Of a stretch of DNA of 64,000 bases, positions 1-64,000 are shown in pieces. The first letter of the stretch is position 1. Every line of letters begins with the position of its first letter. A program made the translations under genes and the position numbers. Under the pieces are notes generated by a model, which did no database searches, was not told the origin of the DNA, and saw only the letters and a program-made list of their open reading frames with translations. Origin of the DNA: Pseudoclavibacter sp. AY1F1 (GTDB lineage: Bacteria > Actinomycetota > Actinomycetes > Actinomycetales > Microbacteriaceae); the NCBI RefSeq assembly GCF_002931075.1, contig NZ_PSTQ01000009.1, positions 1-64,000 of the forward strand. The letters run 5' to 3'.

Positions 1-84
1 CTCCTCCTCTTCGCCGCAGCCATCGCGCTCATCTGGGCGAACTCGCCGTGGCGCGGGCGGGGCGGGTCAGAAGCCGGCGCGGAA
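1..84 (+). pseudogene. nhaA: Possible NhaA Na+/H+ antiporter fragment at window edge
   Basis: The first frame, read from base 1, gives LLLFAAAIALIWANSPW, which closely resembles the first membrane helix of NhaA sodium/proton antiporters and its ANSPW boundary. After about 17 residues the similarity is lost and the frame runs on as a charged stretch, overlapping the 3' end of the facing aminotransferase gene, to a TAA at 265-267. No further NhaA helices are present. The gene therefore looks truncated after its first helix, perhaps by the recombination that placed the aminotransferase here. Its beginning lies outside the window, so it could also be a short unrelated membrane protein tail. Confidence 0.4.
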
Positions 85-3000
85 TCAGAGGCCGCGGGTG
101 AGGACCTCGTCGAGGGCAGCGACGAAGGTATCGGCGCTTTCCTTCGTGAAGCAGAGCGGAGGCTTCACCTTGAGCACGTTGCCGCGGTCGCCAGTGGGCT
201 GTACGACGATGCCGAGGGCGAGCATCCGGTCGCAGAGCGCTCGGGTCTCGGTGTCGGCGGGCTCTAAGGTCTCGCGGTCGCGCACCAGCTCGATACCCTG
301 GTAGAGCCCGCGCCCGTGGACGGCGCCGATGAGCGGCTGGCGATCCGCGAGGGCGAGCAGCTGCTCGCGCAGGTAACCGCCGATCTCGCGGGCGTTCTCC
401 TGCAGTCTGTCGTCGCGCATGATGTCGAGCACGGTGACGCCGAGCCTCGCGCTGAGTGTGGAGCCGCCAGCGGAGGAGAAGAAGGTGCCTTGGTCGGCGA
501 GTGCTTGCGCGATCTCGGACCTCGTGATGACGGCGCCAAGCGGATGCCCGTTGCCCATGGCCTTTGCGACCGTCACGACGTCGGGCACAATCGCCTCGCC
601 GCCCGGCCCGGAGTGCTGCTCGAAGCCCCAGAACACGTCACCCTGGCGCCCATAGCCGACCTGCACCTCGTCGGAGATGACAGCTCCCCCTCCGGCACGG
701 ACCGCGTCGTAGACCGCGGCCAGGTAGCCGGCGGGCACCTCGATGGCGCCCGCGTTGCCGTTGCGTGGCTCGGCGATGAACGTGCCGACGGGTGTGCCGG
801 CGGCGGCGAGGCGCTCGATCTCGGCGACCGCATCCGCCGCGTAGCGCTGGCCTGCTTCATCGCCGCGGTGGGTGCCGCGGTAGGCGTTGGGCGCGTCGAA
901 GGCGTGCACCCATGGGGCGCGCAGCTCGGCGGCGAGCGGGTTGTCCGAGGTGGACGTCGAGATGGCGTCTGCCGCGTACGACCAGCCGTGGTAAGACTCC
1001 TCAACGCAGGCGACCTCGTCCCGCCCCGTGAACGCCTTCGTGAGCCGGAGCGCGAGGTCAACCGCCTCGGTGCCGCTGTTCACGAGCAGCACGGTGTCGA
1101 AGCTGTCGGGCAGCGTCTCGAGGAGGCGCTCGCTGAACTCGACGACCGACGCGTAGTTGAAGCGCGAGTTGGTGTTGAGCCTGCGCCACTGCTGCGCGAC
1201 AGCGTCGGCGAGCACGGGATGCCCGTGGCCGAGGGCCGTCACGTTGTTGACCATGTCGAGGTAGTGGCGTCCATCCGTGTCGATGAGTGTCTCGCGCCAG
1301 CCCCGCTCGAACTGCGGCGGATGCGCGTAGTAGTGGCCCTGCAGGGGCGCGTAGGCGTCGAGTCGCGCACGCAGCGTCTCGTCGGCAAGGGCCCGGGCTT
1401 CGCCCTCGCGTCCCTCTCCCGGCGCGAGGCCGATGAGCTCGCTCGGGTCGCCCACCACGGCGAGCCAGGCCGGGAACTCCTCGGCCGTTACGAAGCGCGG
1501 CACGGGCGCAGCAGCCGCATCCAGTGCTGACGCCTCGCCGAGCTGGAGGGAGACATGCGCCCAGCCGGCGATCTCGGCGAAGGGTTGGCCCGCTTCGACG
1601 CGAGTGGGAACTGCGGAGTTTTCCCCTTCAGGAGAGTGACCCTCGATGAGCCCACGGGCTCCGGCGATGACAAGCGTGCGCGTGCCATCCGTCAACGTGA
1701 CGTTCCCCTCGGCCGCCGACACGAGCCCGCCGAAGGGGGCGGTGAGCGCGAGGTCGCTTGTGCTGTACAGCTCAACCCCCGTGGCGATGTTGACGGGGGC
1801 ATCGTGGGTGACGCCGATCGACCGCGTGAGCCTGGCCTCGCCGAAGCGAGTCACCGCGACCCCGTTGCTCCGCGCGGCGAGGAGGAGCAGCTGCGCTTCG
1901 GCCTCGGCCCCTTCCTCACCGAGCCACGAGCCGTCGCGCAACGCCGTGCTCGTGTAGTCGAGCGTGATGACGCGGGCGCGACGTGCGAGCTCGGCGTCGA
2001 GCAGAGTCGCACCATCTGCCGGTGCCGCGTCGGGGCCCGGGGCGACCGCCCGGCCGAGCGCCTGCCGGATGGCGGCCGTCGCGACGCGGGAATCGAGGGC
2101 GGCAGGAACGGCGAAGATGGTCCACTCGCGTTCGAGTGCCTCTTCGGCGTAGTCGTTTCCTTCGTCGATGGCGACCTGCTGGAGGCCGCTGACGACCAGC
2201 GTGGCGCCCCGGAGCACGATGAGCGGCCAGAGCGCGTCGATCTCGGCGTCGGTGAGCGACACAACCTCGTCGAAGGCGCGGATGAGCGGAAGGACTGCAA
2301 GCGGTCGGGCGGGGTCGTGGTGGAACACGGCCGTGCAGGCGACGGCCAGCTCGGCGATGCGCCACCCCGTTCCCACGTCGCCGAAGTCGATGATGCCCGA
2401 GAGCTCGGGGCGGCCGAGCTCACCGGCGATCGCGACGAGGTTGTCATCGGTGAGGTCGCCGTGGATGGCCTGCAGCGGCAGAGAGCTCTTGAGGGGAGCC
2501 AGCGATGCGGCGACGTCCTCGAGCGCGCCGAGCACGAAGGCCTGCCGCTCGGGCTCCAGCACGTAGCCGATGAGCTCCTCGACGAGCTGCTCACCGACCC
2601 GAAGGTCCCACTGCAGCTCGCGGCCGAGTCCCGGATGCTCGAAACCGGCGAGCGTCGCGGCGACCTGGCCGACGAGCGCGCCCATCGCCGCGATCGTGTC
2701 GGTGGAGAAGTGCTCGAAGTCGATGAGCGGCGTGCCCTCGACGAATGTCAGCAGGCGGATACTGTGCGGTGCACCGTCGACGTCGGCCGTCTCGATGTCG
2801 CGGCCGTGGAGGCTCTGAAGCGGAGCCGGTGACGGGTGGCCCGCCGCGTGCATCCGACGCATCGCCTCGTTCTGCGCCTCGATCTCGTCGCGACGAACGG
2901 CACGGTTGCTGATCTTGAACAGGACGCGACGGTTCGGCGCGTCCGGGAGCGAGCCCGGTTCGGTGAACAAGAAGTTGCGGTCCTGCTGGCTGCCGAGCTC

Positions 3001-3120
3001 GCGCACCTCACCGGAGACGCCGAACAGCTCGCCCGCGAGGCGACGCACCTCCTCGATCGTGATGTTCGGGCGCGGCAGACCTTCCGCGAACGTTGGAAGA
3101 CCCTCTGCGATTTCGGACAT
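85..3120 (-). CDS. APH-type kinase / M23-like / class III aminotransferase fusion
   Basis: A 1011-residue fusion. Residues about 30-340 form an aminoglycoside-phosphotransferase-type kinase with HGDLTDDN (catalytic loop) and IIDFGD (metal loop). Residues about 390-570 resemble the lysostaphin/M23 linker domain seen in this family, but the usual zinc-binding histidines are not obvious. Residues about 580-1011 are a class III PLP aminotransferase with VAKAMGNGHP carrying the Schiff-base lysine near residue 850. In animals hydroxylysine kinase (APH fold) and 5-phosphohydroxylysine phospho-lyase (class III fold) act in sequence, and ethanolamine-phosphate phospho-lyase is related. The fusion may therefore phosphorylate an amino alcohol and then eliminate phosphate; the substrate is unknown. 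The ATG is preceded by AAGGGGAG. An MFS gene lies 128 bp upstream on the same strand. Confidence 0.85.
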   Translation of the reverse strand: MSEIAEGLPTFAEGLPRPNITIEEVRRLAGELFGVSGEVRELGSQQDRNFLFTEPGSLPDAPNRRVLFKISNRAVRRDEIEAQNEAMRRMHAAGHPSPAPLQSLHGRDIETADVDGAPHSIRLLTFVEGTPLIDFEHFSTDTIAAMGALVGQVAATLAGFEHPGLGRELQWDLRVGEQLVEELIGYVLEPERQAFVLGALEDVAASLAPLKSSLPLQAIHGDLTDDNLVAIAGELGRPELSGIIDFGDVGTGWRIAELAVACTAVFHHDPARPLAVLPLIRAFDEVVSLTDAEIDALWPLIVLRGATLVVSGLQQVAIDEGNDYAEEALEREWTIFAVPAALDSRVATAAIRQALGRAVAPGPDAAPADGATLLDAELARRARVITLDYTSTALRDGSWLGEEGAEAEAQLLLLAARSNGVAVTRFGEARLTRSIGVTHDAPVNIATGVELYSTSDLALTAPFGGLVSAAEGNVTLTDGTRTLVIAGARGLIEGHSPEGENSAVPTRVEAGQPFAEIAGWAHVSLQLGEASALDAAAAPVPRFVTAEEFPAWLAVVGDPSELIGLAPGEGREGEARALADETLRARLDAYAPLQGHYYAHPPQFERGWRETLIDTDGRHYLDMVNNVTALGHGHPVLADAVAQQWRRLNTNSRFNYASVVEFSERLLETLPDSFDTVLLVNSGTEAVDLALRLTKAFTGRDEVACVEESYHGWSYAADAISTSTSDNPLAAELRAPWVHAFDAPNAYRGTHRGDEAGQRYAADAVAEIERLAAAGTPVGTFIAEPRNGNAGAIEVPAGYLAAVYDAVRAGGGAVISDEVQVGYGRQGDVFWGFEQHSGPGGEAIVPDVVTVAKAMGNGHPLGAVITRSEIAQALADQGTFFSSAGGSTLSARLGVTVLDIMRDDRLQENAREIGGYLREQLLALADRQPLIGAVHGRGLYQGIELVRDRETLEPADTETRALCDRMLALGIVVQPTGDRGNVLKVKPPLCFTKESADTFVAALDEVLTRGL

Positions 3121-3248
3121 GACTACTCCCCTTCGAGTCGCCGACCAGAGACCGGTCGAACCGAGGCAATGCTAACGGCGGCCACCGACGCTGCGGCCCG
3201 GGCCGATCTGCGGACCAAGCACGCGTATCGTCGCGGCGTCCGTCACGC

Positions 3249-4757
3249 TCAAGCGTGGCTCCGTGCGATCTTCTGCGCCTCGTGCTGAGAAAGTTGGTCG
3301 TCGCCCGTCTCGCTGGAGAGCCTGCCGGATGGGAGGAGCAGCGCCGCGGCGAACCCTGCCAGGTACACGATCGAAAGGCCGACGAAGATCGGTGAGAAGA
3401 CGTCCCGGTAGATCGCTGCGATGGTCGCTTGGAAAGCGGGTTCGCTCGCATGCACGGCCGCGGGGGTGAGGCCGGCTGCGTCGACGCCCAGCGGCAGCAT
3501 GGCAATGACGCCGACTCCGATAACGCCGCCGATGACGGCGGTCGTAACGGTCGTGCCGACCTGCCCGACGATGCTGACGGAGGCGGTCACGGCCCCGGTC
3601 GCGCTCTTGGGCGCCGCGCTCTGCACGACCGCGATCATCAGGCTCATGAACGAGCCGGAGCCGAGTCCCACCACGAACATGACGACCATCGGCGTCCAGA
3701 GCGGCAGTCCGACGGGCAGCAGCGACATAGTGAACAACCCGGCCGCGCCCAGAGCGGTCCCGATGATCGGGAAGATCCGGTATCTGCCGGTCTTGCTCGC
3801 GAGGAATCCAACGAGCAGGTTGCTGACGAGCATTCCCATGACGGTCGCGATCGGGACGAGCCCGGAGACGGTGGCTGAGGTTCCGTAGGCCATCTGCACG
3901 TAGGTGGGCAGGTAGGCGGTGATGGAGATAAGCCCCACCCCGTTGACCGCGGCGATGAGGGTGCCGACGGACACCGTCCGGTTCTTGAAGATGGCGAGCG
4001 GCACGAGCGGGTTCTCGGCTCGGACTTCAGCCCAGAAGAAGAGAGTGAAGGCAGCGAGTGCGAGCGCGAACGCGGAAAGGGCTGACGCGAGGAGCTGCCC
4101 ATCCGAGACCCAAGTCACACCGAGCACGAGCGCGACAAGCGCGATGGTGAAGGCGACAGCGCCGAGCGTGTCGAACCGCAGCATCGATGTTCGGGGGATG
4201 CTCGGGATGGCGCAGAGCGCGAGGATGAGAGCAATGATGCCGACCGGGAGATTGATCCAGAACAGCCACTGCCAGCCCCAGTTGTCTGCGATCAGGCCGC
4301 CGAGAAAGGGGCCAACCAGGATCGCGACCGGGAAGGCGGCTCCGATGATGGCCATGTACTTCGGGCGAGCCCTGGGGCTCGTGACCTGCGCGACGATCGT
4401 CTGCGACATGAGCTGCAGGCCCGCAGAGCTCATTCCCTGGAAGACCCTAGCCGCGATGAGCAGCCCCATGTTGGGCGCGAATCCGCACGCGAGTGAGGCG
4501 ATAAGGAAGAGGATGAGCGAAGCGATGAAGACGGAGCGGGCGCCCATGATGTCGCCGAGCTTTCCGATGACGGGCAGCAGCACCGTACTTGCGAGCGTGT
4601 AGCTGACGACGACCCAGCCCATCTCCTCGAGCGCATTGAGCTCGCCTGCAATGGTCGCGAGCGATGTGGAGACGACGGTGTGGTCGAGGGCACCGAGGAA
4701 GGTGACGGTGAGGAGTGAGGCGACGAGGAGCCGGAGCCGTGTTGGGGAGAGTGACAT
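3249..4757 (-). CDS. MFS transporter, DHA2 (EmrB/QacA-like) family
   Basis: A 502-residue integral membrane protein with about 14 hydrophobic segments, the size and layout of DHA2 drug:proton antiporters. The start of helix 1 reads LGALDHTVVSTSLATI, matching the LDxTIVNVALP-type motif of the family, and GKLGDIMGARSVF fits the loop 2-3 motif. It probably exports a small hydrophobic compound; the substrate cannot be deduced. No good ribosome binding site precedes the ATG, but the N-terminus fits the family. It is divergent from a ROK regulator, with a palindromic operator between them, so regulation by that repressor is likely. It could be cotranscribed with the downstream fusion kinase/aminotransferase. 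Confidence 0.88.
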   Translation of the reverse strand: MSLSPTRLRLLVASLLTVTFLGALDHTVVSTSLATIAGELNALEEMGWVVVSYTLASTVLLPVIGKLGDIMGARSVFIASLILFLIASLACGFAPNMGLLIAARVFQGMSSAGLQLMSQTIVAQVTSPRARPKYMAIIGAAFPVAILVGPFLGGLIADNWGWQWLFWINLPVGIIALILALCAIPSIPRTSMLRFDTLGAVAFTIALVALVLGVTWVSDGQLLASALSAFALALAAFTLFFWAEVRAENPLVPLAIFKNRTVSVGTLIAAVNGVGLISITAYLPTYVQMAYGTSATVSGLVPIATVMGMLVSNLLVGFLASKTGRYRIFPIIGTALGAAGLFTMSLLPVGLPLWTPMVVMFVVGLGSGSFMSLMIAVVQSAAPKSATGAVTASVSIVGQVGTTVTTAVIGGVIGVGVIAMLPLGVDAAGLTPAAVHASEPAFQATIAAIYRDVFSPIFVGLSIVYLAGFAAALLLPSGRLSSETGDDQLSQHEAQKIARSHA

Positions 4758-4866
4758 GTGTGTGAGCCCGAACGATCGGACGATCTGCGCGACATCGTGT
4801 GCACCTGCCGCTGCTGTGCGACGGCGACGGGCCCGCTGAGCCCCACGCAGGTCCCAAACTACGCTG

Positions 4867-4891
4867 ACTTATGTGGAAAATCTACTTAAGA
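4867..4891. promoter_or_regulatory. Putative ROK operator, divergent MFS/ROK promoter region
   Basis: The sequence runs ACTTATGT, nine bases, then ACTTAAGA. The left half and spacing match the near-palindrome at 59360-59384, and the site lies in the 181-bp gap between the divergent MFS and ROK genes. An AT-rich island here contrasts with the GC-rich flanks. Likely bound by the adjacent ROK protein. Confidence 0.5.
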
Positions 4892-4938
4892 TGCTCGGAC
4901 CCCCGTCGCCGCGACCGAAGGTCCGATAAAGTTCTGGA

Positions 4939-6216
4939 ATGAGAGAGTCGACGCTACGATTCGGCGCGCAGACCGACGAGGTCACCAGCCTTCTCCGAGT
5001 GGTCAACCTCGTGAGAACGCGACAGGCTGTGACGCGACCCCAGATCGGCACGGCGACCGGCCTCGGTCGGGGAGTCGTCACCCAGAGGGTCGAGCAGGCC
5101 ATCGACATGGGCTACGTCGTCGAAGGCGAAGTCGGGCCCTCCTCGGGCGGACGCGCCCCACGGACACTCCGATTCAACAGCGAACGCGGCCTCATCGTGA
5201 CGTGCGCCATCGGAGCCCTGCACCTCCACGTCGGACTCTCGCACCTCGAGGGCGACGTGACCGCCCACGCGCATCTCGACTGGGACATCGCACGCGGCCC
5301 AGCAGCGACGCTGGACGTGGCCCTGGAGCTCATCGAGCAGCTGCTCGCAGAGGAACGCGCGCGAACAGGTACGGAGACACAGGTCTGGGGCATCGCGGTC
5401 GGCATTCCCGGCCCGGTCGACTTCAATTCCGGACGACCGGTCGCGCCGCCGATCATGCCGGGTTGGAACGGCTTCGACTTCCGCCGGCGCTTCAAGCAGC
5501 ACTTTGACGCCCCCGTCTGGGTGGACAAGGACGTCAACCTTCTCGCGATCAACGAGCGCACCAATCGCCAACTCCCCGATATCGACCTGATCTATTGCAA
5601 GGTCGGCTCTGGAATCGGCGCTGGCCTGGTCTCTCGCGGCCGGATCCACCGCGGTGCCAACGGGACGGCAGGCGACCTCGCCCATGTGAGACTCGCGGGG
5701 TCGGAGATCGCGTGCCGCTGCGGCAAGCTGGGGTGCGTCGAGGCCGTCGCGGGCGGCTGGGCGCTCGTCAGGGATGCGAAGCTCGCGATCGAGGAGGGGG
5801 CAACCGGGATCCTCGCGTCGCGCGTCACCGCTGGGGTTCCGCTGATTCCAGAGCTCATCGCCGTGGCCGCCGAGGACGGTGACGCACTCGCGATACAGCT
5901 CACCCAGCGGTCCGCGCGGGTCATCGGCGAGGCTCTCTCCGGCATGGTGAATATGTTCAACCCGAAGGTGATCGTCATCGGAGGTGCGCTCGCGTCCGCT
6001 GGGGAGATCTTCCTCGCCGAGGTGAGACACCGCGTGTATGAGCAGTCTGCGCCGCTCGCGACCCGCGATCTCAACGTGATGGTGTCGGTCGGGGACGTCA
6101 GGGAGCCACTTCGGGGAGGAGCCGCGTTGGTTCGCGAGCAACTCTTCGACGAGACGTTCCCACGATGGTTCGCTAACGGCCGCCCCGAGATCTCGGCATT
6201 CGAGTCGGAGCACTGA
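4939..6216 (+). CDS. ROK-family transcriptional regulator (first of four)
   Basis: A 425-residue protein with an N-terminal winged helix-turn-helix (about residues 15-80, ending in SSGGRAPRTL) and a C-terminal sugar kinase-fold ROK domain. The zinc motif CRCGKLGCVEAV and the phosphate-loop-like GIAVGIPGPV are present. ROK repressors such as NagC and XylR release DNA when they bind a sugar or sugar phosphate. It lies between an MFS gene (divergent) and a GH43 gene (same direction, 191 bp downstream), and both gaps hold related palindromes, so it probably controls both and itself. Only a weak Shine-Dalgarno precedes the ATG. GATAAA about 10 bases upstream may be a -10 box of a near-leaderless transcript. 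Confidence 0.9.
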   Translation: MRESTLRFGAQTDEVTSLLRVVNLVRTRQAVTRPQIGTATGLGRGVVTQRVEQAIDMGYVVEGEVGPSSGGRAPRTLRFNSERGLIVTCAIGALHLHVGLSHLEGDVTAHAHLDWDIARGPAATLDVALELIEQLLAEERARTGTETQVWGIAVGIPGPVDFNSGRPVAPPIMPGWNGFDFRRRFKQHFDAPVWVDKDVNLLAINERTNRQLPDIDLIYCKVGSGIGAGLVSRGRIHRGANGTAGDLAHVRLAGSEIACRCGKLGCVEAVAGGWALVRDAKLAIEEGATGILASRVTAGVPLIPELIAVAAEDGDALAIQLTQRSARVIGEALSGMVNMFNPKVIVIGGALASAGEIFLAEVRHRVYEQSAPLATRDLNVMVSVGDVREPLRGGAALVREQLFDETFPRWFANGRPEISAFESEH

Positions 6217-6251
6217 CCAACCCCCGGGGGAACACACCGCTCAGTACATCC

Positions 6252-6280
6252 TTGACATATGTCCATTTCGCACATAACTT
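6252..6280 (+). promoter_or_regulatory. Sigma70-type promoter with embedded palindromic operator for GH43 gene
   Basis: TTGACA (6252-6257), a 17-bp spacer and TAACTT (6275-6280) form a near-consensus housekeeping promoter. The same bases hold an imperfect palindrome at 6255-6279 (TATGTCC / CGCACATA halves) related to the other ROK-associated sites in the window. A repressor bound here would cover both promoter boxes. The GH43 start lies about 130 bp downstream. Confidence 0.65.
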
Positions 6281-6339
6281 TGCGAGTCAATCCCCAAGCC
6301 GGTCCGGCCAACCTCCGAAGACTCGCCCGCGACTACGAC

Positions 6340-6363
6340 GTGCACGTGCACGTGCACGTGCAC
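6340..6363. repeat. Four tandem copies of the palindromic hexamer GTGCAC
   Basis: GTGCAC is repeated four times without interruption in the untranslated leader of the GH43 gene, about 45 bp before its ATG. Each unit is self-complementary, so the array can fold into a hairpin in RNA. Unit number could vary by slippage. Confidence 0.9.
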
Positions 6364-6407
6364 CAGCGAAGGTGCAGGGCAACTTCGACTGAAAAGGATG
6401 ACGCCCC

Positions 6408-7886
6408 ATGAGAAGCCCGAGCGCCGGCAAGTTCCGGAACCCCATCCTCGACGGCGATCGGCCCGACCCGACCGTCATCAAAAGCGGTGACGACTACTGG
6501 ATGACTTACTCCTCCTTCGACTCAGCCCCAGGCATCCCGATCTACCACTCCACAGATCTCGTGAACTGGACGCACCGGGGAAGCGCCCTGCAAGATCCCC
6601 CCGGGGTGGTCTTCGCTATGGACATCGCCGAAGTCGATGGCCACTTCTACATCTACATCCCGTTCATCCCGGCGCCGTGGTCGACGACGATCACCGACGC
6701 GTCGATATTCGTCATCCACGCTCCGACGATGACCGGGCCATGGAGCGACCCCATCGATCTGCACATACGCGGAGCGATCGACCCTGGGCACGCGATCGGT
6801 GAGGACGGGAAGCGGTACCTCTTCGTCAACGGCGTAAGGAAGATCCAGCTCACCGACGACGGGCTGGCGACCGTCGGGGATCTTGAGCACGCCTACGACG
6901 GCTGGCAGTACCCCGACGAGTGGATCACCGAGGCGTACGCCCTCGAAGGCCCGAAGATCCTCCGTCGCAATGGCTGGTTCTACCTCGTGAGCGCTGTTGG
7001 AGGAACTGGCGGCCCGTCTACGGGTCACATGGTGATCGTCGCCCGCTCTCGATCCATCGAGGGCGTCTGGGAGAACTCCCCGAGCAATCCAGTTGCGCGC
7101 ACGACGGACCCCTCCGAAGCATGGTGGTCGCGGGGCCACGCGACGCTCATCGAGGGACCGCGAGGCGATTGGTGGATGCTGTCCCACGGCTACGAGAACG
7201 GCTATCGCACGCTGGGCAGACAGCTTCTTCTCGAGCCCATCGCCTGGACAGACGATGACTGGCCCGTTGCATTCGCTCAGGACATCTCGGTGGAACTGGA
7301 CGCTCCCGACCGATCCTGCATACAGGCACCCGGTTCTACCGGGGCCGAACCCCACACGGAGTTCGAGCTCGGCGACCGCTGGACCTTCTACGGACAGACA
7401 CCTGGCGACGGCTCCCGGCTCACCGTGGGGCAGGATTCACTGGAGGTCGTCGGCAAGGGCGACAGCGTGGCGGATTCATCACCGCTCGTTCGAACGGGCG
7501 GCGATCGCTCGTACGAGTTCTCTGCAGTCGTCGAGCTGGACGGTGACGCCGAAGCGGGTCTCATGCTGTTCTTCAACAATCGCCTGTTCTGTGGCCACAC
7601 GATCGATGGAACGCAGATGAGCACGTACTCGGGTGGCGTGAAGAGCCACTGGCGCGAGCCCATCCCCTCAACCCGGCGCATCCATCTCAAGCTGGTCAAC
7701 GACCAGCACATTCTCACCAGCTGGCACAGCTTCGACGGCGAGAACTGGACGCGACACGGCGTTCGATACGAGACCTCCGGCTACCACGCGAACACGATGG
7801 GCGATCTGGTCAGCCTGCGCCCCGCTCTCGTCTCAGTGGGCACGGGGTCCGCGAAGTTCTCCGAGGTTCGCTACCAGCCGCTCTAG
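6408..7886 (+). CDS. Glycoside hydrolase family 43 protein (beta-xylosidase/arabinofuranosidase-like)
   Basis: A 492-residue protein. The N-terminal five-bladed propeller carries the three GH43 acidic residues in the expected order: D20 in GDRPDP (base), D125 in AIDPGHAIG (pKa modulator) and E180 in YALEGPKIL (acid). Residues about 310-492 form a concanavalin-like beta-sandwich typical of the C-terminus of xylosidase-type GH43 enzymes. No signal peptide is visible, so it acts in the cytoplasm on imported short oligosaccharides. AAAAGGA precedes the ATG. It is transcribed away from a ROK repressor and has its own promoter with an embedded operator. Xylosidase versus arabinofuranosidase activity cannot be decided from sequence. 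Confidence 0.88.
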   Translation: MRSPSAGKFRNPILDGDRPDPTVIKSGDDYWMTYSSFDSAPGIPIYHSTDLVNWTHRGSALQDPPGVVFAMDIAEVDGHFYIYIPFIPAPWSTTITDASIFVIHAPTMTGPWSDPIDLHIRGAIDPGHAIGEDGKRYLFVNGVRKIQLTDDGLATVGDLEHAYDGWQYPDEWITEAYALEGPKILRRNGWFYLVSAVGGTGGPSTGHMVIVARSRSIEGVWENSPSNPVARTTDPSEAWWSRGHATLIEGPRGDWWMLSHGYENGYRTLGRQLLLEPIAWTDDDWPVAFAQDISVELDAPDRSCIQAPGSTGAEPHTEFELGDRWTFYGQTPGDGSRLTVGQDSLEVVGKGDSVADSSPLVRTGGDRSYEFSAVVELDGDAEAGLMLFFNNRLFCGHTIDGTQMSTYSGGVKSHWREPIPSTRRIHLKLVNDQHILTSWHSFDGENWTRHGVRYETSGYHANTMGDLVSLRPALVSVGTGSAKFSEVRYQPL

Positions 7887-7914
7887 GACAGTCAGGGAGG
7901 TGTCCCGTCCTGAA

Positions 7915-7960
7915 TCGAGGCCCGTGCGCACGAGATCGAACTCCTGCGCACGGGCCTCGA
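7915..7960. terminator. Perfect 16-bp stem, convergent terminator
   Basis: TCGAGGCCCGTGCGCA (7915-7930) is the exact reverse complement of 7945-7960, with a 14-base loop. It lies 28 bp after the GH43 stop and just beyond the end of the facing hydrolase remnant, so it probably ends transcription in both directions. No clear T-tract follows, as is common in actinobacteria. Confidence 0.75.
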
Positions 7961-7966
7961 GGTCGC

Positions 7967-8259
7967 TCAGTGACGGTCGGCGCTGAGCCAGGAGACCATG
8001 CGCTCGATACTGGCAGCGGCCCCGACTTGGGTGGGGCCATCAAGGTGGCCATGAGCAGTCCTCGGCTCGACGACGACCAGGGTGTCGTTCCCTGCTGCTG
8101 CGAGTTCGGAAGCGAAGCGCTGACCGGGTGCACGAGGGGAGGGTCGGAGTCGCGCCGATGGCGAATGCACCCCCCGTTCGTCCAGACGAGGCCGCGGGTT
8201 GGCGACGAGGGGAGGTAGATTCTGACGTCGAGCTCGCCATTCGGCCCCTCGATCGTCAC
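7967..8259 (-). pseudogene. Alpha/beta hydrolase remnant with internal deletion and frameshift
   Basis: The leftward frame from 8259 encodes a plausible hydrolase N-terminus, ending LPSSPTRGLVWTNGG, where the oxyanion-loop HGG motif would be. A second frame ending at 7967 encodes a hydrolase C-terminus including PRTAHGHLDGPTQ (catalytic-histidine region) and SIERMVSWLSADRH. The middle of the protein, with the GxSxG nucleophile motif, is missing and the two parts are in different frames. The start lies 16 bp after the GH106-like stop, so it was probably the last gene of that operon. A carbohydrate esterase role beside the rhamnosidase-like enzyme would make sense, but it is not functional now. 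Confidence 0.7.
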
Positions 8260-8275
8260 GTTCTCAACGCGGATC

Positions 8276-11200
8276 TCAACCGACGTGTCGCACTCTCTCG
8301 TGTTCGTGACGCGACGCGTGTTCGCAGTCTGTGTCGTCGTAGACCAGCGTGACGGGCCCCACGACGCCCGCTGGGAGGAGTTCAGCTTGATCGTCGAACA
8401 CTCGGGTCATGGGCTCGAAGAGAGAACCGGAACTGACCTGTCCTTCCGCGATGAGTCGGTTCCGCCAGGGGTTGGTGACGCGGAGTTCGACCACGTTGCG
8501 TCCCTGTCGGAGTCCGCATGCGGGAAGCTCGAAGGGCGCGGTCCACACGATGCCTGCGTCGATGCCGTTGATCGTCACCTCCGCGATATCGCTGATGTCA
8601 CCGAACCGGATGCGGGCAGGGCGCCTGGTTTCTGGAACAGGATGCCCCGCTTCGGGAAGGTCGAACTCGAACCGATACTGCACCGTCCCCGAGAATCGCC
8701 GGCTTTCGTCCCCGAGCTCAGTCCAGAGGATCGGCTTGGCACTCCGGATCGGCTCAGCGCCTGGGACGGTCGTCGTCCATTCGCCCCCGACGGGGACCTC
8801 GACGAGTGCGCTCGAGGGCAGGGTTCCGTCACCGACCCCACCTGGAAGCACGAACACGGATCCGTACGGTGCGAGCGAGAGCTCAAATCCGGTTCCGTCA
8901 GAGGTGGGCCGCAGCTCACGCCTCTCGAGTGCGACCGGGTCCCACGCAACCAGGGGTCGGTCGCACCCGGGCAAGGATATGGTCGTGGCCACGGGGTCCT
9001 CGTGCGCATTGGCGAGAAAGACGAGCAGCTCGCCGTCGAGCCATCTGGCGATGCGGCGCACGCCGGTGTGGGGCACGACGAGCAGCGGGAGGAAGTGCCG
9101 ACGCAGCACCTCGCCGAGGTCTCGGGTCGCGTGGACGCGGTCGCTGTGCGTCTGCCCCCAGATCTGCTCGCACAGCTTGGCGTGGCGCTTGCTGTCATCG
9201 GCAAGCGAGCGAAGTGCCGGACGCATGCCGACGACCGTGGCTCCGGCCTCAACCAGTCGCAGGACATTCTCGAGAGCCCTCGTGCTCATCCGGTCGCTTG
9301 ACCCACCGAGATACAGAACACGGTAGCGGGAGCTGCCTGCGCTCAGCACGCCGTCCGCGACTTCGAGAATCCCCGACAGCGCATCGGGGCCGATGTAGTC
9401 GAAGTCGTAGTCGCGCGGGACGTGCTCGTCGAAGTGATCTCCGTAGAGCCCGGTGACGGGTGCCTCCTCGCCGATGAAGAAGGCGACGTCGACCGCTGGC
9501 CGCCCCTGGGAAAGCAGGTGCGAGCACCGCGCGAGGTAGTCGATCCATGGGCGGGCAACGTGGGCCCAGGTCTCGTTCCGCGTGAATGCCTGGCCCAGTG
9601 ATGGAGCGAGCGCCAGACCAGGGGGCGGCACCTGTGACGGCTGGTGCGGTGACGAGTGGATGCAGAATCGGGTGACGCCGAGGGTGAGCTGAAGATCGGC
9701 GACGTGCTTGAGCGACTTCGGCGAATCGCTCCACGGGTTTCGACCGGACGTGAACGCCTCCGACCCGGTGTGCGCTCGCTGATGGACGTGTGCCACCGAG
9801 GATGCGCCTTTGAGATCGGCAACGTAACTCGGGGCGGGGCCCGTCTTCGAGTCGAAGGTCCACATAGCCCCCATGGGGACGTCGGCGTGCGAGCGCATCG
9901 CGAGGTCGTCCCCGAGCTGAGGCCGCCGATCCTCGAGCGCCTCCGCGTAGTAGGTCATGCCGCGCTGGTGCGCTTCGTCGGCCAGGGTGCCGTAGTACGC
10001 ATCCGCAAACACTTCAGCGATCGTTCGCCTGAAGTCGCTGAGGAACAGGTCAGTCGCGGCAACGCTTTCGACCTGGAAGCCTGCCGTGGCGAGCAGCCAC
10101 GGGACGGGGTTGTAGCCGCGGAGCCGGACAAAATGCCCGACGAGGCGATCAGTGATGTTCTGCAGACCGGCTTCGATGCTGTCGCTCAAGAGCGCGTCGA
10201 TCTCTGCGTCGCCGAACTGGTCGAGGTGGCGAGTGATGTAGGCCCGCACGCGTTCTGCGTCGAGTTTGTCGACTTCCAACCCAGTCGCTTCGGGGAGGGC
10301 CGGGCCGTTGGTCTGTCCGGTGAGCGACGACCCGAAGCGGATGATCCGCCACCGTCCTGCTGGCAGCGCCTCGGTCAGCCGATCCCCGCTCAGGCTTCCG
10401 CTGAGATCGATGATCGCCTCGGACGGGACGACGGCATGGGCGGCCTGCGGGTCGGTGTCGAGCACGTCGTAGTCGACTGAGGTGGCGAACCCGCTCTTGG
10501 CTTCGACGTGCGCCGGCTTTCCGGCAACGAAGAGTTCGAAGCGGTCGACGATGAACTCGCTCAGCGGCTGGAAGATGGGCGGCGGCCTGACGCCGCGCTC
10601 GAAGGCCGAGGAGACGGCGCGGATGCCGTCTGCGCTGAGCAGCAGTCGAAACGCGCGTCCGGAGACCGGCGCGAACGACGCGGTTCGAGACGGGCACTGG
10701 TTCACCGGGAACGACGTCGCATCGATGTACTCGCCGTCCTCGTCCTGCACCTGGAGCGTCGCCGCGACCGCGGGTGCCGCACCGAAACCGTGCGGGCCCG
10801 GGAGCACGATGACACACGAACGTACAGTGACGGGCTCGTCGAAATGCTGCTCGATCCAGGCCGTCGAGAACTCGTCGGGGTCGCGTTCGAGCCGAACGCT
10901 CCCGACCGGCGCCTCCATGACCCCGTCGCGGACGGAGACGGCAGAGGTCACGATGCTCTCCGGCTCGAGGGCATCGTGCGCGGGGTTGAACGGAACGGCC
11001 AGCACGAAGAGATCCTTGACATGCCCGGATCCGGGTCCGGCGTCGCTCCTCCACTTGGGAACCTCCTGGAACGGCCCCGCGACGTCGGGCAGCGGAGCGA
11101 GCTCGGCGACCGTTCCGCCGTCCACGACCGTCTGCGACCAGACGAGCTTGCGCATGGCGTCGTCCGCGCTGACCCACGGGGCGCCAGACGCGCTCCAGCC

Positions 11201-11500
11201 CGCCGACGTCGCCACGGTGAACTCGAGCCCCAGTCCGCGGGCAGTCGCGCTCGCTGACCCGATCGCGTCCCGCCAGCGCCCCGTCCCCGGGATGACCGGG
11301 TCCGGGACGACAAGCGGGTTTCCGAGAGCACCATCGAAGGCCTGGACTCCCCGGATCCCGACTGCGTGCAGCCAGCGCAGATCGGCGTCGATGCCGTCGG
11401 GATCGACGTTCCCGTCCATCCAGTGCCACCAGGCGCGTGGTCGCGCGTCGTCTGGCGGCTGGACGAATGCGTTCCAGAGCTCATGGTGGCGTTCAGTCAT
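8276..11500 (-). CDS. GH106-like alpha-L-rhamnosidase family protein
   Basis: A 1074-residue protein. Residues about 1-120 include PRAWWHWMDGNV and the DGIDADLRWL stretch typical of the barrel start of GH106 and related 'glycosyl hydrolase' proteins. A long central region follows, and the C-terminal part (about 900-1060) looks like a galactose-binding/beta-sandwich domain with DISDIAEVTINGIDAG. GH106 enzymes remove L-rhamnose from flavonoid glycosides or plant pectin. No signal peptide is seen, so it is probably cytoplasmic. I chose the ATG at 11500 because the open frame upstream runs through the end of the preceding ATPase gene and is not protein-like. It follows the ABC transporter genes in one operon, 49 bp after the ATPase stop. 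Confidence 0.8.
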   Translation of the reverse strand: MTERHHELWNAFVQPPDDARPRAWWHWMDGNVDPDGIDADLRWLHAVGIRGVQAFDGALGNPLVVPDPVIPGTGRWRDAIGSASATARGLGLEFTVATSAGWSASGAPWVSADDAMRKLVWSQTVVDGGTVAELAPLPDVAGPFQEVPKWRSDAGPGSGHVKDLFVLAVPFNPAHDALEPESIVTSAVSVRDGVMEAPVGSVRLERDPDEFSTAWIEQHFDEPVTVRSCVIVLPGPHGFGAAPAVAATLQVQDEDGEYIDATSFPVNQCPSRTASFAPVSGRAFRLLLSADGIRAVSSAFERGVRPPPIFQPLSEFIVDRFELFVAGKPAHVEAKSGFATSVDYDVLDTDPQAAHAVVPSEAIIDLSGSLSGDRLTEALPAGRWRIIRFGSSLTGQTNGPALPEATGLEVDKLDAERVRAYITRHLDQFGDAEIDALLSDSIEAGLQNITDRLVGHFVRLRGYNPVPWLLATAGFQVESVAATDLFLSDFRRTIAEVFADAYYGTLADEAHQRGMTYYAEALEDRRPQLGDDLAMRSHADVPMGAMWTFDSKTGPAPSYVADLKGASSVAHVHQRAHTGSEAFTSGRNPWSDSPKSLKHVADLQLTLGVTRFCIHSSPHQPSQVPPPGLALAPSLGQAFTRNETWAHVARPWIDYLARCSHLLSQGRPAVDVAFFIGEEAPVTGLYGDHFDEHVPRDYDFDYIGPDALSGILEVADGVLSAGSSRYRVLYLGGSSDRMSTRALENVLRLVEAGATVVGMRPALRSLADDSKRHAKLCEQIWGQTHSDRVHATRDLGEVLRRHFLPLLVVPHTGVRRIARWLDGELLVFLANAHEDPVATTISLPGCDRPLVAWDPVALERRELRPTSDGTGFELSLAPYGSVFVLPGGVGDGTLPSSALVEVPVGGEWTTTVPGAEPIRSAKPILWTELGDESRRFSGTVQYRFEFDLPEAGHPVPETRRPARIRFGDISDIAEVTINGIDAGIVWTAPFELPACGLRQGRNVVELRVTNPWRNRLIAEGQVSSGSLFEPMTRVFDDQAELLPAGVVGPVTLVYDDTDCEHASRHEHERVRHVG

Positions 11501-11549
11501 GGCGGGGTCTCTCTTGCTCACGTCGTTGAAGGTGCCTGCCGCGGCGTCC

Positions 11550-12437
11550 TCAGCGGACCGCTGTGATCGACTCCGTCTGCGCATCGAGGAACCTGCGCCG
11601 TTCCGCTCGTCGCCTCGCTTGCACCGCAGGGTTCGCGACCGGAGCTGCAAGTAGCAGCGCTCGCGTGTAGGCATGCCGGGGGTCCTCGATGACCGAAGTT
11701 GTCGGCCCGGTCTCGAGGATGCGCCCATCCCGCATGACGGCCACCCGCTGGCTGATGTGCTTGACGACATCGAGGTCGTGGGTGATGAAGAGCAGCGCGA
11801 CGCCAGTGCGTTCGCGGATCTCGGTGAAGAGCTCCAGGACGCGTGCTTGGGTCGTCAGGTCCAGGGCGCTGACCGCCTCATCGCAGACGATCAGGCGGGG
11901 GTCCCTGCACAGCGCGCGAGCGATGGCGATTCGCTGCCGCTGACCGCCGGAGAACTCCTTCGCGTACCGGTTTCCGGAGTTCGCGGGCAACTGAACCTGG
12001 TCGAGGAGGTCGCGGACCCGCGCGTCAGCCTCGGTTCGCGTGCTGCCCGTGACGAGGAGCGGTTCGGTGAGGATGTCGTTGACCGTCATGGCGGGGTTCA
12101 GCGACGTGTACGGGTCCTGGAACACTACCTGGATATCGCGGCTCAGAGCCCGGCGCTCCTTTGGGTTGAGGTTGACGATCGATCGTCCATCGAACCGGAT
12201 CTCGCCCGACGCGATCGGTGCCAGCCCGAGGACGGCGCGTCCGATGGTCGACTTCCCGGACCCGGACTCGCCGACGAGCCCGACCGTCTCACCCGGCGCG
12301 ATGCGCAGATCGACTTCGTGAAGCACACGGAACTTCTTCCGCTTCCTCACCCTGCCGGGGTACTCGACGACGAGCTTCTCGATCGACAGCAGGTCTCCCT
12401 GGGTCGTCGGGGTGGGTGATTCCTGGGCGGCGTTCAT
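11550..12437 (-). CDS. ABC transporter ATP-binding protein, Dpp/Opp F type
   Basis: A 295-residue ATPase of the peptide/nickel/oligosaccharide class. Walker A reads GESGSGKST, the signature SGGQRQRIAIARAL, Walker B LIVCDEAVSALD, and the switch histidine is in FITHD. The C-terminal extension after the ATPase core is typical of the OppD/F family. The ATG at 12437 overlaps the TGA of the upstream permease-ATPase gene by four bases, indicating coupled translation. It would pair with the ATPase half of that fusion to power import of the substrate delivered by the binding protein. Its position next to a GH106-like enzyme suggests a rhamnosylated glycoside or oligosaccharide rather than a peptide. 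Confidence 0.9.
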   Translation of the reverse strand: MNAAQESPTPTTQGDLLSIEKLVVEYPGRVRKRKKFRVLHEVDLRIAPGETVGLVGESGSGKSTIGRAVLGLAPIASGEIRFDGRSIVNLNPKERRALSRDIQVVFQDPYTSLNPAMTVNDILTEPLLVTGSTRTEADARVRDLLDQVQLPANSGNRYAKEFSGGQRQRIAIARALCRDPRLIVCDEAVSALDLTTQARVLELFTEIRERTGVALLFITHDLDVVKHISQRVAVMRDGRILETGPTTSVIEDPRHAYTRALLLAAPVANPAVQARRRAERRRFLDAQTESITAVR

Positions 12438-14287
12438 GCGTTCGCTCCCTTCGAGCTTGCGATTCCGTCCACTGCAGTCGACGCGGGGTCGTCTGTCTCC
12501 CATTCCACCTGTCCGAGCGTGGATGCGAGGAGCGAGCGGGTGTACTCGTGCTGTGGCCTCGCGAAGAGTTCGTTCACCTCTGCGACCTCGACAATCTCAC
12601 CAGAGCGCATTACGGCGACACGGTCGCAGATGTCGGCGACGACTCCGAAGTTGTGCGTGACGATGATCACGCCCATGCCGCGTTCCGCTTGCAGGTCGCG
12701 GATCAGCTCGAGGACGTCGGCCTGCACCGTCACATCCAGCGCTGTCGTCGGCTCGTCGGCGATGAGCAGGTCGGGGTTGCAGGAGACAGCGCCCGCGATG
12801 AGTACGCGCTGGGCCATTCCGCCGGAGATCTCGTGGGGGTACGAGCGGAAGAGCCGTTCCGGGTCGGGGATGCCCACTCGCGCGAGAAGCCGGAGCGCTT
12901 CCGCCTTCGCTTCGTTCTTTCCGAGCCCGAGGTGATGACGCATGGGTTGCGTCAGCTGGAAGCCGATCCGGAACGCGGGATCGAGATTGCTCATCGGCTC
13001 CTGCGGGATGTACCCGATCGACTTCCCGAGGAGCGAGGCCCGCTTCTTCGGGGAGAGTCCGAGCAGATCCTGCCCATTGAACGTGAGGGCGTCAGCCTGC
13101 ATTCGCGCCTCGGGCGGCAGCAGCCCGAGCACCGAGAACGCGGTCTGCGACTTGCCGGAACCCGACTCGCCGACGAGCCCGAGAATCTCACCGCGCTCGA
13201 GGGCCAGCGACACCTGCTTGACGACCATGGTCTCGCCGCCGCCGGCTCGAGGGTAGGACACTCGAAGGCCTTCGACCCCGAGGAGCTGACCTGCAGGCGC
13301 CTGGGCACTGACCTTCGACCGCTTGGGAGTCGAGTCGGGGGCACTGCTGGGGACGCTCTTGCTAGCTTGGCGGGCTCTGCGGGCTTTGCGGCTGGGCGCG
13401 ATGGTGTGGTCAGAGAGCGCGTCCCGGATGCCGTTCCCGATGAGGGTGAACGACATGATCGTGAGGACAAGCGCGAGGCTCGGCCAGACCAGCAGCGCCG
13501 GGGCGTTGTAGATGTTCTGCGAGGCGTCCGAGAGCATGAGGCCCCAGCTCGACCGGTCGCTGGAGCCGAGCCCGAGGAAGGCAATGCCTGCCTCGATGCC
13601 GATGCCGGCGCTCGCCAGCATGGCCGCTTGGATGATCGTGGGCTTGATCACGACGGGGAGGATGTGCCTGCGCATGATGCGCGTGTCGCCCAGCCCGGAG
13701 ACCTTGGCCGCGTCGACGTACAGTTCCTCGCGCACGGCGCGGACGGAACCTCGGATGAGGAGGAAGACGGAGGGAGCGATGAGCACACCGAAGACGGCGA
13801 GGGCGAGTTCGGAGCTGCGCCCGACGCGTGCGAGGACGACGAGGAGCACGACGATCGCGGGGAGCGACATGAGCGCGCCGCTGATCCAGACGCTGATGCC
13901 GTCGATCAGCCCCTGGCGGTACCCGGCGAGCAGACCGCTCGGGATGCCGATCGCCATGCTGACACCGATCACGATCGCGGCACTGATCAGGCTGGTCCGG
14001 GCGCCGTAGAGGAGGTTCGCCCAGACGTCGCGTCCCACCCCGTCTGCTCCCAGCGGGTGCTCACTGGTGAACGGTGGCGCGAGCACGTCGGCGATCTTCG
14101 CCTCGAGCGGGTCGTACGACGTCAGCAGGGGTGCGCAGATCGCCGCGAGGATGACGAGCAGGATGAACGCGGCGGACACAACGGCCGCGGGGTCGCGGAG
14201 GAGCCTTCGAAGTACCCCCGGGCGACGGTCGTCCTCTTCGCTGAGCTGCAGCGAGGCGGACGTTCCTGAGACGAGATCGGCAGTCAT
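12434..14287 (-). CDS. ABC transporter permease-ATPase fusion, DppC + DppD
   Basis: A 617-residue protein. Residues about 25-290 are a DppC-type permease: an N-terminal helix, HPLGADGVGRDVWANLLYGA, five further helices and the coupling-helix region EELYVDAAKVSGLG. A Ser/Pro/Lys-rich linker (about 290-325) joins it to a DppD-type ATPase with GESGSGKSQ, SYPHEISGGMAQRVLIAGA and LLIADEPTTALD. Fusions of this kind occur in actinobacterial Dpp-type importers. The ATG at 14287 overlaps the upstream permease stop by four bases (ATGA), and its own TGA overlaps the next ATPase start in the same way. Confidence 0.9.
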   Translation of the reverse strand: MTADLVSGTSASLQLSEEDDRRPGVLRRLLRDPAAVVSAAFILLVILAAICAPLLTSYDPLEAKIADVLAPPFTSEHPLGADGVGRDVWANLLYGARTSLISAAIVIGVSMAIGIPSGLLAGYRQGLIDGISVWISGALMSLPAIVVLLVVLARVGRSSELALAVFGVLIAPSVFLLIRGSVRAVREELYVDAAKVSGLGDTRIMRRHILPVVIKPTIIQAAMLASAGIGIEAGIAFLGLGSSDRSSWGLMLSDASQNIYNAPALLVWPSLALVLTIMSFTLIGNGIRDALSDHTIAPSRKARRARQASKSVPSSAPDSTPKRSKVSAQAPAGQLLGVEGLRVSYPRAGGGETMVVKQVSLALERGEILGLVGESGSGKSQTAFSVLGLLPPEARMQADALTFNGQDLLGLSPKKRASLLGKSIGYIPQEPMSNLDPAFRIGFQLTQPMRHHLGLGKNEAKAEALRLLARVGIPDPERLFRSYPHEISGGMAQRVLIAGAVSCNPDLLIADEPTTALDVTVQADVLELIRDLQAERGMGVIIVTHNFGVVADICDRVAVMRSGEIVEVAEVNELFARPQHEYTRSLLASTLGQVEWETDDPASTAVDGIASSKGANA

Positions 14288-15225
14288 GAGACACGCACCT
14301 TCGGGTTGACCCATCCCTGGGCGAGATCGACAAGCAGGTTCACGATCACGACGAGCACGACCGTGATGACCACGACCCCCATGACCACCGGGAGGTCACC
14401 CCGGCTGGCGGAGATGGACGCCTGTGTCCCGATTCCCGGAAGGTTGAAGACCTTCTCAACGATGACCGACCCGGAGATCGAGACGATGAACATGAGGGAG
14501 ACCGTTGTCAGGGTCGGGCCTGCCGCATTCCGCAGGGCGTGCTGGAGCAGGACGCGGGATTCGGGGATGCCTCGGCTGCGCAGCGTGCGCACGAAGTCCT
14601 GCCGCAGCACGTCGATCATGGAGCCACGGATCTGCATGGCGATCGAGGCGACGGCGCCGAGGGCAAGCGCGACAACCGGCAGGATGATCGATTCGAACCA
14701 CAGCGACGGTGAAGTGAACATGCCCACGTACCCGGTTGCGGGGAGGAGACGCAGCTGCACGGCGAAGACGTATGCGAGGACGATCGCGACCAGGAAGCCA
14801 GGGATCGCCTGGACGAAGGTCGAGGAGACCTGCAGTCCACGATCAAGCGCCCCGCGGCGGAGTGCGGCCGCGACTCCGACTGCGGCGCCGAGGATGGAGG
14901 CAAGCAGGATGGAGCCGACCACCATCGAGAGCGTCGGCGGCAGCGTGAGGGCGACGATTTGGGTGACCGGCTGGTTCCCGAACCATGAGGTGCCGAGGTC
15001 CCCTTGGATGGCCGAGGTGAGCCAGTTCCAGTACTGCGCGATGACGGGCTCCGTGAGGCCAAGCTCAACGCGCTTCTGTTCGACCTGCTCCACGGTCGCA
15101 GTCGGACCGAGAATCTGCCGCGCGGGATCCGCGCCGGTCAAGTTGAGCAGGAAGAATGTGAACGTCGAGATGACGAACAACAGCAGCGCTCCCGCGCCGA
15201 GCCGGCGGAGGATGAAGATGAGCAT
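14284..15225 (-). CDS. ABC transporter permease, DppB type
   Basis: A 313-residue membrane protein with about six hydrophobic segments. The N-terminal MLIFILRRLGAGALLLFVI and the internal SWFGNQPV and DFVRTLRSRGIPESRVLLQH stretches (EAA-type coupling loop) are those of DppB/OppB permeases. It pairs with the permease half of the downstream fusion to form the membrane channel. AGGAG lies seven bases before the ATG. The binding-protein gene ends 87 bp upstream. Confidence 0.92.
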   Translation of the reverse strand: MLIFILRRLGAGALLLFVISTFTFFLLNLTGADPARQILGPTATVEQVEQKRVELGLTEPVIAQYWNWLTSAIQGDLGTSWFGNQPVTQIVALTLPPTLSMVVGSILLASILGAAVGVAAALRRGALDRGLQVSSTFVQAIPGFLVAIVLAYVFAVQLRLLPATGYVGMFTSPSLWFESIILPVVALALGAVASIAMQIRGSMIDVLRQDFVRTLRSRGIPESRVLLQHALRNAAGPTLTTVSLMFIVSISGSVIVEKVFNLPGIGTQASISASRGDLPVVMGVVVITVVLVVIVNLLVDLAQGWVNPKVRVS

Positions 15226-15312
15226 GGTGGACTCCTGGGCTGTCGAGAGGGGATCCGGAAGGTGGTTCGGCTGCCAGTGGCCGACGCCCGGGGAGGGCGC
15301 CGGCCATCAGAT

Positions 15313-16836
15313 TTAGCTGGCCGGCTGGATGTTCCAGATCGGCGGGAAGGTGGAGTACTTCTGCCCTTCCGCGGTCACGCCGCTGGAGAGCCCGAAGGAG
15401 TTGTCGCCCTGGATCCAGGGGGCGAACCAGGCCTGCTCGACGACGTAGGTGTTGAGTTCCTGGAACGTCTTCGCCTGCTCGTCTCCGGTCTCACCCTGCG
15501 CCTTGGTGATGAGCTCGACGATCTTCGGATCGTTCACATGGAAGGTGTTCCAGAGTGCGTCCGGGTCCAACGCGATCTGCGTCGTGTCCCAGGAGCGGTT
15601 GGCATCGAGTCGGAAGATCGCCGCGGGGTACTTCGCGCCGAGGAGGTCCGAGATGAACGTCTCACCATTGACCGGCTGGTACTCGGCAGTGATGCCGATG
15701 GCTGCGAGGGCTTCGGTGACCGCTGCCTGCTCCGACGGGTAGATCGGCGAGACGTCCGGCATCGGCAGGACGAACCCATCCGCGTAGCCCGCTTCAGCCA
15801 TCAGCTCCTTGGCCTTGGTGACGTCGTAGGGGTAGCGCTCGTCCAGCTCAGGCAGGTACGCCGTGCTGTCGACGCTGAACATCTGCGCGGTCTTCGCCCC
15901 CTTGCCGTCGTAGAGCTGATCGAAGAGCGACTGGCGGTCGAGCGCGTAGTTGATTGCTTGGCGGACGCGCACGTCACCGAGCGCGGGCACAATCGTGCCT
16001 TCACGATCAAAGAGGTAGAGCCCGTTCGCGTTGTACGAGGGGAAGGAGACGACTTCCTGCCCCGACGAGGAGACCGATTCGATGTCCTTCGGTTCGACGT
16101 TCGTCACGTCGACCTGCCCCGCGCGAAGCGCGTTGAGCATCGCGTTCTTGTCGTTGAAGATCGTCGCCGTGATCTCGTCGTACGGGTACAGCTCCTGGTT
16201 CCAGTAGTCGGCGTTGCGTGTGTACACGTATTTGCTGCCGGCCTGGGTCGAGGGGCTGAGCGTGTAGGGGCCGGAACCGACCGGAGTCGTCGCGAGCGAG
16301 CCGTCTTCCAGGTGGCTGGGGCTGGCCATCATGCCGGCAGGGCCTCCGAGGCTGGGCAGGAAGGAGGGGTCCGGCGCAGACAGCTTGATGTCGACGGCGG
16401 TGGGATCGACAACCGTCACCTCTTCGATGAACCGGAGCTGGGTCGCGCTTCCGCCGGAGCCGGTCTTCGCGGACTCGAGGTTCGCTTTCACGGCCTCGCC
16501 ATCGAGGGGTGTGCCGTCGGTGAACTTCACATCGTCGCGGAGCTTGAGGCTCAGCACGGTGCTGTCGTCGTTGTAGGACCATTCGGTGGCGACGTTGGCC
16601 CCCGGCTCGCCCTCGTTGTCATTGCGCAGCAGCGAGTCGTAGACGGGCTGGGTGTACCAGATCTCCGGCCCCGTGAGGAGGTCGCCGGGCTGCCAGGACT
16701 GCGGCGGTGAGACGGTTGCCAGCGACAAAGTGCCGCCAGTCGACGACCCGCCGGCGGCAGGTTGCCCCGAGCATGCGGTGGCGGCGAGCGCGATGGCTAT
16801 GGCAGCGGCGGCAGCTGTCGCGAATTTTCTTCTCAT
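15313..16836 (-). CDS. ABC transporter substrate-binding lipoprotein, family 5
   Basis: A 507-residue solute-binding protein of the DppA/OppA class. It begins MRRKFATAAAAAIAIALAA and continues to a lipobox-like TACSG, so it should be lipid-anchored outside the membrane. Internal family markers include LRDDVKFTDGTPLDGEAVK and VRQAINYALDRQSLFDQL. The start at 16836 is preceded by GAAGGAAA and gives a proper signal peptide; the open frame upstream to 17355 crosses a structured leader and an operator and is not coding. It is the first gene of the operon through the permeases, ATPases and GH106-like enzyme. The likely cargo is a glycoside or oligosaccharide, by context only. Confidence 0.92.
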   Translation of the reverse strand: MRRKFATAAAAAIAIALAATACSGQPAAGGSSTGGTLSLATVSPPQSWQPGDLLTGPEIWYTQPVYDSLLRNDNEGEPGANVATEWSYNDDSTVLSLKLRDDVKFTDGTPLDGEAVKANLESAKTGSGGSATQLRFIEEVTVVDPTAVDIKLSAPDPSFLPSLGGPAGMMASPSHLEDGSLATTPVGSGPYTLSPSTQAGSKYVYTRNADYWNQELYPYDEITATIFNDKNAMLNALRAGQVDVTNVEPKDIESVSSSGQEVVSFPSYNANGLYLFDREGTIVPALGDVRVRQAINYALDRQSLFDQLYDGKGAKTAQMFSVDSTAYLPELDERYPYDVTKAKELMAEAGYADGFVLPMPDVSPIYPSEQAAVTEALAAIGITAEYQPVNGETFISDLLGAKYPAAIFRLDANRSWDTTQIALDPDALWNTFHVNDPKIVELITKAQGETGDEQAKTFQELNTYVVEQAWFAPWIQGDNSFGLSSGVTAEGQKYSTFPPIWNIQPAS

Positions 16837-16895
16837 GTGCGTTTCCTTCGGCTGAGGTGTTGTGCTCCGAACGTCGGCAGCTTCGCCAGGAGAGC

Positions 16896-16933
16896 GGTGA
16901 CGCCGTTGCAGCGCCGTGGCTGCAGGCGTCACC
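16896..16933. promoter_or_regulatory. Strong hairpin in the binding-protein mRNA leader
   Basis: GGTGACGCC (16896-16904) pairs perfectly with GGCGTCACC (16925-16933), and inside it TGCAGC pairs with GCTGCA around a six-base loop. The combined 15-bp stem lies about 60 bases before the binding-protein start on the leftward transcript. It may protect the mRNA or attenuate expression. Confidence 0.5.
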
Positions 16934-17086
16934 CTCCCGCCGCGGCGACTTTGTCGCAGGAGGGAGGAAGAGACGTCGTTGTTTCTTTGTTCAGGCCCGG
17001 TGTTCGGATTCGAGTCGCGTCCAGGCCCAGACCGAGACTCGTGACGCAGAACCGCTTGCTTGCGTGTTCCGGTGCGCCTAGTCCAG

Positions 17087-17111
17087 ACTTTAGCCCAGAA
17101 TGAACATAAAT
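17087..17111. promoter_or_regulatory. Putative ROK operator, transporter/ROK divergent region
   Basis: The right half GAACATAAAT matches the conserved half-site at 59360-59384 with one mismatch. The left half, beginning ACTT, is degenerate. The position between a ROK gene and its divergent sugar-type operon matches the other sites. Confidence 0.4.
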
Positions 17112-17313
17112 AGGGTGTCGGGGGATAGCGACCGGTGATGCCCGGTATAGACAGATGTGAGGCGAGCTTCAGAGAGCCGGAGAGCGCCCTCATCGCACCG
17201 ACCGTACTCGCTGCGCCGCATGAACCGCCGAGCCCAGAAGCTAGACTCGGCGGCGACCAGAACGGCACAGGCGCCGCGGGTAAGCCACCGACAGATGACG
17301 AGGACGGCAGAGC

Positions 17314-18576
17314 ATGAGCAACGGTCAGCTGTCGCCTCAGGATGCATTCGTGCACGGTCAGCTCATCAACCTGATCCGCTCAGGACGCGCGAACACCCGG
17401 CCAGCGCTCGTCCGGGCCACGGGGCTGAGCAGGCGGATCGTCTCCGAGTGCGTCAGCCAGGCAGTCGAGACGGGCCTCGTCGACGACAGCGAGTTCGCCG
17501 TCGCGGACATCGGCCGCCCTTCACGCCTGCTCCGCTTTCGCTCCGAAGTCGGCGTCGTCTACGTCGGAGTCATCGAATCCTCGCAACTCTGGGCAGCAGT
17601 CGCCACGCTCTCCGGCAGCTTGGTCGACTCCATGCACCTGACGTGGGACGCAGCGGTCGGCCCGGTCGACACCCTGAACGCCCTCAAGCAGATGTTCGAG
17701 CAGCTCGCCGCACGAGGCCACGCCACCCCGTGGGCTATCGGCATCGGGGTCTCCGGTATCGTCGACTTCCAACGCGGACGACTCGTTTCGTCACCCCTGC
17801 TCACCGGTTGGACAGACTTCAGCATCCGCTCGTTCCTCCGCCAGCACTACGACGCACCGGTGTGGGTCGAACGCGATGTGAACGTGATGGCGCTCGGCGA
17901 GTGGCACCTGGGCAGCCCCGCGACCGAGGATGACCTCATGTACGTACTGGTCGACGAGGAAGTCGGCGCAGCAGTCGTGACGCAGGGGCAGATCCACCGC
18001 GGCCGTTCGGGCGCCACGGGCGCTATCGGGCACATGCGGGTCACCGACGACCCATCGTTCCCCTGCAGGTGCGGGCGCACGGGCTGCCTCGACGCAGTCG
18101 TGGCCGGTTGGAGCCTGGCCGAGCGCCTGTCGGCTCGAGCGTTGGAGAGCCCGTATCTCACTGCGCGCATCCAGGGCAAGGAACTGCTGACGGCCGAGGA
18201 CATCGGTGATGCCGCGCGGGCCGGGGACCCTGTCGCGGCCGAAGAGGTCCGAGCGCGCATACAGTTCCTGGGCTCCGCACTCGCTCCGCATGTGAACTTC
18301 ACCAACCCCGGAACGCTTGTCATCGGAGGAGGTCTGATCAGAATCGGCGACTGGACCGTCGATCTCGTCGAGCAGGCCCTCCGCGAAGGCTTGACCCCCG
18401 ACGCCTTGGAGCCTCTTTCCATCAGAGCGGCATCGTTGGACTACAGGGAGGGCCTGGTGGGCAGTGCCATCCTGGCCGTCGAGCAACTCTTCGCAGCAGA
18501 CACGGTAGGCCTCTGGATCGATCAGGGCTCACCGGTCGGACGGGCAGCTTCGCTCCAGGATCTCCTCGCGGGCTAG
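17314..18576 (+). CDS. ROK-family transcriptional regulator (second of four)
   Basis: A 420-residue protein with an N-terminal winged helix (about residues 15-75, containing TGLSRRIVSECVSQAV) and a ROK sugar kinase-fold domain. The zinc motif CRCGRTGCLDAVVAGW and the loop GIGVSGIVDF are present. The third position after the zinc cysteines is Asp where the other copies in the window have Glu. GAGGACGG precedes the ATG. It is divergent from the ABC transporter/GH106 operon and probably represses it until the imported sugar is sensed. The gene converges on the Gfo/Idh gene that ends the C-glycoside-type operon. Confidence 0.9.
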   Translation: MSNGQLSPQDAFVHGQLINLIRSGRANTRPALVRATGLSRRIVSECVSQAVETGLVDDSEFAVADIGRPSRLLRFRSEVGVVYVGVIESSQLWAAVATLSGSLVDSMHLTWDAAVGPVDTLNALKQMFEQLAARGHATPWAIGIGVSGIVDFQRGRLVSSPLLTGWTDFSIRSFLRQHYDAPVWVERDVNVMALGEWHLGSPATEDDLMYVLVDEEVGAAVVTQGQIHRGRSGATGAIGHMRVTDDPSFPCRCGRTGCLDAVVAGWSLAERLSARALESPYLTARIQGKELLTAEDIGDAARAGDPVAAEEVRARIQFLGSALAPHVNFTNPGTLVIGGGLIRIGDWTVDLVEQALREGLTPDALEPLSIRAASLDYREGLVGSAILAVEQLFAADTVGLWIDQGSPVGRAASLQDLLAG

Positions 18577-18606
18577 CTGTCAGGACGCCAATCGAGCTGA
18601 TGACGC

Positions 18607-19590
18607 TCAGGACTCGAAGGCGTCCCGCCTGATGGCATCGAGGGTCTCGAACACACTGACCGTGTCCTCGAGCGTGTGCGTGGGGTGCTCGAGGAGACCG
18701 GACATCGCAGCGTCGTTGGCCGCGCGGAGCATCGGCGTGTAGCCGTGTCCCTCGCGATCCACGGTGCAGTGACGCGCTCGTGGCCCCTCGGGGCCGTAGG
18801 AGTGGACCGTGAGGCTCGACGAGAACCAGAAGCCTGGATCGATGTCGATCCAGCCCTGATCCCCGGAGATGGCCGCCGAGGAGCTGAGGAACTCCACCAT
18901 GGAACTCGCCCCGTGCGCGAAGCGCCCGCCGTCGTACTCGAGCGTGAAGTGCTCGCTCAGGTCGTTGCCGTCCGCCCTGACCGTACCGTTGGCGTGCACG
19001 CGTTCCGGGGCGCCGAGCATCATGTGGCTCAGCGTGACGGGATAGATGCCCTGGTCGAGAAGCGCGCTGCCTCCCGGCTGCCAACGGCTTGAGCCATCCT
19101 GCGGGAAAGGCGCACCGAAGGATGCTTGCACGGCGCGGACCTGGCCGATCTCTCCTGACCTCACGATGTCGCCGACAAGCGCCATGAGCGGATTGAATTT
19201 CATCCACATGGCCTCCATGAGGAAGAGACCCTCGTCGCGGGCCAGTTCCGCGAGCTCACGAACCTCACGAGCATCGAGGCCCAGGGGCTTCTCGCACAGC
19301 ACATGCTTGCCATGCAGCAACGCGCGCCTGGCCAGTTCGAAGTGCGTCACGTGAGGCGTGCAGAGGTACACGATGTCGATGTCCGACTCCAGCATCGCCG
19401 TGTAGTCGTCGAAGGGGTTCGGGATGTCGAAGTCGACCGCGAACCTCGTCGAACGCTCGATGCTTCTGGAGGCGACCGCTACGAGAGATGCGGACTCGAC
19501 CAGATGAAGGTCATGCGCGATCTGCTTCGACACCGCGCCGGTGCCCGCTATGCCCCACCGGAGCGGTCGCCGCTCGTCTGCGCTATCCAT
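18607..19590 (-). CDS. Gfo/Idh/MocA-family oxidoreductase
   Basis: A 327-residue NAD(P)-dependent sugar or diol dehydrogenase. The Rossmann motif is GIAGTGAVSKQIA, and HVLCEKPLGLDAREV carries the family's catalytic lysine. The C-terminal half is the alpha/beta dimerisation domain. The overall pattern (MEAMWMKFNP, GGSALLDQGIYPV) is that of the dihydrodiol/D-xylose dehydrogenase branch. It is the last gene of the leftward eight-gene run and overlaps the stop of the upstream GH35-like gene by eight bases, so it is translationally coupled to it. It could oxidise or reduce a released sugar intermediate. Confidence 0.88.
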   Translation of the reverse strand: MDSADERRPLRWGIAGTGAVSKQIAHDLHLVESASLVAVASRSIERSTRFAVDFDIPNPFDDYTAMLESDIDIVYLCTPHVTHFELARRALLHGKHVLCEKPLGLDAREVRELAELARDEGLFLMEAMWMKFNPLMALVGDIVRSGEIGQVRAVQASFGAPFPQDGSSRWQPGGSALLDQGIYPVTLSHMMLGAPERVHANGTVRADGNDLSEHFTLEYDGGRFAHGASSMVEFLSSSAAISGDQGWIDIDPGFWFSSSLTVHSYGPEGPRARHCTVDREGHGYTPMLRAANDAAMSGLLEHPTHTLEDTVSVFETLDAIRRDAFES

Positions 19591-21226
19591 CAGTCGGATC
19601 CGCGAACTCCAGCAGCGTGATTCTCACCGCTGTCACACCTGCCATGTCGAGCGTCACGAGACGCTCATCACCGTTCAGCAGACGTCCTCCAACCAACTCG
19701 CCCTCCTCAAGGCGGAGCTCCTGCACGCTGGATATCTCGACCGTCGCCCCCTCACGCGAGAAATCGACGATCGCGCGCTGCCCGACAGCCAGGTACTCGA
19801 GCGGTCCCGTCTGCACGACGATGCCGAAGGGACGCGAGTCGGCGAAGGAGGGGGCGTGCGCGGTCGGGAGGTTCTCGTCCGGGAGCGATGGAAGTTCCGG
19901 GAGGCGAACGCCGACATCCAAGAGCACATCGGCGAGCGTCTTCGGAGCACTCCGGACGACCACGGTGGTCGATCCGAACTGAGCTGTTGCAGAGTCGACG
20001 CCCTGGTCGAGGGCGAACCCCATGATCAGGCCGGCCCGGCGAGCATCGAGCAGTTGGGGTGCCATGCCGATGAGGTGCCGGAAGCCGGCGAACAGCTGAC
20101 TCCCCGGACGGACGTCGTCGATCCCGAACGCGTGGTACCCGATCGCGTCGAACGAGCCGAAGGCACGGAATGCATCGCCCGTGATGACGCGGGCCTCCGG
20201 CACGAAGAGCGGGTTGTCCTCGGAGGCGTACTCGCGCATCACGGATTCACTGTCTGGCGTGTAGATGTCCGGTGCGAGGAAGTCGAGGTGCGGTGCAGCC
20301 GCCCGCCAGACGCCACCCATCCGGGCCGTGGGGCCACCGCTCGGGTACTGACCCGGGAGGTCCTGTCCCGGCTGAGGCCCAAGCCAGGCATTGGCGTAGG
20401 CGGGCAGGCCCTTGATGGACTTGCCCCGCTTGGCGAGTTCCCCGAGGTAGCTGGCGAAGCCCCACGCCATGAACACCTCGTCGGCGACGAGATTCTCGTC
20501 ACCCCAGCGATCCTGCCAGGATGCTCCAGCCGTTCCGGGCTCGCGGAACAGCTCCACGATGTCGTCGTGGAACCCTTCGGGGTGACGTTCCACGGCCTCC
20601 ACGAGAGCCGACGGCACCGGCGACTGCCACGCTTCCACAGCTACCGCAGAGCGGTCGCGGCTGACGCCGAGAAGTCCGACCTCGTTCTCCACCTGCATGA
20701 TGATGACGGTGTGCTGCTCGTCGACGAGGGCAATGTGTCGCATGAGCGCCTCGTACGCCCTTGCATCTGCCTCCCTCAACCGAGGCGAGAAGACTGACAG
20801 CGTCGGCTTCGGCATCGAGCCGGGGTAGGTGAGCGGGGCTCTCATCGGCGAAGGCCCGCGGTCCGCACGCTCGAACCGGGAGGGGTCGCGGCGAACCCAG
20901 CTCGGCGCGTAGGTCGAGGTGGCGTTCTTGAACGCGCCGAACCAGATGAGCACAAGGCGGATGCCCGCCGCGCGCGCGCCTTCCAGGAGGGCATCGACAA
21001 CGCTGAAGTCGAACTCTCCCTCGTTCGGCTCCACCTGGTCCCAGCCGACTGGCGCGACAACCGAATTGATGCCCGACTCTGCGAGAGCCGCCCAGACGGT
21101 CTTCATGTGAACGGGGTCGGAAGCGCTGGAGTTGCGCAGCTCTCCGCCGACGCAGAGGAACGGTGCCCCATCCACGATCAACTCTGGGTGCTTGCCTGAA
21201 CGGGTGAGATGTGGAAGCTCGAACAT
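19583..21226 (-). CDS. GH35-like glycosidase with DUF5597-type C-terminus
   Basis: A 547-residue TIM-barrel protein. The start (HPELIVDGAPFLCVGGELRN) and VVAPVGWDQVEPNEGEFDF match the GH35/DUF5597 beta-galactosidase-like family. VENEVG has the expected acid/base glutamate and NPLFVPEARV the probable nucleophile glutamate. The last 100 or so residues form a beta-sandwich as in DUF5597. No signal peptide is present, so the enzyme is cytoplasmic. It lies 100 bp after the sugar isomerase gene and overlaps the next oxidoreductase gene, so it belongs to the same operon. It may remove an O-linked sugar before or after the glycoside oxidation step. Confidence 0.82.
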   Translation of the reverse strand: MFELPHLTRSGKHPELIVDGAPFLCVGGELRNSSASDPVHMKTVWAALAESGINSVVAPVGWDQVEPNEGEFDFSVVDALLEGARAAGIRLVLIWFGAFKNATSTYAPSWVRRDPSRFERADRGPSPMRAPLTYPGSMPKPTLSVFSPRLREADARAYEALMRHIALVDEQHTVIIMQVENEVGLLGVSRDRSAVAVEAWQSPVPSALVEAVERHPEGFHDDIVELFREPGTAGASWQDRWGDENLVADEVFMAWGFASYLGELAKRGKSIKGLPAYANAWLGPQPGQDLPGQYPSGGPTARMGGVWRAAAPHLDFLAPDIYTPDSESVMREYASEDNPLFVPEARVITGDAFRAFGSFDAIGYHAFGIDDVRPGSQLFAGFRHLIGMAPQLLDARRAGLIMGFALDQGVDSATAQFGSTTVVVRSAPKTLADVLLDVGVRLPELPSLPDENLPTAHAPSFADSRPFGIVVQTGPLEYLAVGQRAIVDFSREGATVEISSVQELRLEEGELVGGRLLNGDERLVTLDMAGVTAVRITLLEFADPTDG

Positions 21227-21326
21227 GGGTTCTCCTTTGACTTGCGTGAGCGTTGCGGCGGTGCAACGGTGATGCGGTGGAGGGAGGAACGTCCTGGCGT
21301 TCGTCTCCGACGAGTTCGCTGCTTGG

Positions 21327-22337
21327 TCAGCCCTGCTTGGTGGAGAACGCCGAGTCGAACGCTGCCTCCGACGGGCGGTACGTGGAGAGCTTGCGCACGA
21401 AACCGAGCGCTTCCGGAGCGCCCACGAGGCGGTCCATGCCCGCGTCTTCCCACTCCACCGACAACGGTCCCTCGTAGCCGATCGCGTTCAGCATGCGGAA
21501 GCAGTCCTCCCACGGCACGTCCCCGTGCCCGGTGGAGATGAAGTCCCACCCCCGCCGCGGGTCAGCCCACGGCAGATGCGACGACAGGCGCCCATTCCGG
21601 CCATTGCTGAGGCGCTTCTTCGTGTCCTTGCAGTGCACGTGAAAGATGCGGTCCTGGAAGTCCCACAAGAACCCGACCGGGTCGATGTCCTGCCACACCA
21701 TGTGCGACGGATCCCAGTTCAACCCGAACGACTCCCGATGCCCGATCGCCTCCAACGCGCGCTTCGTGGTCCAGTAGTCGTACGCGATCTCCGACGGATG
21801 CACCTCGTGCGCGAACCGCACCCCGACCTCCTCGAACACGTCCAGGATCGGGTTCCACCGGTCCGCGAAGTCCTGGTAGCCGGCATCCACCATCGCCTCG
21901 GTGGCGGGAGGGAACATCGCCACGTACTTCCAAATCGAGGAGCCCGTGAAGCCCGTGACGGTCTTCACGCCCAACGCCGCCGCCAACCGGGCCGTGTTCT
22001 TCAGCTCCTCCGCAGCCCGCTGCCGCACGCCCTCGGGCTCGCCGTCGCCCCACACACGGTCGGAGACGATGTCGCGGTGCCGCTGATCGATCGGGTCGTC
22101 GCACACGACCTGCCCCTTGAGGTGGTTCGAGATCGTCCACACCTTGAGACCGTTGCGCTCCAGGATGTCGAGACGCCCCTGGACGTACTCGGCGTCATCC
22201 CACCGCCACGGGTCCAGGTGGTCGCCCCAGCAGGCGATCTCCAGACCGTCATACCCCCACTCCCCCGCCAGCCGCGCAACCTCCTCGAACGGCAGATCGG
22301 CCCACTGACCGGTAAACAACGTGACAGGACGAGACAT
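21327..22337 (-). CDS. Sugar phosphate isomerase/epimerase-like TIM barrel
   Basis: A 336-residue xylose isomerase-like TIM barrel. Likely divalent-metal ligands are in [37 protein letters not shown] and [11 protein letters not shown]. This family includes epimerases, isomerases and the 3-keto-glycoside-cleaving DgpC/CarC type proteins. A Gfo/Idh oxidoreductase gene lies 46 bp upstream. It is one of three TIM barrels in the operon; unlike the one at 23607-24710 it has no small DUF6379 partner next to it. It may isomerise the released 3-keto sugar. Confidence 0.86.
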
Positions 22338-22383
22338 GTTTCTCCTCTTTAACTAACGTTCTCGAATGCTGAAGCCGCGCCGC

Positions 22384-23538
22384 TCAGACAACAACGGCAG
22401 ACCGGGTGTCGACCCACGCACTCTCGGCGGCCGAGCTGCGTTCGACGGCGTCGAGCACACGTTGCACGCTGAGCCCTTCTTCGAAGCTCGAGTGCAGCGG
22501 AGCGGCGTCGGCGATGGCGCCCACCAGGTCGACAACCTGGTGCGTGAAGCCGTGCTCGTAGCCGAGCATGTGGCCAGCAGGCCACCAGGCTGAGACGTAC
22601 GGATGCTCGGGCTCGGTCACGAGGATCTGCGCGAACCCCTGCGCCCGGCTGTCGGCCGTGCAGTCGTAGTACTGCAGCGAGTTGAGGTCCTCGAAGTTCC
22701 ACGCGAGAGCGCCGAACTCGCCGGAGACCTCGATCGCGAGGGCGTTCTTGCGGCCCGTCGCGAAGCGGCTCGCGTCGAACGAGGCGAGCGCCCCGCCCGA
22801 GAGCCGTCCGGTAAAGATCGCGATGTCGTCGACCGTCACCGACCCGGTGCCCGAGCCGTCCGCGAGCGGCCGCTCGTTGATGATCGTGTCGATCGTGCCG
22901 GAGACCCGCTCGACGTTCTGGCCTATGACGAACTGCGTGAGGTCGATGGCGTGAGCCCCAATGTCGCCGAGCGCGCCGGAGCCCGCGAGCTCCTTCTGCA
23001 GGCGCCACGAGAGTGGCGCGTCCGGGTCGACAAGCCAATCCTGCTGGTAGGAGGCGCGCACCCGGTGGATGCGGCCGATCTTGCCCTCCGCGATCAGGTC
23101 GCGCAGCAGGGTCACGGCAGGCACACGACGGTAGGTGAAGCCGACCATCGACTTCACGCCGCGCTCAGCTGCGCGAGCAGCCGCATCCGCCATCGCCTCA
23201 CCCTCGGCGACCGTGTTGGAGAGCGGCTTCTCGACGATGACGTGCTTGCCCGCCTCGAGCGCCGCGATGGCGATCTCGGCGTGCGAGTCACCTGGCGTGA
23301 CAATGTCGACGATGTCGATGTCGTCGCGCCCGATGACCTCACGCCAGTCGGTGGCCGACTCCCGCCAGCCCCACTGCTTCGCGGCCTCCGCGACGGCCTT
23401 GCCGTTGCGCCCGACCACAACCGCCATCTCGACGTCGGCTGGCAGGCCGAAGACGCGAGGCGCCTGCCGCCAGCCGACCGAGTGAGCGGCTCCCATGAAG
23501 CCGTAGCCGATCATGGCGACTCGAAGGGGCTTGGTCAT
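22384..23538 (-). CDS. Gfo/Idh/MocA-family oxidoreductase
   Basis: A 384-residue dehydrogenase beginning MTKPLRVAMIGYGFMGAAHS, with the Rossmann glycines and the catalytic-lysine motif VIVEKPLSNT. I prefer the ATG at 23538, preceded by AGAGAAG, over one 36 bases upstream with no ribosome binding site. In sugar 3-oxidation pathways such enzymes interconvert sugars and 3-keto sugars (DgpA is a member of this superfamily). In this operon it may reduce the released 3-keto sugar to a normal hexose, or act as an alternative oxidase partner. It lies 68 bp after the CarC-like gene. Confidence 0.88.
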   Translation of the reverse strand: MTKPLRVAMIGYGFMGAAHSVGWRQAPRVFGLPADVEMAVVVGRNGKAVAEAAKQWGWRESATDWREVIGRDDIDIVDIVTPGDSHAEIAIAALEAGKHVIVEKPLSNTVAEGEAMADAAARAAERGVKSMVGFTYRRVPAVTLLRDLIAEGKIGRIHRVRASYQQDWLVDPDAPLSWRLQKELAGSGALGDIGAHAIDLTQFVIGQNVERVSGTIDTIINERPLADGSGTGSVTVDDIAIFTGRLSGGALASFDASRFATGRKNALAIEVSGEFGALAWNFEDLNSLQYYDCTADSRAQGFAQILVTEPEHPYVSAWWPAGHMLGYEHGFTHQVVDLVGAIADAAPLHSSFEEGLSVQRVLDAVERSSAAESAWVDTRSAVVV

Positions 23539-23606
23539 AGGAGCTTTGCTTCTCTCTGCGGGATGGTCGATCATGATCGGCTTGTTGCGGTGCGGACGCG
23601 TGGCGG

Positions 23607-24710
23607 TCAGCGGCGAACTGGCAACGCGTGGTGCGCTGCGAGCACTCGCCGCGCTTCGGCTGGGTCGGTGATCATCCGCGATCCCGCATCAGAGGCGGCG
23701 GAGCGCTGGACGGCCTGCTCGTCGCGCACGATGTCGAACGCGCTCTCCCAATGGTTCCAATGCCAGCCCTCGTATTCGCTCGAGACGGCTCCCGAGTACC
23801 CCTGCTCGACAAGCAGCGCGATGAGCTCGCGCACGGGAACCGATGGCTCCTCGCCGTGCTCATCGATGCCGAAGAACTTGCCGTGCACGTGCTTGACCCA
23901 CGGCATGATCTCGAGCCAGTCCTCGACCCGAGCCGGGCCGAAGAGTCCCGTGCCGTTAATGGCGAAGTCGATGCCGAAGTCTGGGCGTCCGTGCTTGGCG
24001 GCGAGGCCGATGAACGAGCCGAAGCGCTTGCCGTGCACGCCCTGGTCGGCCGGCGGGCCCTCGGCGTAGTAGCCGTCCCACAGCTCGACGAGCTCGGCGA
24101 GCAGCTCCTCCGAGGCGCCGCGGCGCCGGTACGCCTCGACGGCCGATGGGGCGAACGCCTTGGTGGTGGCGCCCCAGTCGGCGGTGAAGCCGAGGAACGG
24201 GGAGCCGACCTGCTCGAAGCGGTCGCGCAGCGCGAGGATGCGCGGGTGCGAGGCGTACTGGTCGGCGTGCACCTCAAGGGCGAGGGTCACGCCGTGCTTC
24301 TCGGCGATCGGCGCGAGCTGCTCCATCGAATCCGGCGTGATCGAGATCTGCACGCGGGCGACAGGGAAGCCGAGCTTCGCGGCTGCCTCGATCTGGCGGG
24401 TCATGTACTCGACGAGCTCGTCCTGCGAGAGCAGGCGATCGCGGTGAATGCCGATGTCGGCGTTGACCGCGAGCGACGTGCGCACGAGGTCGAGTTCGTC
24501 GACGAGGTCCGAGAACTGACCGGCGAACTCATCCGTCACGTGCGGGAAGCCGCGAACGCTCGAGAACCCGATCATCTCGATGCCCGGCCCGAAACCGTCA
24601 GCCGCTACCTTGCGGATGAGCCCCTCGAGGTCGTACTCGCGTCCGTGGAACGCGCGGGTGAAGCTGTAGAGGGTGACCCCCTGGATGGGGGTGCCGAGCT
24701 CGCCAGTCAT
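23607..24710 (-). CDS. TIM-barrel protein, CarC/DgpC-like C-glycoside deglycosidase large subunit candidate
   Basis: A 367-residue xylose isomerase-like TIM barrel. Candidate metal ligands are in LALEVHADQYAS, LGFTADWGAT, VKHVHGKFFG and GAVSSEYEGWHWN. Its ATG overlaps by four bases the TGA of a 131-residue DUF6379-like gene. In gut DgpB/DgpC and environmental CarB/CarC, a TIM-barrel subunit and a small beta-sandwich subunit form the complex that breaks the C-C bond of 3-keto C-glycosides. The tight pairing of the same two families, right after a GMC flavoenzyme, is the basis for this call. O-glycoside 3-keto elimination is an alternative, since family membership alone does not fix the bond type. 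Confidence 0.78.
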   Translation of the reverse strand: MTGELGTPIQGVTLYSFTRAFHGREYDLEGLIRKVAADGFGPGIEMIGFSSVRGFPHVTDEFAGQFSDLVDELDLVRTSLAVNADIGIHRDRLLSQDELVEYMTRQIEAAAKLGFPVARVQISITPDSMEQLAPIAEKHGVTLALEVHADQYASHPRILALRDRFEQVGSPFLGFTADWGATTKAFAPSAVEAYRRRGASEELLAELVELWDGYYAEGPPADQGVHGKRFGSFIGLAAKHGRPDFGIDFAINGTGLFGPARVEDWLEIMPWVKHVHGKFFGIDEHGEEPSVPVRELIALLVEQGYSGAVSSEYEGWHWNHWESAFDIVRDEQAVQRSAASDAGSRMITDPAEARRVLAAHHALPVRR

Positions 24711-25102
24711 GCTGAAACCGCCTTCATCGTCTTGGAGCTGTGTTCTTCGATGCGGAGCACCCCGTGGTCAGACACGATGTACGGGATGTAGAGGCTCAGG
24801 TCGACATCGACGGTGTGCTCTTCATCCCCGGCGGTGATCGGGATGTCACCTTCGACGACAACCGAGTCGGTCGGGAACCACCATTCGCTGCTGTCGCCAG
24901 CGAGTTCGTCGGACGCATACGTCTTCCCGTTCATGGTCCAGCGCAGCGACTCCAGCGAGGCGGCAACGCCGTCGACGGAAAGGCCGAACTCGGAGATGCA
25001 GGATGCGGGAAGCGCGCGGTACCAGGGCAGACGCACCTCGACAGAGGTGCGTACCCCGTTCGTCTTGAGCGTGTCTTGTTCAATCATCCGATCAGGAATC
25101 AT
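24707..25102 (-). CDS. DUF6379-like small subunit, CarB/DgpB-like
   Basis: A 131-residue, mostly beta protein with no membrane segment. Stretches such as TSVEVRLPWYRALPASCISE and WWFPTDSVV look like the DUF6379 family, which holds the small subunits of DgpBC and CarBC C-glycoside deglycosidases. A strong AGGAGG precedes the ATG, and its stop overlaps the TIM-barrel start. The flavoenzyme gene ends 30 bp upstream. The fold assignment is from recognition of family features and gene order, not from a search. Confidence 0.75.
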   Translation of the reverse strand: MIPDRMIEQDTLKTNGVRTSVEVRLPWYRALPASCISEFGLSVDGVAASLESLRWTMNGKTYASDELAGDSSEWWFPTDSVVVEGDIPITAGDEEHTVDVDLSLYIPYIVSDHGVLRIEEHSSKTMKAVSA

Positions 25103-25132
25103 GGTGGCCTCCTAGCCAGTTGTCAGTCATGG

Positions 25133-26719
25133 TCAGTTCTGTGTCGCCTGGGCGGCGACTGCTGGTGCCGCGGTGAGCTTCGCCGCGACGTCGCGGGCAC
25201 CCTTGACCGCGAGCGCGACGCCCGTGAGGGTCGGGTTACAGGCCGTCGAGGTCGGGATGACGCCGTTGCCGGCGACGTAGAGCCCCGGCACGCCCCACAC
25301 CTCGCTCGTCGGCGAGCAGACGCTCTCGCCGTCGTCCGTCTCACCCATTCGCGTCGTGCCCTGGTAGTGCAAGGAAGCCCCGAACGGCAGGCGCATGACC
25401 CGCTCATCGAGGGGCTCGCCGACAGCCGCGCCGAGCCGGCGCAGCTCGGCCTCGGCTGCGTCCGTCACTGCTCGGTCCTTGTGGGTGGCGGTGTAGTGGA
25501 TGCGCACGGCAGGCATCCCGTAGCTGTCGAGGTGGCCGTCGGTGAACAGCACCCGGTCGTCGCGCTGCAGCTCTTTCGCGCAGAACATGCCGATCCCCAC
25601 GATGGAGCCGGGGATGACGGCATCGTCGACCGCGACGGGCACGGGGGACGCGTCGAGCTGCATGATCTGTCCGTGGAACGGCTTCGCGTCGGTGTACGGC
25701 ACCCAGCTGACGCCGCTCGTCTCGCTGATGGCACCAGCAGTCTTGTCGATTACCGTCGCCGCCGAGCTTTCAGAGGCATCGATGCCGGTGATGCGGGCGG
25801 CGAAGACAACCTGCGACTGGTCGTTGAGGTAGCGGCCGAGCGCGTCCGGGCGGATCCCGGATGCCCAGAGCACCTGCGGGGTGCGGAGGGCATCGGCGGC
25901 CACGATGACCACTCGGGCCGCGACCACGCTGAGCTGCTCGGCGCCGGCCTCGCTGAGGTCGCGCACCTCCACGCCCGCGGCCGCTCCGTCGTCGCCGATG
26001 ACAGTCCGGGTGACGAGGGACTCGTCGAAGAGCTCGAAGTTGGGGTTCTCTCGCGTCACGTCACCGAGAACGACGTCGGACCCCGACCAGACGAGGCGTC
26101 CGTCATCGCGGCGCCGCACGGCGAGCGGCATGCGCTGCACGCGGGCGGCGGGCCCGCGCCCCTCGTCGACGACCGGAGAGAGCCGATCGCGGATGAGCTG
26201 ACTGAAGGGGGCCCCCTCGAAGGCGTCCGTCGTCACGCCCAAGAGGCGCTCGGCCTCGCCGAGGAGCTCATCGAGCTCACCCGTCGAGTCGAGGAAAGCA
26301 ACGCGCTCGCTCTCTCCCGGGCGCGGGCAAGCGCCAGTCCAGTGCGCCGACATGCCGCCGACGTTGCTCGACATGGCAGCAACGGGCAGCCCCTCACCGC
26401 CGCCGACCGAGAAATCACCGTCGGGAAGCAGGTACGTTCCCGGGCGCGACTGACGCTTCCCCTGCGCGAGGGCGACGGGACTGTTGAGCTTGGAGGCAGC
26501 CTCCCCTGGCCCCTCGGAGCGCCGTTGGGCAGTGGCGCGTGCCTCGAGGTCCTCGATGTTCTTGACGTGCGCGCCGGGCGGGTTCGACACGGTCGGCCCG
26601 ACCTCGAACATCGCGATGCGCAGCTCGGGTGCTGTCTCGCTCAGGATGCGTGCGTACGTTGCGCCGGCCGGTCCGCTGCCGACGATGGCGACGTCGACGC
26701 GATCTGGATAACGGGTCAT
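25133..26719 (-). CDS. GMC-family FAD oxidoreductase, CarA/pyranose-oxidase-like glycoside 3-oxidase candidate
   Basis: A 528-residue flavoenzyme. The N-terminal FAD motif is VDVAIVGSGPAGATYARI. VGGMSAHWTGACPRP resembles the flavin-contact stretch of pyranose 2-oxidase, and the C-terminal catalytic pair would be H451 in SLHYQGTTRMG and N495 in STACNPTLTG. FAD-dependent CarA enzymes of soil actinobacteria oxidise C3 of the glucose unit of C-glycosides before cleavage by CarB/CarC, and this gene is followed by those two families. The ATG at 26719 overlaps the TGA of the upstream isomerase by four bases; the open frame further upstream is not protein-like. Other polyol or pyranose oxidase activities remain possible. 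Confidence 0.83.
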   Translation of the reverse strand: MTRYPDRVDVAIVGSGPAGATYARILSETAPELRIAMFEVGPTVSNPPGAHVKNIEDLEARATAQRRSEGPGEAASKLNSPVALAQGKRQSRPGTYLLPDGDFSVGGGEGLPVAAMSSNVGGMSAHWTGACPRPGESERVAFLDSTGELDELLGEAERLLGVTTDAFEGAPFSQLIRDRLSPVVDEGRGPAARVQRMPLAVRRRDDGRLVWSGSDVVLGDVTRENPNFELFDESLVTRTVIGDDGAAAGVEVRDLSEAGAEQLSVVAARVVIVAADALRTPQVLWASGIRPDALGRYLNDQSQVVFAARITGIDASESSAATVIDKTAGAISETSGVSWVPYTDAKPFHGQIMQLDASPVPVAVDDAVIPGSIVGIGMFCAKELQRDDRVLFTDGHLDSYGMPAVRIHYTATHKDRAVTDAAEAELRRLGAAVGEPLDERVMRLPFGASLHYQGTTRMGETDDGESVCSPTSEVWGVPGLYVAGNGVIPTSTACNPTLTGVALAVKGARDVAAKLTAAPAVAAQATQN

Positions 26720-27510
26720 GCGGCCACCCCAACTTCCCGCACGAAGGCGACCGAAGCCGCGGACTCCGTGGTCGGGGAGTACTCGAGGCCGATGGGACCG
26801 TCGTAGCCGGAAGCGCGCAGCACGGAGAACTTCTCCGCCCAATCAAGCGCGCCGCTGCCGGGCTCGCCGCGGCCGGGCGCATCCGCCAACTGCACGTACT
26901 TGACGATGGTGCCGGCGTTCGCGAGTTCAGTGGCCATGTCCTCGCCCTCGACGGCCGAGTGGTAGATGTCGTAGAGCACGCCAAAGTTCGGAGAATCGAC
27001 GCCGCGCGCAACGTAGACGGCGTCAGAGGTGCGGTCGATGAGCGCACCCGGGTGGTCGACGCGGATGTTGACGGGCTCGAGCACGAGCGTGATGCCGGAG
27101 CCCTCGATCTGCGCGATGGCCTTCTCGTAGATGGCGATCAGTTCGTCGAGTTGCGTCTGACGCTTCGAGCCGCCGAAACCGGTCCCGCTGCCGACGACGA
27201 GTCGCGGGCAACCGAGCTCCTGCGCGATGGCGACCCCCTCGTCGAGACACTGGTAGAAGAAGGAATGGTCTTTTGGCGGCAGCATGAACTGCGTTCGCGG
27301 CTCGGCGAGCTGGGCCGTGAGCTGCGTGCCGGTCTCCTGCAGTGCCGCCTTGAGAGCGGGGATGTCCTTGGGCTTGGCGGGCGCGTCGCGCCCGGTCGGT
27401 CCCCACATCTCGACGGCGTCGAAGCCCGCCGCAGCGGCGGCGCGGACGCGGTCTTGGTAATCGCCTGCCTCGGTGAAGAGGAGCTCGATGTTCGGAGCGA
27501 GCTGGTACAT
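26716..27510 (-). CDS. Hydroxypyruvate isomerase-like TIM barrel
   Basis: A 264-residue TIM barrel starting MYQLAPNIELLFTEAGDY. Metal-site candidates are LVLEPVNIRVDH, YDIYHSAVEG and IGLEYSPT, as in hydroxypyruvate isomerase and related keto-sugar isomerases. The ATG at 27510 has AGAAGGAAAG in front; an alternative ATG/GTG 36 bases upstream lacks this. It is the first gene of the eight-gene leftward run. In this setting it may isomerise or epimerise the keto sugar produced by the operon. Confidence 0.85.
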   Translation of the reverse strand: MYQLAPNIELLFTEAGDYQDRVRAAAAAGFDAVEMWGPTGRDAPAKPKDIPALKAALQETGTQLTAQLAEPRTQFMLPPKDHSFFYQCLDEGVAIAQELGCPRLVVGSGTGFGGSKRQTQLDELIAIYEKAIAQIEGSGITLVLEPVNIRVDHPGALIDRTSDAVYVARGVDSPNFGVLYDIYHSAVEGEDMATELANAGTIVKYVQLADAPGRGEPGSGALDWAEKFSVLRASGYDGPIGLEYSPTTESAASVAFVREVGVAA

Positions 27511-27978
27511 GGTCTTTCCTTCTACGAGGTGAGGAGGTGGCGTCACTCGACACAGCCGAGAGGCAACAGAAATCGAAACGGGCGGCTGCGGTACGCGTCG
27601 AGCGTGACGTCACCTTCGCGGGAACGTCGCACGTTGAACGGCACACGGAGAGCGATGTCATGATTCGAGTCGGACGAGTCAGAGTTCGCAGGTGAGGGAT
27701 CCGGCCGGATGGGGTTCCTCACGACAAGCTTCTTTGCTCGTTTTTCTATTGCCCTCTCAGACTACGCACTTATGCTCGTTTCGTGCATAAACATCCTTGA
27801 TGCACCTCTTCGCCGCCGCAAATGCGTGGCGAAGAGTCCTCCGCACACCAGCGCGAGCGTCCCTCCCATCTCGTGCCGACGGCAATCGCGCGAAGCCCCT
27901 ACGATGAAGCCGATGCCCCCGTTCGGCAGGCCGAGGACGCTAAGCTGACAGCACACCACGACCCGGAAGCACATCGAA
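27511..27978. other. 468-bp divergent intergenic region, C-glycoside-type operon / LysR gene
   Basis: No gene is recognised. A short AT-rich section (about 27730-27800) stands out in an otherwise GC-rich region. It contains a strong palindrome at 27768-27792 and a partial direct repeat of its TGCTCGTTT core at about 27735-27743. The remaining sequence on either side shows no obvious hairpin or reading frame. Confidence 0.7.
27768..27792. promoter_or_regulatory. Strong palindrome, candidate operator of the C-glycoside-type operon
   Basis: TTATGC (27770-27775) and GCATAA (27785-27790) flank a symmetric TCGTTTCGT centre. The outer and inner parts match the ROK-associated sites (ACTTATG, TCGT, CATAA). 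A dyad with nine bases between arms would also suit a LysR protein, and a LysR gene starts 187 bp to the right. The bound regulator is therefore uncertain. Confidence 0.6.
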
Positions 27979-28917
27979 GTGACCTCAGAAACTCCGCTTT
28001 CCAGGCTCGATCTGAACTTGCTCGTCTCGCTCGATGCCCTGCTCACCGAGCGCAGCGTGACGCGAGCCGCAGAGCGCCTGCACCTCAGCCAGCCGGCGCT
28101 CAGCGCATCCCTTGGCAGGCTGCGCACGCATTTCGACGACAAGATTCTCGCGCGAACCGGGAACGCTTACGAGCTCACGCCCCTCGCCGTCCGACTCAGC
28201 GAGCTGACCGCCACCGCCCTCGACTCCGCCAGGCGCGTGTTCGACAGCCAGGCCGAATGGAACCCGACCCAGTCCACGCGCGAGTTCACTGTGCTCGGCT
28301 CCGACTACGGCTTCGCGACGATCGGGGTCGCCGTCTCCAAGCTGGCCGCCGAGACCGCTCCCGGGGTGCGGTTCAGGTTCCGCATGCACAACCCGAGCAT
28401 CGTCGAGGACGCCATCGCGCAGCTCCGCTCGGTCGACGCCATGATGATCCCCCACGGCTTCCTCAGCGACCTCCCCTACAACGACCTCTTCACCGACGAG
28501 TGGCGCATCATCTGCTCCCACGACAATCCGCACGTCGGCGAGCAAATCACGATGGAAAACATCGCCGAGCTGCCGTGGGTGTTCAACTACCTGTCGCGGT
28601 CGGCGTTCACCTCGGCGAGCCGGCAGATCCGCGAGCTCGGCATCGAACCCACCGTGGCCGCCGTCGTCGAAGGATTCCACGTCCTCCCTCACTTCGTCGA
28701 AGGCACCAACCGGCTCGCGCTCATGCAGAAGCGCCTCACCGACGTGCTCATCCCGAAGGAAGGGTTCCGGGTGCTCGAGCCACCCTTCGACGCGACCCCC
28801 ATCTCGGCGGCCCTCTGGTGGCATCCAACCCACAACAGCGACCCAGAGCACGCGTGGATGCGACGGCTCTTCGCGCAGGCCGGCGCCGCGATGCAGGCGG
28901 AGGCCGGCGGGGCGTAG
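27979..28917 (+). CDS. LysR-family transcriptional regulator
   Basis: A 312-residue protein. Its N-terminal helix-turn-helix contains LNLLVSLDALLTERSVTRAA and LSQPALSASLGRLR, and a NodD/LinR-like effector domain follows. GTG is the start, with GGAAG nine bases upstream. LysR proteins of this branch often sense aromatic compounds. It is divergent from the C-glycoside-type operon and converges on the end of the aromatic-acid operon at 29018-35625, so either could be its target. The palindrome at 27768-27792 lies in the right position for control of the former. Confidence 0.9.
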   Translation: MTSETPLSRLDLNLLVSLDALLTERSVTRAAERLHLSQPALSASLGRLRTHFDDKILARTGNAYELTPLAVRLSELTATALDSARRVFDSQAEWNPTQSTREFTVLGSDYGFATIGVAVSKLAAETAPGVRFRFRMHNPSIVEDAIAQLRSVDAMMIPHGFLSDLPYNDLFTDEWRIICSHDNPHVGEQITMENIAELPWVFNYLSRSAFTSASRQIRELGIEPTVAAVVEGFHVLPHFVEGTNRLALMQKRLTDVLIPKEGFRVLEPPFDATPISAALWWHPTHNSDPEHAWMRRLFAQAGAAMQAEAGGA

Positions 28918-29017
28918 ATCATCGCGCCGAGTCGCCCCAAAAGGTCGCCACACGCGCCCCATGACGACCCTCTGCGACCACTCGCGCGCGGGTGCCGACA
29001 GGAGCGCGGGTCCCGAG

Positions 29018-30247
29018 TCAGCGGGTGAGGATGAGGGCGTCGCCCTGGCCGCCTCCGCCGCAGAGGGCGACGGCCGCGGTTCCGGCGCCTCGGCGGACGA
29101 GTTCGTGCACGGCGTGCACCACGACTCGAGCCCCGGATGCTCCGATCGGGTGGCCGAGGGCGATCGCGCCGCCCTGCGGGTTGACCACCTCGTCGGAGAC
29201 GCCGAGCTCAGCCTGCGACTGCACGACGACGGCGGCGAAGGCCTCGTTGATCTCGATGTGGTCGAGCGAGGACGCGTCGATGCCCTGCCTCTCGCAGGCC
29301 CTCGCAATCGCTCGGGACGGCTGCGACTGCAGCGACGCGTCTGGCCCGGCCACCTGTCCGGCTGCGCCGACGACCGCGAGCACGTCGTAGCCGTGCGCGT
29401 CGGCGAAGGCGCGAGTCGTGAGGACAATCGCGGACGCACCGTCGGAGATCGGCGAGGCGTTGCCGGCCGTGATCGTCCCGTCCGTAGCGAAGGCGGCGCG
29501 CAACCCGGCAAGCGATTCGGCGGTTGTGGAGGGTCGGATGCCCTCGTCGCGGGTCACGCGAACCGGGTCGCCCCGACGCGCGGGCACGTCGACGGCGACG
29601 ATCTCGGCGTCGAAAAGCCCAGCATCCACGGCCGCGGCGGCCCGCTGATGCGAACGCGCGGCGACCGCATCCTGTGCCCCTCGTGTGATGCCGAGGCTCG
29701 TGTTGTGCTGCTCGGTGAGCAGGCCCATGCTCTGGCCGGAGGCCGCATCCGTCAGCCCATCGTGGGCCATGTGATCGAGCGCCTCGACCGAGCCGTACGC
29801 CCAGCCTTTGCGGGATCCGGCGAGGAGGTGCGGTGCCTGGCTCATCGATTCCATGCCGGCAGCGACCACAAGCCGCGCGTCGCCCGTCTTGAGCAAGCGG
29901 GCGGCGTCGATGACGGCGGTCAGCCCCGAGAGGCAGACCTTGTTGATGGAGGCGACATGCGCGGAAGCGGGGATGCCCGCGGCGAGCGCAGCCTGGCGTC
30001 CGGCGTTCTGCCCCACCCCGGCGGAGAGCACGTGGCCCACGAGGACGGCGTCAACCAGCGACGCGTCGATACTGCCCTGCGCGAGCGCGCCGCTGATCGA
30101 GGCGGCGCCGAGCTGCGGGGCGGTCAGCGTCGAGAGCTGCCCGTTGAGCTTGCCCTGCGGGGTCCGCGCGGCGGCGACGATGACGACGTCGTTGGGGTGT
30201 GGGACCGTGTTCTGGGTGATGTTGCTCGTGCTGCTCGTGCCGCTCAT
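29018..30247 (-). CDS. Acetyl-CoA acetyltransferase (thiolase)
   Basis: A 409-residue thiolase. The nucleophile is C105 in NKVCLSGLT, and NEAFAAVVV, GHPIGASGARV and ALCGGGGQGD supply the rest of the active site. The family removes acetyl-CoA from 3-oxoacyl-CoA. It is the last gene of the leftward aromatic operon, and its ATG overlaps the FAH-family stop by four bases. Its presence implies that the pathway ends in a CoA-bound beta-keto acid, although no CoA ligase or CoA-transferase is seen in this operon. The open frame upstream of 30247 is ignored because it runs through the previous gene. Confidence 0.92.
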   Translation of the reverse strand: MSGTSSTSNITQNTVPHPNDVVIVAAARTPQGKLNGQLSTLTAPQLGAASISGALAQGSIDASLVDAVLVGHVLSAGVGQNAGRQAALAAGIPASAHVASINKVCLSGLTAVIDAARLLKTGDARLVVAAGMESMSQAPHLLAGSRKGWAYGSVEALDHMAHDGLTDAASGQSMGLLTEQHNTSLGITRGAQDAVAARSHQRAAAAVDAGLFDAEIVAVDVPARRGDPVRVTRDEGIRPSTTAESLAGLRAAFATDGTITAGNASPISDGASAIVLTTRAFADAHGYDVLAVVGAAGQVAGPDASLQSQPSRAIARACERQGIDASSLDHIEINEAFAAVVVQSQAELGVSDEVVNPQGGAIALGHPIGASGARVVVHAVHELVRRGAGTAAVALCGGGGQGDALILTR

Positions 30248-31266
30248 GCGCTGACGCGTCCTCTCGTTCGGTCCCGCGATGCCGTGCGGGCGCGGGGAAC
30301 GGGCACGGCTTCGACGGCCGCGCCGATGACGTTGCTGATGTCGCCGATGCGCTCGACGCGCAGCTCCACGACGTCGCCCTCCGCGAGCGGTGGCGGCGTG
30401 AGCGAGCCCGTGCGGCCCCACAGCTCAGCGAGGCAACCGCCGTTACCGGCGGTGCCCGAACCGAGCACATCGCCGGGCACGACCCGCGAGTTCCGCGACG
30501 CGTAAACAAGCAACTGAGGGAACGACCAGCCCATGTTCGAGAGCAGGTCGCTGCCGATCAGCTCACCGTTGACGAGCACCTGCAGCTCGAGTTCGAGGAA
30601 GCCGTCGGCGTCGTGCGCGTCGGAGAGCTCGTCGGCCGTGACGATCCACGGGCCCAGGGTCGCGGCGAAGTCCTTGCCCTTGCACGGGCCGAGGCGCACC
30701 TTCATCTCGCGCGACTGTATGTCACGCGCCGACCAGTCGTTGAAGACGCTGTAGCCGAAGACATGCGCGGCCGCGCCGGTCTCGTCGAGGTTCGCGCCGT
30801 CGCTGCCATCCACGCCGCCGACGATCACGGCGACCTCGAGCTCGAAGTCGAGCCGCTCCGTCACGGGCGGGCGGATGCTCGCCCCGCTGCCGACAAGCGA
30901 GTGCGGGTTCGTGAAATAGAACGTGGGCGCGTCGTACCACTCGGCGACGACACCGGAGTCGCCGTCGATGGACTTCACGACGCCCTCGACGTGCTCCTCG
31001 AACGCCACGAAGTCGCGCACGCTCGGCGCCTCGATGGGCGCAAGCAGCTCGACGTCGGCGAGTGAGGGGGCGAGGCCCAGCGAGCCGTCCGCCCAGGCAC
31101 CCTCGACGAGTGAGGCCGCGAGCGCGTTGGCGCGCTCGAGGCCGAGCCTCGTCGCGCCGAGCACGGTCAACCCGTCGGCGAACGCGAGTAGTCGGTCGCC
31201 ACCCTCGTGCGCGACGACAACCCCGTCTTGGGTGCTGCCGTCGTGCATCCACCTGGCGTACCTCAA
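30244..31266 (-). CDS. Fumarylacetoacetate hydrolase (FAH) family protein
   Basis: A 340-residue protein of the FAH fold. Likely metal ligands are in DFELEVAVIVGG and FGYSVFNDWSARDIQ, and LGSGTAGNGG is the usual late loop. FAH members hydrolyse C-C bonds of acylpyruvates, decarboxylate or hydrate oxo acids. FNDWSARDIQ plus KGKDFAATLGPW places it close to fumarylacetoacetase-type proteins rather than to the second FAH member in this operon at 34636-35625, which has a shorter form. It overlaps both neighbours by four bases. The precise substrate is unknown. Confidence 0.88.
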   Translation of the reverse strand: MRYARWMHDGSTQDGVVVAHEGGDRLLAFADGLTVLGATRLGLERANALAASLVEGAWADGSLGLAPSLADVELLAPIEAPSVRDFVAFEEHVEGVVKSIDGDSGVVAEWYDAPTFYFTNPHSLVGSGASIRPPVTERLDFELEVAVIVGGVDGSDGANLDETGAAAHVFGYSVFNDWSARDIQSREMKVRLGPCKGKDFAATLGPWIVTADELSDAHDADGFLELELQVLVNGELIGSDLLSNMGWSFPQLLVYASRNSRVVPGDVLGSGTAGNGGCLAELWGRTGSLTPPPLAEGDVVELRVERIGDISNVIGAAVEAVPVPRARTASRDRTRGRVSA

Positions 31267-32348
31267 CGGTTCGCCTCCACGGTGTTCCAGACGCGGGGCA
31301 GTCGCGCGGCGTTGCCGAACAGGATCTGCGCTTCCTCGTCGGCGCCGAGCTCCGCGTCGTACACGCGCTCGACGGGGTTCTCGACGCCCATGTCGAAGGG
31401 GTAGTCGGAGCCGAGGAGCACCCGGTCGGCGCCGACGGCGGTGACGAGGTTCCGCAGCGCGGTCGGCGTGTGCACGAGCGAGTCGAAGCTCAGCTGCCGT
31501 AGGTACGTGGACGGCGCGCGCAGGCAGGTGCGGGCCTCCGGGCGTACCTCCCAGGCGTGGTCGGAGCGACCGATGAACGTCGGCAGGTAGCCGCCGCCGT
31601 GCGCCGCGATGAGCACGAGGTTCGGGAAGCGGTCGAGCACGCCGCCGAAGATGAGGTGCGAGATGGCGGCCGCGTTCTCGGCGGGCTGGCCAACCGTGTT
31701 GGAGAGGTAGAAGCGGTCGAGGCGCTCGTCGAGGCTGCAGCCGAAGGGGTGCAGGAACACGATGGCCTCGAGCTCCTCGGCACGCCGCCAGAAGTCGTCG
31801 AGCCGCACGTCGCTGAGCTCGACATCGCCAGCAAACGACGACAGCTCGACGCCGGCGAGGCCGTTGGCGAGCACGGCGTCATCGAGCAGCTCGACGAGGC
31901 GGTGCGGATGCTGCAGCGGCACGAGCCCGAGCCCGCGCAGCCGTCCGGGCGCACCGGCCACGTGATCGGCGATGGCCGCGTTCGCTTCCTTCGCCGCCCA
32001 CACGGCAAGCTCCTCGCCCGCCCACGGGTAGTAGTGGCTCGGGGAGGGCGACACGAGCTGCACATCCACCCCCTGCGCGTCCATCACCGCGAGGCGCTCG
32101 TCGAGCGAGATGAGCTTCGGGAAGCGCGATTTGATCATGGCACCGGATGCAGCCAGGCTCTCAGGCCCGTTGCGCTTGGCCTCGAGCTCACCGGCGGCAG
32201 CGAAACCCTCGGGGTCGCGGCCCTGCACGGCGCCCTGCAGCGCGGGGAGGAGGAGGTGCGCGTGGACATCGACGATCTGGCCGGTGGCGCCATCAGCTCC
32301 CGCGGCAGCCACGCCGGTCCCACCGGTCACGTCGTTGACGCCGCTCAT
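31263..32348 (-). CDS. Amidohydrolase-2 family protein, ACMSD/decarboxylase-like
   Basis: A 361-residue metal-dependent TIM-barrel enzyme. The metal site is formed by VDVHAHLLLP (HxH), FLHPFG, ALIAAHGGGYLP-type histidine and LLGSDYPFDMG (aspartate). The family includes aminocarboxymuconate-semialdehyde and gamma-resorcylate decarboxylases as well as lactone or amide hydrolases. In an aromatic operon a non-oxidative decarboxylase is the most likely role. Its ATG at 32348 overlaps the monooxygenase stop. A Gly/Ala-rich N-terminal tail of about 20 residues precedes the conserved start. Confidence 0.87.
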   Translation of the reverse strand: MSGVNDVTGGTGVAAAGADGATGQIVDVHAHLLLPALQGAVQGRDPEGFAAAGELEAKRNGPESLAASGAMIKSRFPKLISLDERLAVMDAQGVDVQLVSPSPSHYYPWAGEELAVWAAKEANAAIADHVAGAPGRLRGLGLVPLQHPHRLVELLDDAVLANGLAGVELSSFAGDVELSDVRLDDFWRRAEELEAIVFLHPFGCSLDERLDRFYLSNTVGQPAENAAAISHLIFGGVLDRFPNLVLIAAHGGGYLPTFIGRSDHAWEVRPEARTCLRAPSTYLRQLSFDSLVHTPTALRNLVTAVGADRVLLGSDYPFDMGVENPVERVYDAELGADEEAQILFGNAARLPRVWNTVEANR

Positions 32349-33478
32349 GCGGGCACCGCCACGAGCTGTGCGACGCCACCCATGAGAGCGGGCACGTTGC
32401 CGTCGCGCTTGCCCTCGAGCTGCCACTGGCCGAGCGTCGTGGACGCCTCGACGACGTGCGCCGCGCGGGGGATGCGGCGCGCGTGGAAGTCGTCCCAGAA
32501 CTGCTGGTCGAGCTGGTCGCTCTCGAGCAGCATCGTGGCGAGGACGAGGCCGTCCTCGGAAGCCTGGGCGGCGCCCTGCGCGATGGTGGGAGGGCAGCTG
32601 TGGGCGGCGTCGCCGATGATGACCACCCGGCCGCGGTTCCACGCGTCCGGCACGACGTGAGACGTGAAGAGCGTGTAGTGCACGCGGGCCGACTCGGTGA
32701 GCGAGTCGCGGATCTCCTGCCACGGCCCGCCGTAGCTGCCGGCGAGGTCGCGCATGATCTCGACGCTCTCGGCCGGCGTGAGGCCGGTGCGGTCCTGCGC
32801 CTTCTCGACGAGGTACGCGTAGATGCTGTTCTCGCCCGTCGGGCAGTAGCCGGCGATGAAGCAGCGGCCGCCGTAGTAGAGGTCGGTGTGGGTGACCTCG
32901 GCGGGGCGCTCCACGAAGGCGCGCCAGATGCCCATGCCAGTGCGCTCGGGCTTGGTCTCGATGCCGATGAGGGAGCGGGTCGGCGAGTTGAGTCCGTCGG
33001 CGCCGATGACGAGGTCGACGCGCGAGGTGTCGCCCGCATCCGTCGTCAGGGTCACGCCGTCGGCGGCCTGCTCGAGGCCAGTCACGGTCGTGCCGTAGTG
33101 GATGCGCGCGCCAACTTCGAGGGCACGCTCGGCCAGGATCTTGGCGAGGTCTGGGCGGTACATGCCTGCCGTCGCCGGGTAGTCGGGGCCGCCCGTGCGG
33201 GTCTCGGTGAGGCTCGCGATGACGGTGCCCGCCGGGTCGGGGGCGCGCATGCTGACCTCGTCGAACGAGTACGACTGCTCTTGGATGCGCTCCCAGATGC
33301 CGACCTGGTCGAAGACGCGCAGCGCGTTGCCCTGCAGGGTGATGCCGGAGCCGAGGGCCGTGACCTCGGACTTCGCCTCGTAGACGTCGACCTCGACGCC
33401 GCCGTCGGCGAGGACGATCGCCGAGACCATGCCCGCGACTCCGCCTCCGACGATGGCGACCTTGGAAACTGCACTCAT
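32345..33478 (-). CDS. FAD-dependent aromatic monooxygenase
   Basis: A 377-residue flavoprotein hydroxylase of the salicylate/3-hydroxybenzoate 6-hydroxylase type. It has IVGGGVAGM (FAD ADP motif), VIGADGLNS (DG motif) and IGDAAHSCPPTIAQGAAQA (GD motif with the substrate-side proline loop). It would hydroxylate an aromatic or heteroaromatic acid with NAD(P)H and oxygen. AGGA precedes the ATG. The preceding cyclase gene ends 102 bp upstream, the largest gap in this operon. No ring-cleavage dioxygenase is present in the operon, so ring opening must come from another gene or by hydrolysis. Confidence 0.9.
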   Translation of the reverse strand: MSAVSKVAIVGGGVAGMVSAIVLADGGVEVDVYEAKSEVTALGSGITLQGNALRVFDQVGIWERIQEQSYSFDEVSMRAPDPAGTVIASLTETRTGGPDYPATAGMYRPDLAKILAERALEVGARIHYGTTVTGLEQAADGVTLTTDAGDTSRVDLVIGADGLNSPTRSLIGIETKPERTGMGIWRAFVERPAEVTHTDLYYGGRCFIAGYCPTGENSIYAYLVEKAQDRTGLTPAESVEIMRDLAGSYGGPWQEIRDSLTESARVHYTLFTSHVVPDAWNRGRVVIIGDAAHSCPPTIAQGAAQASEDGLVLATMLLESDQLDQQFWDDFHARRIPRAAHVVEASTTLGQWQLEGKRDGNVPALMGGVAQLVAVPA

Positions 33479-33580
33479 GATGGTCCTGCTTTCTGCGTCT
33501 GCGTTGACGATGAGGGTGTCTGTGTCAGCAGCGGCTGGGCCGCCGTGGGCTGCTGTGCGGGGGATGAGATGCGGGGCTGC

Positions 33581-34639
33581 TCAGCGGATGGCGATGGGGT
33601 TGACGGGAGACCCGACGGCGCCGGTGATGGGCAGCGGCGGTGCGACGAGGAGGAAGTCATAGACGCCGTCGTCGGCGCTCGCCGCGGCGAGCTCCTCGAG
33701 GTCCCACATCTCGCCGATGGTGAGGCCCATGTTGGGGATGACCACCTGGTGGAGCGGCTGGAAGGCGTCGTCGAACTCGTTGGGCCGCACCTCGAAGCCC
33801 CACGTGTCGGTGGCGATCGCGGCGATCTCGCTGCGGTGCAGCCAGCCGGCCGTCGTGAACGAGAGCCCGGCGCTCGGACCGCCCGCATAGCCGTTCCACC
33901 CGTCGCGCTGGGCGCGGGCATAGCGGCCGGTGCGCACGAGCACGATGTCGCCTCGGCCCACGGCCGAGGTCGCGCCCTGCGCGTGGATGCACGACTCGAG
34001 GTCGGCGGTCGTGATCGCGTAACCGTCCTCGAGTTCGCCGTTGTCGCGCAGGTGTCTCCCGAGGTCCAGCAGCACGCCACGGCTCACGATCTCGGCCGCC
34101 GTGTGCTCGATGCCGGTGACGAGGTCACCGTCGCTCGTCACGACCTCACCGGAGCGGCGGCCGTTCCACGCGTAGCCGTGGTCGAAGATGTGGCCGAGGC
34201 CGTCCCACTGGGTAGAGCACTGCAGCGGCATGGCGATGACGTCGTCGGCCCCGCCGAGGCCGTGCGGGAACCCCTGGTTCGCGAGCTGCGCATCCGTGCC
34301 CGTGTCGAGCATCGTGTGCACGGGGTTCGTGCGGCGCCGCCACCCCATCTGGGGGCCGTTCATATCGAAGGGCTGCGAGAGCGAAAAGCTGCGGCCTGTG
34401 CGCACCAGCTGGGCGGCGGCGGCGCGCTTGGTGTCGTCGATGAAGTTGAGGGTCCCGATGCGGTCGTCGTCGCCCCAGCGGCCCCAGTTGCGGAAGGCCT
34501 GCGCGGCGCGGGCGACCTCGGTGGTGGGGTCGGTGCGGTCGAGCTCGGCCGGGTTCTCGGTGGGGGTGCCCATGGTTTCGGGCGTGCCTGCGGCTGCGGG
34601 GGCTCCCGCGGCACCTGTGGCGTTAGTGACGGACGTCAC
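33581..34639 (-). CDS. Cyclase-family (kynurenine formamidase-like) hydrolase
   Basis: A 352-residue protein of the 'cyclase' family (kynurenine formamidase fold). STQWDGLGHIFDHG is the metal-binding region, a variant of the usual HxGTHxDxPxH, with Q-W-D in place of T-H-x-D. The N-terminal 40 or so residues are a Thr/Ala/Pro-rich low-complexity tail. GTG is the start, overlapping the FAH stop by four bases. Family members hydrolyse amides, esters or lactones formed in aromatic or cyclic compound breakdown. A ring-opening or lactone-hydrolysing step is plausible here. Confidence 0.85.
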   Translation of the reverse strand: MTSVTNATGAAGAPAAAGTPETMGTPTENPAELDRTDPTTEVARAAQAFRNWGRWGDDDRIGTLNFIDDTKRAAAAQLVRTGRSFSLSQPFDMNGPQMGWRRRTNPVHTMLDTGTDAQLANQGFPHGLGGADDVIAMPLQCSTQWDGLGHIFDHGYAWNGRRSGEVVTSDGDLVTGIEHTAAEIVSRGVLLDLGRHLRDNGELEDGYAITTADLESCIHAQGATSAVGRGDIVLVRTGRYARAQRDGWNGYAGGPSAGLSFTTAGWLHRSEIAAIATDTWGFEVRPNEFDDAFQPLHQVVIPNMGLTIGEMWDLEELAAASADDGVYDFLLVAPPLPITGAVGSPVNPIAIR

Positions 34640-35625
34640 GAGGACACCGCTTCCGCGCGCACCTTAGTGGTCTGCGTGCCGAGGCCCTCGATGACACTCA
34701 CCATGACGTCGCCGTCGCGGAGGAGACGGCCGTGCACGATGCCGTTGCCCGCGGGGCTGCCCGTGAGCAGCAGGTCGCCCGGGAGGAGCGGCATGTTCTC
34801 GGATGCTGCCGAGATGAGCGCGGGGATGTCGAAGAGGAGGTCGTCGGTGACGGCGTCCTGCATGGTGTCGCCGTTGAGCGTGAGCTTCAAGGTCAGCGAG
34901 TGCGGGTCGGTCACGAACTGGGCTGGCACGAGGAAGGGCCCGGTGGGGAGGAATCCCGGCGCGTTCTTGCCGCGGTACCAGTCGGTGCCGATCTCCTTCA
35001 TGTCCTTGCGGAAGATGAGGTCCCGCGTCGAGATGTCGTTGACGATCGTGTAGCCGGCGACGTGCTCGAGGGCGTCGGCGCGCGAGACGCGGTGCGCGCG
35101 CTTCCCGATGACGACCGCGAGCTCCAGCTCCCAGTCGTGCTGGTCGCTGTAGCCGGGCAGCTCGAGCGTGGCGTCGACACCCGCTACCGCTGTCGGGAGG
35201 CCGATGAAGAAGTACGGCTCGCCGTCCCTGGCACGTGCATCCATCATCTCGGCCGCCCAATCGCGCAGCTCCTCGATGGGGCGCGGGTCGTTCTTCGCGC
35301 GGCCCGCGGCGACGAGGTCGATGACGTGCGTGCGGTAGTTGGCGCCCGTCTGCAGCACCTGGCGGGGCTCGACGGGGGCTTCGAGGGTGACGTCGTCGAG
35401 GGCAAGCCAGTCGGCGCCATCGCGTGCTGCCGCGAGCTGCGCGAGGCGATCCCACGAGGCTGGCGCCTCTGCGAGGAAATCGTTGAGGGAGTCGGCGCCG
35501 AGCTCTTCGCTGCTGATCGGGCGGATGCGGCCGGCCGCGACAAGACCGAGCTGCGGCTTCCCCTCCCCCACGCTGAAGCGAGCAAGAGCGAAGTCGGCGG
35601 TCAGGCCTTCGGACGACGATGTCAC
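34636..35625 (-). CDS. Fumarylacetoacetate hydrolase (FAH) family protein, first gene of operon
   Basis: A 329-residue FAH-fold enzyme. Likely metal ligands are in HDWELELAVVIGK and YTIVNDISTRDLIF, and LLLTGSPAGNG is the late loop. I chose the GTG at 35625 because GGAGA lies seven bases upstream; an ATG at 35667 has no ribosome binding site and would sit within a possible operator. Closest general types are 2-keto-4-pentenoate hydratase/acylpyruvase. It starts a run of six genes with 4-base overlaps except before the monooxygenase. The second FAH member in the operon suggests two separate C-C cleavage or decarboxylation steps. Confidence 0.86.
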   Translation of the reverse strand: MTSSSEGLTADFALARFSVGEGKPQLGLVAAGRIRPISSEELGADSLNDFLAEAPASWDRLAQLAAARDGADWLALDDVTLEAPVEPRQVLQTGANYRTHVIDLVAAGRAKNDPRPIEELRDWAAEMMDARARDGEPYFFIGLPTAVAGVDATLELPGYSDQHDWELELAVVIGKRAHRVSRADALEHVAGYTIVNDISTRDLIFRKDMKEIGTDWYRGKNAPGFLPTGPFLVPAQFVTDPHSLTLKLTLNGDTMQDAVTDDLLFDIPALISAASENMPLLPGDLLLTGSPAGNGIVHGRLLRDGDVMVSVIEGLGTQTTKVRAEAVSS

Positions 35626-35736
35626 GGTTGGTCTCCAATTCACGACGCTTCGGTGCGTTCGTGACATAAGTCAACCGCGTGCGGCGTCATCAGCCAAGCG
35701 GGGATGCGTTATTCAGGGCATCAGGGTTGGTGATGG

Positions 35737-36277
35737 GTGTGCGCTTCACGGCCTGCAGTTCTCCACAGATTCTCGGTGTCACCTTATTCAGAACTACTTC
35801 TGAAGTACTATCCGCCCACGCCCATCTCTTCGCAGGCGAGGACCTTCAACTCATCCGACCTGAGCCGCAACGCAACGAAGGTCTTCGCCGCGGCCGAAGA
35901 CCATCCCGTCGACGTGACTCGACGCGACGGTGAGGATCTTGTCCTCATGTCGAAGCGTGAGTCACACGCTCGGGACCAGCTTCTGGAGATCGCGGCGCGG
36001 CTCATCGCCGCTGCGACGGATGAACGCGGCTCGCTCGAGCACCGAATGTCACAGATGTTTCCGTGGATGTTGCCGCTCAGCCCAGACGGGCAACGCGAGT
36101 GCGCGCAGGACCTGCTCGACGCATCGCGTGCATCCTTCTCGACCGGCCAAGCTCATCTCGCTATTGCCGAGCTCACAGCGTGGAAGGAAACAGCATCGGC
36201 GCTCGCGGCGGGGGGCGGGGCTGACCCCCGTTCAGGCTGACTGGCTCGAAGCTGATATCACCGTGGAACGCCCCTAG
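35737..36277 (+). pseudogene. Frameshifted Phd/YefM-like antitoxin relic
   Basis: From about 35827 the frame encodes ARTFNSSDLSRNATKVFAAA and VDVTRRDGEDLVLMSKRE, typical of the prevent-host-death class of DNA-binding antitoxins. The frame stops at 36238-36240, but a natural antitoxin ending (GLTPVQADWLEADITVERP) is read in the next frame to a TAG at 36275. The shift falls in a G-rich run at about 36205-36222. No convincing start codon precedes the conserved region; the nearest in-frame GTG at 35737 adds an atypical leader. The gene would originally have overlapped or abutted the toxin just downstream. Confidence 0.62.
35795..35807. promoter_or_regulatory. Perfect 13-bp palindrome before antitoxin relic
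   Basis: TACTTC T GAAGTA is perfectly symmetric around its central base. It lies just ahead of the conserved start of the antitoxin-like frame, where autoregulatory sites of toxin-antitoxin operons usually lie. Confidence 0.45.
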
Positions 36278-36280
36278 AAC

Positions 36281-36498
36281 GTGCCAAAGGACGCACCAGT
36301 CCCACGCCCGACGAAGAAGGTCGAGTACCGCATCCGGTTCGCGACGAACTCGGCACCCTTCGGCGTGACGGTCGCGTCCACGCACGCTGGCGACACAAGC
36401 CAACCCTGCGCGGCGATGCCCGAATTTGGTTCTACGTCGACGCTGACATCGTCTTCCTGGAACAGGTTCGCACGCACCACCCAAATGTGACGAAGTAA
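36281..36498 (+). pseudogene. RelE-like toxin remnant with central deletion
   Basis: A GTG at 36281, three bases after the repaired antitoxin stop, opens a frame encoding PRPTKKVEYRIRFATNSA, a typical toxin N-terminus. The expected C-terminal half, GDARIWFYVDADIVFLEQV and THHPNVTK followed by TAA at 36496, is read in another frame. The two parts meet near 36355, and about 35-40 codons normally between them are absent. The toxin therefore cannot be made whole. Together with the antitoxin frameshift this shows a dead toxin-antitoxin locus. Confidence 0.6.
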
Positions 36499-36596
36499 CG
36501 AAACGACGAGTGTCAGGAGCTGCCTCAACCGGGCGAAGTCATGGTGACGACCCCATCCGTCGGGTCCCCGTCAGGTCGGCCGCGATACAGTCTGGG

Positions 36597-37577
36597 ATGC
36601 TTCAGCGAACCCTCGGTCGCACTGACCGCAACGTGTCCATAGTCGGCCTCGGCACCTGGCAGCTCGGCGCCGATTGGGGCGATGTCGACGAGAGCGCCGC
36701 GCTCGACGCGCTCGGCGCATCCGTCGACGCGGGTGTCACCTTCTTCGACACGGCCGATGTATACGGGGATGGTCGCAGTGAGGCGATCATCGGCAAGTTC
36801 CTCCGGGAGAACTCGAGTGCGGACGTGTTCGTCGCCACGAAGATGGGCCGCCGCGGGCCGCAGGATCCGGCCGAGTTCACGCTCGCCAACTTCCGTGCGT
36901 GGACTGACCGGTCGCGGAGGAACCTGGGCGTCGACACCCTCGACCTGGTCCAGCTGCACTGCCCGCCGACACCGGTGTTCTCGACCGACGCGGTGTACGA
37001 CGCTCTCGACACGCTTGTCGAAGACGGCGCGATCGCGGCGTACGGCGTCAGCGTCGAGACCGAAGCGGAAGCGCTCGCGGCCATCGCCCGGCCGGGTACC
37101 GCATCCGTGCAGATCGTGTTCAACGCATTCCGCCTGAAGCCCCTCGACCGCGTGCTGCCTGCGGCACGGGATGCCGGGGTCGGGATCATCGCGCGGGTCC
37201 CGCTCGCCTCGGGACTCCTGAGCGCGAAGTACGCGAAGGACACGACCTTCTCGGCCGACGACCACCGCACCTACAACCGCGACGGCAGCGCCTTCGACGT
37301 CGGCGAGACGTTCGCCGGCGTCGACTTCGCGACCGGAGTCGAGGCAGCGCAGGCGTTCGCTGCCGCGCTTCCCGACGGCGTCTCGCCCGCTGCGTCCGCC
37401 ATCGCCTGGGTCGCCGCGCAGGACGGAGTGACAAGCGTCATCCCCGGCGCTCGCAACCGCACACAGGCAGAGGCGAACGCCGCGGCTGGCTCGCTCGAAC
37501 TTCCCGACGGCCTCGACTCGAGCGTGCATCAGATCTATGACGAGTTCTTCCGGGCAGCACTGCACGAGCGCTGGTGA
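36597..37577 (+). CDS. Aldo/keto reductase
   Basis: A 326-residue (alpha/beta)8 NADPH-dependent reductase. The catalytic tetrad is visible as D in FFDTADVYGDGRSE, Y in the same stretch, K in ATKMGRR and H in LVQLHCPP. SVIPGARN near the C-terminus fits the NADPH-binding loop. The start MLQRTLGRTDRN fits the family; the open frame before it overlaps the toxin relic region and is not conserved in character. No good ribosome binding site is present, so the mRNA may be nearly leaderless. It sits alone between two decayed toxin-antitoxin loci. The substrate is unknown. Confidence 0.88.
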   Translation: MLQRTLGRTDRNVSIVGLGTWQLGADWGDVDESAALDALGASVDAGVTFFDTADVYGDGRSEAIIGKFLRENSSADVFVATKMGRRGPQDPAEFTLANFRAWTDRSRRNLGVDTLDLVQLHCPPTPVFSTDAVYDALDTLVEDGAIAAYGVSVETEAEALAAIARPGTASVQIVFNAFRLKPLDRVLPAARDAGVGIIARVPLASGLLSAKYAKDTTFSADDHRTYNRDGSAFDVGETFAGVDFATGVEAAQAFAAALPDGVSPAASAIAWVAAQDGVTSVIPGARNRTQAEANAAAGSLELPDGLDSSVHQIYDEFFRAALHERW

Positions 37578-37650
37578 CGAGACCAGCCCCCCCTGCAGCA
37601 GCTTTTGACAGAGGTGTTTTGTAGCCGCCTTTTTGTGCTGCTTTTTCGCT

Positions 37651-37938
37651 ATGGGAGTCGTGTGGACGAAGAGCGCTGGCAAGCACGGAGTGCCCAGAAC
37701 AGACGCCCTCCACGCCATGATGAACTTCATTGGCGCCGAGGAAATTGATGGAGAGCCAGACGAGACCACCATGGTCTACGTCGGCCACCCCCACGGGCGA
37801 ACGATCGCCATATCGAGGTCATTGCAGCGATCAAGCCCCCAAGCGCGAGTCACCGCACTGGCCGCCGCAGAGAACCGCCGCGAGTCCGACATAGTCCGTG
37901 ACGCAATAACGAGCTATCTCGACGCACGAAGCGCATAG
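37651..37938 (+). pseudogene. Chimeric toxin/antitoxin relic
   Basis: The first 50 or so residues (VVWTKSAGKHGVPRTDALHA, then VYVGHPHGRT) look like the N-terminus of a small toxin family found beside ribbon-helix-helix antitoxins. After a probable frameshift near 37797-37806 the true toxin continuation, DRHIEVIAAIKPP, is in another frame. The annotated frame instead ends in ALAAAENRRESDIVRDAITS, which looks like the C-terminus of a ribbon-helix-helix antitoxin. The simplest reading is a deletion that fused the front of the toxin to the end of its antitoxin. The 95-residue product could still be made, but is unlikely to be a working toxin. Confidence 0.5.
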
Positions 37939-38064
37939 AAGAACTCCCACCCGCGAGATTCACTCCACGCGTCGACTGAGGCACACGCACGGGCAAGTCG
38001 CCGTCACCGTCACGAATCAACGCAGCCGAACCGAACGAAATCCCTCGGATTCGGCCAACTTTGA

Positions 38065-38099
38065 TCTTCGGGATACCGCGAAGGACGCCACCCCGAAGA
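38065..38099 (-). terminator. Likely terminator of the GntR gene
   Basis: TCTTCGGG (38065-38072) pairs with CCCGAAGA (38092-38099) around a 19-base loop, just beyond the stop codon of the leftward GntR gene. There is no clear T-tract. Confidence 0.4.
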
Positions 38100-38102
38100 C
38101 GG

Positions 38103-38780
38103 TCAGGCCAGCAACGGCAGGGTTTCTGCCCGACTCCGCTCGACATGCGCGAGCGCGAGCGCGGCCGCTCGTTCCACCTGACCGCGCACGATCGCGTCGC
38201 AGAGGTCGCGGTGCTCCCGGTGCACGTCACCGTCGTCGCGCTCGCTGGCTATGTGGAAGAGCCGCTTCACCCGACCCTGGACGGGCAGAAGCAGGTCCTG
38301 GAGCAGGCGACTGCCGGCCAGCTCGACGACCGAGTCGTGGAAGTCTGAGGTCGCGTCAGCGATCCTCGACTCGTCGGAGGACTCGACGGCCCGGTCGGCA
38401 GTATCGAGGGCCGCGAGGAGGGCCGCTCCCGACACGCCAGCGGCGCACCGTGTCGCGGCGAGTCGGGCGGCGAGCACCTCGAGCGAGGCCCGGACGTCGA
38501 AGAGCTCGATGACGTCGGCGAGCTCCATTGGCGCCACCACGGCCCCGCGGCGCGGGAGCGTCCGAATGTAGCCCTCGGCCTCCAGCCTCGGAAACGCTTC
38601 GCGAATGGGGATGCGCGAGACCCCAAGCTCCTCGGCGACTTCACGCTCTCGGACTCTGCTCCCGGTTGGGAGGCTGCCATCGATGATGCGGTCGCGCACC
38701 CATTCGTACACGCGCTCCCCGTGGGATACCAAGCCAACGAGATTCCCCGCCACCTCTTCCGTGCCGACCTTCTCCACCAT
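38103..38780 (-). CDS. GntR-family regulator, FCD (FadR) subfamily
   Basis: A 225-residue protein. Its N-terminal winged helix contains ERVYEWVRDRIIDGSLPTG, REREVAEELGVSRIPIREA and GYIRTLPRRGAVVA, and an all-helical FCD effector domain follows with DFHDSVVELAGS and REHRDLCDAIVRG metal-binding histidines. The ATG at 38780 is preceded by GGAGGGG; an upstream ATG at 38906 would run through the operator. It is divergent from an APC permease/amidohydrolase/MFS gene set, which it probably represses by binding the two GTATAC-like boxes in the gap. The inducer is likely a substrate of the permease. Confidence 0.9.
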   Translation of the reverse strand: MVEKVGTEEVAGNLVGLVSHGERVYEWVRDRIIDGSLPTGSRVREREVAEELGVSRIPIREAFPRLEAEGYIRTLPRRGAVVAPMELADVIELFDVRASLEVLAARLAATRCAAGVSGAALLAALDTADRAVESSDESRIADATSDFHDSVVELAGSRLLQDLLLPVQGRVKRLFHIASERDDGDVHREHRDLCDAIVRGQVERAAALALAHVERSRAETLPLLA

Positions 38781-38882
38781 CAACCCCTCCACTCTCCGCC
38801 GCCTCACTCCGCGCCGCAACCCAGAGAAGTGGGGATGCCCGTGCACACATCGTATAGCGCTCACGCGAAACCCTGCATCCAA

Positions 38883-38896
38883 TTTTGTATACCAAA
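38883..38896. promoter_or_regulatory. GntR/FadR-type operator box 1
   Basis: TTTTGTATACCAAA centres on a GTATAC core with TTT and AAA arms, the usual form of FCD-type GntR sites. It lies about 100 bp upstream of the GntR start in the divergent gap. Confidence 0.55.
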
Positions 38897-38957
38897 GGTG
38901 GGCCATCGAGCGAAGAATGAGCAGTTCAAGGCCGAACTATTTCCGTTTCCAGATTTT

Positions 38958-38967
38958 TGGCATACCA
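38958..38967. promoter_or_regulatory. GntR/FadR-type operator box 2
   Basis: TGGCATACCA is a one-mismatch version of TGGTATACCA and lies about 70 bp from box 1, 60 bp before the APC permease start. Two such boxes between divergent genes fit cooperative repression of the permease operon. Confidence 0.5.
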
Positions 38968-39026
38968 TCTGTCGTGTTCGGGCACTGCCCGACATCGGTG
39001 CATCCCCCAAGCAAAGGAGCCTGAGC

Positions 39027-40412
39027 ATGACCGATACCGTCACAACAGTTGAGGACGCGCGTCCGCGGACCCTCAAGCGCGCAATGGGCCTCCCGGCCCT
39101 CATCGGCTACGGGCTCGCCTCTATGGGCGTCCTCTCTGTCGTCTCCGTCTACGGCCCGGCGACCGAACTCAGCGATGGGCACCTCCCCGCCGCGTACGTG
39201 GCCGCGATCGTGATCATGCTCTTCACCGCCCACAGCTACGGGCGCATGGCAGCTCATGTCCCCATCACCGGCGGCGCCTACGCCTACGTCACCCGTGGCT
39301 TCGGGCCGGCCGTCGGCTTCGTCACCGGTTGGGTGATGCTGCTCGACTACCTCTTCCTCCCCATGGTGAACTTCCTGCTCTTCGGCCTGTACTTCAATAG
39401 CCTGTTCACCGGGGTGCCCACCTGGGTCGGCACGCTCATCTGCATCGTCATCGTCGCCGTCTTCAGCATCATCGGCGTCACCTGGTTCAAGCGGATGAAC
39501 TTCGTTGTCATCATCGCCTCGGTGCTCGTGATCGTCGTGTTCCTGGTCCTGGCGGTGCTCAACGCCCCGGACCTGACGCTGGAGTCGGTCACTCGCCCGC
39601 TTTCGATCGGTGACGGCGGCCTCGCGCCGATCCTCGCGGCAGCGGCAATCGTGGCGTTCGCCTTCCTCGGGTTCGATGGCGTTTCTACGCTCGCCGAGGA
39701 GACACACGATCCGCGCCGCAAGATCCCCAAGGGCATCGTGCTGGCGACGCTCTTCGCCGGGCTCGGCTACCTGGCCTTCTCGATCGCTGGTAGCCTCATC
39801 GCCCCAGACTGGACCAAGCTCGACAACCTCGACGCGGCCGGCACGGAGCTCATGCAGCAAGCGGGTGGGGACGTGTTGATGGTCGTGTTCGTGATGGTGA
39901 ACACCGTCGGCATCGTGCTCTGCGGCACGGCGGCGCAGATGAGCGTGAGCCGGGTGCTGTTCGCCATGGGCCGCGACGGCATCCTGCCGCCGGTGCTCGC
40001 GAAGCTGCACCGACGCTTCCGCACTCCATACGTGGCGGCCATCGTCGTCTCGGTCATCGCCCTGGTCGCGCTCTTCGTGACTCTCGACCAGGCCGTGTAC
40101 ATGATCAACTTCGGCGCACTCGTGGCGTTTGCCATGGTGAACCTCGCGACCGCCAAGGTGCTCTTCTTCGATCTCAAGCTGCGCGGCGGATGGGGGCTGC
40201 TCCGGCACCTGATCATGCCGATCATCGGGTTCGTGTCGGTCGCCTGGCTGTGGACCTCGCTTGCCCCGTTCACCTACGTGCTCGGCACAGCCTGGCTCCT
40301 CGTGGGCGTCATCGTCTACGTCGCACGTCGGAAGCGCAATGGTGGCCCGCTCGCGCTCCAGCTCGAGGACGTCGCAACAGAGGCCATGCCCTCGATTCCC
40401 TACCAGCGTTGA
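39027..40412 (+). CDS. APC-superfamily amino acid/amine permease
   Basis: A 461-residue membrane protein with about 12 hydrophobic segments. The first helix region (ALIGYGLASMGVLSVVSVYG) and HVPITGGAYAYVTRGFGP are hallmarks of the APC family, and AFAFLGFDGVSTLAEETHDP is the conserved helix 6 region. It should import an amino acid, amine or related compound with protons. AAAGGAG lies eight bases before the ATG; earlier in-frame starts run across the GntR operator. A cytosine deaminase-like hydrolase gene begins 18 bp downstream, so the substrate is probably a nitrogen-containing ring or amide. Confidence 0.9.
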   Translation: MTDTVTTVEDARPRTLKRAMGLPALIGYGLASMGVLSVVSVYGPATELSDGHLPAAYVAAIVIMLFTAHSYGRMAAHVPITGGAYAYVTRGFGPAVGFVTGWVMLLDYLFLPMVNFLLFGLYFNSLFTGVPTWVGTLICIVIVAVFSIIGVTWFKRMNFVVIIASVLVIVVFLVLAVLNAPDLTLESVTRPLSIGDGGLAPILAAAAIVAFAFLGFDGVSTLAEETHDPRRKIPKGIVLATLFAGLGYLAFSIAGSLIAPDWTKLDNLDAAGTELMQQAGGDVLMVVFVMVNTVGIVLCGTAAQMSVSRVLFAMGRDGILPPVLAKLHRRFRTPYVAAIVVSVIALVALFVTLDQAVYMINFGALVAFAMVNLATAKVLFFDLKLRGGWGLLRHLIMPIIGFVSVAWLWTSLAPFTYVLGTAWLLVGVIVYVARRKRNGGPLALQLEDVATEAMPSIPYQR

Positions 40413-40430
40413 AACCGGGAAGGCTTCCAC

Positions 40431-41483
40431 ATGACTGACCCCACCGCCCTGCCCCTGCTGCGCACACCGGGTCTCGTCGATGCGCACATCCATCCGGACA
40501 AGACTTCTTGGGGCCAGCGATGGCAGTCGCGGCGCTCCGCGGCGACGCTCATCGAGCTCATCGAGAACGACCGCGCAACGCAGGCCGAATACGAAACGAG
40601 CGTCGAAGAGCGTGCGTTTGCGCTGTTCTCACACGCGCTCGAGAACGGCACCATGGGGATGCGCGCGCACGTCGACGTGTCTTCGGAGCTGGGCACGCGG
40701 AACGTCGAGGGGGTGCGGGCAGCCGCCGAACGGCTCTCGGGCGACCTCACGGTGCAGATCGTCGCGTTCCCGCAGTTTGGTCTCCTCCGGAATCCGGGAA
40801 CGCTCGACGTGATGGCGTCGGCGCTGGATGCAGGCGCGGATCTCGTCGGCGGCATCGACCCCGGTGGCATCGAGGGCGACCTGCACGGTCACCTCGACGC
40901 GATCTTCGGACTCGCAGACCGCGCGGGACGCGACCTCGACATCCACCTGCACGATGGCGGCGAGGGCGGACTCGAGCAGATTCGCGAGGTTGCGCGGCGC
41001 ACGATCGGCAGCGGCAGGCAAGGCCGCGTCACGATCGGCCATGCCTTCGCGCTCTGCGACCCGGCACTCCCCTCGCTCGGCGAGACACTCGATCTCGTTG
41101 CCGACGCTGGCATCTGGGTCGCGACCTGCGCGCTCGGCCCCGACCCGGTGCCCGACCTCGACCTGTTCGAACGGCATGGCGTGCGGGTGGCCGCCGGCTC
41201 CGATGGGGTTCGGGATGCGTGGAGTCCATTTGGTACCGGCAGCATGGTCGACCGAGCCCACCTCCTCGCCTACCGCACGGGCGCGATGACCGACGGGGAA
41301 CTGGAGCGAGCCTTCCGCATCGCCTCGATCTCCGGAGGAGAGATGATGGGCCTATCGAGCGTCGCCGAGTGGGATGCGCGCGGCGGCACCCACCTCGAGT
41401 TCGCCGCCGAGAATCTTGCTCAGCTTGTTGTCGACCGGCCGGCACCTCTTCGTGTCGTGCGCGACGGCCGGGTGCTGCGTTGA
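40431..41483 (+). CDS. Amidohydrolase, cytosine deaminase-like
   Basis: A 350-residue metal-dependent hydrolase. Metal and catalytic motifs are VDAHIHPDK (HxH), DIHLHDGGEG, VTIGHAFALCD and AAGSDGVRDAWSPFG. The order and spacing match the cytosine deaminase/isocytosine-ammelide deaminase branch. It probably deaminates or opens a nitrogen heterocycle brought in by the adjacent permease. It lies 18 bp after the permease gene, and its TGA overlaps a TTG start of the next transporter. Regulation by the divergent GntR protein is expected. Confidence 0.88.
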   Translation: MTDPTALPLLRTPGLVDAHIHPDKTSWGQRWQSRRSAATLIELIENDRATQAEYETSVEERAFALFSHALENGTMGMRAHVDVSSELGTRNVEGVRAAAERLSGDLTVQIVAFPQFGLLRNPGTLDVMASALDAGADLVGGIDPGGIEGDLHGHLDAIFGLADRAGRDLDIHLHDGGEGGLEQIREVARRTIGSGRQGRVTIGHAFALCDPALPSLGETLDLVADAGIWVATCALGPDPVPDLDLFERHGVRVAAGSDGVRDAWSPFGTGSMVDRAHLLAYRTGAMTDGELERAFRIASISGGEMMGLSSVAEWDARGGTHLEFAAENLAQLVVDRPAPLRVVRDGRVLR

Positions 41484-42727
41484 ACGGGCAGCGGCGTCAG
41501 GGGGTCGCGGCCGGCATCCTGGTCGTCGCCGTCGGGCTGAGCGTCAGATTCCCCATCACGAACACCTCCGCGTTGCTTGGCGAGATCAGCGCAGGCTATG
41601 GGCTCCCGCAGACCGCGCTTGCGGTTCTCAGCACGATTCCCGTGATCCTCTTCGCGCTGGCAGCACCGCTTGCGCCGCTGCTCGTGTCCAGGCTCGGCCT
41701 GTCCAGGTCCCTCTCGCTGCTCCTCGGCGTGCTCTCGGTCGCGACGCTCCTCCGTCCACTCGGTCCGGCGCCCCTCTTCGTTGGGACCGCACTCATCGGC
41801 GCCTCGATCGCGGTGCTCGGTATCCTCGCGCCGCAGATCATCCGGAGCGCGCTCGCGCCCCGTGCTGGTTTGTGGACCGGCGTTTACACGGCCTCGTTTG
41901 GCGTGAGCGCCGCCACGGGGGCTGCCCTCTCGGTTCCGCTCTTCCACGCGTTCGGTGACAACGTGGGCCAAGCGCTCGCCGCGTGGGGAGTCCCGCTCCT
42001 CGTCGCTTTGGGCGTCGGACTCGCGTTCGGTCGGCGCATCGGCGCGCCTGGCCCAGTCCGACGATCAGCAGGCGCGGATGCGGGAGCCTCGATCTGGCGG
42101 GCCCGCGGCCTCTGGCCTGTGACGGGGTTCTTCGCGTGTCAGGCGCTGCTGTACTTCGCACTCACAGCCTGGCTTCCGACGATTGCGGTCGATCGCGGGG
42201 CGAGCGCCGCACAGTCCGGTCTGTTGCTGGCCTGGATGAGCGTCGCGGGCCTCCCGGCTGCGCTCTTCGCGCCCATGCTCGCGTCGCGGGCGCGCTGGCG
42301 CACTCCCATGCTGGTTGCGACGGCCACTCTCGGCACGGTGAGCCTCGTGGGCCTCGCCATCGCGCCGCTCTCGGCGCTGACTCTGGTCGTGGCCGTCCTC
42401 GGTGTCGCTCTGAGTTCGGCGTTCGGGATCTCGGTGGCCCTCATCGTGCTCACGGCCCCGAACAGTGCAGCCACGGCTGCATTTTCTGCGGTGGTGCAGG
42501 GCGTGGGCTACGCGATTGCCGCGATGGGCCCGCTCGTGTCCGGGCTGCTCGTCGGAGTCGGGATCAGTTGGCCCGCTGTCATCGCGGGCCTCGCGGGTGT
42601 CGCGCTGCTCGAGGTCGGCTTCGGAATCGCAAGCGCCCGAGCATCCCTCGCCGTTCAGCGCACCGGAGCGCCGGCCGAGCACACGGCTCGGGAAGAGCCG
42701 CCGGTCGGTGTACGGGCGCAGCGGTAG
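41480..42727 (+). CDS. MFS transporter, CynX/NimT-like
   Basis: A 415-residue protein with about 12 hydrophobic segments. GLSVRFPITNTSALLGEI at the first helix and WLPTIAVDRGASAAQSGLLL in the second half resemble the CynX (cyanate)/NimT (nitroimidazole) branch of the major facilitator superfamily. I take the TTG at 41480 as start because it overlaps the amidohydrolase stop (TTGA); the long open frame upstream lies over the amidohydrolase and is not membrane-like. It may export a product, or provide a second uptake route, for the neighbouring permease/amidohydrolase pathway. Confidence 0.84.
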   Translation: MNGQRRQGVAAGILVVAVGLSVRFPITNTSALLGEISAGYGLPQTALAVLSTIPVILFALAAPLAPLLVSRLGLSRSLSLLLGVLSVATLLRPLGPAPLFVGTALIGASIAVLGILAPQIIRSALAPRAGLWTGVYTASFGVSAATGAALSVPLFHAFGDNVGQALAAWGVPLLVALGVGLAFGRRIGAPGPVRRSAGADAGASIWRARGLWPVTGFFACQALLYFALTAWLPTIAVDRGASAAQSGLLLAWMSVAGLPAALFAPMLASRARWRTPMLVATATLGTVSLVGLAIAPLSALTLVVAVLGVALSSAFGISVALIVLTAPNSAATAAFSAVVQGVGYAIAAMGPLVSGLLVGVGISWPAVIAGLAGVALLEVGFGIASARASLAVQRTGAPAEHTAREEPPVGVRAQR

Positions 42728-42753
42728 GTGGCGAGTGAGCAGTAGGTGGTGAG

Positions 42754-43578
42754 TCAGCTGATCGCCCGCGCGATCGGCAGCCCGCCGCCGTGCGAGGTGA
42801 GGCCGCCGTCAACAGCGAGCTCGGCACCCGTCACGAACGACGTCGCCGGTGAGAGCAGGCCCGCGATCACGTCGGCGACCTCAGCTGGCAAGCCGGTGCG
42901 GCCGAGCGACGTCAGCTCCACGTTGATGTCGCGGAACGCGGCCGACGCGCTTGCCGTCATGGGCGTCTCGATGTACCCGGGGTGCACGATGTTCACGCGG
43001 ATCCCCCGCGGCCCGAGCTCCATCGCCGCGGTCTTCGTGATGCCGCGCAGCGCCCACTTGCTCGCGGCGTAGGCAACTGCATAGTGCGCAGTCACGGCGG
43101 CAGCCGAGCCGACATTGACGATGGATGCGCCGCTCGCCATGAGCGGGGACAGCGCCTGGATACCCAGGGCGGGGCCCGTCGCGTTGACCGCGAAGGCCAG
43201 CTCGAAGTCCTCCGTGGTGACGTTCGCAATTCGTGCCCGCCTCGTGATGCCGGCCGCGTTGACGAGTCCCGCGAGCGCGCCGGAGCCTGCGGTCGAGGCA
43301 GCGGTCGAGGCAGCGGCGAGCTTGGCGAGCTTGGCGAGCTTGGCGAGCTTGGCGACAGACGCCCAACCCTCCGGGTCGCGCACGTCGAGAACAACCCGGT
43401 GCACGCCCGGTAGCCCGGGGGCATCCGCTGGCCAAGCCAGGTCGGCCGCGATGACCGGGATGGCGTCGGCGACAAGCCGCTCGACGACCGCCGCGCCGAT
43501 GCCCGAGGCGGCCCCCGTCACGACGACGGGGGCGCCTGAGTTGCTGGCGCCGGCTCTGGCGCTGGCGGTTTCTGGCAC
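42754..43578 (-). CDS. Short-chain dehydrogenase/reductase with internal repeat insertion
   Basis: A 274-residue SDR. VVTGAASGIGAAV binds the cofactor, LVNAAG is the NAG motif, and VNVGSAAA plus YAASKWAL supply the catalytic Ser, Tyr and Lys. GTG is the start with GAGAGGAG upstream. Between the third strand and the NAG motif (about residues 75-100) it has an unusual low-complexity insertion, four LAK-type triplets followed by two AST repeats, made by tandem DNA repeats. The insertion lengthens a surface helix and the enzyme is probably still folded. It is convergent with the MFS gene; its substrate is unknown. Confidence 0.88.
   Translation of the reverse strand: MPETASARAGASNSGAPVVVTGAASGIGAAVVERLVADAIPVIAADLAWPADAPGLPGVHRVVLDVRDPEGWASVAKLAKLAKLAKLAAASTAASTAGSGALAGLVNAAGITRRARIANVTTEDFELAFAVNATGPALGIQALSPLMASGASIVNVGSAAAVTAHYAVAYAASKWALRGITKTAAMELGPRGIRVNIVHPGYIETPMTASASAAFRDINVELTSLGRTGLPAEVADVIAGLLSPATSFVTGAELAVDGGLTSHGGGLPIARAIS
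43318..43353. repeat. Four 9-bp tandem repeats inside the SDR gene
   Basis: GAGCTTGGC is repeated four times in a row and stays in frame, encoding Ala-Lys-Leu repeats. Two imperfect 12-bp copies of GGTCGAGGCAGC lie immediately to the left (about 43291-43314). The copy number should be variable between strains. Confidence 0.9.
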
Positions 43579-43836
43579 GGGGCTCCTCTCGGCGCGCGGC
43601 TCTGCGCATCCGCTTCAACCCAAGCAGGCGGCGCGCGACCTGCATACGAGAGATCGTTGATCTGCGCATCGGTGAGATCGATACGGCGCATGCTCGGCGA
43701 ACAACCGCACTCTCTGGGAGGGAGCCTGCGCGCCCCGAACCCGCCTCAGCCACGCGCCCGTCGCGCCCCTAGACTCAGACGGGAGAGCACACCCAGCGCC
43801 GAAGAACCCACCCGTTCAGTTTGAGAGGGGCCGAAG

Positions 43837-44490
43837 ATGACGAGACTCACGGCCGCCGACCTCGCCGCCACCGTCTACTCCGCGGGAAGGGTCTTCGACG
43901 GTCTCACTACCGGCCGCCTCGACACTGAGAACTTCCTCCGTTCGGGCAGCATCGAAGGGGTCACCTCGCGGCAAGACCTCGCGCTGCTGGAAGACCTCCG
44001 CGACGTCGCGGAGTTCATCATCGATAAGCAGCACCGCCCGATCGACGCGACATTCGTGCGCGACGTCAACGCTCAGATCACCCGGAGCGGCTCCCTCTAC
44101 CCCGGTGAGTTGCGGCGGGCCGAGCAGAAGATCGGCGTGCAGACCAACCACGGTCGGCATGAACCGCTCGCCGTCTCCAAACCTCAGCTGCAGAGCATTG
44201 TCGATGCCTCGATGACGTATGAGGACCAACGCGAGGCGGCGCTCGATCTCTTCGTGAATCTTGCGAAGGCGCAACCATTCATGGACGGCAACAAGCGCAC
44301 CGCTCTGTTCGTCGCCAACGCGCTCACCATTCGCGGCCAGTCACCGCTCCTGCTGTCGGTTCCGGTCGACTCCGACGACCCGACGCCAGCGCGGACCTTC
44401 AACGACCTCCTTGCCCGCGCATATGTCTTCGACGACCACGACGGAGTCAAGAAGCTTCTGCGAGACTCGGGTTTCGCGCCACTCGCGTAG
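43837..44490 (+). CDS. Fic-domain protein with Gln in place of catalytic His
   Basis: A 217-residue Fic protein. The Fic loop reads AQPFMDGNKRTA (Q146-R154), where active AMP-transferases have HPFxDGN(G/K)R. The nucleotide-binding DGNKR is kept but the catalytic histidine is replaced. SGSIEG (S36-G41) fits the (S/T)xxxE(G/N) motif of the autoinhibitory helix of class II Fic proteins. GAGAGGGG precedes the ATG. It is a lone gene between the SDR and the pca operon with no obvious antitoxin partner. It may have lost adenylylation, use another chemistry, or act as a binding protein. Confidence 0.86.
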   Translation: MTRLTAADLAATVYSAGRVFDGLTTGRLDTENFLRSGSIEGVTSRQDLALLEDLRDVAEFIIDKQHRPIDATFVRDVNAQITRSGSLYPGELRRAEQKIGVQTNHGRHEPLAVSKPQLQSIVDASMTYEDQREAALDLFVNLAKAQPFMDGNKRTALFVANALTIRGQSPLLLSVPVDSDDPTPARTFNDLLARAYVFDDHDGVKKLLRDSGFAPLA

Positions 44491-44516
44491 CGGTTCGCCG
44501 CCCGCACTGCGCACGG

Positions 44517-44582
44517 TTTCGGGATGGAGAAATCGCTTCGTGCGGGAAATGCTCACAGCACGAAGCGAGCGCCATCCCGAAA
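44517..44582. terminator. Nested perfect inverted repeat, probable bidirectional terminator
   Basis: TTTCGGGATGG (44517-44527) pairs with 44572-44582, and inside it TCGCTTCGTGC (44533-44543) pairs with 44558-44568, both perfect 11-bp stems. A small internal loop (AGAAA-side and GCG) separates them, with a 14-base end loop. The 66-base hairpin lies between the convergent Fic and pcaF genes. It could end transcription from both sides, or be a mobile or repeated palindromic element. Confidence 0.6.
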
Positions 44583-44685
44583 TCCAAGGGGGGACAGCGG
44601 GGCTCGGCGGGAGCTGGGCGGGAGCTGGGCGGAGCGCACGCTGGGTACGGGAGCGGAGCAAGGGACGCCCCTCGCCCGCACCCCA

Positions 44686-45900
44686 CTACACGCGCTCGAA
44701 GACGGCGGCGAGGGCCTGACCGCCTCCGATGCACATGGTCTCGAGGGCGAGGCTCGCGTCGAGGGCTGGCAGCTCGTTCGCGAGGGTCGCGAGCATCCGG
44801 ATGCCCGTGGCGCCAATGGGGTGGCCGATCGAGATGCCGGAGCCGCGCGGGTTGAGGCGCGGGTCTTCGGCGTCGATGCCCCAGTCGGCGAGGCACGCGA
44901 GCACCTGCACGGCGAAGGCCTCGTTGAGTTCGATCACGTCGAGGTCGTCGATTCCGAGGCCTGCGCGCGAAAGGGCAAGCGACGTCGCCGGCACCGGCGC
45001 GACGCCGAAGAGTCGCGGGTCGTTGCCGGCTACCGCCCACGAAACCAGCCGAACCGAAGGCGTGAGCCCAAGCTCAGCGGCGCGCTCTGGCGTCGTCACG
45101 ATGCACGCCGCGGCCGCGTCATTCTGCCCGCTCGAGTTGCCGGCAGTGACGGTGGACGCTGCATCCTTCTTCCCGAGGATCGGGCGCAGGCGCGCAAGGG
45201 CCTCGAGCGAGGAATCGGCGCGCGGATGCTCGTCCCGGTCGACGAGCACGTCGCCCTTGCGTCCCGGCACGGTGACGGGAACCAGCTCGGCGTCGAACGC
45301 GCCGGACTCCTGCGCCGCGACGGCCCGCTGGTGCGACTGCAGGGCGAAGCGGTCCTGCGCCTCACGCGAGATGCCGTACTCGGACCGCAGCAGCTCGGCG
45401 CTGCCGACGTTGCCGTCGGGGCTCGGGTAGTTGACGCCGCCGACCGTCTCGCGGCCCCGGGCGAGCGCGTCGTGCAGCATGAGGCCGGCGGGCGGGGTGC
45501 CGCGGCGTCCCTGCTCCGTATAGAGAGGAGCGTTCGACATCGACTCGGCACCGAGCGCGACGATCACGTCGGCGACGCCCGTCTGCACCTCCATGGCCGC
45601 GTTCAGGACGGCCTGCAGGCCCGAGCCGCAGCGGCGGTCGAGCTGGTACCCGGTTGTGGTGATGGGGAAGCCCGCATCCAGCGCCGCCACGCGCCCGAAG
45701 GCGGGCGACTCCATGGAGGGGTAGCCCTGCGCGGCGATGACCGAGTCGACAGCGTTGACGTCGAGCCCGCTGCGCGCGACGAGCGCCTCGAGCACGGCGA
45801 CGCCGAGCGCACGAGCCGAGAGCGGGGCGAGCGAGCCGCCGAGACGCCCGACCGGCGTGCGCAGGGGCGAGCAGACGACAACCTCGCGCAGCTCGGTCAC
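44686..45900 (-). CDS. pcaF: 3-oxoadipyl-CoA thiolase
   Basis: A 404-residue thiolase. The nucleophile is C91 in DRRCGSGLQ, and [21 protein letters not shown] and CIGGGQALA complete the active site. In the beta-ketoadipate pathway PcaF splits 3-oxoadipyl-CoA into succinyl-CoA and acetyl-CoA. It is the last gene of the pob/pca operon, directly after the CoA-transferase genes; its GTG overlaps the pcaJ stop by four bases (GTGA). The context makes the assignment firm, as the thiolase at 29018-30247 lies in a separate operon. Confidence 0.92.
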
Positions 45901-46553
45901 GCGACGGCCTCCTCAAGCGTGGGAGCGACCGTGAACGCGGCCCCGGTCGCATTCCGAACCTCGTCGACCGTGACGCCGGGCGCGAGCTCGATGAGCACCA
46001 GCCCCGAGTCCGTCACGTCGAGGACGGCGAGGTCGGTGATGATGCGGTCAATGCAGCCCTTGCCCGTAAGGGGCAGGGTGCACTGCTCGACGATCTTCGG
46101 CGAACCGTCTTTGGCGACGTGCTCCATGACCACCAGCACGTGCTCGGCGCCGTTGACGAGGTCCATCGCCCCGCCCATGCCCTTGACCATCTTGCCCGGC
46201 ACGGCCCAATTGGCGATGTCGCCCTGCGCCGAGACCTGCATGGCGCCGAGGACGGCGTTGGTGACGCGGCCGCCGCGGATCATGCCGAAGCTCGCCGCCG
46301 AATCGAAGAACGAAGCGCCGGGCAGCACGGTCACGGTTTCCTTGCCGGCGTTGATGAGCTTCGGGTCGGCCTCGCCCTCCCACGGGTACGGGCCGACACC
46401 GAGGATGCCGTTCTCCGAGTGCAGCACCACCTCGATGCCGTCGTCGATGTAGTTCGGGATGAGCGTCGGCAGCCCGATGCCGAGGTTCACGTACGAGCCA
46501 TCCTTGAGCTCCTTCGCGGCGCGGGCAGCCATCTCGTTCCTGGTCAGCGGCAT
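45897..46553 (-). CDS. pcaJ: 3-oxoadipate CoA-transferase subunit B
   Basis: A 218-residue beta subunit. [16 protein letters not shown] opens the fold, and [12 protein letters not shown] contains the catalytic glutamate that forms the CoA-thioester intermediate. With PcaI it transfers CoA from succinyl-CoA to 3-oxoadipate. The ATG at 46553 shares one base with the TGA of pcaI, and its own stop overlaps the pcaF start, so the three are translated together. Confidence 0.93.
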
Positions 46554-47380
46554 CAGGCGTGTCCCCTCGAGTCGGTGGATGCAGTGGATGCAGTGGATTC
46601 GCCGGCGACTTGGCGCGGCCGGACGGTGGTCTTCTCGATGGGCAGCTCGCCCGCCTGCTCTGCGCTCAGCACGACGACGCGGTCGACGTAGATGCCTGGC
46701 AGGTGGATCTCGTCGGGGTCGAGCTCGCCGGGTTCGACGAGCCGGTCGACCTCGGCGATCGTGATGCGTCCGGCCATGCCCGCGAGGGGGTTGAAGTTGC
46801 GGGTCGACTTCTCGAAGATCAGGTTGCCGTGGCGGTCGCCGACAGCGGCGCGCACGAGCCCGAAGTCGGTGCTGATGGCGGTCTCGAGCACGTACTCCTT
46901 GGAGGCCCCGAAGACGTCGAAGGGGCGCTGCTCTTTCGGCTCGCTCACGAGTCCGACGGTGCCGTCGGTGTTGTAGCGAATGGGCATCCCGCCCTCCGAG
47001 ACCATGGTGCCGGCCCCGGTCGCCGTGTAGAAGGCCGGGACGCCGACTCCGCCGGCGCGCAGGCGCTCAGCGAGCGTGCCCTGCGGGGTGAGCTCGACCT
47101 CGATCTCGCCGGACAGATACTGACGTGCGAACTCCTTGTTCTCGCCGATGTAGCTGGCGATGACGCGGCGGATGCGCCCCTCGGAGAGCAACTCGCCGAG
47201 GCCCCAGCCGTCGACGCCGCAGTTGTTGGAGACGACCTCGAGGCCGTCGACGCCGAGCGCCTGGATGGCGCGGATGAGGGTGATCGGCACGCCGGACAGG
47301 CCGAAGCCTCCGACCGCGAGCGATGCGCCCGCCGGGATGTCGGCGACGGCGTCGGCCGCCGAGGCGTAGGTCTTATCCAC
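46553..47380 (-). CDS. pcaI: 3-oxoadipate CoA-transferase subunit A
   Basis: A 275-residue alpha subunit containing [32 protein letters not shown] and a [10 protein letters not shown] stretch typical of the CoA-transferase alpha chain. The GTG at 47380 with AAGGAGC six bases upstream is the best start. An open frame reaching 47515 would add a Pro/Leu/Ala repeat that is really the out-of-frame reading of the repeat in pcaL. It overlaps the pcaL stop by eight bases. Confidence 0.92.
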
Positions 47381-48698
47381 GTTCTGCTCCTTCGTTGGGG
47401 CTGGATTCTTGGTCTGTGCCGTTGCCGGCCGCGGTACCGGCGGCGCCAGCGGCGGCGCCAGCGGCGGCGCCAGCGGCGGCGCCAGCGGCGGACTGGCTGG
47501 CAAGCTCCGCGTCAATCTCGGCGAACACGCCGCGCGCGATACCGAGGGCCCCGTTGGCGGGAGGCAGCCCGGCGTAGAGCGCGGTGTGCAGGATGACTTC
47601 GGCGATCTCGGCGCGCGACAGGCCGTTCGTGAGGGCGGCGCGCACGTGCATCCGGATCTCGGCCTCGTGCGACCCGGTGACGAGGCTCGCGAGCGTCGCG
47701 ATCGAGCGCTCGCGGCGGGACAGCTCGTCGCGCGCCCAGATCTCGCCCCAGGCGTAGCGGGTGATGAAGTCCTGGAACGGCGCCGTCTCGGCGGTCGTGC
47801 CGGCGACGGCCCGGTCGACGTGCGCGTCGCTGAGCACCTCGCGGCGCACGCGCATCCCCTGCTCGTGGGCGGCAGCCTGCGTCGACTGGCCCTGCGAAGC
47901 GGATGCGCGCAGGTGCGTCGTGAGGAGGCGGGCGGCGGCGTCCGGGTCTTCGAGCGCGGCCAGGTGGGCGGTGCCCGCGATGGTCGAGTGGTACCCGTTC
48001 GGGATGCGCTCGGTCAGCGCCTGCATGGCCTCTGGCGTCGTGACGGCGTCGTGTTCGCCGCTCACGACCAGCGTCGGGGCGCGCAGCGAGCCGAGCGACG
48101 CGGTGCGGTCGAAGGCGGCGAGCGCCTCGTTGCAGCGCGCATATGACTCGTCGTCGATGTCGATGAGCGTCGAGAGCGACCGCGCGGCTGCGGAGAGCGG
48201 GTGCTGCTCGAGGAATCCCGGCGCGAACCAGCGCTCGGCGCTTCCCGTGACGAGCGACGCGGTTCCGGATGCGCGCACCGCGGCGGCGCGCTGCTTCCAG
48301 CCCTCGGCCGTCCCGATCTTCGAGTCCGTGCAGAAGAGCGCGAGGCTCTTCACGCGGTCGGGCTGCGCGAGGGCCAGCTCGAGCGCAACCGCCCCGCCGA
48401 GCGACAGCCCGGCGAGGTGGAACGCACCGCCACCGGCTTCCTCGACGACGTCGAGCACTGCATCCGCCAGCTCGGCGATCGTGAACGGCTCGGCCGTGGC
48501 CGGGCTGGAGCCGTGGCCCGGGAGGTCGAGGCGCAGGATGCGGAGCGTGCTGCCCGGCGTCGAGGCGCGGAGGGCCGCGACCGTGCCGTCCCAGAGCGCC
48601 ATGGTCGTGCCGAGGGATGGGAGCAGGACCAGCAGCTCGTTCTGCGACGCTGGTTGGGTGCCGGGCGCGAAGGCACCCCTGAGGCGTGGGATCGTCAT
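47373..48698 (-). CDS. pcaL: 3-oxoadipate enol-lactonase / 4-carboxymuconolactone decarboxylase fusion
   Basis: A 441-residue fusion. Residues about 1-265 are an alpha/beta hydrolase (PcaD part) with LDLPGHGSS, the nucleophile motif GLSLGGAVA, and a late histidine in GTAHLAAL. Residues about 285-410 are the PcaC part, a carboxymuconolactone decarboxylase fold with RYAWGEIWARDELSRRERS and a helical bundle. The fusion is common in actinobacteria and does the last two steps to 3-oxoadipate. The C-terminus ends in Ala/Gly repeats encoded by a tandem DNA repeat. The ATG at 48698 overlaps the pcaB stop (ATGA). Its PcaC part keeps an EIRMH stretch in the expected position for the catalytic region. 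Confidence 0.93.
   Translation of the reverse strand: MTIPRLRGAFAPGTQPASQNELLVLLPSLGTTMALWDGTVAALRASTPGSTLRILRLDLPGHGSSPATAEPFTIAELADAVLDVVEEAGGGAFHLAGLSLGGAVALELALAQPDRVKSLALFCTDSKIGTAEGWKQRAAAVRASGTASLVTGSAERWFAPGFLEQHPLSAAARSLSTLIDIDDESYARCNEALAAFDRTASLGSLRAPTLVVSGEHDAVTTPEAMQALTERIPNGYHSTIAGTAHLAALEDPDAAARLLTTHLRASASQGQSTQAAAHEQGMRVRREVLSDAHVDRAVAGTTAETAPFQDFITRYAWGEIWARDELSRRERSIATLASLVTGSHEAEIRMHVRAALTNGLSRAEIAEVILHTALYAGLPPANGALGIARGVFAEIDAELASQSAAGAAAGAAAGAAAGAAGTAAGNGTDQESSPNEGAERG
47441..47488. repeat. Four 12-bp tandem repeats at the 3' end of pcaL
   Basis: CGGCGCCAGCGG is repeated four times exactly, with imperfect copies at both ends. On the coding strand it gives AAGA-type repeats in the tail of PcaL. 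The 12-bp unit preserves the reading frame. Confidence 0.9.
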
Positions 48699-49987
48699 GC
48701 CGTCTCCTCGCTGTTCGTGTCGTCGTTGGTGTAGTGGTCCGGTGCGGTGGAGTCGTCCGAGTCGCCGTCGGTGTCGCTGTCGGCATCCCGGTCGCGGCTG
48801 GCGTCCTGGTACAGGAACCGGCTGATGGCCGCGTTCACGACTCGGTTGGCGGCCTGCAGCGTGACCTGGTCGGCGCCCGCGACGGCGGAGTCGGCGAGGT
48901 GGTGCCGCGCCGTCTCGCGCTCGACCGTGACGCGGTCGAGGGATGCGGCGAGCCGCCGTGCGGAGACGCTGGCGAGCTCGAGGAGCCGGCGGAGCGCATC
49001 CCACTCGGCGTGCCATTCGCCGGCCGGCCGCTCGTCTTGCGAGACCGCGGCGGACGCGACCGTCGCGAGCAGCCCGGGCGCTTGGAGGGCGTTCGAGACG
49101 ACCACGATGGGGGCGACGGGGTTCTGCTTGTGCGGCATCGCCGACGACGTGCCGCCGCCGCCGAGCGACAGCTCGCCGACGCGCTCGCCGGAGGCGGTGA
49201 CGAGGTCGCGGCCGATGCGGCCGAGCGCTGTGCACACGGCCGTGGCGGCGCTTGCGACGGCGAGCACGGGGGTGCGCTCGGCGTGCCAGGCGCGGCGCGG
49301 GTCGTGGAGGCCGAGGCCGTCGGCGAGGTGCGCCCGCAGGATGCTCGTGGTCTGCGCGCCGGACCCGAGGCGGTCGGCTGCCTCGCCGGTGCCGACCGCT
49401 CCGCCGAACTGCACGGGGAAGCTGAGGCCGTCGATGGCGGCGATGGCGGAGGTGACGCCGTCGAGCCAGCCCGCGAACTGCACGCCGATTGTGCTCGCGG
49501 CGGCCTGTCGTCCGAGCGTGTAGGCGACGCGGGGCGAGCGGCGTTCGGCGTCGGCGAGGCCCTGCAGGCGGGTGCCCGCGGAGACCAGGTCGGCGCGCAC
49601 GGCCGCGAGCGCTTCGCGCGCGTGCAGCATGCTCGCAGAGTCGACGATGTCCTGGCTCGTCGCGCCGGCGTGCAGGCGCGGGGCCTCGACGCCGGCGGAG
49701 GCGAGGGATGCGCGCAGCTGGCGCACCAGCTCCGGCACGATGACCCCGTCGGCTTCGATGCCGTCGCGGAGCGCGTCGGCGTCCAGCTCGGCGGCTTCGA
49801 CGGCCGCAGCCGCCGCGCTCACGTCGCGGGACTCGAGGTCGCCCCAGGCGCGCAGCAGCTCGGCCTCGACGACGAGCATGCCCCGCACGAGGCCGCCGAC
49901 CTCGCCAGACACCTTGCCCGTGCCGGAGCCCGAGCCGGAGCCGGGGCCGGGGCCGGGTCCTGCCGAACCAGCGCCAAACACGCTCAC
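48695..49987 (-). CDS. pcaB: 3-carboxy-cis,cis-muconate cycloisomerase
   Basis: A 430-residue protein of the fumarase/aspartase superfamily. GGGGTSSAMPHKQNP is the superfamily signature loop, and LHAGATSQDIVDSA is the second conserved region. It converts 3-carboxy-cis,cis-muconate to 4-carboxymuconolactone. The N-terminus is a Gly/Pro/Ser repeat (about residues 5-25) where other family members have an ordered first helix, and the C-terminus is a long Asp/Ser/Thr-rich tail. The GTG overlaps the pcaG stop (GTGA). Both tails look like recent low-complexity growth. Confidence 0.9.
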   Translation of the reverse strand: MSVFGAGSAGPGPGPGSGSGSGTGKVSGEVGGLVRGMLVVEAELLRAWGDLESRDVSAAAAAVEAAELDADALRDGIEADGVIVPELVRQLRASLASAGVEAPRLHAGATSQDIVDSASMLHAREALAAVRADLVSAGTRLQGLADAERRSPRVAYTLGRQAAASTIGVQFAGWLDGVTSAIAAIDGLSFPVQFGGAVGTGEAADRLGSGAQTTSILRAHLADGLGLHDPRRAWHAERTPVLAVASAATAVCTALGRIGRDLVTASGERVGELSLGGGGTSSAMPHKQNPVAPIVVVSNALQAPGLLATVASAAVSQDERPAGEWHAEWDALRRLLELASVSARRLAASLDRVTVERETARHHLADSAVAGADQVTLQAANRVVNAAISRFLYQDASRDRDADSDTDGDSDDSTAPDHYTNDDTNSEETA

Positions 49988-50592
49988 AGCTCCTGACCGA
50001 AGTCGAAGAACACGGTCTCGCCGTCGCCCTGAAGGCGGATGTCGAAGCGGTAGCTGCTGGGCGCATCCGGGGTCGCGATGAGGGTCGCGCGGCGCTCGGG
50101 GGCGATGCCCGCGAGCACGGCGTCTGCCTCGTTCTCGGTCGGCTGGTCGCCGAAGTAGGCGCGGGTGAAGAGGTGGTGCAGCAGGCCGCGCGCGAAGATC
50201 GTGACGAGCAGGTAGGGCGCGGCGCCCGCGTCCCGCCGCCCGGGCTTGATGGTCGTGAACGAGTAGTGGCCGTCGCGGTCGGCGGGGGTGCGCCCGAAGC
50301 CCGTGAACGTGTAGCCGTCGCGTTCGAGGCTGCCGCGCTGCGCGACCGGATGGCCGTGGGCGTCGAGGCCCCAGAGCTCGAGGATCGCATCCGGAACCGC
50401 CTCCCCCGCACCGTCAGTGATGGTGCCGTGCAGGCGGATCGAGTCGGGTCGCCAGGGCGCGGCGATCTCGCCGCCACGCTCGTAGGGCAGGGCGTAGCCG
50501 TAGAAGGGGCCGACGGTCTGCGACGGGGTCTGGCCGAGCGGCGCGTGCGTCGCGACCGTCGCCGAGCGGCGGGTTGTCGTGGGTTCAGGCAT
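49984..50592 (-). CDS. pcaG: Protocatechuate 3,4-dioxygenase alpha subunit
   Basis: A 202-residue intradiol dioxygenase subunit with TVGPFYGYALPYERGG, ILELWGLDAHGH and GHYSFTTIKPG, and a C-terminal beta-sandwich. As usual for PcaG, the iron ligands of the beta chain are absent, so it is structural and shapes the active site. The ATG at 50592 overlaps the pcaH stop by eight bases. The larger open frame extending upstream to 51105 runs through pcaH and is not used. Confidence 0.93.
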   Translation of the reverse strand: MPEPTTTRRSATVATHAPLGQTPSQTVGPFYGYALPYERGGEIAAPWRPDSIRLHGTITDGAGEAVPDAILELWGLDAHGHPVAQRGSLERDGYTFTGFGRTPADRDGHYSFTTIKPGRRDAGAAPYLLVTIFARGLLHHLFTRAYFGDQPTENEADAVLAGIAPERRATLIATPDAPSSYRFDIRLQGDGETVFFDFGQEL

Positions 50593-51388
50593 GGTCGTCG
50601 TCCTCCGGTTCCATCCACGTGGACTTCGATCCGGTGAGCACGATGTCCCACTTGTAGCCGATCGCCCACTCGTGCTCGCTGACGTCGTGGTCGTAGTTTG
50701 CGACGAGCCGGGCGCGCGCGGCGGGGTCGACGATGGACTGGTAGATCGGGTCGAGCGCGAAGAGCGGGTCGCCGGGGAAGTACATCTGCGTGATGAGGCG
50801 CTGCGTGAACTGCGTGCCGAAGAGCGAGAAGTGGATGTGCGCGGGCCGCCACGCGTTGCGGTGGTTCTTCCACGGGTACGCGCCGGGCTTGATGGTGGTG
50901 AGGCGGTACTCGCCGTTGTCGCTCGTGATGATGCGGCCGACGCCCGTGAAGTTCGGGTCGAGCGGGGCGGGGTGCTGGTCGCGCTTGTGCACGTAGCGTC
51001 CGGCGGCGTTGGCCTGCCAGATCTCGACGAGCTGGCCGCGCACGGGGCGGCCTTCGCCGTCGAGGATGCGGCCGGAGACGATGATGCGCTCGCCGATGGG
51101 TTCACCGGTGTGCTGGATCGTCAGGTCGGACTCCTCGGCGGCCACATCCGTGTGCCCGAAGGCGGGCGAGACGAGCTCGATCTCTTCGGGGTCGGCGCGC
51201 ACGAGTTCGTGCGTTGGGTGGCGAAGCGCGACCGAGCGGTACGGGGCGAAGTCTCGCAGCGGGTGGCTGCGGGCGTCGTCTGCGTGCGCCGCGTGCGTGT
51301 CCACGATCTGCTGCGAGATGAAGGCCTGGCTGACGAGCGAGTCGACGGGCCCGTCGAGCGTCTCGGGCCGTTCCTGTCCGGCGCTCAT
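50585..51388 (-). CDS. pcaH: Protocatechuate 3,4-dioxygenase beta subunit
   Basis: A 267-residue catalytic subunit. Candidate iron ligands are the tyrosines in KPGAYPWKNH and the following beta-strands, plus the two histidines in RPAHIHFSLFG. IVSGRILDGEGRPVRGQLVE and EIWQANAAGRY are family hallmarks. With PcaG it opens protocatechuate between its hydroxyls to 3-carboxy-cis,cis-muconate. The ATG overlaps the pobA stop by four bases. Confidence 0.94.
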   Translation of the reverse strand: MSAGQERPETLDGPVDSLVSQAFISQQIVDTHAAHADDARSHPLRDFAPYRSVALRHPTHELVRADPEEIELVSPAFGHTDVAAEESDLTIQHTGEPIGERIIVSGRILDGEGRPVRGQLVEIWQANAAGRYVHKRDQHPAPLDPNFTGVGRIITSDNGEYRLTTIKPGAYPWKNHRNAWRPAHIHFSLFGTQFTQRLITQMYFPGDPLFALDPIYQSIVDPAARARLVANYDHDVSEHEWAIGYKWDIVLTGSKSTWMEPEDDDHA

Positions 51389-52665
51389 CGTGCATCCACG
51401 AACGGGAGGCCGGCGTACTGCTCGGCGAGGCTGACCTGCGCGGCGTGCGAGGAGGTGACGTAGCGGATCTGCCCGAGCTGGCGTTGGAAGTCGAAGGCGG
51501 TCTGCTCGGCGGAGCCGTCGGCGGGGTGCACGTGGAGCATGTCGGTCATCCACTGGGAGAAGTGCTGCACCTTCCACTGCCGGTCCAGCGCTTTGTCGCT
51601 GTACTGCTCGAGCCCGGTGTCGTCGCCGGCGTAGTGGGCTTGGAGGGCTTCGGCGAGGAGGGCAACGTCGGCGATGGCCGAGTTGAGACCCTTCGCGCCG
51701 GTCGGGGGCACGATGTGGCCGGCGTCGCCGACCAGGTAGAGGCGGCCGTAGTTGAGGGTGGAAACGACGAAGCTGCGCATCGGCAGGATCGACTTCTCGG
51801 TGATGGGGCCCTCGGTGAGGGTCCACCCCTCGGTGCCGAGGCGCGTCTGGAGGGCTGCCCAGATGCGTTCGTCGCTCCAGTTGGCGATGTCGTCGTCGGG
51901 GCTGACCTGCAGGTAGAGGCGGGAGACGGTGCTGGAGCGCATGGAGTGCATGGCGAAGCCGTCGCGGTGGAGGGCGTAGATGAGGTCGTCGGTGGAGGGG
52001 GCGACGTCGGCGAGGATGCCGAGCCACGCGAAGTCGTAGACGCGTTCGGCCACGTCGAGGGTGCCTTCGGGGAAGGTGCGGCGGCAGACGCCGTGGTAGC
52101 CGTCGGCGCCGATGATGTAGTCGCAGTCGAGGGTGATGCGCTCGCCGTTCGGGGCCGTATAGGCAACGGATGCGCGGTCGCCGTCGTGCGTCGATTCGGT
52201 CTCCGTTGATTCGATCTGGGTCGGCTGCACGTCGGTGGCTTCGAAGATGAGCTGCGAGCCGAGGCGCTCGTGCTCGGCGACGAGGTGGTGCACAAGTGCC
52301 TGCTGGCCGTAGACGGTGACGGTGCGGCCGGTGAGCTCGGCGAAGTCGATGTGGTGGCGCTCCCCCTCGTGCTGCAGGTAGATGCCGTGGTGGGTGAGGC
52401 CGTTGGCCTTGAGGTCGGCGTCGAGGCCGTACTTCGCGAGGAGGTCGACGGAGTCCTGTTCGAGTACGCCGGCGCGGATGCGGCCGAGCACGTACTCCTT
52501 GTCGCGGGCCTCGAGGATGCAGTAGTCGATACCCGCCTGGCCCAGGATGTGTCCGAGCAGCAGGCCAGCCGGCCCGGCTCCGATGATCGCCACCTGCGTG
52601 GACTGGCGTACGCCGGCGGCCTCTGCAGTCTGTGCAGTCTGGCTCGGGCTCTCGTCGCTCGTCAT
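51385..52665 (-). CDS. pobA: 4-hydroxybenzoate 3-monooxygenase
   Basis: A 426-residue FAD hydroxylase. VAIIGAGPAGLLLGHIL binds FAD, LGRIRAGVLEQ is the substrate-region motif specific to PobA, YIIGADGYHG is the DG motif and LVGDAGHIVPPTGAKGLN the GD motif. It makes protocatechuate for the following dioxygenase. A Ser/Thr/Gln-rich tail of about 25 residues precedes the conserved start. The ATG at 52665 has GAGAGG upstream, and the operon is led from the 52666-52892 gap, where an IclR-type palindrome is seen. Confidence 0.94.
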   Translation of the reverse strand: MTSDESPSQTAQTAEAAGVRQSTQVAIIGAGPAGLLLGHILGQAGIDYCILEARDKEYVLGRIRAGVLEQDSVDLLAKYGLDADLKANGLTHHGIYLQHEGERHHIDFAELTGRTVTVYGQQALVHHLVAEHERLGSQLIFEATDVQPTQIESTETESTHDGDRASVAYTAPNGERITLDCDYIIGADGYHGVCRRTFPEGTLDVAERVYDFAWLGILADVAPSTDDLIYALHRDGFAMHSMRSSTVSRLYLQVSPDDDIANWSDERIWAALQTRLGTEGWTLTEGPITEKSILPMRSFVVSTLNYGRLYLVGDAGHIVPPTGAKGLNSAIADVALLAEALQAHYAGDDTGLEQYSDKALDRQWKVQHFSQWMTDMLHVHPADGSAEQTAFDFQRQLGQIRYVTSSHAAQVSLAEQYAGLPFVDAR

Positions 52666-52732
52666 CGAACGCCTCTCGTCGTTGGGAAGGGTGAGACGAG
52701 TGTGCGTGGGAGGCGGACACGGCAGGCCGCTG

Positions 52733-52749
52733 TTTCCGCTCAGTGGAAA
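52733..52749. promoter_or_regulatory. IclR-type palindrome upstream of pobA
   Basis: TTTCCGCTCAGTGGAAA is symmetric at 14 of 17 positions and resembles the TTCCGC/GCGGAA-type sites of IclR-family regulators such as PcaR/PobR. It lies 68 bp before the pobA start. No IclR gene is in the window, so the regulator must be elsewhere. Confidence 0.6.
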
Positions 52750-52892
52750 GAATGCAAGTCTCGGCTGGCGCAGTCTGGGGCCATTGACTTCGTCCGGCCG
52801 CCGGATTATGGTCGGGGTGCTCCAGCCTGACCCGGCGGAGCTGGCTGCGACGAGCCTCGACGGCGAGCTGCATCGACACCACAGGAGATTCC

Positions 52893-55115
52893 ATGACCGA
52901 CTCGCAAGCACTCGCTTCAGCAGCCGAGGGCCACCACGACCGAATCGAGCAGCTCCTCTCCGCGATGAGCCGCGAGGAGAAGCTCGCGCAGCTGCAGATT
53001 CGGTACCACCCGGACCCAGAGCGCGCGAAAGAGCTCGTTCGCGGCGGCATCGGCTCCGTGTTCTGGCCCGGCAACGTCCCCCAGACGAATGAACTCCAGC
53101 GCATCGCGCGCGAGGAGACCGCACACGGCATTCCGCTGCTCATGGGTCTGGACGTGATCCACGGCATCAGGACGATCTTCCCGATCCCGCTCGCGTCCGC
53201 AGCCAGCTTCGACCCAGCGGTTGCCGAGACCGATGCACGGGTCTCCGCGGAGGAGGCCAGGTCTGGTGGCATCAACTTGACCTTCGCTCCCATGATCGAT
53301 GTCTCACGGGACCCGCGCTGGGGCCGCGTCGCCGAGGGATTCGGCGAGGACACCTATCTGACGACAGTCCTCGGCACCGCCAAGGTGCGGGGTTACCAAG
53401 GTGAGAGCCTCGCGGCACCGACATCGATCGCGGCCTGCGCGAAGCACTTCGTCGCCTACGGACAAGGCGAGGGCGGTCGCGACTACAACGCCGTCGACAC
53501 ATCCTGGTACCGGTTGCGCAACGTCTACCTCGAACCGTTCCGCGCGGTCGTCGAAGCCGGCGTCGGCTCGGTGATGGCGTCCCTCAACTCGGTCTCCGGC
53601 CGTCCGATGCACGCGAACCCGGAGCTCCTGACCGGCGTACTGAAGGAGGAGTGGGGCTTCGACGGACCTGTGGTCGGCGACGCGGACGCCGTCCTGAACC
53701 TCGTGAACCACGGGGTGGCCGAGGACGAGCACGACGCGCTCGTGCTGTCCCTGGCTTCCGGACTCGACATCGAGATGGGAGGCCACGTCGTCGCGGCCGA
53801 CGGCACGACGTCGATCCTTCCGGGTGAGTTGACGGATGAGCGAATCGATGACGCGGTGCGTCGGGTGCTGCAGCTGAAGGTGCGACTCGGGCTCTTCGAG
53901 AACCCGTACGTGGATGCCGCTGCGGAGCTCGACGCGCCGACGCAGCAGAGCAGGAGCGCGGCCCTGCGCGCGGCGGAGCGCTCGATAGTGCTACTCAAGA
54001 ACGAGGGCGGATTGCTCCCGGTCAAGCCCGCGCAGCGCAAGGTCCTCGTCGTGGGACCGTACGCAGACTCCACGGACCACAACGGGGCGTGGGTCATGTC
54101 GTTCGGCTTCGAGACCACCTCCACGATCAACGCCGCGCTCCGGGACCTCCTCCCCGACTCCGAGATCACATCATGCGAAGGAGCGACCTTCTTCGGCAGC
54201 AACCCCGCCCTCCAGGAGGAGGCGAGGGCTGCCGCTGCGGACAAGGACTTCATCATCGTCACCGTCGGAGAGCCGAGCGCACTCTCGGGCGAGGCGAGTT
54301 CTCGCAGCGACCTTCGTCTCCCTGGCGACCAGGAGGCGCTCATCCACGCCATCGCGGACACTGGAGTGCCGTTCGCGGTGGTCCTCGCGAACGGGCGGCC
54401 CCTCGTGACGAGCGACTGGATAGCCCGCGCTCCTGCGGTGCTGGAGGCATGGCATCTCGGGACCGAAGCCCCCGCGGCCATTGCGAACGTTCTGAGCGGT
54501 GCCGTGAACCCGGCTGGTCGCCTTCCCATGTCCTTCCCGCGCGCATCCGGTCAGATCCCCATCTACTACGACCACGAGAACACCGGGCGTCCGGCCAGCG
54601 TCGGTGGAACGCTCGATCAGGAAGAGATCGACATCGGCGTCGTCGGACCGAACAACCTCGACGACCGGTTCACGTCCAAATACCGAGACCTCGAACTCGG
54701 CCCGGAATTCGAGTTCGGGCATGGCCTGAGCTACACCGATTTCCAGCACGCGGAGCTCACCGTGGAACCCCGCTCGCTGGCACTCGACGCGCTCCGCGAC
54801 GGCGAGCTGTTCACTGTGTCGGTCGCCGTCAGCAATATCGGCGACCGTCAGGGCGACGAGGTCGTGCAGCTGTACGTACGTGACGCGGTCGCGACACTGG
54901 CGCGCCCCGTGCGCCAGCTTCGCGGTTTCTCTCGCGTCGCACTCGAGGCGGGCGCGAGCGAAAACGTGACCTTCTCGGTCGGCTGGGAGGACCTCGGCTT
55001 CTGGCACGGAACCGAACGTGACGGAGATTTCGCAGCGGAGCCCGGCACCTTCGAGCTCCATGTCGGCCCACGACTGGACGCGACGACTGAGCTGACGGTC
55101 GAGGTCACCAGATGA
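52893..55115 (+). CDS. Glycoside hydrolase family 3 beta-glucosidase, long form
   Basis: A 740-residue GH3 enzyme with the full three domains. The N-terminal barrel has GLDVIHGIRTIFPIPL, ACAKHFVAYG and the nucleophile D263 in GFDGPVVGDADAV (VGD instead of the more common VSD). The second domain (about 370-560) and the C-terminal fibronectin type III-like domain (about 640-735) follow. No signal peptide is visible, so it is intracellular. AGGAG precedes the ATG. It overlaps the next alpha/beta hydrolase gene by four bases, suggesting deglucosylation followed by ester removal. It is divergent from pobA. Confidence 0.92.
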   Translation: MTDSQALASAAEGHHDRIEQLLSAMSREEKLAQLQIRYHPDPERAKELVRGGIGSVFWPGNVPQTNELQRIAREETAHGIPLLMGLDVIHGIRTIFPIPLASAASFDPAVAETDARVSAEEARSGGINLTFAPMIDVSRDPRWGRVAEGFGEDTYLTTVLGTAKVRGYQGESLAAPTSIAACAKHFVAYGQGEGGRDYNAVDTSWYRLRNVYLEPFRAVVEAGVGSVMASLNSVSGRPMHANPELLTGVLKEEWGFDGPVVGDADAVLNLVNHGVAEDEHDALVLSLASGLDIEMGGHVVAADGTTSILPGELTDERIDDAVRRVLQLKVRLGLFENPYVDAAAELDAPTQQSRSAALRAAERSIVLLKNEGGLLPVKPAQRKVLVVGPYADSTDHNGAWVMSFGFETTSTINAALRDLLPDSEITSCEGATFFGSNPALQEEARAAAADKDFIIVTVGEPSALSGEASSRSDLRLPGDQEALIHAIADTGVPFAVVLANGRPLVTSDWIARAPAVLEAWHLGTEAPAAIANVLSGAVNPAGRLPMSFPRASGQIPIYYDHENTGRPASVGGTLDQEEIDIGVVGPNNLDDRFTSKYRDLELGPEFEFGHGLSYTDFQHAELTVEPRSLALDALRDGELFTVSVAVSNIGDRQGDEVVQLYVRDAVATLARPVRQLRGFSRVALEAGASENVTFSVGWEDLGFWHGTERDGDFAAEPGTFELHVGPRLDATTELTVEVTR

Positions 55116-56008
55116 ATGCGATCCTCCGGCAGTACCAGGACCCGCCCACCTCGTACCGTCTCGACGACGCAGTCACCTTCTTCCCCGGCGCCGTGTACGC
55201 CTCGGTGCCGGGGTTCCGGTCGCTGCAGCTCGACCTCTGGGTTCCCGAGTCCTCGTCCCCCGTTCCCACCGTGGTGTGGATCCACGGAGGAGCGTGGATG
55301 GTCGGCGACCGCCGCACCCTTCCCCCCTTCCTCGAACCTGACGAGCTGTTCGCAGCGCTGACCGACGCCGGAATGGCCGTCGCGAGCATCGAATACCGTC
55401 ACGCGCTCGAAGCACCGTTTCCCGCCCAGCTTCACGATGCCAAGGCGGCTGTGCGATGGCTGCGATCCTTCGCGGGGACGCTCAACATCGACCCGGACGC
55501 GATCGCCGTCGCCGGCGAATCGGCGGGAGGACACCTCGCAAGCCTCGTAGCCCTCACCTCCGACGCGACGCACCTCGAAGGCGACGTCGGCGTCCGGATC
55601 GGCAGCAGCGCGGTGAGCTGCGCGGTGAGCTGGTTCGGAGTGAGCGATATCGAGAGCATCGTGCACCCGGAAACTCCCGCGAGCATCCTCGCGCAGCTGC
55701 CGGAGAACGCGCGAAAGCCTCCGCTTGAGATCCTCTTGAACGGCGCCGCTGTCGACGTGCGACGGGATGCGAGCCCCGTCACCCACGTCTCGCAGTCGAC
55801 GCCACCGTTCTTCCTCGCCCATGGCACTGCCGACACCGTCGTTCCCTTCGAGCAGAGCACTCTGCTCCGGGACGCCCTCGAGCACGCCGGGGCTCCCGTG
55901 ACCCTGATGACGGTTCCAGGCGCTGGGCATGGCTTCGATGCGTGCCCCGATGGGCCTGCGATCCTCGAGGCCACGGTCTCCTACCTCGCGGAGCACCTGG
56001 GAGCCTGA
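55112..56008 (+). CDS. Alpha/beta hydrolase, hormone-sensitive lipase type
   Basis: A 298-residue esterase-like protein. VVWIHGGAWMVGD is the oxyanion motif, VAGESAGGHLAS the nucleophile elbow, and HGFDACPDG has the catalytic histidine. The ATG overlaps the GH3 stop (ATGA), so they are cotranscribed. It likely removes acetyl or aromatic acyl groups from sugars. Sequence type differs from the broken hydrolase at 7967-8259, which has different flanking motifs. Confidence 0.9.
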   Translation: MNAILRQYQDPPTSYRLDDAVTFFPGAVYASVPGFRSLQLDLWVPESSSPVPTVVWIHGGAWMVGDRRTLPPFLEPDELFAALTDAGMAVASIEYRHALEAPFPAQLHDAKAAVRWLRSFAGTLNIDPDAIAVAGESAGGHLASLVALTSDATHLEGDVGVRIGSSAVSCAVSWFGVSDIESIVHPETPASILAQLPENARKPPLEILLNGAAVDVRRDASPVTHVSQSTPPFFLAHGTADTVVPFEQSTLLRDALEHAGAPVTLMTVPGAGHGFDACPDGPAILEATVSYLAEHLGA

Positions 56009-56009
56009 C

Positions 56010-56048
56010 CGCGCGGGGTGGAACCACTCGAGGGTTTCACCCCGTGCG
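56010..56048. terminator. Convergent terminator hairpin
   Basis: CGCGCGGGGTGGAA (56010-56023) pairs with 56035-56048 in 12 of 14 positions, with an 11-base loop. It lies right after the alpha/beta hydrolase stop and before the stop of the facing ROK gene. Confidence 0.65.
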
Positions 56049-56096
56049 GGAGAGCGGCTGGCCTGGTTCAGGTTTACCCCTGCTGCTTCGACGGGC

Positions 56097-57329
56097 TCAG
56101 CCGCGATCGGCTGACAGACGCTGCAGCAACTCCCTGAGACCGTCGCGGCTGAGGAGCTGGTCGAGCGCGAGCTGCGTCGCCCCAGTCATCGCACCGTGCG
56201 GCCCGTTCACGACGGAAAGCTCGAGAACGCAGTCGGCGGTTGACCCCGACAACGTACGTGACGCGACGGCAGCTCTGATCGGCTCGAGGACCCAATCACC
56301 CGCTGCGGTCAGTCCTCCGCCGATGATGACGACCTCCGGAGCGAACAGCGCGATCATCGGCGCCAGACTGTGGCCGATGTGCTCCAGAGCCTGCGTCATG
56401 AGGGCCCGCGCGGCCGCGTCGCCGTCGTTCGCGGCGGCGGTGATATCGAGGGGCCGAATCCGCCCACTCTGCTCGCGGATCTGCCGGAGCAGCGGGCTCG
56501 CCCCCGCATCTGCCAGGGCCGCCCCATCCCTCGCGAGCGCCCAACCGCCGACGAGCGCCTCGAGGCATCCAGTTCGCCCGCATCGGCAGGCCACGTCCCG
56601 CGAGTCGGCGGCGCGGACGTGCCCGATCGAGCCTGCGAGCCCGTGCGTGCCACGGTGGATGCGCCCTTCGACGACGAGGGCGGCGGCGACGTCGTTGGTC
56701 GCGCCGAAGTAGAGAACGTTGCCGGATCGGGACGCTGCCGGGTTTGCTCGGAGCTCAGCCAGGGCGAGCAGGTTCGTGCGGTTGTCCACCCAGACTGGGA
56801 CTTCCCAGCGCTCCTGCAGCCAGGCGCGGACCGGGTAGCCGGCCCAGCCATCGACGACAGGGGTGGCGATAGGCGTGCCGGTGTCGAAGTTGACCGGACC
56901 CGGCAGGCCCACTCCGATGCCGAGGAGGACTCCAGCGTTCGAGAGCTCTGCCAGGTGGTCGCTGATGATGCGGTCGACGGTCGACAGGAGGTGTTCGGGT
57001 TCGGCGGCGGGCTCGGTCGTGATCTCGCCGACCGCGATGATCGTTCCGCTCAGGTCTGCGGCACCGACGACGATGCCCCAGGAGAAGAAGTCGATGCCGA
57101 TGACCAGCCCCACGGCTGAGTTGAGTGCGAGACGGTGAGCCGCCCGGCCGCCCGTCGAGGGCGCCAGCCCCAGGGAACGGAGCAGGCCCGCCCGTTCGAG
57201 CTCGGAGACTCGCTCGGCGACGACGCTGCGACCGAGTCCGGTCTGGCGGGCCGCCGCAGACTGGGTGATGCCTTCTTCAGCTCGCACCGCGGCGATCAGG
57301 GCGGCAAGGGTCGAGTACCGTTCTGCCAT
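56097..57329 (-). CDS. ROK-family transcriptional regulator (third of four)
   Basis: A 410-residue protein with an N-terminal winged helix (SAAARQTGLGRSVVAERVSE) and a ROK domain with GIGVGLPGPVNF and the zinc motif CRCGRTGCLEALVGGW. GAGGAACAG precedes the ATG. It faces the GH3/alpha-beta hydrolase pair and follows the second GH3 gene on the same strand, 162 bp away. No copy of the palindrome seen near the other ROK genes was found before its start, so it may bind a different site. Confidence 0.9.
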   Translation of the reverse strand: MAERYSTLAALIAAVRAEEGITQSAAARQTGLGRSVVAERVSELERAGLLRSLGLAPSTGGRAAHRLALNSAVGLVIGIDFFSWGIVVGAADLSGTIIAVGEITTEPAAEPEHLLSTVDRIISDHLAELSNAGVLLGIGVGLPGPVNFDTGTPIATPVVDGWAGYPVRAWLQERWEVPVWVDNRTNLLALAELRANPAASRSGNVLYFGATNDVAAALVVEGRIHRGTHGLAGSIGHVRAADSRDVACRCGRTGCLEALVGGWALARDGAALADAGASPLLRQIREQSGRIRPLDITAAANDGDAAARALMTQALEHIGHSLAPMIALFAPEVVIIGGGLTAAGDWVLEPIRAAVASRTLSGSTADCVLELSVVNGPHGAMTGATQLALDQLLSRDGLRELLQRLSADRG

Positions 57330-57491
57330 CCTGTTCCTCGCTTCTGCCGTCGAATTCGGGCCACCGCCCCACGAGCGGGGCAGCCTTCACGCCTCGCGGC
57401 GACTTCCGGCACTAGTCTGCCCCACCTCATGTCTGCGAACAGCGACAAACTCCGTGATCAGAACGGCGCGGCGTCCCTTCAGCCTTCTTGG

Positions 57492-59303
57492 TCAGTAGGA
57501 CAGACCGAAACCCACGGGGTAGAGCGGGTTCTCGGTGTCCGAAGGCACGTCCGGTGAGCTCTTGAGCACCTCGCCCATCGAGCTCGGGAGCTCCATCGGG
57601 AGACGCCCCTCAGGCGTGATGCGCCCCGTGAGCGCATCAAGCAGCGCCGTGTGTGAAGCGCCGTAGTTCCCGACAATCGCGGTTGCGTGCGGCTCCAGTG
57701 GCGTCAGAATCGCGGCTCTGTCGAGGTACACATCGAGCACGACCGGAGTCGAGGCGGCGAGTTCGGTCACCCGATCGATCATCTCCTGGGGGTAGTCGAG
57801 ACTGCCCTGATGCGTTCCCGCTTCTAGGAAGTACTCATTCCTCGGCTCGAACGCGGCGCCGATGCGCAGAATGGCAACGTCAGCAGCCTCAGGCCCGTCA
57901 GCCACCTCGAGACCATAGGCCGAGGCTGCCTCTGCATCCAGACCTTCCAGGTAGACCTTCGATCCCTGAGCCAGCGGCAGTGGGCCCTGGTTCTTGAGGA
58001 CGGTGATCGAGCGAGCCTGCGCCCGTTGCCCCTCGGCAAGGAAGGCTGGCGATGCGACGGTGGCAATGGCTTCGTCGAGGTCGACGTGAGCCTGATCGAA
58101 CAAGCCGAGCTCGAACTTGACCTTGAGAACTCGTCTCGCGGAGACGTCGATTCGGTCTTCGCTCAAGCGTCCATCCTGGACCAGTTTCAGGACTACATCC
58201 GTGGCGGTCTCTCCACCCAGCTGATCGATGCCGGCGTCGAACGCGCGAAGCACCCTGTCTTCCGGGCTGAGGTCTTCGACGCCCCAGGCCTTCGCGGGCC
58301 ATTCAAGGCCTCCCACGCTGATGTCCGAGATGATGGCGAAGTCGGTCGTGACGACGCCGTCGTACCCCATGCGCTCCCGAAGCAGGCCGGTGATGAGCTC
58401 GCGATTGAAGGAGAACCCGACCTCCTCGACCGGCTTGCCGTCGAGGGTCAAGCCGACCGGCATGCCGTAGTAGGGCATCATGAACGGCGCGCCCGCCTCG
58501 ATCGCCATCTCGAAGGGCTTCAAGTGGTCAGCGAATCGGCCGCCCGGGTAGACCTGCTCTTTCCCATACGGGAAGTGGGGGTCTTCGCCGTCCTTCTGCG
58601 GACCGCCGCCGGGGAAGTGCTTGGGCATGCAGGCCACACTGCTCGCACCGAGTTGAGAGCCCTGCATCCCTCGAATGAAGGCGGCACCGAACCGACCGAC
58701 GAGGTCCGGGTCCTGGCCGAACGACTGCAGCTGACGTGCCCAGCGCGGATCAGTCACGAGGTCGAGCTGGGGGTGGATTGCACAGGAGATCCCGACGGCC
58801 CTGTACTCGGAACGGACGATGTCGCCGAATCGCTCGAAGAGTTCCTCGTCGCCGATAGCTGCGAGTCCCAAAAGCTCCGGCCACTTCGAGAGCCCTCCGG
58901 ATGCGACGGTCATGCCCTCGGTGGCGGAGAATCCGTGACGCGGGTCGGAGGCGAACATGACTGGAATGCCGTGCTCACTCTCGGCGGCCAGGTCCTGGAC
59001 GGCATTCTGCCAGCGGACCGCAGCTTCCGTCGACGGAAGCTCCCCGAGGGTGAAGTGCGTGATCTTCTTCCCTTCGACGAGGTCCCGAACGGAGCCCTCC
59101 CCGAAGCGCCCCGGACTGTCGTGATCGCCCGGCTCCCCGATCGTGATCACCGTGCAGAAGAGCAGGCCGACCTTCTCCTCGAGGGAGAGGCGAGGCACGA
59201 GATCGTCCGCGCGCTGATCAGCTGTCAGGCTCGGGTCTCTGTACGGCAGTTGCTCCTGACCGATGGGGTCGTGGTGGGTGTTCTCGCCTTTACCTGGGGT
59301 CAC
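57492..59303 (-). CDS. Glycoside hydrolase family 3 beta-glucosidase, short form
   Basis: A 603-residue GH3 enzyme. The barrel has VMFASDPRHGFSATEG, CMPKHFPGGGP and the nucleophile D321 in GYDGVVTTDFAIISD, followed by the second alpha/beta domain. It ends at GFGLSY, so the fibronectin-like third domain of the long form is absent; this is a normal length for part of the family. GTG is the start with GGAG six bases upstream. A clear palindromic operator lies 57-81 bp before the start, and a ROK gene precedes it on the same strand, so it is probably a target of that repressor. No signal peptide is present. Confidence 0.9.
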   Translation of the reverse strand: MTPGKGENTHHDPIGQEQLPYRDPSLTADQRADDLVPRLSLEEKVGLLFCTVITIGEPGDHDSPGRFGEGSVRDLVEGKKITHFTLGELPSTEAAVRWQNAVQDLAAESEHGIPVMFASDPRHGFSATEGMTVASGGLSKWPELLGLAAIGDEELFERFGDIVRSEYRAVGISCAIHPQLDLVTDPRWARQLQSFGQDPDLVGRFGAAFIRGMQGSQLGASSVACMPKHFPGGGPQKDGEDPHFPYGKEQVYPGGRFADHLKPFEMAIEAGAPFMMPYYGMPVGLTLDGKPVEEVGFSFNRELITGLLRERMGYDGVVTTDFAIISDISVGGLEWPAKAWGVEDLSPEDRVLRAFDAGIDQLGGETATDVVLKLVQDGRLSEDRIDVSARRVLKVKFELGLFDQAHVDLDEAIATVASPAFLAEGQRAQARSITVLKNQGPLPLAQGSKVYLEGLDAEAASAYGLEVADGPEAADVAILRIGAAFEPRNEYFLEAGTHQGSLDYPQEMIDRVTELAASTPVVLDVYLDRAAILTPLEPHATAIVGNYGASHTALLDALTGRITPEGRLPMELPSSMGEVLKSSPDVPSDTENPLYPVGFGLSY

Positions 59304-59359
59304 GGCAGCTCCGATCTCTGGTTGCCGTCGGCATCGACGGCCTCATGAAACGTAGCACA

Positions 59360-59384
59360 ACTTAGGTGCGTTACGAACATAAGT
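59360..59384. promoter_or_regulatory. Putative ROK operator, best-conserved copy
   Basis: Read on the minus strand it runs ACTTATGTTCG, TAA, then CGCACCTAAGT, symmetric at 20 of 24 paired positions. It lies between the ROK gene ending at 59404 and the short GH3 gene starting at 59303, and is in the right place to control the latter. Confidence 0.65.
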
Positions 59385-59403
59385 CTCGGGTGCGGCGTCC
59401 GAG

Positions 59404-60687
59404 CTAGAGGGCCAGTCGTTCGAGTTGGTCGCGATGAGCCAGGGGGCTGCCCGAGTGAAGCCAGTGGACCAACGCCGTCGGGTTGAGAATCGAGTCGAGG
59501 GCAAGCGCCCCAGCCCCGGGCATGCCACGGTCGTCGGCACTGGACGCGCGCACTGAGAGATGAGCCGTGATCAGCTCAGCCCCGCGCGCCTGGATAGCGT
59601 CACGCAGCGCCTTGAGGAAGGACTCCTCGACCTGCGTTCCGGCAGCGAGGACACCTCCACCCAGAACGACTTCCCCGGGGTTGGTGAACACGACCAGGTC
59701 CGCCACGAGGCTGCCGACAGCCTGAGCCGCTCGCTCCAGGACGCTCACGACGAGGGCGTCACCCGATTGCGCGGCCTCTCCGATGTCAACGAGGTCGAGT
59801 GGACGAGCACGAAGGATTTCGGCCAGCAGCGGGCTTGCGTCGACTCGTCGTGTGACTTCATCGAGCACCGCCCACCCCGCAGCCAGAGCCTCGAGGCAGC
59901 CCACTTTGCCGCATCGACACGGCAGCGGTTCAGTCGTTGCGCGAAGGTGCCCGATCGACCCGGCTGCCCCCCGTTCCCCTCGCAGTACTCGACCGTCGAC
60001 CATCAACCCAGCCCCCACATCCATGCCCACCTCGATGAAGAGCATGTCCCGCTTGGAGCGCGGCGGCCTGTGCCACTCTCCAAGCGCCATGAGGTGCACG
60101 TGGTTGTCAACCCAGACCGGGGCGTCGAGGCGGCCGCGGAGCCACGCCCGCGGACTGAACCCGTCCCAGCCTGGCATGACGGATGGACCGACGAGGCGCC
60201 CCGTGGAGAACTCGACGGGCCCGGGCACTCCGACCGCGATCGACCACGGGCCTGCCCCGTTATCCGGAGCGCCTACCTCTTGGAGCAGACCAGCTACTCG
60301 CTGCATCGTCGCTTCAGGACCGAGCTCCACGTCCCACGTGCAGCTGACAGCCTCGACGATTGCGCCGCTGAGGTCGACCCTGGCCACGTCTATCTCGGTC
60401 GAGCCAATCATGACCCCCACGACGTAGCCGACCCCGGGGTTCACCTCGAGGGTCCGAACCGGGCGCCCGCCTGTCGAGGCGACGAGCCCGCCGTCTCTTA
60501 CGAGGCCCCATGCAGTCAGGGCTTCCACCCGCTGGGTGACAGCCTTCCGGCCGAGACCGCTGACAGCGACGAGGCTAGGCCGGGTGGCGGCCGTCCCCTT
60601 TCGGATCAAGTCGAAGAGGGCCGCGGTTGGGGCGGCCTCGAAGTCCTGCATCGGGACGGTTCCATTGGCTTCAGGCGGGAGGAGCAT
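59404..60687 (-). CDS. ROK-family transcriptional regulator (fourth of four)
   Basis: A 427-residue protein with an N-terminal winged helix (SLVAVSGLGRKAVTQRVEAL, then STGGRPVRTL) and a ROK domain with IAVGVPGPVEF and zinc motif CRCGKVGCLEALAAGW. The start at 60687 has GGAAGGG but at 12 bases distance; an ATG at 60651 is an alternative. It lies upstream of a GH3 gene in the same direction, with a strong palindrome in the gap. It is the best candidate for the protein that binds that palindrome. Confidence 0.9.
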   Translation of the reverse strand: MLLPPEANGTVPMQDFEAAPTAALFDLIRKGTAATRPSLVAVSGLGRKAVTQRVEALTAWGLVRDGGLVASTGGRPVRTLEVNPGVGYVVGVMIGSTEIDVARVDLSGAIVEAVSCTWDVELGPEATMQRVAGLLQEVGAPDNGAGPWSIAVGVPGPVEFSTGRLVGPSVMPGWDGFSPRAWLRGRLDAPVWVDNHVHLMALGEWHRPPRSKRDMLFIEVGMDVGAGLMVDGRVLRGERGAAGSIGHLRATTEPLPCRCGKVGCLEALAAGWAVLDEVTRRVDASPLLAEILRARPLDLVDIGEAAQSGDALVVSVLERAAQAVGSLVADLVVFTNPGEVVLGGGVLAAGTQVEESFLKALRDAIQARGAELITAHLSVRASSADDRGMPGAGALALDSILNPTALVHWLHSGSPLAHRDQLERLAL

Positions 60688-60983
60688 CAGACGGGGACCC
60701 TTCCATGATCAGCCAGAAGCTGACATTGGAGCAGGCTACACGGAACGCGCCCAACAACCCGTCTCGGCGGCGGAGCCTGTCCTTACCAGCGTCAGCAGCT
60801 CTGTTGAAGAGTTGTCGCAAAACTCCTCGTCTCAAGACCGTGGGCTTCGCAACGACCCTGGCGGCGGTGAAGGTAGGTGGCCATGCTGCGGGCAGGACGC
60901 CCCGCGTGAGGATTGAAGGACGCCTTGGGCAGATGCTAGGAGGGTATCGCTTACTCCCCCTGCCACGCTCGACGGGCGGAACT
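60688..60983. other. 296-bp intergenic region with no recognised feature
   Basis: It separates the fourth ROK gene from the convergent end-to-start ACR3-like gene on the same strand. No gene, hairpin or operator was seen. The stretch about 60790-60930 is slightly less GC-rich than its surroundings and does not read as a known protein in any frame. Confidence 0.5.
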
Positions 60984-61964
60984 CTAGGGTTTTACGGCAC
61001 TCGGGTCTCGTCCTCGCGTGGTCCTTGGGAGGAAGCGCACGAGCGCGATCATGCCCACGAGCTCGACGAGCGTTTGCATCACGATGACCACCGGAGCCAG
61101 CGCGAGCGCGGGTGGCAGTGCGAGCGCGAGCGGCAGGACGACGAGGGAGTTGCGAGTGGCACCGCTGAACGCCAGAGCTCGGGTCGCGGGAACGTCGAGG
61201 CGGAAGACTCGCCCGGCCAGGAAGCCAACGAACACCATGATCACGAGGAACGCGACATAGATCGGCACGAGCATGAGCAGCTGCGGCCCGGCAGCACCAA
61301 CCGCTCGGGCTTGGGACGCCACGACCGTGAAGAGGGTCGCCATCATGAGCGGCACCATCAGGTTCAGCATGGTGCGCTCGATCACCTTGCCGCTGCGGTG
61401 TCGTTTCGCGAGGAGCTGGACGAGGGCTGCGGCACCGAGAGGCACCACGATCAGCAGCAGGAAGGCGCGCACGAACGGGCCGATTTCCACCACGGCCACC
61501 CCATCCGGGCCGAGGAAGATCAGCAGGTAGAGCGGCAGGAGCAGCATCTGCGCGAGCATCAGCATTGGGGCTGCCGCCAGCAGTCGGTCGGCCGCGCCGC
61601 CCGCGAGGCCGGCGAACACGATCACGTAGTCGATGCACGGCGTGAGGAGCACGAGCAGCACCCCGAACAGCAACGCGGGCTGGTCCGCCACGAACCGCGA
61701 CAGTCCGTAGGCGATGACCGGCACGATCACGAAGTTCACCACTCCCACGGCCCCGAGGAAACGCCCATCGCGAAGTGACCTGCCGATGGCAGCGAACGGG
61801 ACGCCCAGGAACGTCGCGAACAGCAGCAGCGCGAGCACCGGTTCGATCGCGAGCTCGAGGTGGTGCGCCCCGGGGGCAAGGAGACCGAGCGCGCCGCCAG
61901 CGGCAATCGCCGCGAGGTACAGGACGATCTGGTGGCGCTCCAGGAGTGCGACGAGGCGCGTCAC
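60984..61964 (-). CDS. Arsenite/bile-acid symporter superfamily transporter, ACR3-like
   Basis: A 326-residue membrane protein with about ten hydrophobic segments. VLLTPCIDYVIVFAGLAGG has the cysteine of helix 4 that is conserved in ACR3 arsenite exporters, and SGATRNSLVVLPLALALP fits the later conserved helix. It is therefore likely to export arsenite or a related metalloid, although organic-acid transport by the wider superfamily is possible. GTG at 61964 is chosen because the transmembrane part begins directly after it and the promoter lies just upstream. It is divergent from a Cys-rich MerR regulator. Confidence 0.8.
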   Translation of the reverse strand: MTRLVALLERHQIVLYLAAIAAGGALGLLAPGAHHLELAIEPVLALLLFATFLGVPFAAIGRSLRDGRFLGAVGVVNFVIVPVIAYGLSRFVADQPALLFGVLLVLLTPCIDYVIVFAGLAGGAADRLLAAAPMLMLAQMLLLPLYLLIFLGPDGVAVVEIGPFVRAFLLLIVVPLGAAALVQLLAKRHRSGKVIERTMLNLMVPLMMATLFTVVASQARAVGAAGPQLLMLVPIYVAFLVIMVFVGFLAGRVFRLDVPATRALAFSGATRNSLVVLPLALALPPALALAPVVIVMQTLVELVGMIALVRFLPRTTRGRDPSAVKP

Positions 61965-62002
61965 GAGGTGGAGTTTGAAATGCGGTGAATGGGCACGACC
62001 CG

Positions 62003-62033
62003 ACGGTAAACGTTCGACCCGCTCGAAGGTCAA
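62003..62033 (-). promoter_or_regulatory. MerR-type promoter with 19-bp spacer
   Basis: On the minus strand TTGACC (62028-62033) and TACCGT (62003-62008) are separated by 19 bp, the over-long spacing typical of MerR-activated promoters. The dyad TTCGA / TCGAA with five bases between (62013-62027) lies inside the spacer. It would drive the ACR3-like gene, about 40 bp away. Confidence 0.75.
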
Positions 62034-62061
62034 ACCCGCTCCACGCTCGTAAGCTCCCGGC

Positions 62062-62496
62062 ATGCGTATCTCCGAGGTCAGCAGGCGGAGCGGGATCAGC
62101 GCGACCGCGCTGCGCTACTACGAGAGCATCGGCCTCGTCACACCGCACCGCTCCAGCAACGGCTACCGGGACTACGACGCCACCACCCTGCACCGACTCG
62201 ATCTCATCGAGGCAAGCAAAGAGCTCGGACTCCCCCTCGCGGACATCAGCAGACACCTCGCTTCCCTAGAGGTCGACTCCTGCACCGACGTGCGCGAGCA
62301 GCTGCGGCCGCTCCTCGCTGAGCGGGTGCGGCAGATCGATGAGAAGCGGGCACGGCTGGACGAGCTCCGAGCGAGACTCACGGCCGCCAGTCATGGCCTT
62401 GTTGAGTGTCCTGACCGCGACGACAGATGCTCTACGGAGTGCATCTTCCGCACCTACGACGAGAGGGCTGGGACCTGCTCCACTCCCTCGGAGTGA
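62062..62496 (+). CDS. MerR-family metal-responsive regulator
   Basis: A 144-residue protein. The N-terminal winged helix MRISEVSRRSGISATALRYY and GLVTPHRSSNGYRDY is typical, followed by a dimer helix. Five cysteines are present: C74 at the start of the dimerisation helix, C116, C123, C127 and C139 in the tail, enough to build a soft-metal site as in CueR, ZntR or MerR. It should twist the adjacent over-long promoter to activate the ACR3-like exporter when metal binds. The ATG is 98 bp from the exporter start on the opposite strand. Confidence 0.88.
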   Translation: MRISEVSRRSGISATALRYYESIGLVTPHRSSNGYRDYDATTLHRLDLIEASKELGLPLADISRHLASLEVDSCTDVREQLRPLLAERVRQIDEKRARLDELRARLTAASHGLVECPDRDDRCSTECIFRTYDERAGTCSTPSE

Positions 62497-62634
62497 GACA
62501 TGTCAAACCATGGGATGCGGAACACCAACAAGGGCCCACCTTGTCGCGGGGGTGTTCGCGCCAGTGGGTTGCTCTGCCAGGCTCCCTATCGAGTCTCGTC
62601 AAGACTCGCCACGTACGCCTTGATCCAGTGAAGA

Positions 62635-63189
62635 TCAGGGTGAACGCGCTTCACATTGCGACGTGTAGGCGGCAACCCCAGGCTCGTCCGGACGCAGCAG
62701 CTCTCGGAGTCGGAGGCGGGCGCGCTGATACCGACCGCGAGCGGTCGACTCACGAACCCCGAGGATGTTGGCGGCCTGAGGCAGCGTGAAGCCGTCCCAG
62801 AGGATCAGGCGCACGAGCTCACCTTGATTGGCCGGCAGACGGTCGAGCGCCTCACGCACTTCCAGCGCTGCAGGGTCGGCAGCCTCCGGCTGCGCCTCGA
62901 GTTGCTGGCGCAGCCTCAGAGTCAGGTCCGTGCGCCGGACCGAGCCGCGAGCCGCGTTCGCCAGGAGTCGCCGCGCGACCCCGAAGAGCCACATCCGCGC
63001 CTGCTCGGGGTCTGATGGCATGCGGTCGATGCGTCGCCAGGCGACGACAAACGTCTCGCTGAGTAGGTCAGCGGCGTCGGCCGGGACGCTCACCCGCCTC
63101 CCGAAGTAGCTGAGCAGATCAGCCGCGTTCGCATCATGGAGCGCCTCGAGCGTCGCCTCCCGGTCATCGCGCCCCTGCCTGCGGATCAC
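62635..63189 (-). CDS. ECF-type RNA polymerase sigma factor
   Basis: A 184-residue sigma factor. Region 2 includes ADAADLLSETFVVAWRRID and the RMWLFGVARRL core-binding stretch, and region 4 includes LPANQGELVRLILWDGFTLP, then AANILGVRESTARGRYQRA (helix-turn-helix). The GTG at 63189 overlaps the TGA of the upstream membrane protein gene by four bases; an earlier GTG at 63219 is less likely. Unlike most ECF operons the sigma gene is second, after the membrane protein. Confidence 0.88.
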   Translation of the reverse strand: MIRRQGRDDREATLEALHDANAADLLSYFGRRVSVPADAADLLSETFVVAWRRIDRMPSDPEQARMWLFGVARRLLANAARGSVRRTDLTLRLRQQLEAQPEAADPAALEVREALDRLPANQGELVRLILWDGFTLPQAANILGVRESTARGRYQRARLRLRELLRPDEPGVAAYTSQCEARSP

Positions 63190-63851
63190 TCGCCACTCCC
63201 GGACGTACTGGCTTCGCACTGGCCCGCCATCTCGAGCGACACTCCACCATCGAGGAAACCGGCATCCTCGAACACGCGCAGTATCTCATCGCCCATGAGA
63301 GAGCTCGCGACGACGCCGTGGTCCACGTCGGGGACGTCCGCCCCGGCCCCACCTCCGGTTCCGATTCGCTCTTCGGAAGCTTGGCGCTCGTCCTGCTCCG
63401 CTACAAGCGCGGCTTCGACGTCTTCTGGAGCGATCGACGCGACAACCGGACCCCAGTCATAGTCGGCCAGGAACTCGCGCGCCGTCTCGGTTCGCTCATC
63501 CACTTCGGCATCCGAGAGCCCGCCACCGTACTCCGGGACGACGCGCGCGACGACCGTGCAGAGACCGAGATCACTGCCCGCGTCGAGCTCGAACGTGCGC
63601 TGCGCGGCGGCATCCGGGACCCACCCGACCCAACTCAGCAGGCCCGGTCCGGCGACCGCCGCCGTCGTCCCGACGCCCAGTAGCCCGACGCTCAGGAACG
63701 CGACTCCGAGACCCGTGCGCAACCGCGAGCGTCGCGGCCGTCGCTCAGCCGCGACAGCCTGCGCGAGGGCGCGCGCCTCAGCCGCGTTCGTGGTGTCAGA
63801 TCCAAGCGCCGGCGGCGCAGCTCGGCGCACCAATCCGTCGATGTCGTCCAT
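63186..63851 (-). CDS. Single-pass membrane protein of unknown function, linked to ECF sigma factor
   Basis: A 221-residue protein with a short charged N-terminus (residues 1-45), one membrane helix (about 48-72, GLGVAFLSVGLLGVGTTAAV) and an acidic C-terminal part that should be outside the cell. The C-terminal domain contains EYGGGLSDAEVDERTETARE and is rich in Asp, Glu and Gly. It is coupled to the sigma factor gene, so it may act as an anti-sigma or sensor partner, but it lacks a recognisable zinc-binding anti-sigma motif (HxxxCxxC). Similar proteins are found next to ECF sigma factors in actinobacteria. Confidence 0.78.
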   Translation of the reverse strand: MDDIDGLVRRAAPPALGSDTTNAAEARALAQAVAAERRPRRSRLRTGLGVAFLSVGLLGVGTTAAVAGPGLLSWVGWVPDAAAQRTFELDAGSDLGLCTVVARVVPEYGGGLSDAEVDERTETAREFLADYDWGPVVASIAPEDVEAALVAEQDERQASEERIGTGGGAGADVPDVDHGVVASSLMGDEILRVFEDAGFLDGGVSLEMAGQCEASTSGSGE

Positions 63852-64000
63852 GTCGGTCCTCCTCAGTGGTTGCCCTTCACTGTGAACATGTCCGGATACG
63901 CCGCCTTCTTAACGTGGCATGCGGAATCTGCTTCCGCGCATTCGGCAGGGCGGTTCGGGATGCTCGACGCGACCAGCCGCAGTTCAACCCCTGGTTGGCA
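63852..64000. other. Upstream region of the sigma/membrane-protein pair
   Basis: No gene is seen in these 149 bases. They contain the expected promoter of the leftward sigma/membrane-protein pair, but no box could be assigned with confidence. Confidence 0.4.

Follow-up and report, generated by a model that had tools for sequence, protein, structure and literature searches.

C-glycosides resist ordinary glycosidases. The described systems closest to the locus reported here are the CarA/CarB/CarC clusters of soil actinobacteria, in which a GMC 3-oxidase gene is followed by the genes for the beta and alpha subunits of a C-glycoside deglycosidase (CGD) (Mori 2021, PMC8563793), and the PsG3Ox cluster (Taborda 2023, PMC10646112). 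An Agrobacterium operon, AtOGE/AtHYD/Gfo, follows the same predicted scheme of oxidation, elimination, hydration and reduction that we propose below, but it serves O-glycosides, its oxidase is GlycDH and its eliminase has no sequence similarity to CGDs (Bitter 2023, PMC10628242). The CGD alpha/beta eliminase chemistry is also that of the gut dgp/dfg clusters and of Catenibacillus; the sections of PMC11170127 drawn on here describe dgpA as standing apart from dgpBC, and Catenibacillus as having rhamnosidases and degrading aglycones. Oxidation in the gut systems is carried out by the NAD(H)-linked Gfo/Idh enzyme DgpA. In soil bacteria, the steps after C-C cleavage and the handling of decorated C-glycosides are not settled in the literature that we found, and Mori 2021 (PMC8563793) raises the question of what the remaining cluster genes do.

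We analyzed a stretch of 64,000 nucleotides from Pseudoclavibacter sp. AY1F1, hereafter the window. It has the gene order and the catalytic residues of the CarABC clusters and the gene order of the PsG3Ox cluster, and in contrast to the gut systems its predicted oxidase is an O2-using flavoenzyme. The sequence gives families, key residues, gene order and conserved linkage; from these we infer every reaction and substrate discussed.

Operon layout and the predicted oxidase-deglycosidase core

The operon at 18607-27510 consists of eight tightly packed leftward open reading frames, given here from its first gene to its last.

26716-27510, minus strand: HyiTIM, a hydroxypyruvate isomerase / keto-sugar epimerase-like TIM barrel
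25133-26719, minus strand: predicted C-glycoside 3-oxidase (CarA / G3Ox, GMC flavoenzyme), from homology, residues and tree
24707-25102, minus strand: predicted CGD beta subunit (CGDB), from PF19906
23607-24710, minus strand: predicted CGD alpha subunit (TIM barrel), from AgCGD2 homology and residues
22384-23574, minus strand: Gfo1, probable 3-keto-glucose reductase (Gfo/Idh), from homology
21327-22337, minus strand: HYD, probable 2-hydroxy-3-keto-glucal hydratase (TIM barrel), a relative of 8ro4
19583-21226, minus strand: GH35-like/DUF5597 glycosidase, from DUF5597 and active-site residues
18607-19590, minus strand: Gfo2, second Gfo/Idh oxidoreductase, dihydrodiol dehydrogenase / sugar 3-ketoreductase-like, from homology

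Calculated from the coordinates, the successive junctions are an overlap of 4 bases, a gap of 30, an overlap of 4, gaps of 32, 46 and 100, and an overlap of 8 bases. This bears out the original prediction of eight leftward genes with overlaps or gaps of at most 100 bp, and its domain calls agree with those of Pfam. No NCBIfam curated cut-off is reached by any of the eight proteins. The layout was compared with 80 named loci, in all of which a clade A CGD is present by search design. CGD alpha and beta genes both occur in 80/80, the first four operon genes are all above threshold in 74, and they stand in tight same-strand order in 68, so the arrangement is not due to chance. PsG3Ox, MtCarA and AgCGD2 themselves sit in three of these loci, as judged by matching stretches, with the same gene order as the window operon. 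Further CGD alpha homologues are carried by 79 of the 80 loci, whereas the window holds one CGD pair and its own genome one CGDB gene.

The flavoenzyme (25133-26719) scores 758 bits against PsG3Ox (7qf8) and 715 bits against MtCarA (7dve) and has the GMC fold, and its H451 and N495 align as identical with the PsG3Ox catalytic His H440 and Asn N484. In a quick tree it groups with PsG3Ox and MtCarA, apart from other bacterial pyranose oxidase-like enzymes; a grouping with unrelated alcohol oxidases would have told against the original prediction. The split from an 11-row group (224-331 bits) has an SH-aLRT of 100, in a tree that held no ScPOx, MPOx or KaPOx row. The enzyme falls below the cut-off of the NCBIfam pyranose oxidase model TIGR02462 (215.6 versus 544.9). 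Its substrate loop at 357, ASPVPVAVDD, is close to the ASPVPLADD of clade IV and longer by one residue. Carminic acid and mangiferin are the best listed substrates of clade IV oxidases; PsG3Ox, a close relative of the window enzyme, is inactive on carminic acid and rutin, and substrate range therefore varies within the clade.

The small protein at 24707-25102, originally predicted to be DUF6379-like, matches Pfam PF19906 'CGDB', which we take to be the former DUF6379, at 51 bits (cut-off 27.6). Its best solved relative is AgCarC2 (7dnm_B), and three of its PDB relatives carry the name 'DUF6379 domain-containing protein'. The best PDB match of the alpha subunit is AgCGD2 alpha (7dnm_A, 182 bits). 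The AgCGD2 metal ligands E147, D179, H269, K271 and E305 and the catalytic H149 and E307 (AgCGD2 numbering; Mori 2021, PMC8563793) are all identical in the alignment, and E146, H148, D178, H276, K278, E312 and E314 of the window protein are invariant in 16/16 rows (the window and 15 orthologues). As to C6- or C8-glycosides as substrates, its His-Glu spacing of 166 is that of MiCGD numbering (AgCGD2, 158) and favors the C6-specific type, although comparison of the beta-loop gave no clean fit to the C6 type. The label of CarB orthologue is unwarranted for this subunit, because two P. siccitolerans alpha subunits have themselves only 49% and 38% identity to CarB (Taborda 2023, PMC10646112). The two genes most likely encode a CGD alpha/beta heteromer that would cleave the C-C bond in 3-keto-C-glycosides. 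With the CGDB match, and with homology and catalytic residues kept in the oxidase and CGD alpha, the CarABC-like core of the original prediction holds, and the operon is very probably a CarABC-type unit for C-glycoside catabolism.

Predicted sugar-processing enzymes of the operon

HYD, Gfo1 and HyiTIM belong to the usual equipment of CGD clusters in actinobacteria, being found in 68, 72 and 76 of the 80 named loci, respectively; all three also occur in the A. globiformis (L115), P. siccitolerans (L118) and M. trichothecenolyticum (L076) loci. HyiTIM matches AP_endonuc_2 (136 bits), and its profile and fold matches include 3ngf, D-tagatose/L-ribulose 3-epimerases and the 3-keto-D-glucoside 4-epimerase YcjR. 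For its AlphaFold model (pLDDT 82.6), Foldseek gave only 'keto-sugar epimerase/isomerase fold'. Hydroxypyruvate isomerase itself was rejected (OH-pyruv-isom TIGR03234, 157 bits versus a cut-off of 353.45), and HyiTIM is probably an isomerase or epimerase that acts on a keto-sugar intermediate. Gfo1 scores 501 bits to 4h3v and 279 bits to 6a3f and is a probable 3-keto-glucose reductase; levoglucosan dehydrogenase was discarded (LevoglcsnDh NF052479, 335.7 bits versus 650). HYD matches, over query residues 20-329 and at 133 bits, the PDB entry 8ro4, named '2-hydroxy-3-keto-glucal hydratase', an activity that belongs to the Agrobacterium-type scheme, and 2zds at 548 bits; it is a probable hydratase of this kind. 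HYD copies also occur without CGDB (genome G149).

What is unusual in the window is a GH35-like glycosidase and a second Gfo/Idh enzyme at the operon end, without a second CGD pair; both are additions relative to the CarABC and PsG3Ox clusters. The glycosidase passes DUF5597 (64.6 bits, cut-off 23) and falls short of the GH35 beta-galactosidase model GH35_fam NF051902 (486.3 versus 500) and of PF01301 (26.1 versus 27). Since the NF051902 cut-off is missed, we call it GH35-like and do not assign it to that beta-galactosidase subfamily. Its catalytic E182 and E344 are kept. It shares 36% identity over 391 aligned positions with the GH35 beta-1,2-galactosidase Bxy_22780 (PDB 8z43/8z47/8z48), whose published active-site residues are the acid/base E190, the nucleophile E350 and, at the +1 site, N119, W288, L289, Q291, D326 and Y328 (PMC11739564). 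Seven of these eight are kept, which is why we propose that, as a first step, the enzyme may take off a sugar attached to the C-glucosyl 2''-OH by a beta-1,2 link. The exception, Gln291, which in Bxy_22780 contributes to fixing the C3/C4 epimer at the +1 site, is Pro in the window and all nine relatives examined, so the +1 sugar may differ. Gfo2 scores 148 bits to 2o48 and 111 bits to 3rbv. In genomes G045 and G171 a relative of it adjoins GH35; in G378 and G494 the Gfo enzyme next to GH35 is more distant (161-174 bits).

Flanking genes and the putative aglycone module

The genes on either side of the operon are as follows.

8276-11770, minus strand: GH106 alpha-L-rhamnosidase (PF17132, 659 bits)
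11550-16845, minus strand: Opp-type ABC importer with ATPase, permease-ATPase fusion, permease and SBP_bac_5 binding protein (Pfam)
17314-18576, plus strand: ROK-family regulator, convergent with the operon end (ROK, 152 bits)
27979-28917, plus strand: divergent LysR-type regulator (HTH_1, LysR_substrate)
29018-30244, minus strand: thiolase of the putative A-ring module (Pfam, as for the next five)
30244-31266, minus strand: FAA hydrolase FAH1
31263-about 32411 (start uncertain), minus strand: amidohydrolase 2
32345-33478, minus strand: FAD monooxygenase
33581-34639, minus strand: 'cyclase' hydrolase
34636-35667, minus strand: FAA hydrolase FAH2

A divergent upstream LysR gene is present in 50 of the 80 named loci, and that of the window is the probable regulator of the operon. 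Importer relatives occur in the GMC/GH35 clusters of G045, G171, G378 and G494, and the importer probably takes up glycosides. A GH106 relative lies at most 10 kb from CGD in 13/80 loci.

Relatives of the FAD monooxygenase, cyclase and FAH1 occur together in 22/22 loci that were chosen for holding the cyclase. At 500 bits or more, a line drawn after the scores had been seen, the cyclase is found in 18/19 CGDB-bearing genomes of the family versus 7/280 others (Fisher p 2.6e-22), and at the search's own cut-off in 18/19 versus 15/280 (p 5.5e-19); the genomes are related and these p-values overstate independence. Cyclase and CGDB genes lie within 18 kb in 16 of the 18 genomes, the exceptions being G143 (784 kb apart) and G036 (another contig). 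In Nesterenkonia (L084) the module is encoded on the same strand as HYD and downstream of it, and in G494, from another family, importer, GMC, CGD, Gfo, GH35 and aromatic module are found together. A relative of an extradiol dioxygenase is present in 20/22 module loci, mostly beside FAH2, several on the other strand, and adjoining FAH1 in one (L174). Among the 22 loci, it was not found at the module in the window or in P. terrae (L166); on the window's contig it lies about 75 kb away, outside the window, and in three Pseudoclavibacter genomes it is detached from the module. Ring opening without a dioxygenase was dropped on account of the 20/22 count. The module probably breaks down the aglycone A-ring. 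The parts of PMC11303751 and PMC11069340 used here describe the fde/ifc flavonoid and isoflavone A-ring pathways with an FAD monooxygenase and an extradiol-type dioxygenase in common with the window, a likeness by description; the words amidohydrolase, cyclase and fumarylacetoacetate are absent from the main text of PMC11069340. The aglycone enzymes named in the sections of PMC11170127 used (flavone reductase, flavanone-cleaving reductase and phloretin hydrolase) belong to families other than the window's.

Proposed pathway, alternatives and meaning

We hypothesize that the Opp importer would bring the glycoside into the cell, where the GH35-like enzyme and the nearby GH106 most likely strip 2''-O-linked sugars before elimination, since elimination needs a free C2 (2''-ene-2'',3''-diol intermediate). 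The GMC flavoenzyme would oxidize the C3-OH of the aryl C-glucoside with O2, and CGD alpha/beta, with bound metal and catalytic His, would release the aglycone by beta-elimination, leaving 2-hydroxy-3-keto-glucal. HYD would add water to form 3-keto-glucose, which Gfo1 would reduce to glucose, and the FAD monooxygenase/cyclase/FAH module, with the detached extradiol dioxygenase, would degrade the A-ring. For this full reading of a single locus, in which a decorated plant C-glycoside is processed from importer through GH35/GH106 trimming and the four core steps to A-ring breakdown, and in which the FAD monooxygenase-cyclase-FAH-amidohydrolase module accompanies CGD clusters across actinobacterial families, we judge the chances to be about even when its parts are taken together.

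The aromatic module could be an unrelated neighbor brought close by shared island membership, as its position beyond the divergent LysR gene, the cyclase relatives at 500 bits or more in seven CGDB-free genomes and the two genomes in which linkage is not shown would allow. The co-occurrence and proximity of cyclase and CGDB in the family, and the arrangements in L084 and G494, make this unlikely. The pathway might also serve mainly O-glycosides, such as phloretin or flavonoid O-glucosides, with C-glycosides incidental: phlorizin is oxidized by a related oxidase of clade II, CarA enzymes also accept O-glycosides, at reduced rates, an O-glycoside eliminase takes the same route, and GH106 and GH35 target O-linked sugars. 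Because the oxidase groups with clade IV, and the eliminase is a CGD of two subunits that has the C-glycoside residues, and AtOGE shows no sequence similarity to CGDs, we regard an O-glycoside pathway as rather improbable.

Retaining glycosidases can hydrate glycals, and GH35 and Gfo2 might form an alternative hydratase-reductase pair, the former adding water to the 3-keto-glycal in place of trimming sugars and the latter reducing what results. In G045, G171, G378 and G494, GH35 and Gfo adjoin GMC and CGD, with no HYD in the stretch examined. In all four genomes a HYD of 74-76% identity is present elsewhere, which weakens GH35-Gfo2 as a replacement for HYD-Gfo1; the window operon itself holds HYD and Gfo1, and the beta-1,2-galactosidase residues are largely kept. 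We consider such a pair very improbable and retain 2''-O-sugar removal as the proposed role of the GH35-like enzyme.

The 'extra enzymes' of the original prediction thus stand for GH35 and the second Gfo/Idh, and fall for HYD, Gfo1 and HyiTIM. Its eight genes stand as well, but its bounds left out the importer, rhamnosidase and aromatic module, which genome comparison suggests are tied to the C-glycoside pathway. Its surmise of a new variant fits our results: the core belongs to a pathway type already described, and the full gene combination, not found in the open-access literature searched, is most likely new. For almost all genes of the locus a role can be proposed that experiments could test. 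The locus also directs attention to an aglycone module with genetic ties to C-deglycosylation, and its single CGD pair offers a clean setting for finding what a clade A CGD cleaves.

Operon layout and the probable oxidase-deglycosidase core

The eight leftward genes of the operon at 18607-27510 are tightly packed: three junctions overlap, by 4, 4 and 8 bases, and the other four leave 30, 32, 46 and 100 bases between neighbors. The original prediction was borne out in both coordinates and families. In transcription order, the genes and their Pfam families are as follows.

Genes of the operon at 18607-27510, reverse strand
Gene 1: HyiTIM, isomerase/epimerase-like; AP_endonuc_2 TIM barrel
Gene 2: flavoenzyme, predicted 3-oxidase; GMC oxidoreductase
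Gene 3: small protein, C-glycoside deglycosidase (CGD) beta; CGDB
Gene 4: CGD alpha; AP_endonuc_2
Gene 5: Gfo1, probable 3-keto-glucose reductase; Gfo/Idh
Gene 6: HYD, probable 2-hydroxy-3-keto-glucal hydratase; AP_endonuc_2
Gene 7: GH35-like glycosidase; DUF5597, weak GH42/GH35
Gene 8: Gfo2; Gfo/Idh

No protein of the operon clears an NCBIfam cut-off. The 4.10-Mb genome is in 29 contigs, with the window at C29:1-64000. For comparison, one scan of genome contigs was carried out with a CGD alpha alignment, and the window's proteins were then mapped onto the best 80 of 101 relatives (the named loci), all of which contain CGD alpha by construction. Among these 80, Pseudoclavibacter sp. RFBB5, P. 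terrae and Pseudoclavibacter sp. AY1H1 are nearest to the window. Two contigs with titles naming a proteobacterium (Stenotrophomonas maltophilia P13, L091) and a firmicute (Planococcus sp. APC 4015, L061) have CGD clusters resembling those of Microbacterium; contamination or a wrong label probably explains these records.

Aligned with PsG3Ox the flavoenzyme reaches 758 bits, and with MtCarA 715 bits; its H451 and N495 are the counterparts of PsG3Ox H440 and N484, alanine variants of which are described as inactive in PMC10646112. A quick 37-row tree, in which long branches were flagged and ScPOx, MPOx and KaPOx were absent, places it with PsG3Ox and MtCarA; the split from 11 rows of other GMC proteins has an SH-aLRT of 100. 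The small protein (131 residues) scores 51 bits against the PF19906 cut-off of 27.6, and among its best solved relatives are AgCarC2, DgpB, DfgB and chains that carry the PDB name 'DUF6379 domain-containing protein', as its predicted likeness to DUF6379 and DgpB/CarB had anticipated. CGD alpha matches AgCGD2 alpha at 182 bits, with other CGD-entry chains scoring lower. The metal-binding or catalytic residues of AgCGD2 given in Mori 2021 (PMC8563793), E147, H149, D179, H269, K271, E305 and E307, align with window E146, H148, D178, H276, K278, E312 and E314, and none of the seven varies between the window protein and 15 orthologues (16/16 rows). A 40-row CGD alpha tree puts the window subunit in clade 'A' and AgCGD2 in another clade. 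The CGDB match, the conserved AgCGD2 residues and the PsG3Ox/MtCarA grouping support the proposed flavoenzyme-deglycosidase core, and C-glycoside breakdown by this core mechanism is probable. Judged by sequence, the operon is of the known CarA-CGD kind, with an enzyme combination that differs from those known.

Of the best 80 loci of 101, 79 have additional CGD alpha homologues; the sole exception is RFBB5 (L051), a near twin of the window. The window's own genome has one CGDB gene and P. terrae (G234) has four. Many CGDB-bearing family genomes (G234, G007, G016, G036, G258 and others) contain three to five, mostly in one region. Some matches in such genomes sit in long frames, which suggests beta-alpha fusions; L200:6294-7649 is one such fusion by Pfam.

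Standard and unusual companion enzymes

CGD beta was matched in all 80 loci (best 80 of 101) and GMC in 78, a count that falls to 77 under a stricter threshold. The original prediction regarded the remaining enzymes as additions to the core. This held for GH35 and Gfo2, which are present together in 1/80 (L051), but not for HyiTIM, Gfo1 and HYD, which are standard cluster parts given their recurrence in 76/80, 72/80 and 68/80; genuine absences may be fewer than counted, because some loci are short contigs. HYD scores 133 bits to a PDB entry named 2-hydroxy-3-keto-glucal hydratase. Bitter 2023 (PMC10628242) reports preliminary evidence for this activity in AtHYD, and a Gfo enzyme of that system that reduces 3-keto-glucose to glucose. 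HyiTIM is similar to keto-sugar epimerases, the 3-keto-D-glucoside 4-epimerase YcjR among them.

A second HYD copy in the window's genome (G000:C2:55604-56608; L212 8602-9612) encodes a protein 98% identical and is preceded by a Gfo1-like ORF (L212 7366-8598), with ABC-transporter-like and ROK-like genes as neighbors. Across 2053 aligned bases this gene pair shares 83% identity with window DNA, raising the question of whether it is a portable 3-keto-sugar module.

GH35 was found in 8/299 family genomes (E up to 1e-80), six of which carry CGDB (the window's own, RFBB5, G045, G171, G028 and G036), compared with 2/280 CGDB-free genomes (G116 and G149; Fisher p 7.4e-7). The G028 and G036 matches have 44% identity and one TGA within the matched frame. 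The order in G045 and G171 is importer, CGD beta with a distant CGD alpha, opposite-strand ROK gene, GMC, GH35, Gfo2. Across 347 genomes of the order (E up to 1e-140), GH35 was found, besides the window's genome, in only two genomes of another family (G378 and G494), where it adjoins a Gfo enzyme, CGD, GMC and an Opp importer.

Among solved GH35 structures, the nearest is a beta-1,2-galactosidase; PMC11739564 adds that galactosyl-beta-1,2-xyloside units are acted on by two other enzymes. Of the eight residues listed for the galactosidase, the window protein retains seven, the catalytic Glu pair among them, and has Pro in place of Gln291. We infer that it would cleave a beta-1,2-linked sugar off the 2''-OH of the C-glucosyl unit, a role proposed because the 2''-ene-2'',3''-diol mechanism set out in Mori 2021 (PMC8563793) would need a free 2''-OH.

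Flanking genes and the putative aromatic module

One flank of the operon contains a GH106 rhamnosidase and an Opp-type importer; GH106 relatives lie at most 10 kb away in 13 of the best 80 of 101 loci. Farther out are a ROK regulator followed by a GH43 glycosidase (4939-7886, forward strand), perhaps another glycan gene pair of the same island, and a 1011-residue protein with a phosphotransferase (APH) domain fused to a class-III aminotransferase domain (85-3120), adjoined by an MFS transporter (3249-4757). The other flank has a divergent LysR gene, with a LysR gene likewise divergent and upstream in 50/80 (best 80 of 101), and then the aromatic module.

29018-35667, reverse strand: thiolase, FAH1, amidohydrolase, FAD monooxygenase, cyclase, FAH2; putative aglycone A-ring breakdown

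A cyclase of at least 500 bits, a line drawn after the score gap (508 to 303 bits) was seen, occurs in 18/19 CGDB-bearing family genomes, the window's own counted, versus 7/280 CGDB-free ones (Fisher p 2.6e-22); at the search's own cut-off the counts are 18/19 versus 15/280 (p 5.5e-19), and since the genomes are related these p-values do not count independent events. The cyclase lies less than 18 kb from a CGDB gene in 16/18 genomes, the exceptions being G143 (784 kb) and G036 (separate contig). Within the 10-kb flanks of the best 80 of 101 loci, the cyclase was found in 3 and a dioxygenase in 11, a rarity expected from the module's usual distance. The module of Nesterenkonia L084 is downstream of HYD and shares its strand, and that of G494 sits just past the GMC-CGD-Gfo-GH35 operon. 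Several loci (L163, L165, L167, L169, L170 and L171) also carry an additional, divergent GMC oxidase, which scores 249-330 bits against the one in the window and lies no more than several kb from the module.

Twenty-two module loci, all chosen for the cyclase, were compared: the window, L084 and stretches of 20 genomes out of the 25 whose cyclase reaches 500 bits. FAD monooxygenase and FAH1 relatives are in 22/22 and an extradiol dioxygenase in 20/22, the window and P. terrae L166 being the two that lack it. This gene is detached in Pseudoclavibacter (C29:110117-111166 in the window's genome). The combination of FAD monooxygenase and extradiol dioxygenase is reminiscent of the fde and ifc A-ring pathways (PMC11303751 and PMC11069340). 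In Clostridium, dihydrophloroglucinol is reported to be ring-opened by a 'cyclase' family enzyme, so by analogy a hydrolytic role for the module cyclase is plausible.

Gut Catenibacillus is already reported both to deglycosylate C-glycosides and to degrade the aglycones, using enzyme families other than the window's (PMC11170127). Open-access literature searches found no report of the GH35 association or of coupling to this aglycone module. The chemistry proposed for the operon is already known. Whether one locus covers the whole route, from glycoside uptake to aglycone degradation, we judge to be evenly balanced.
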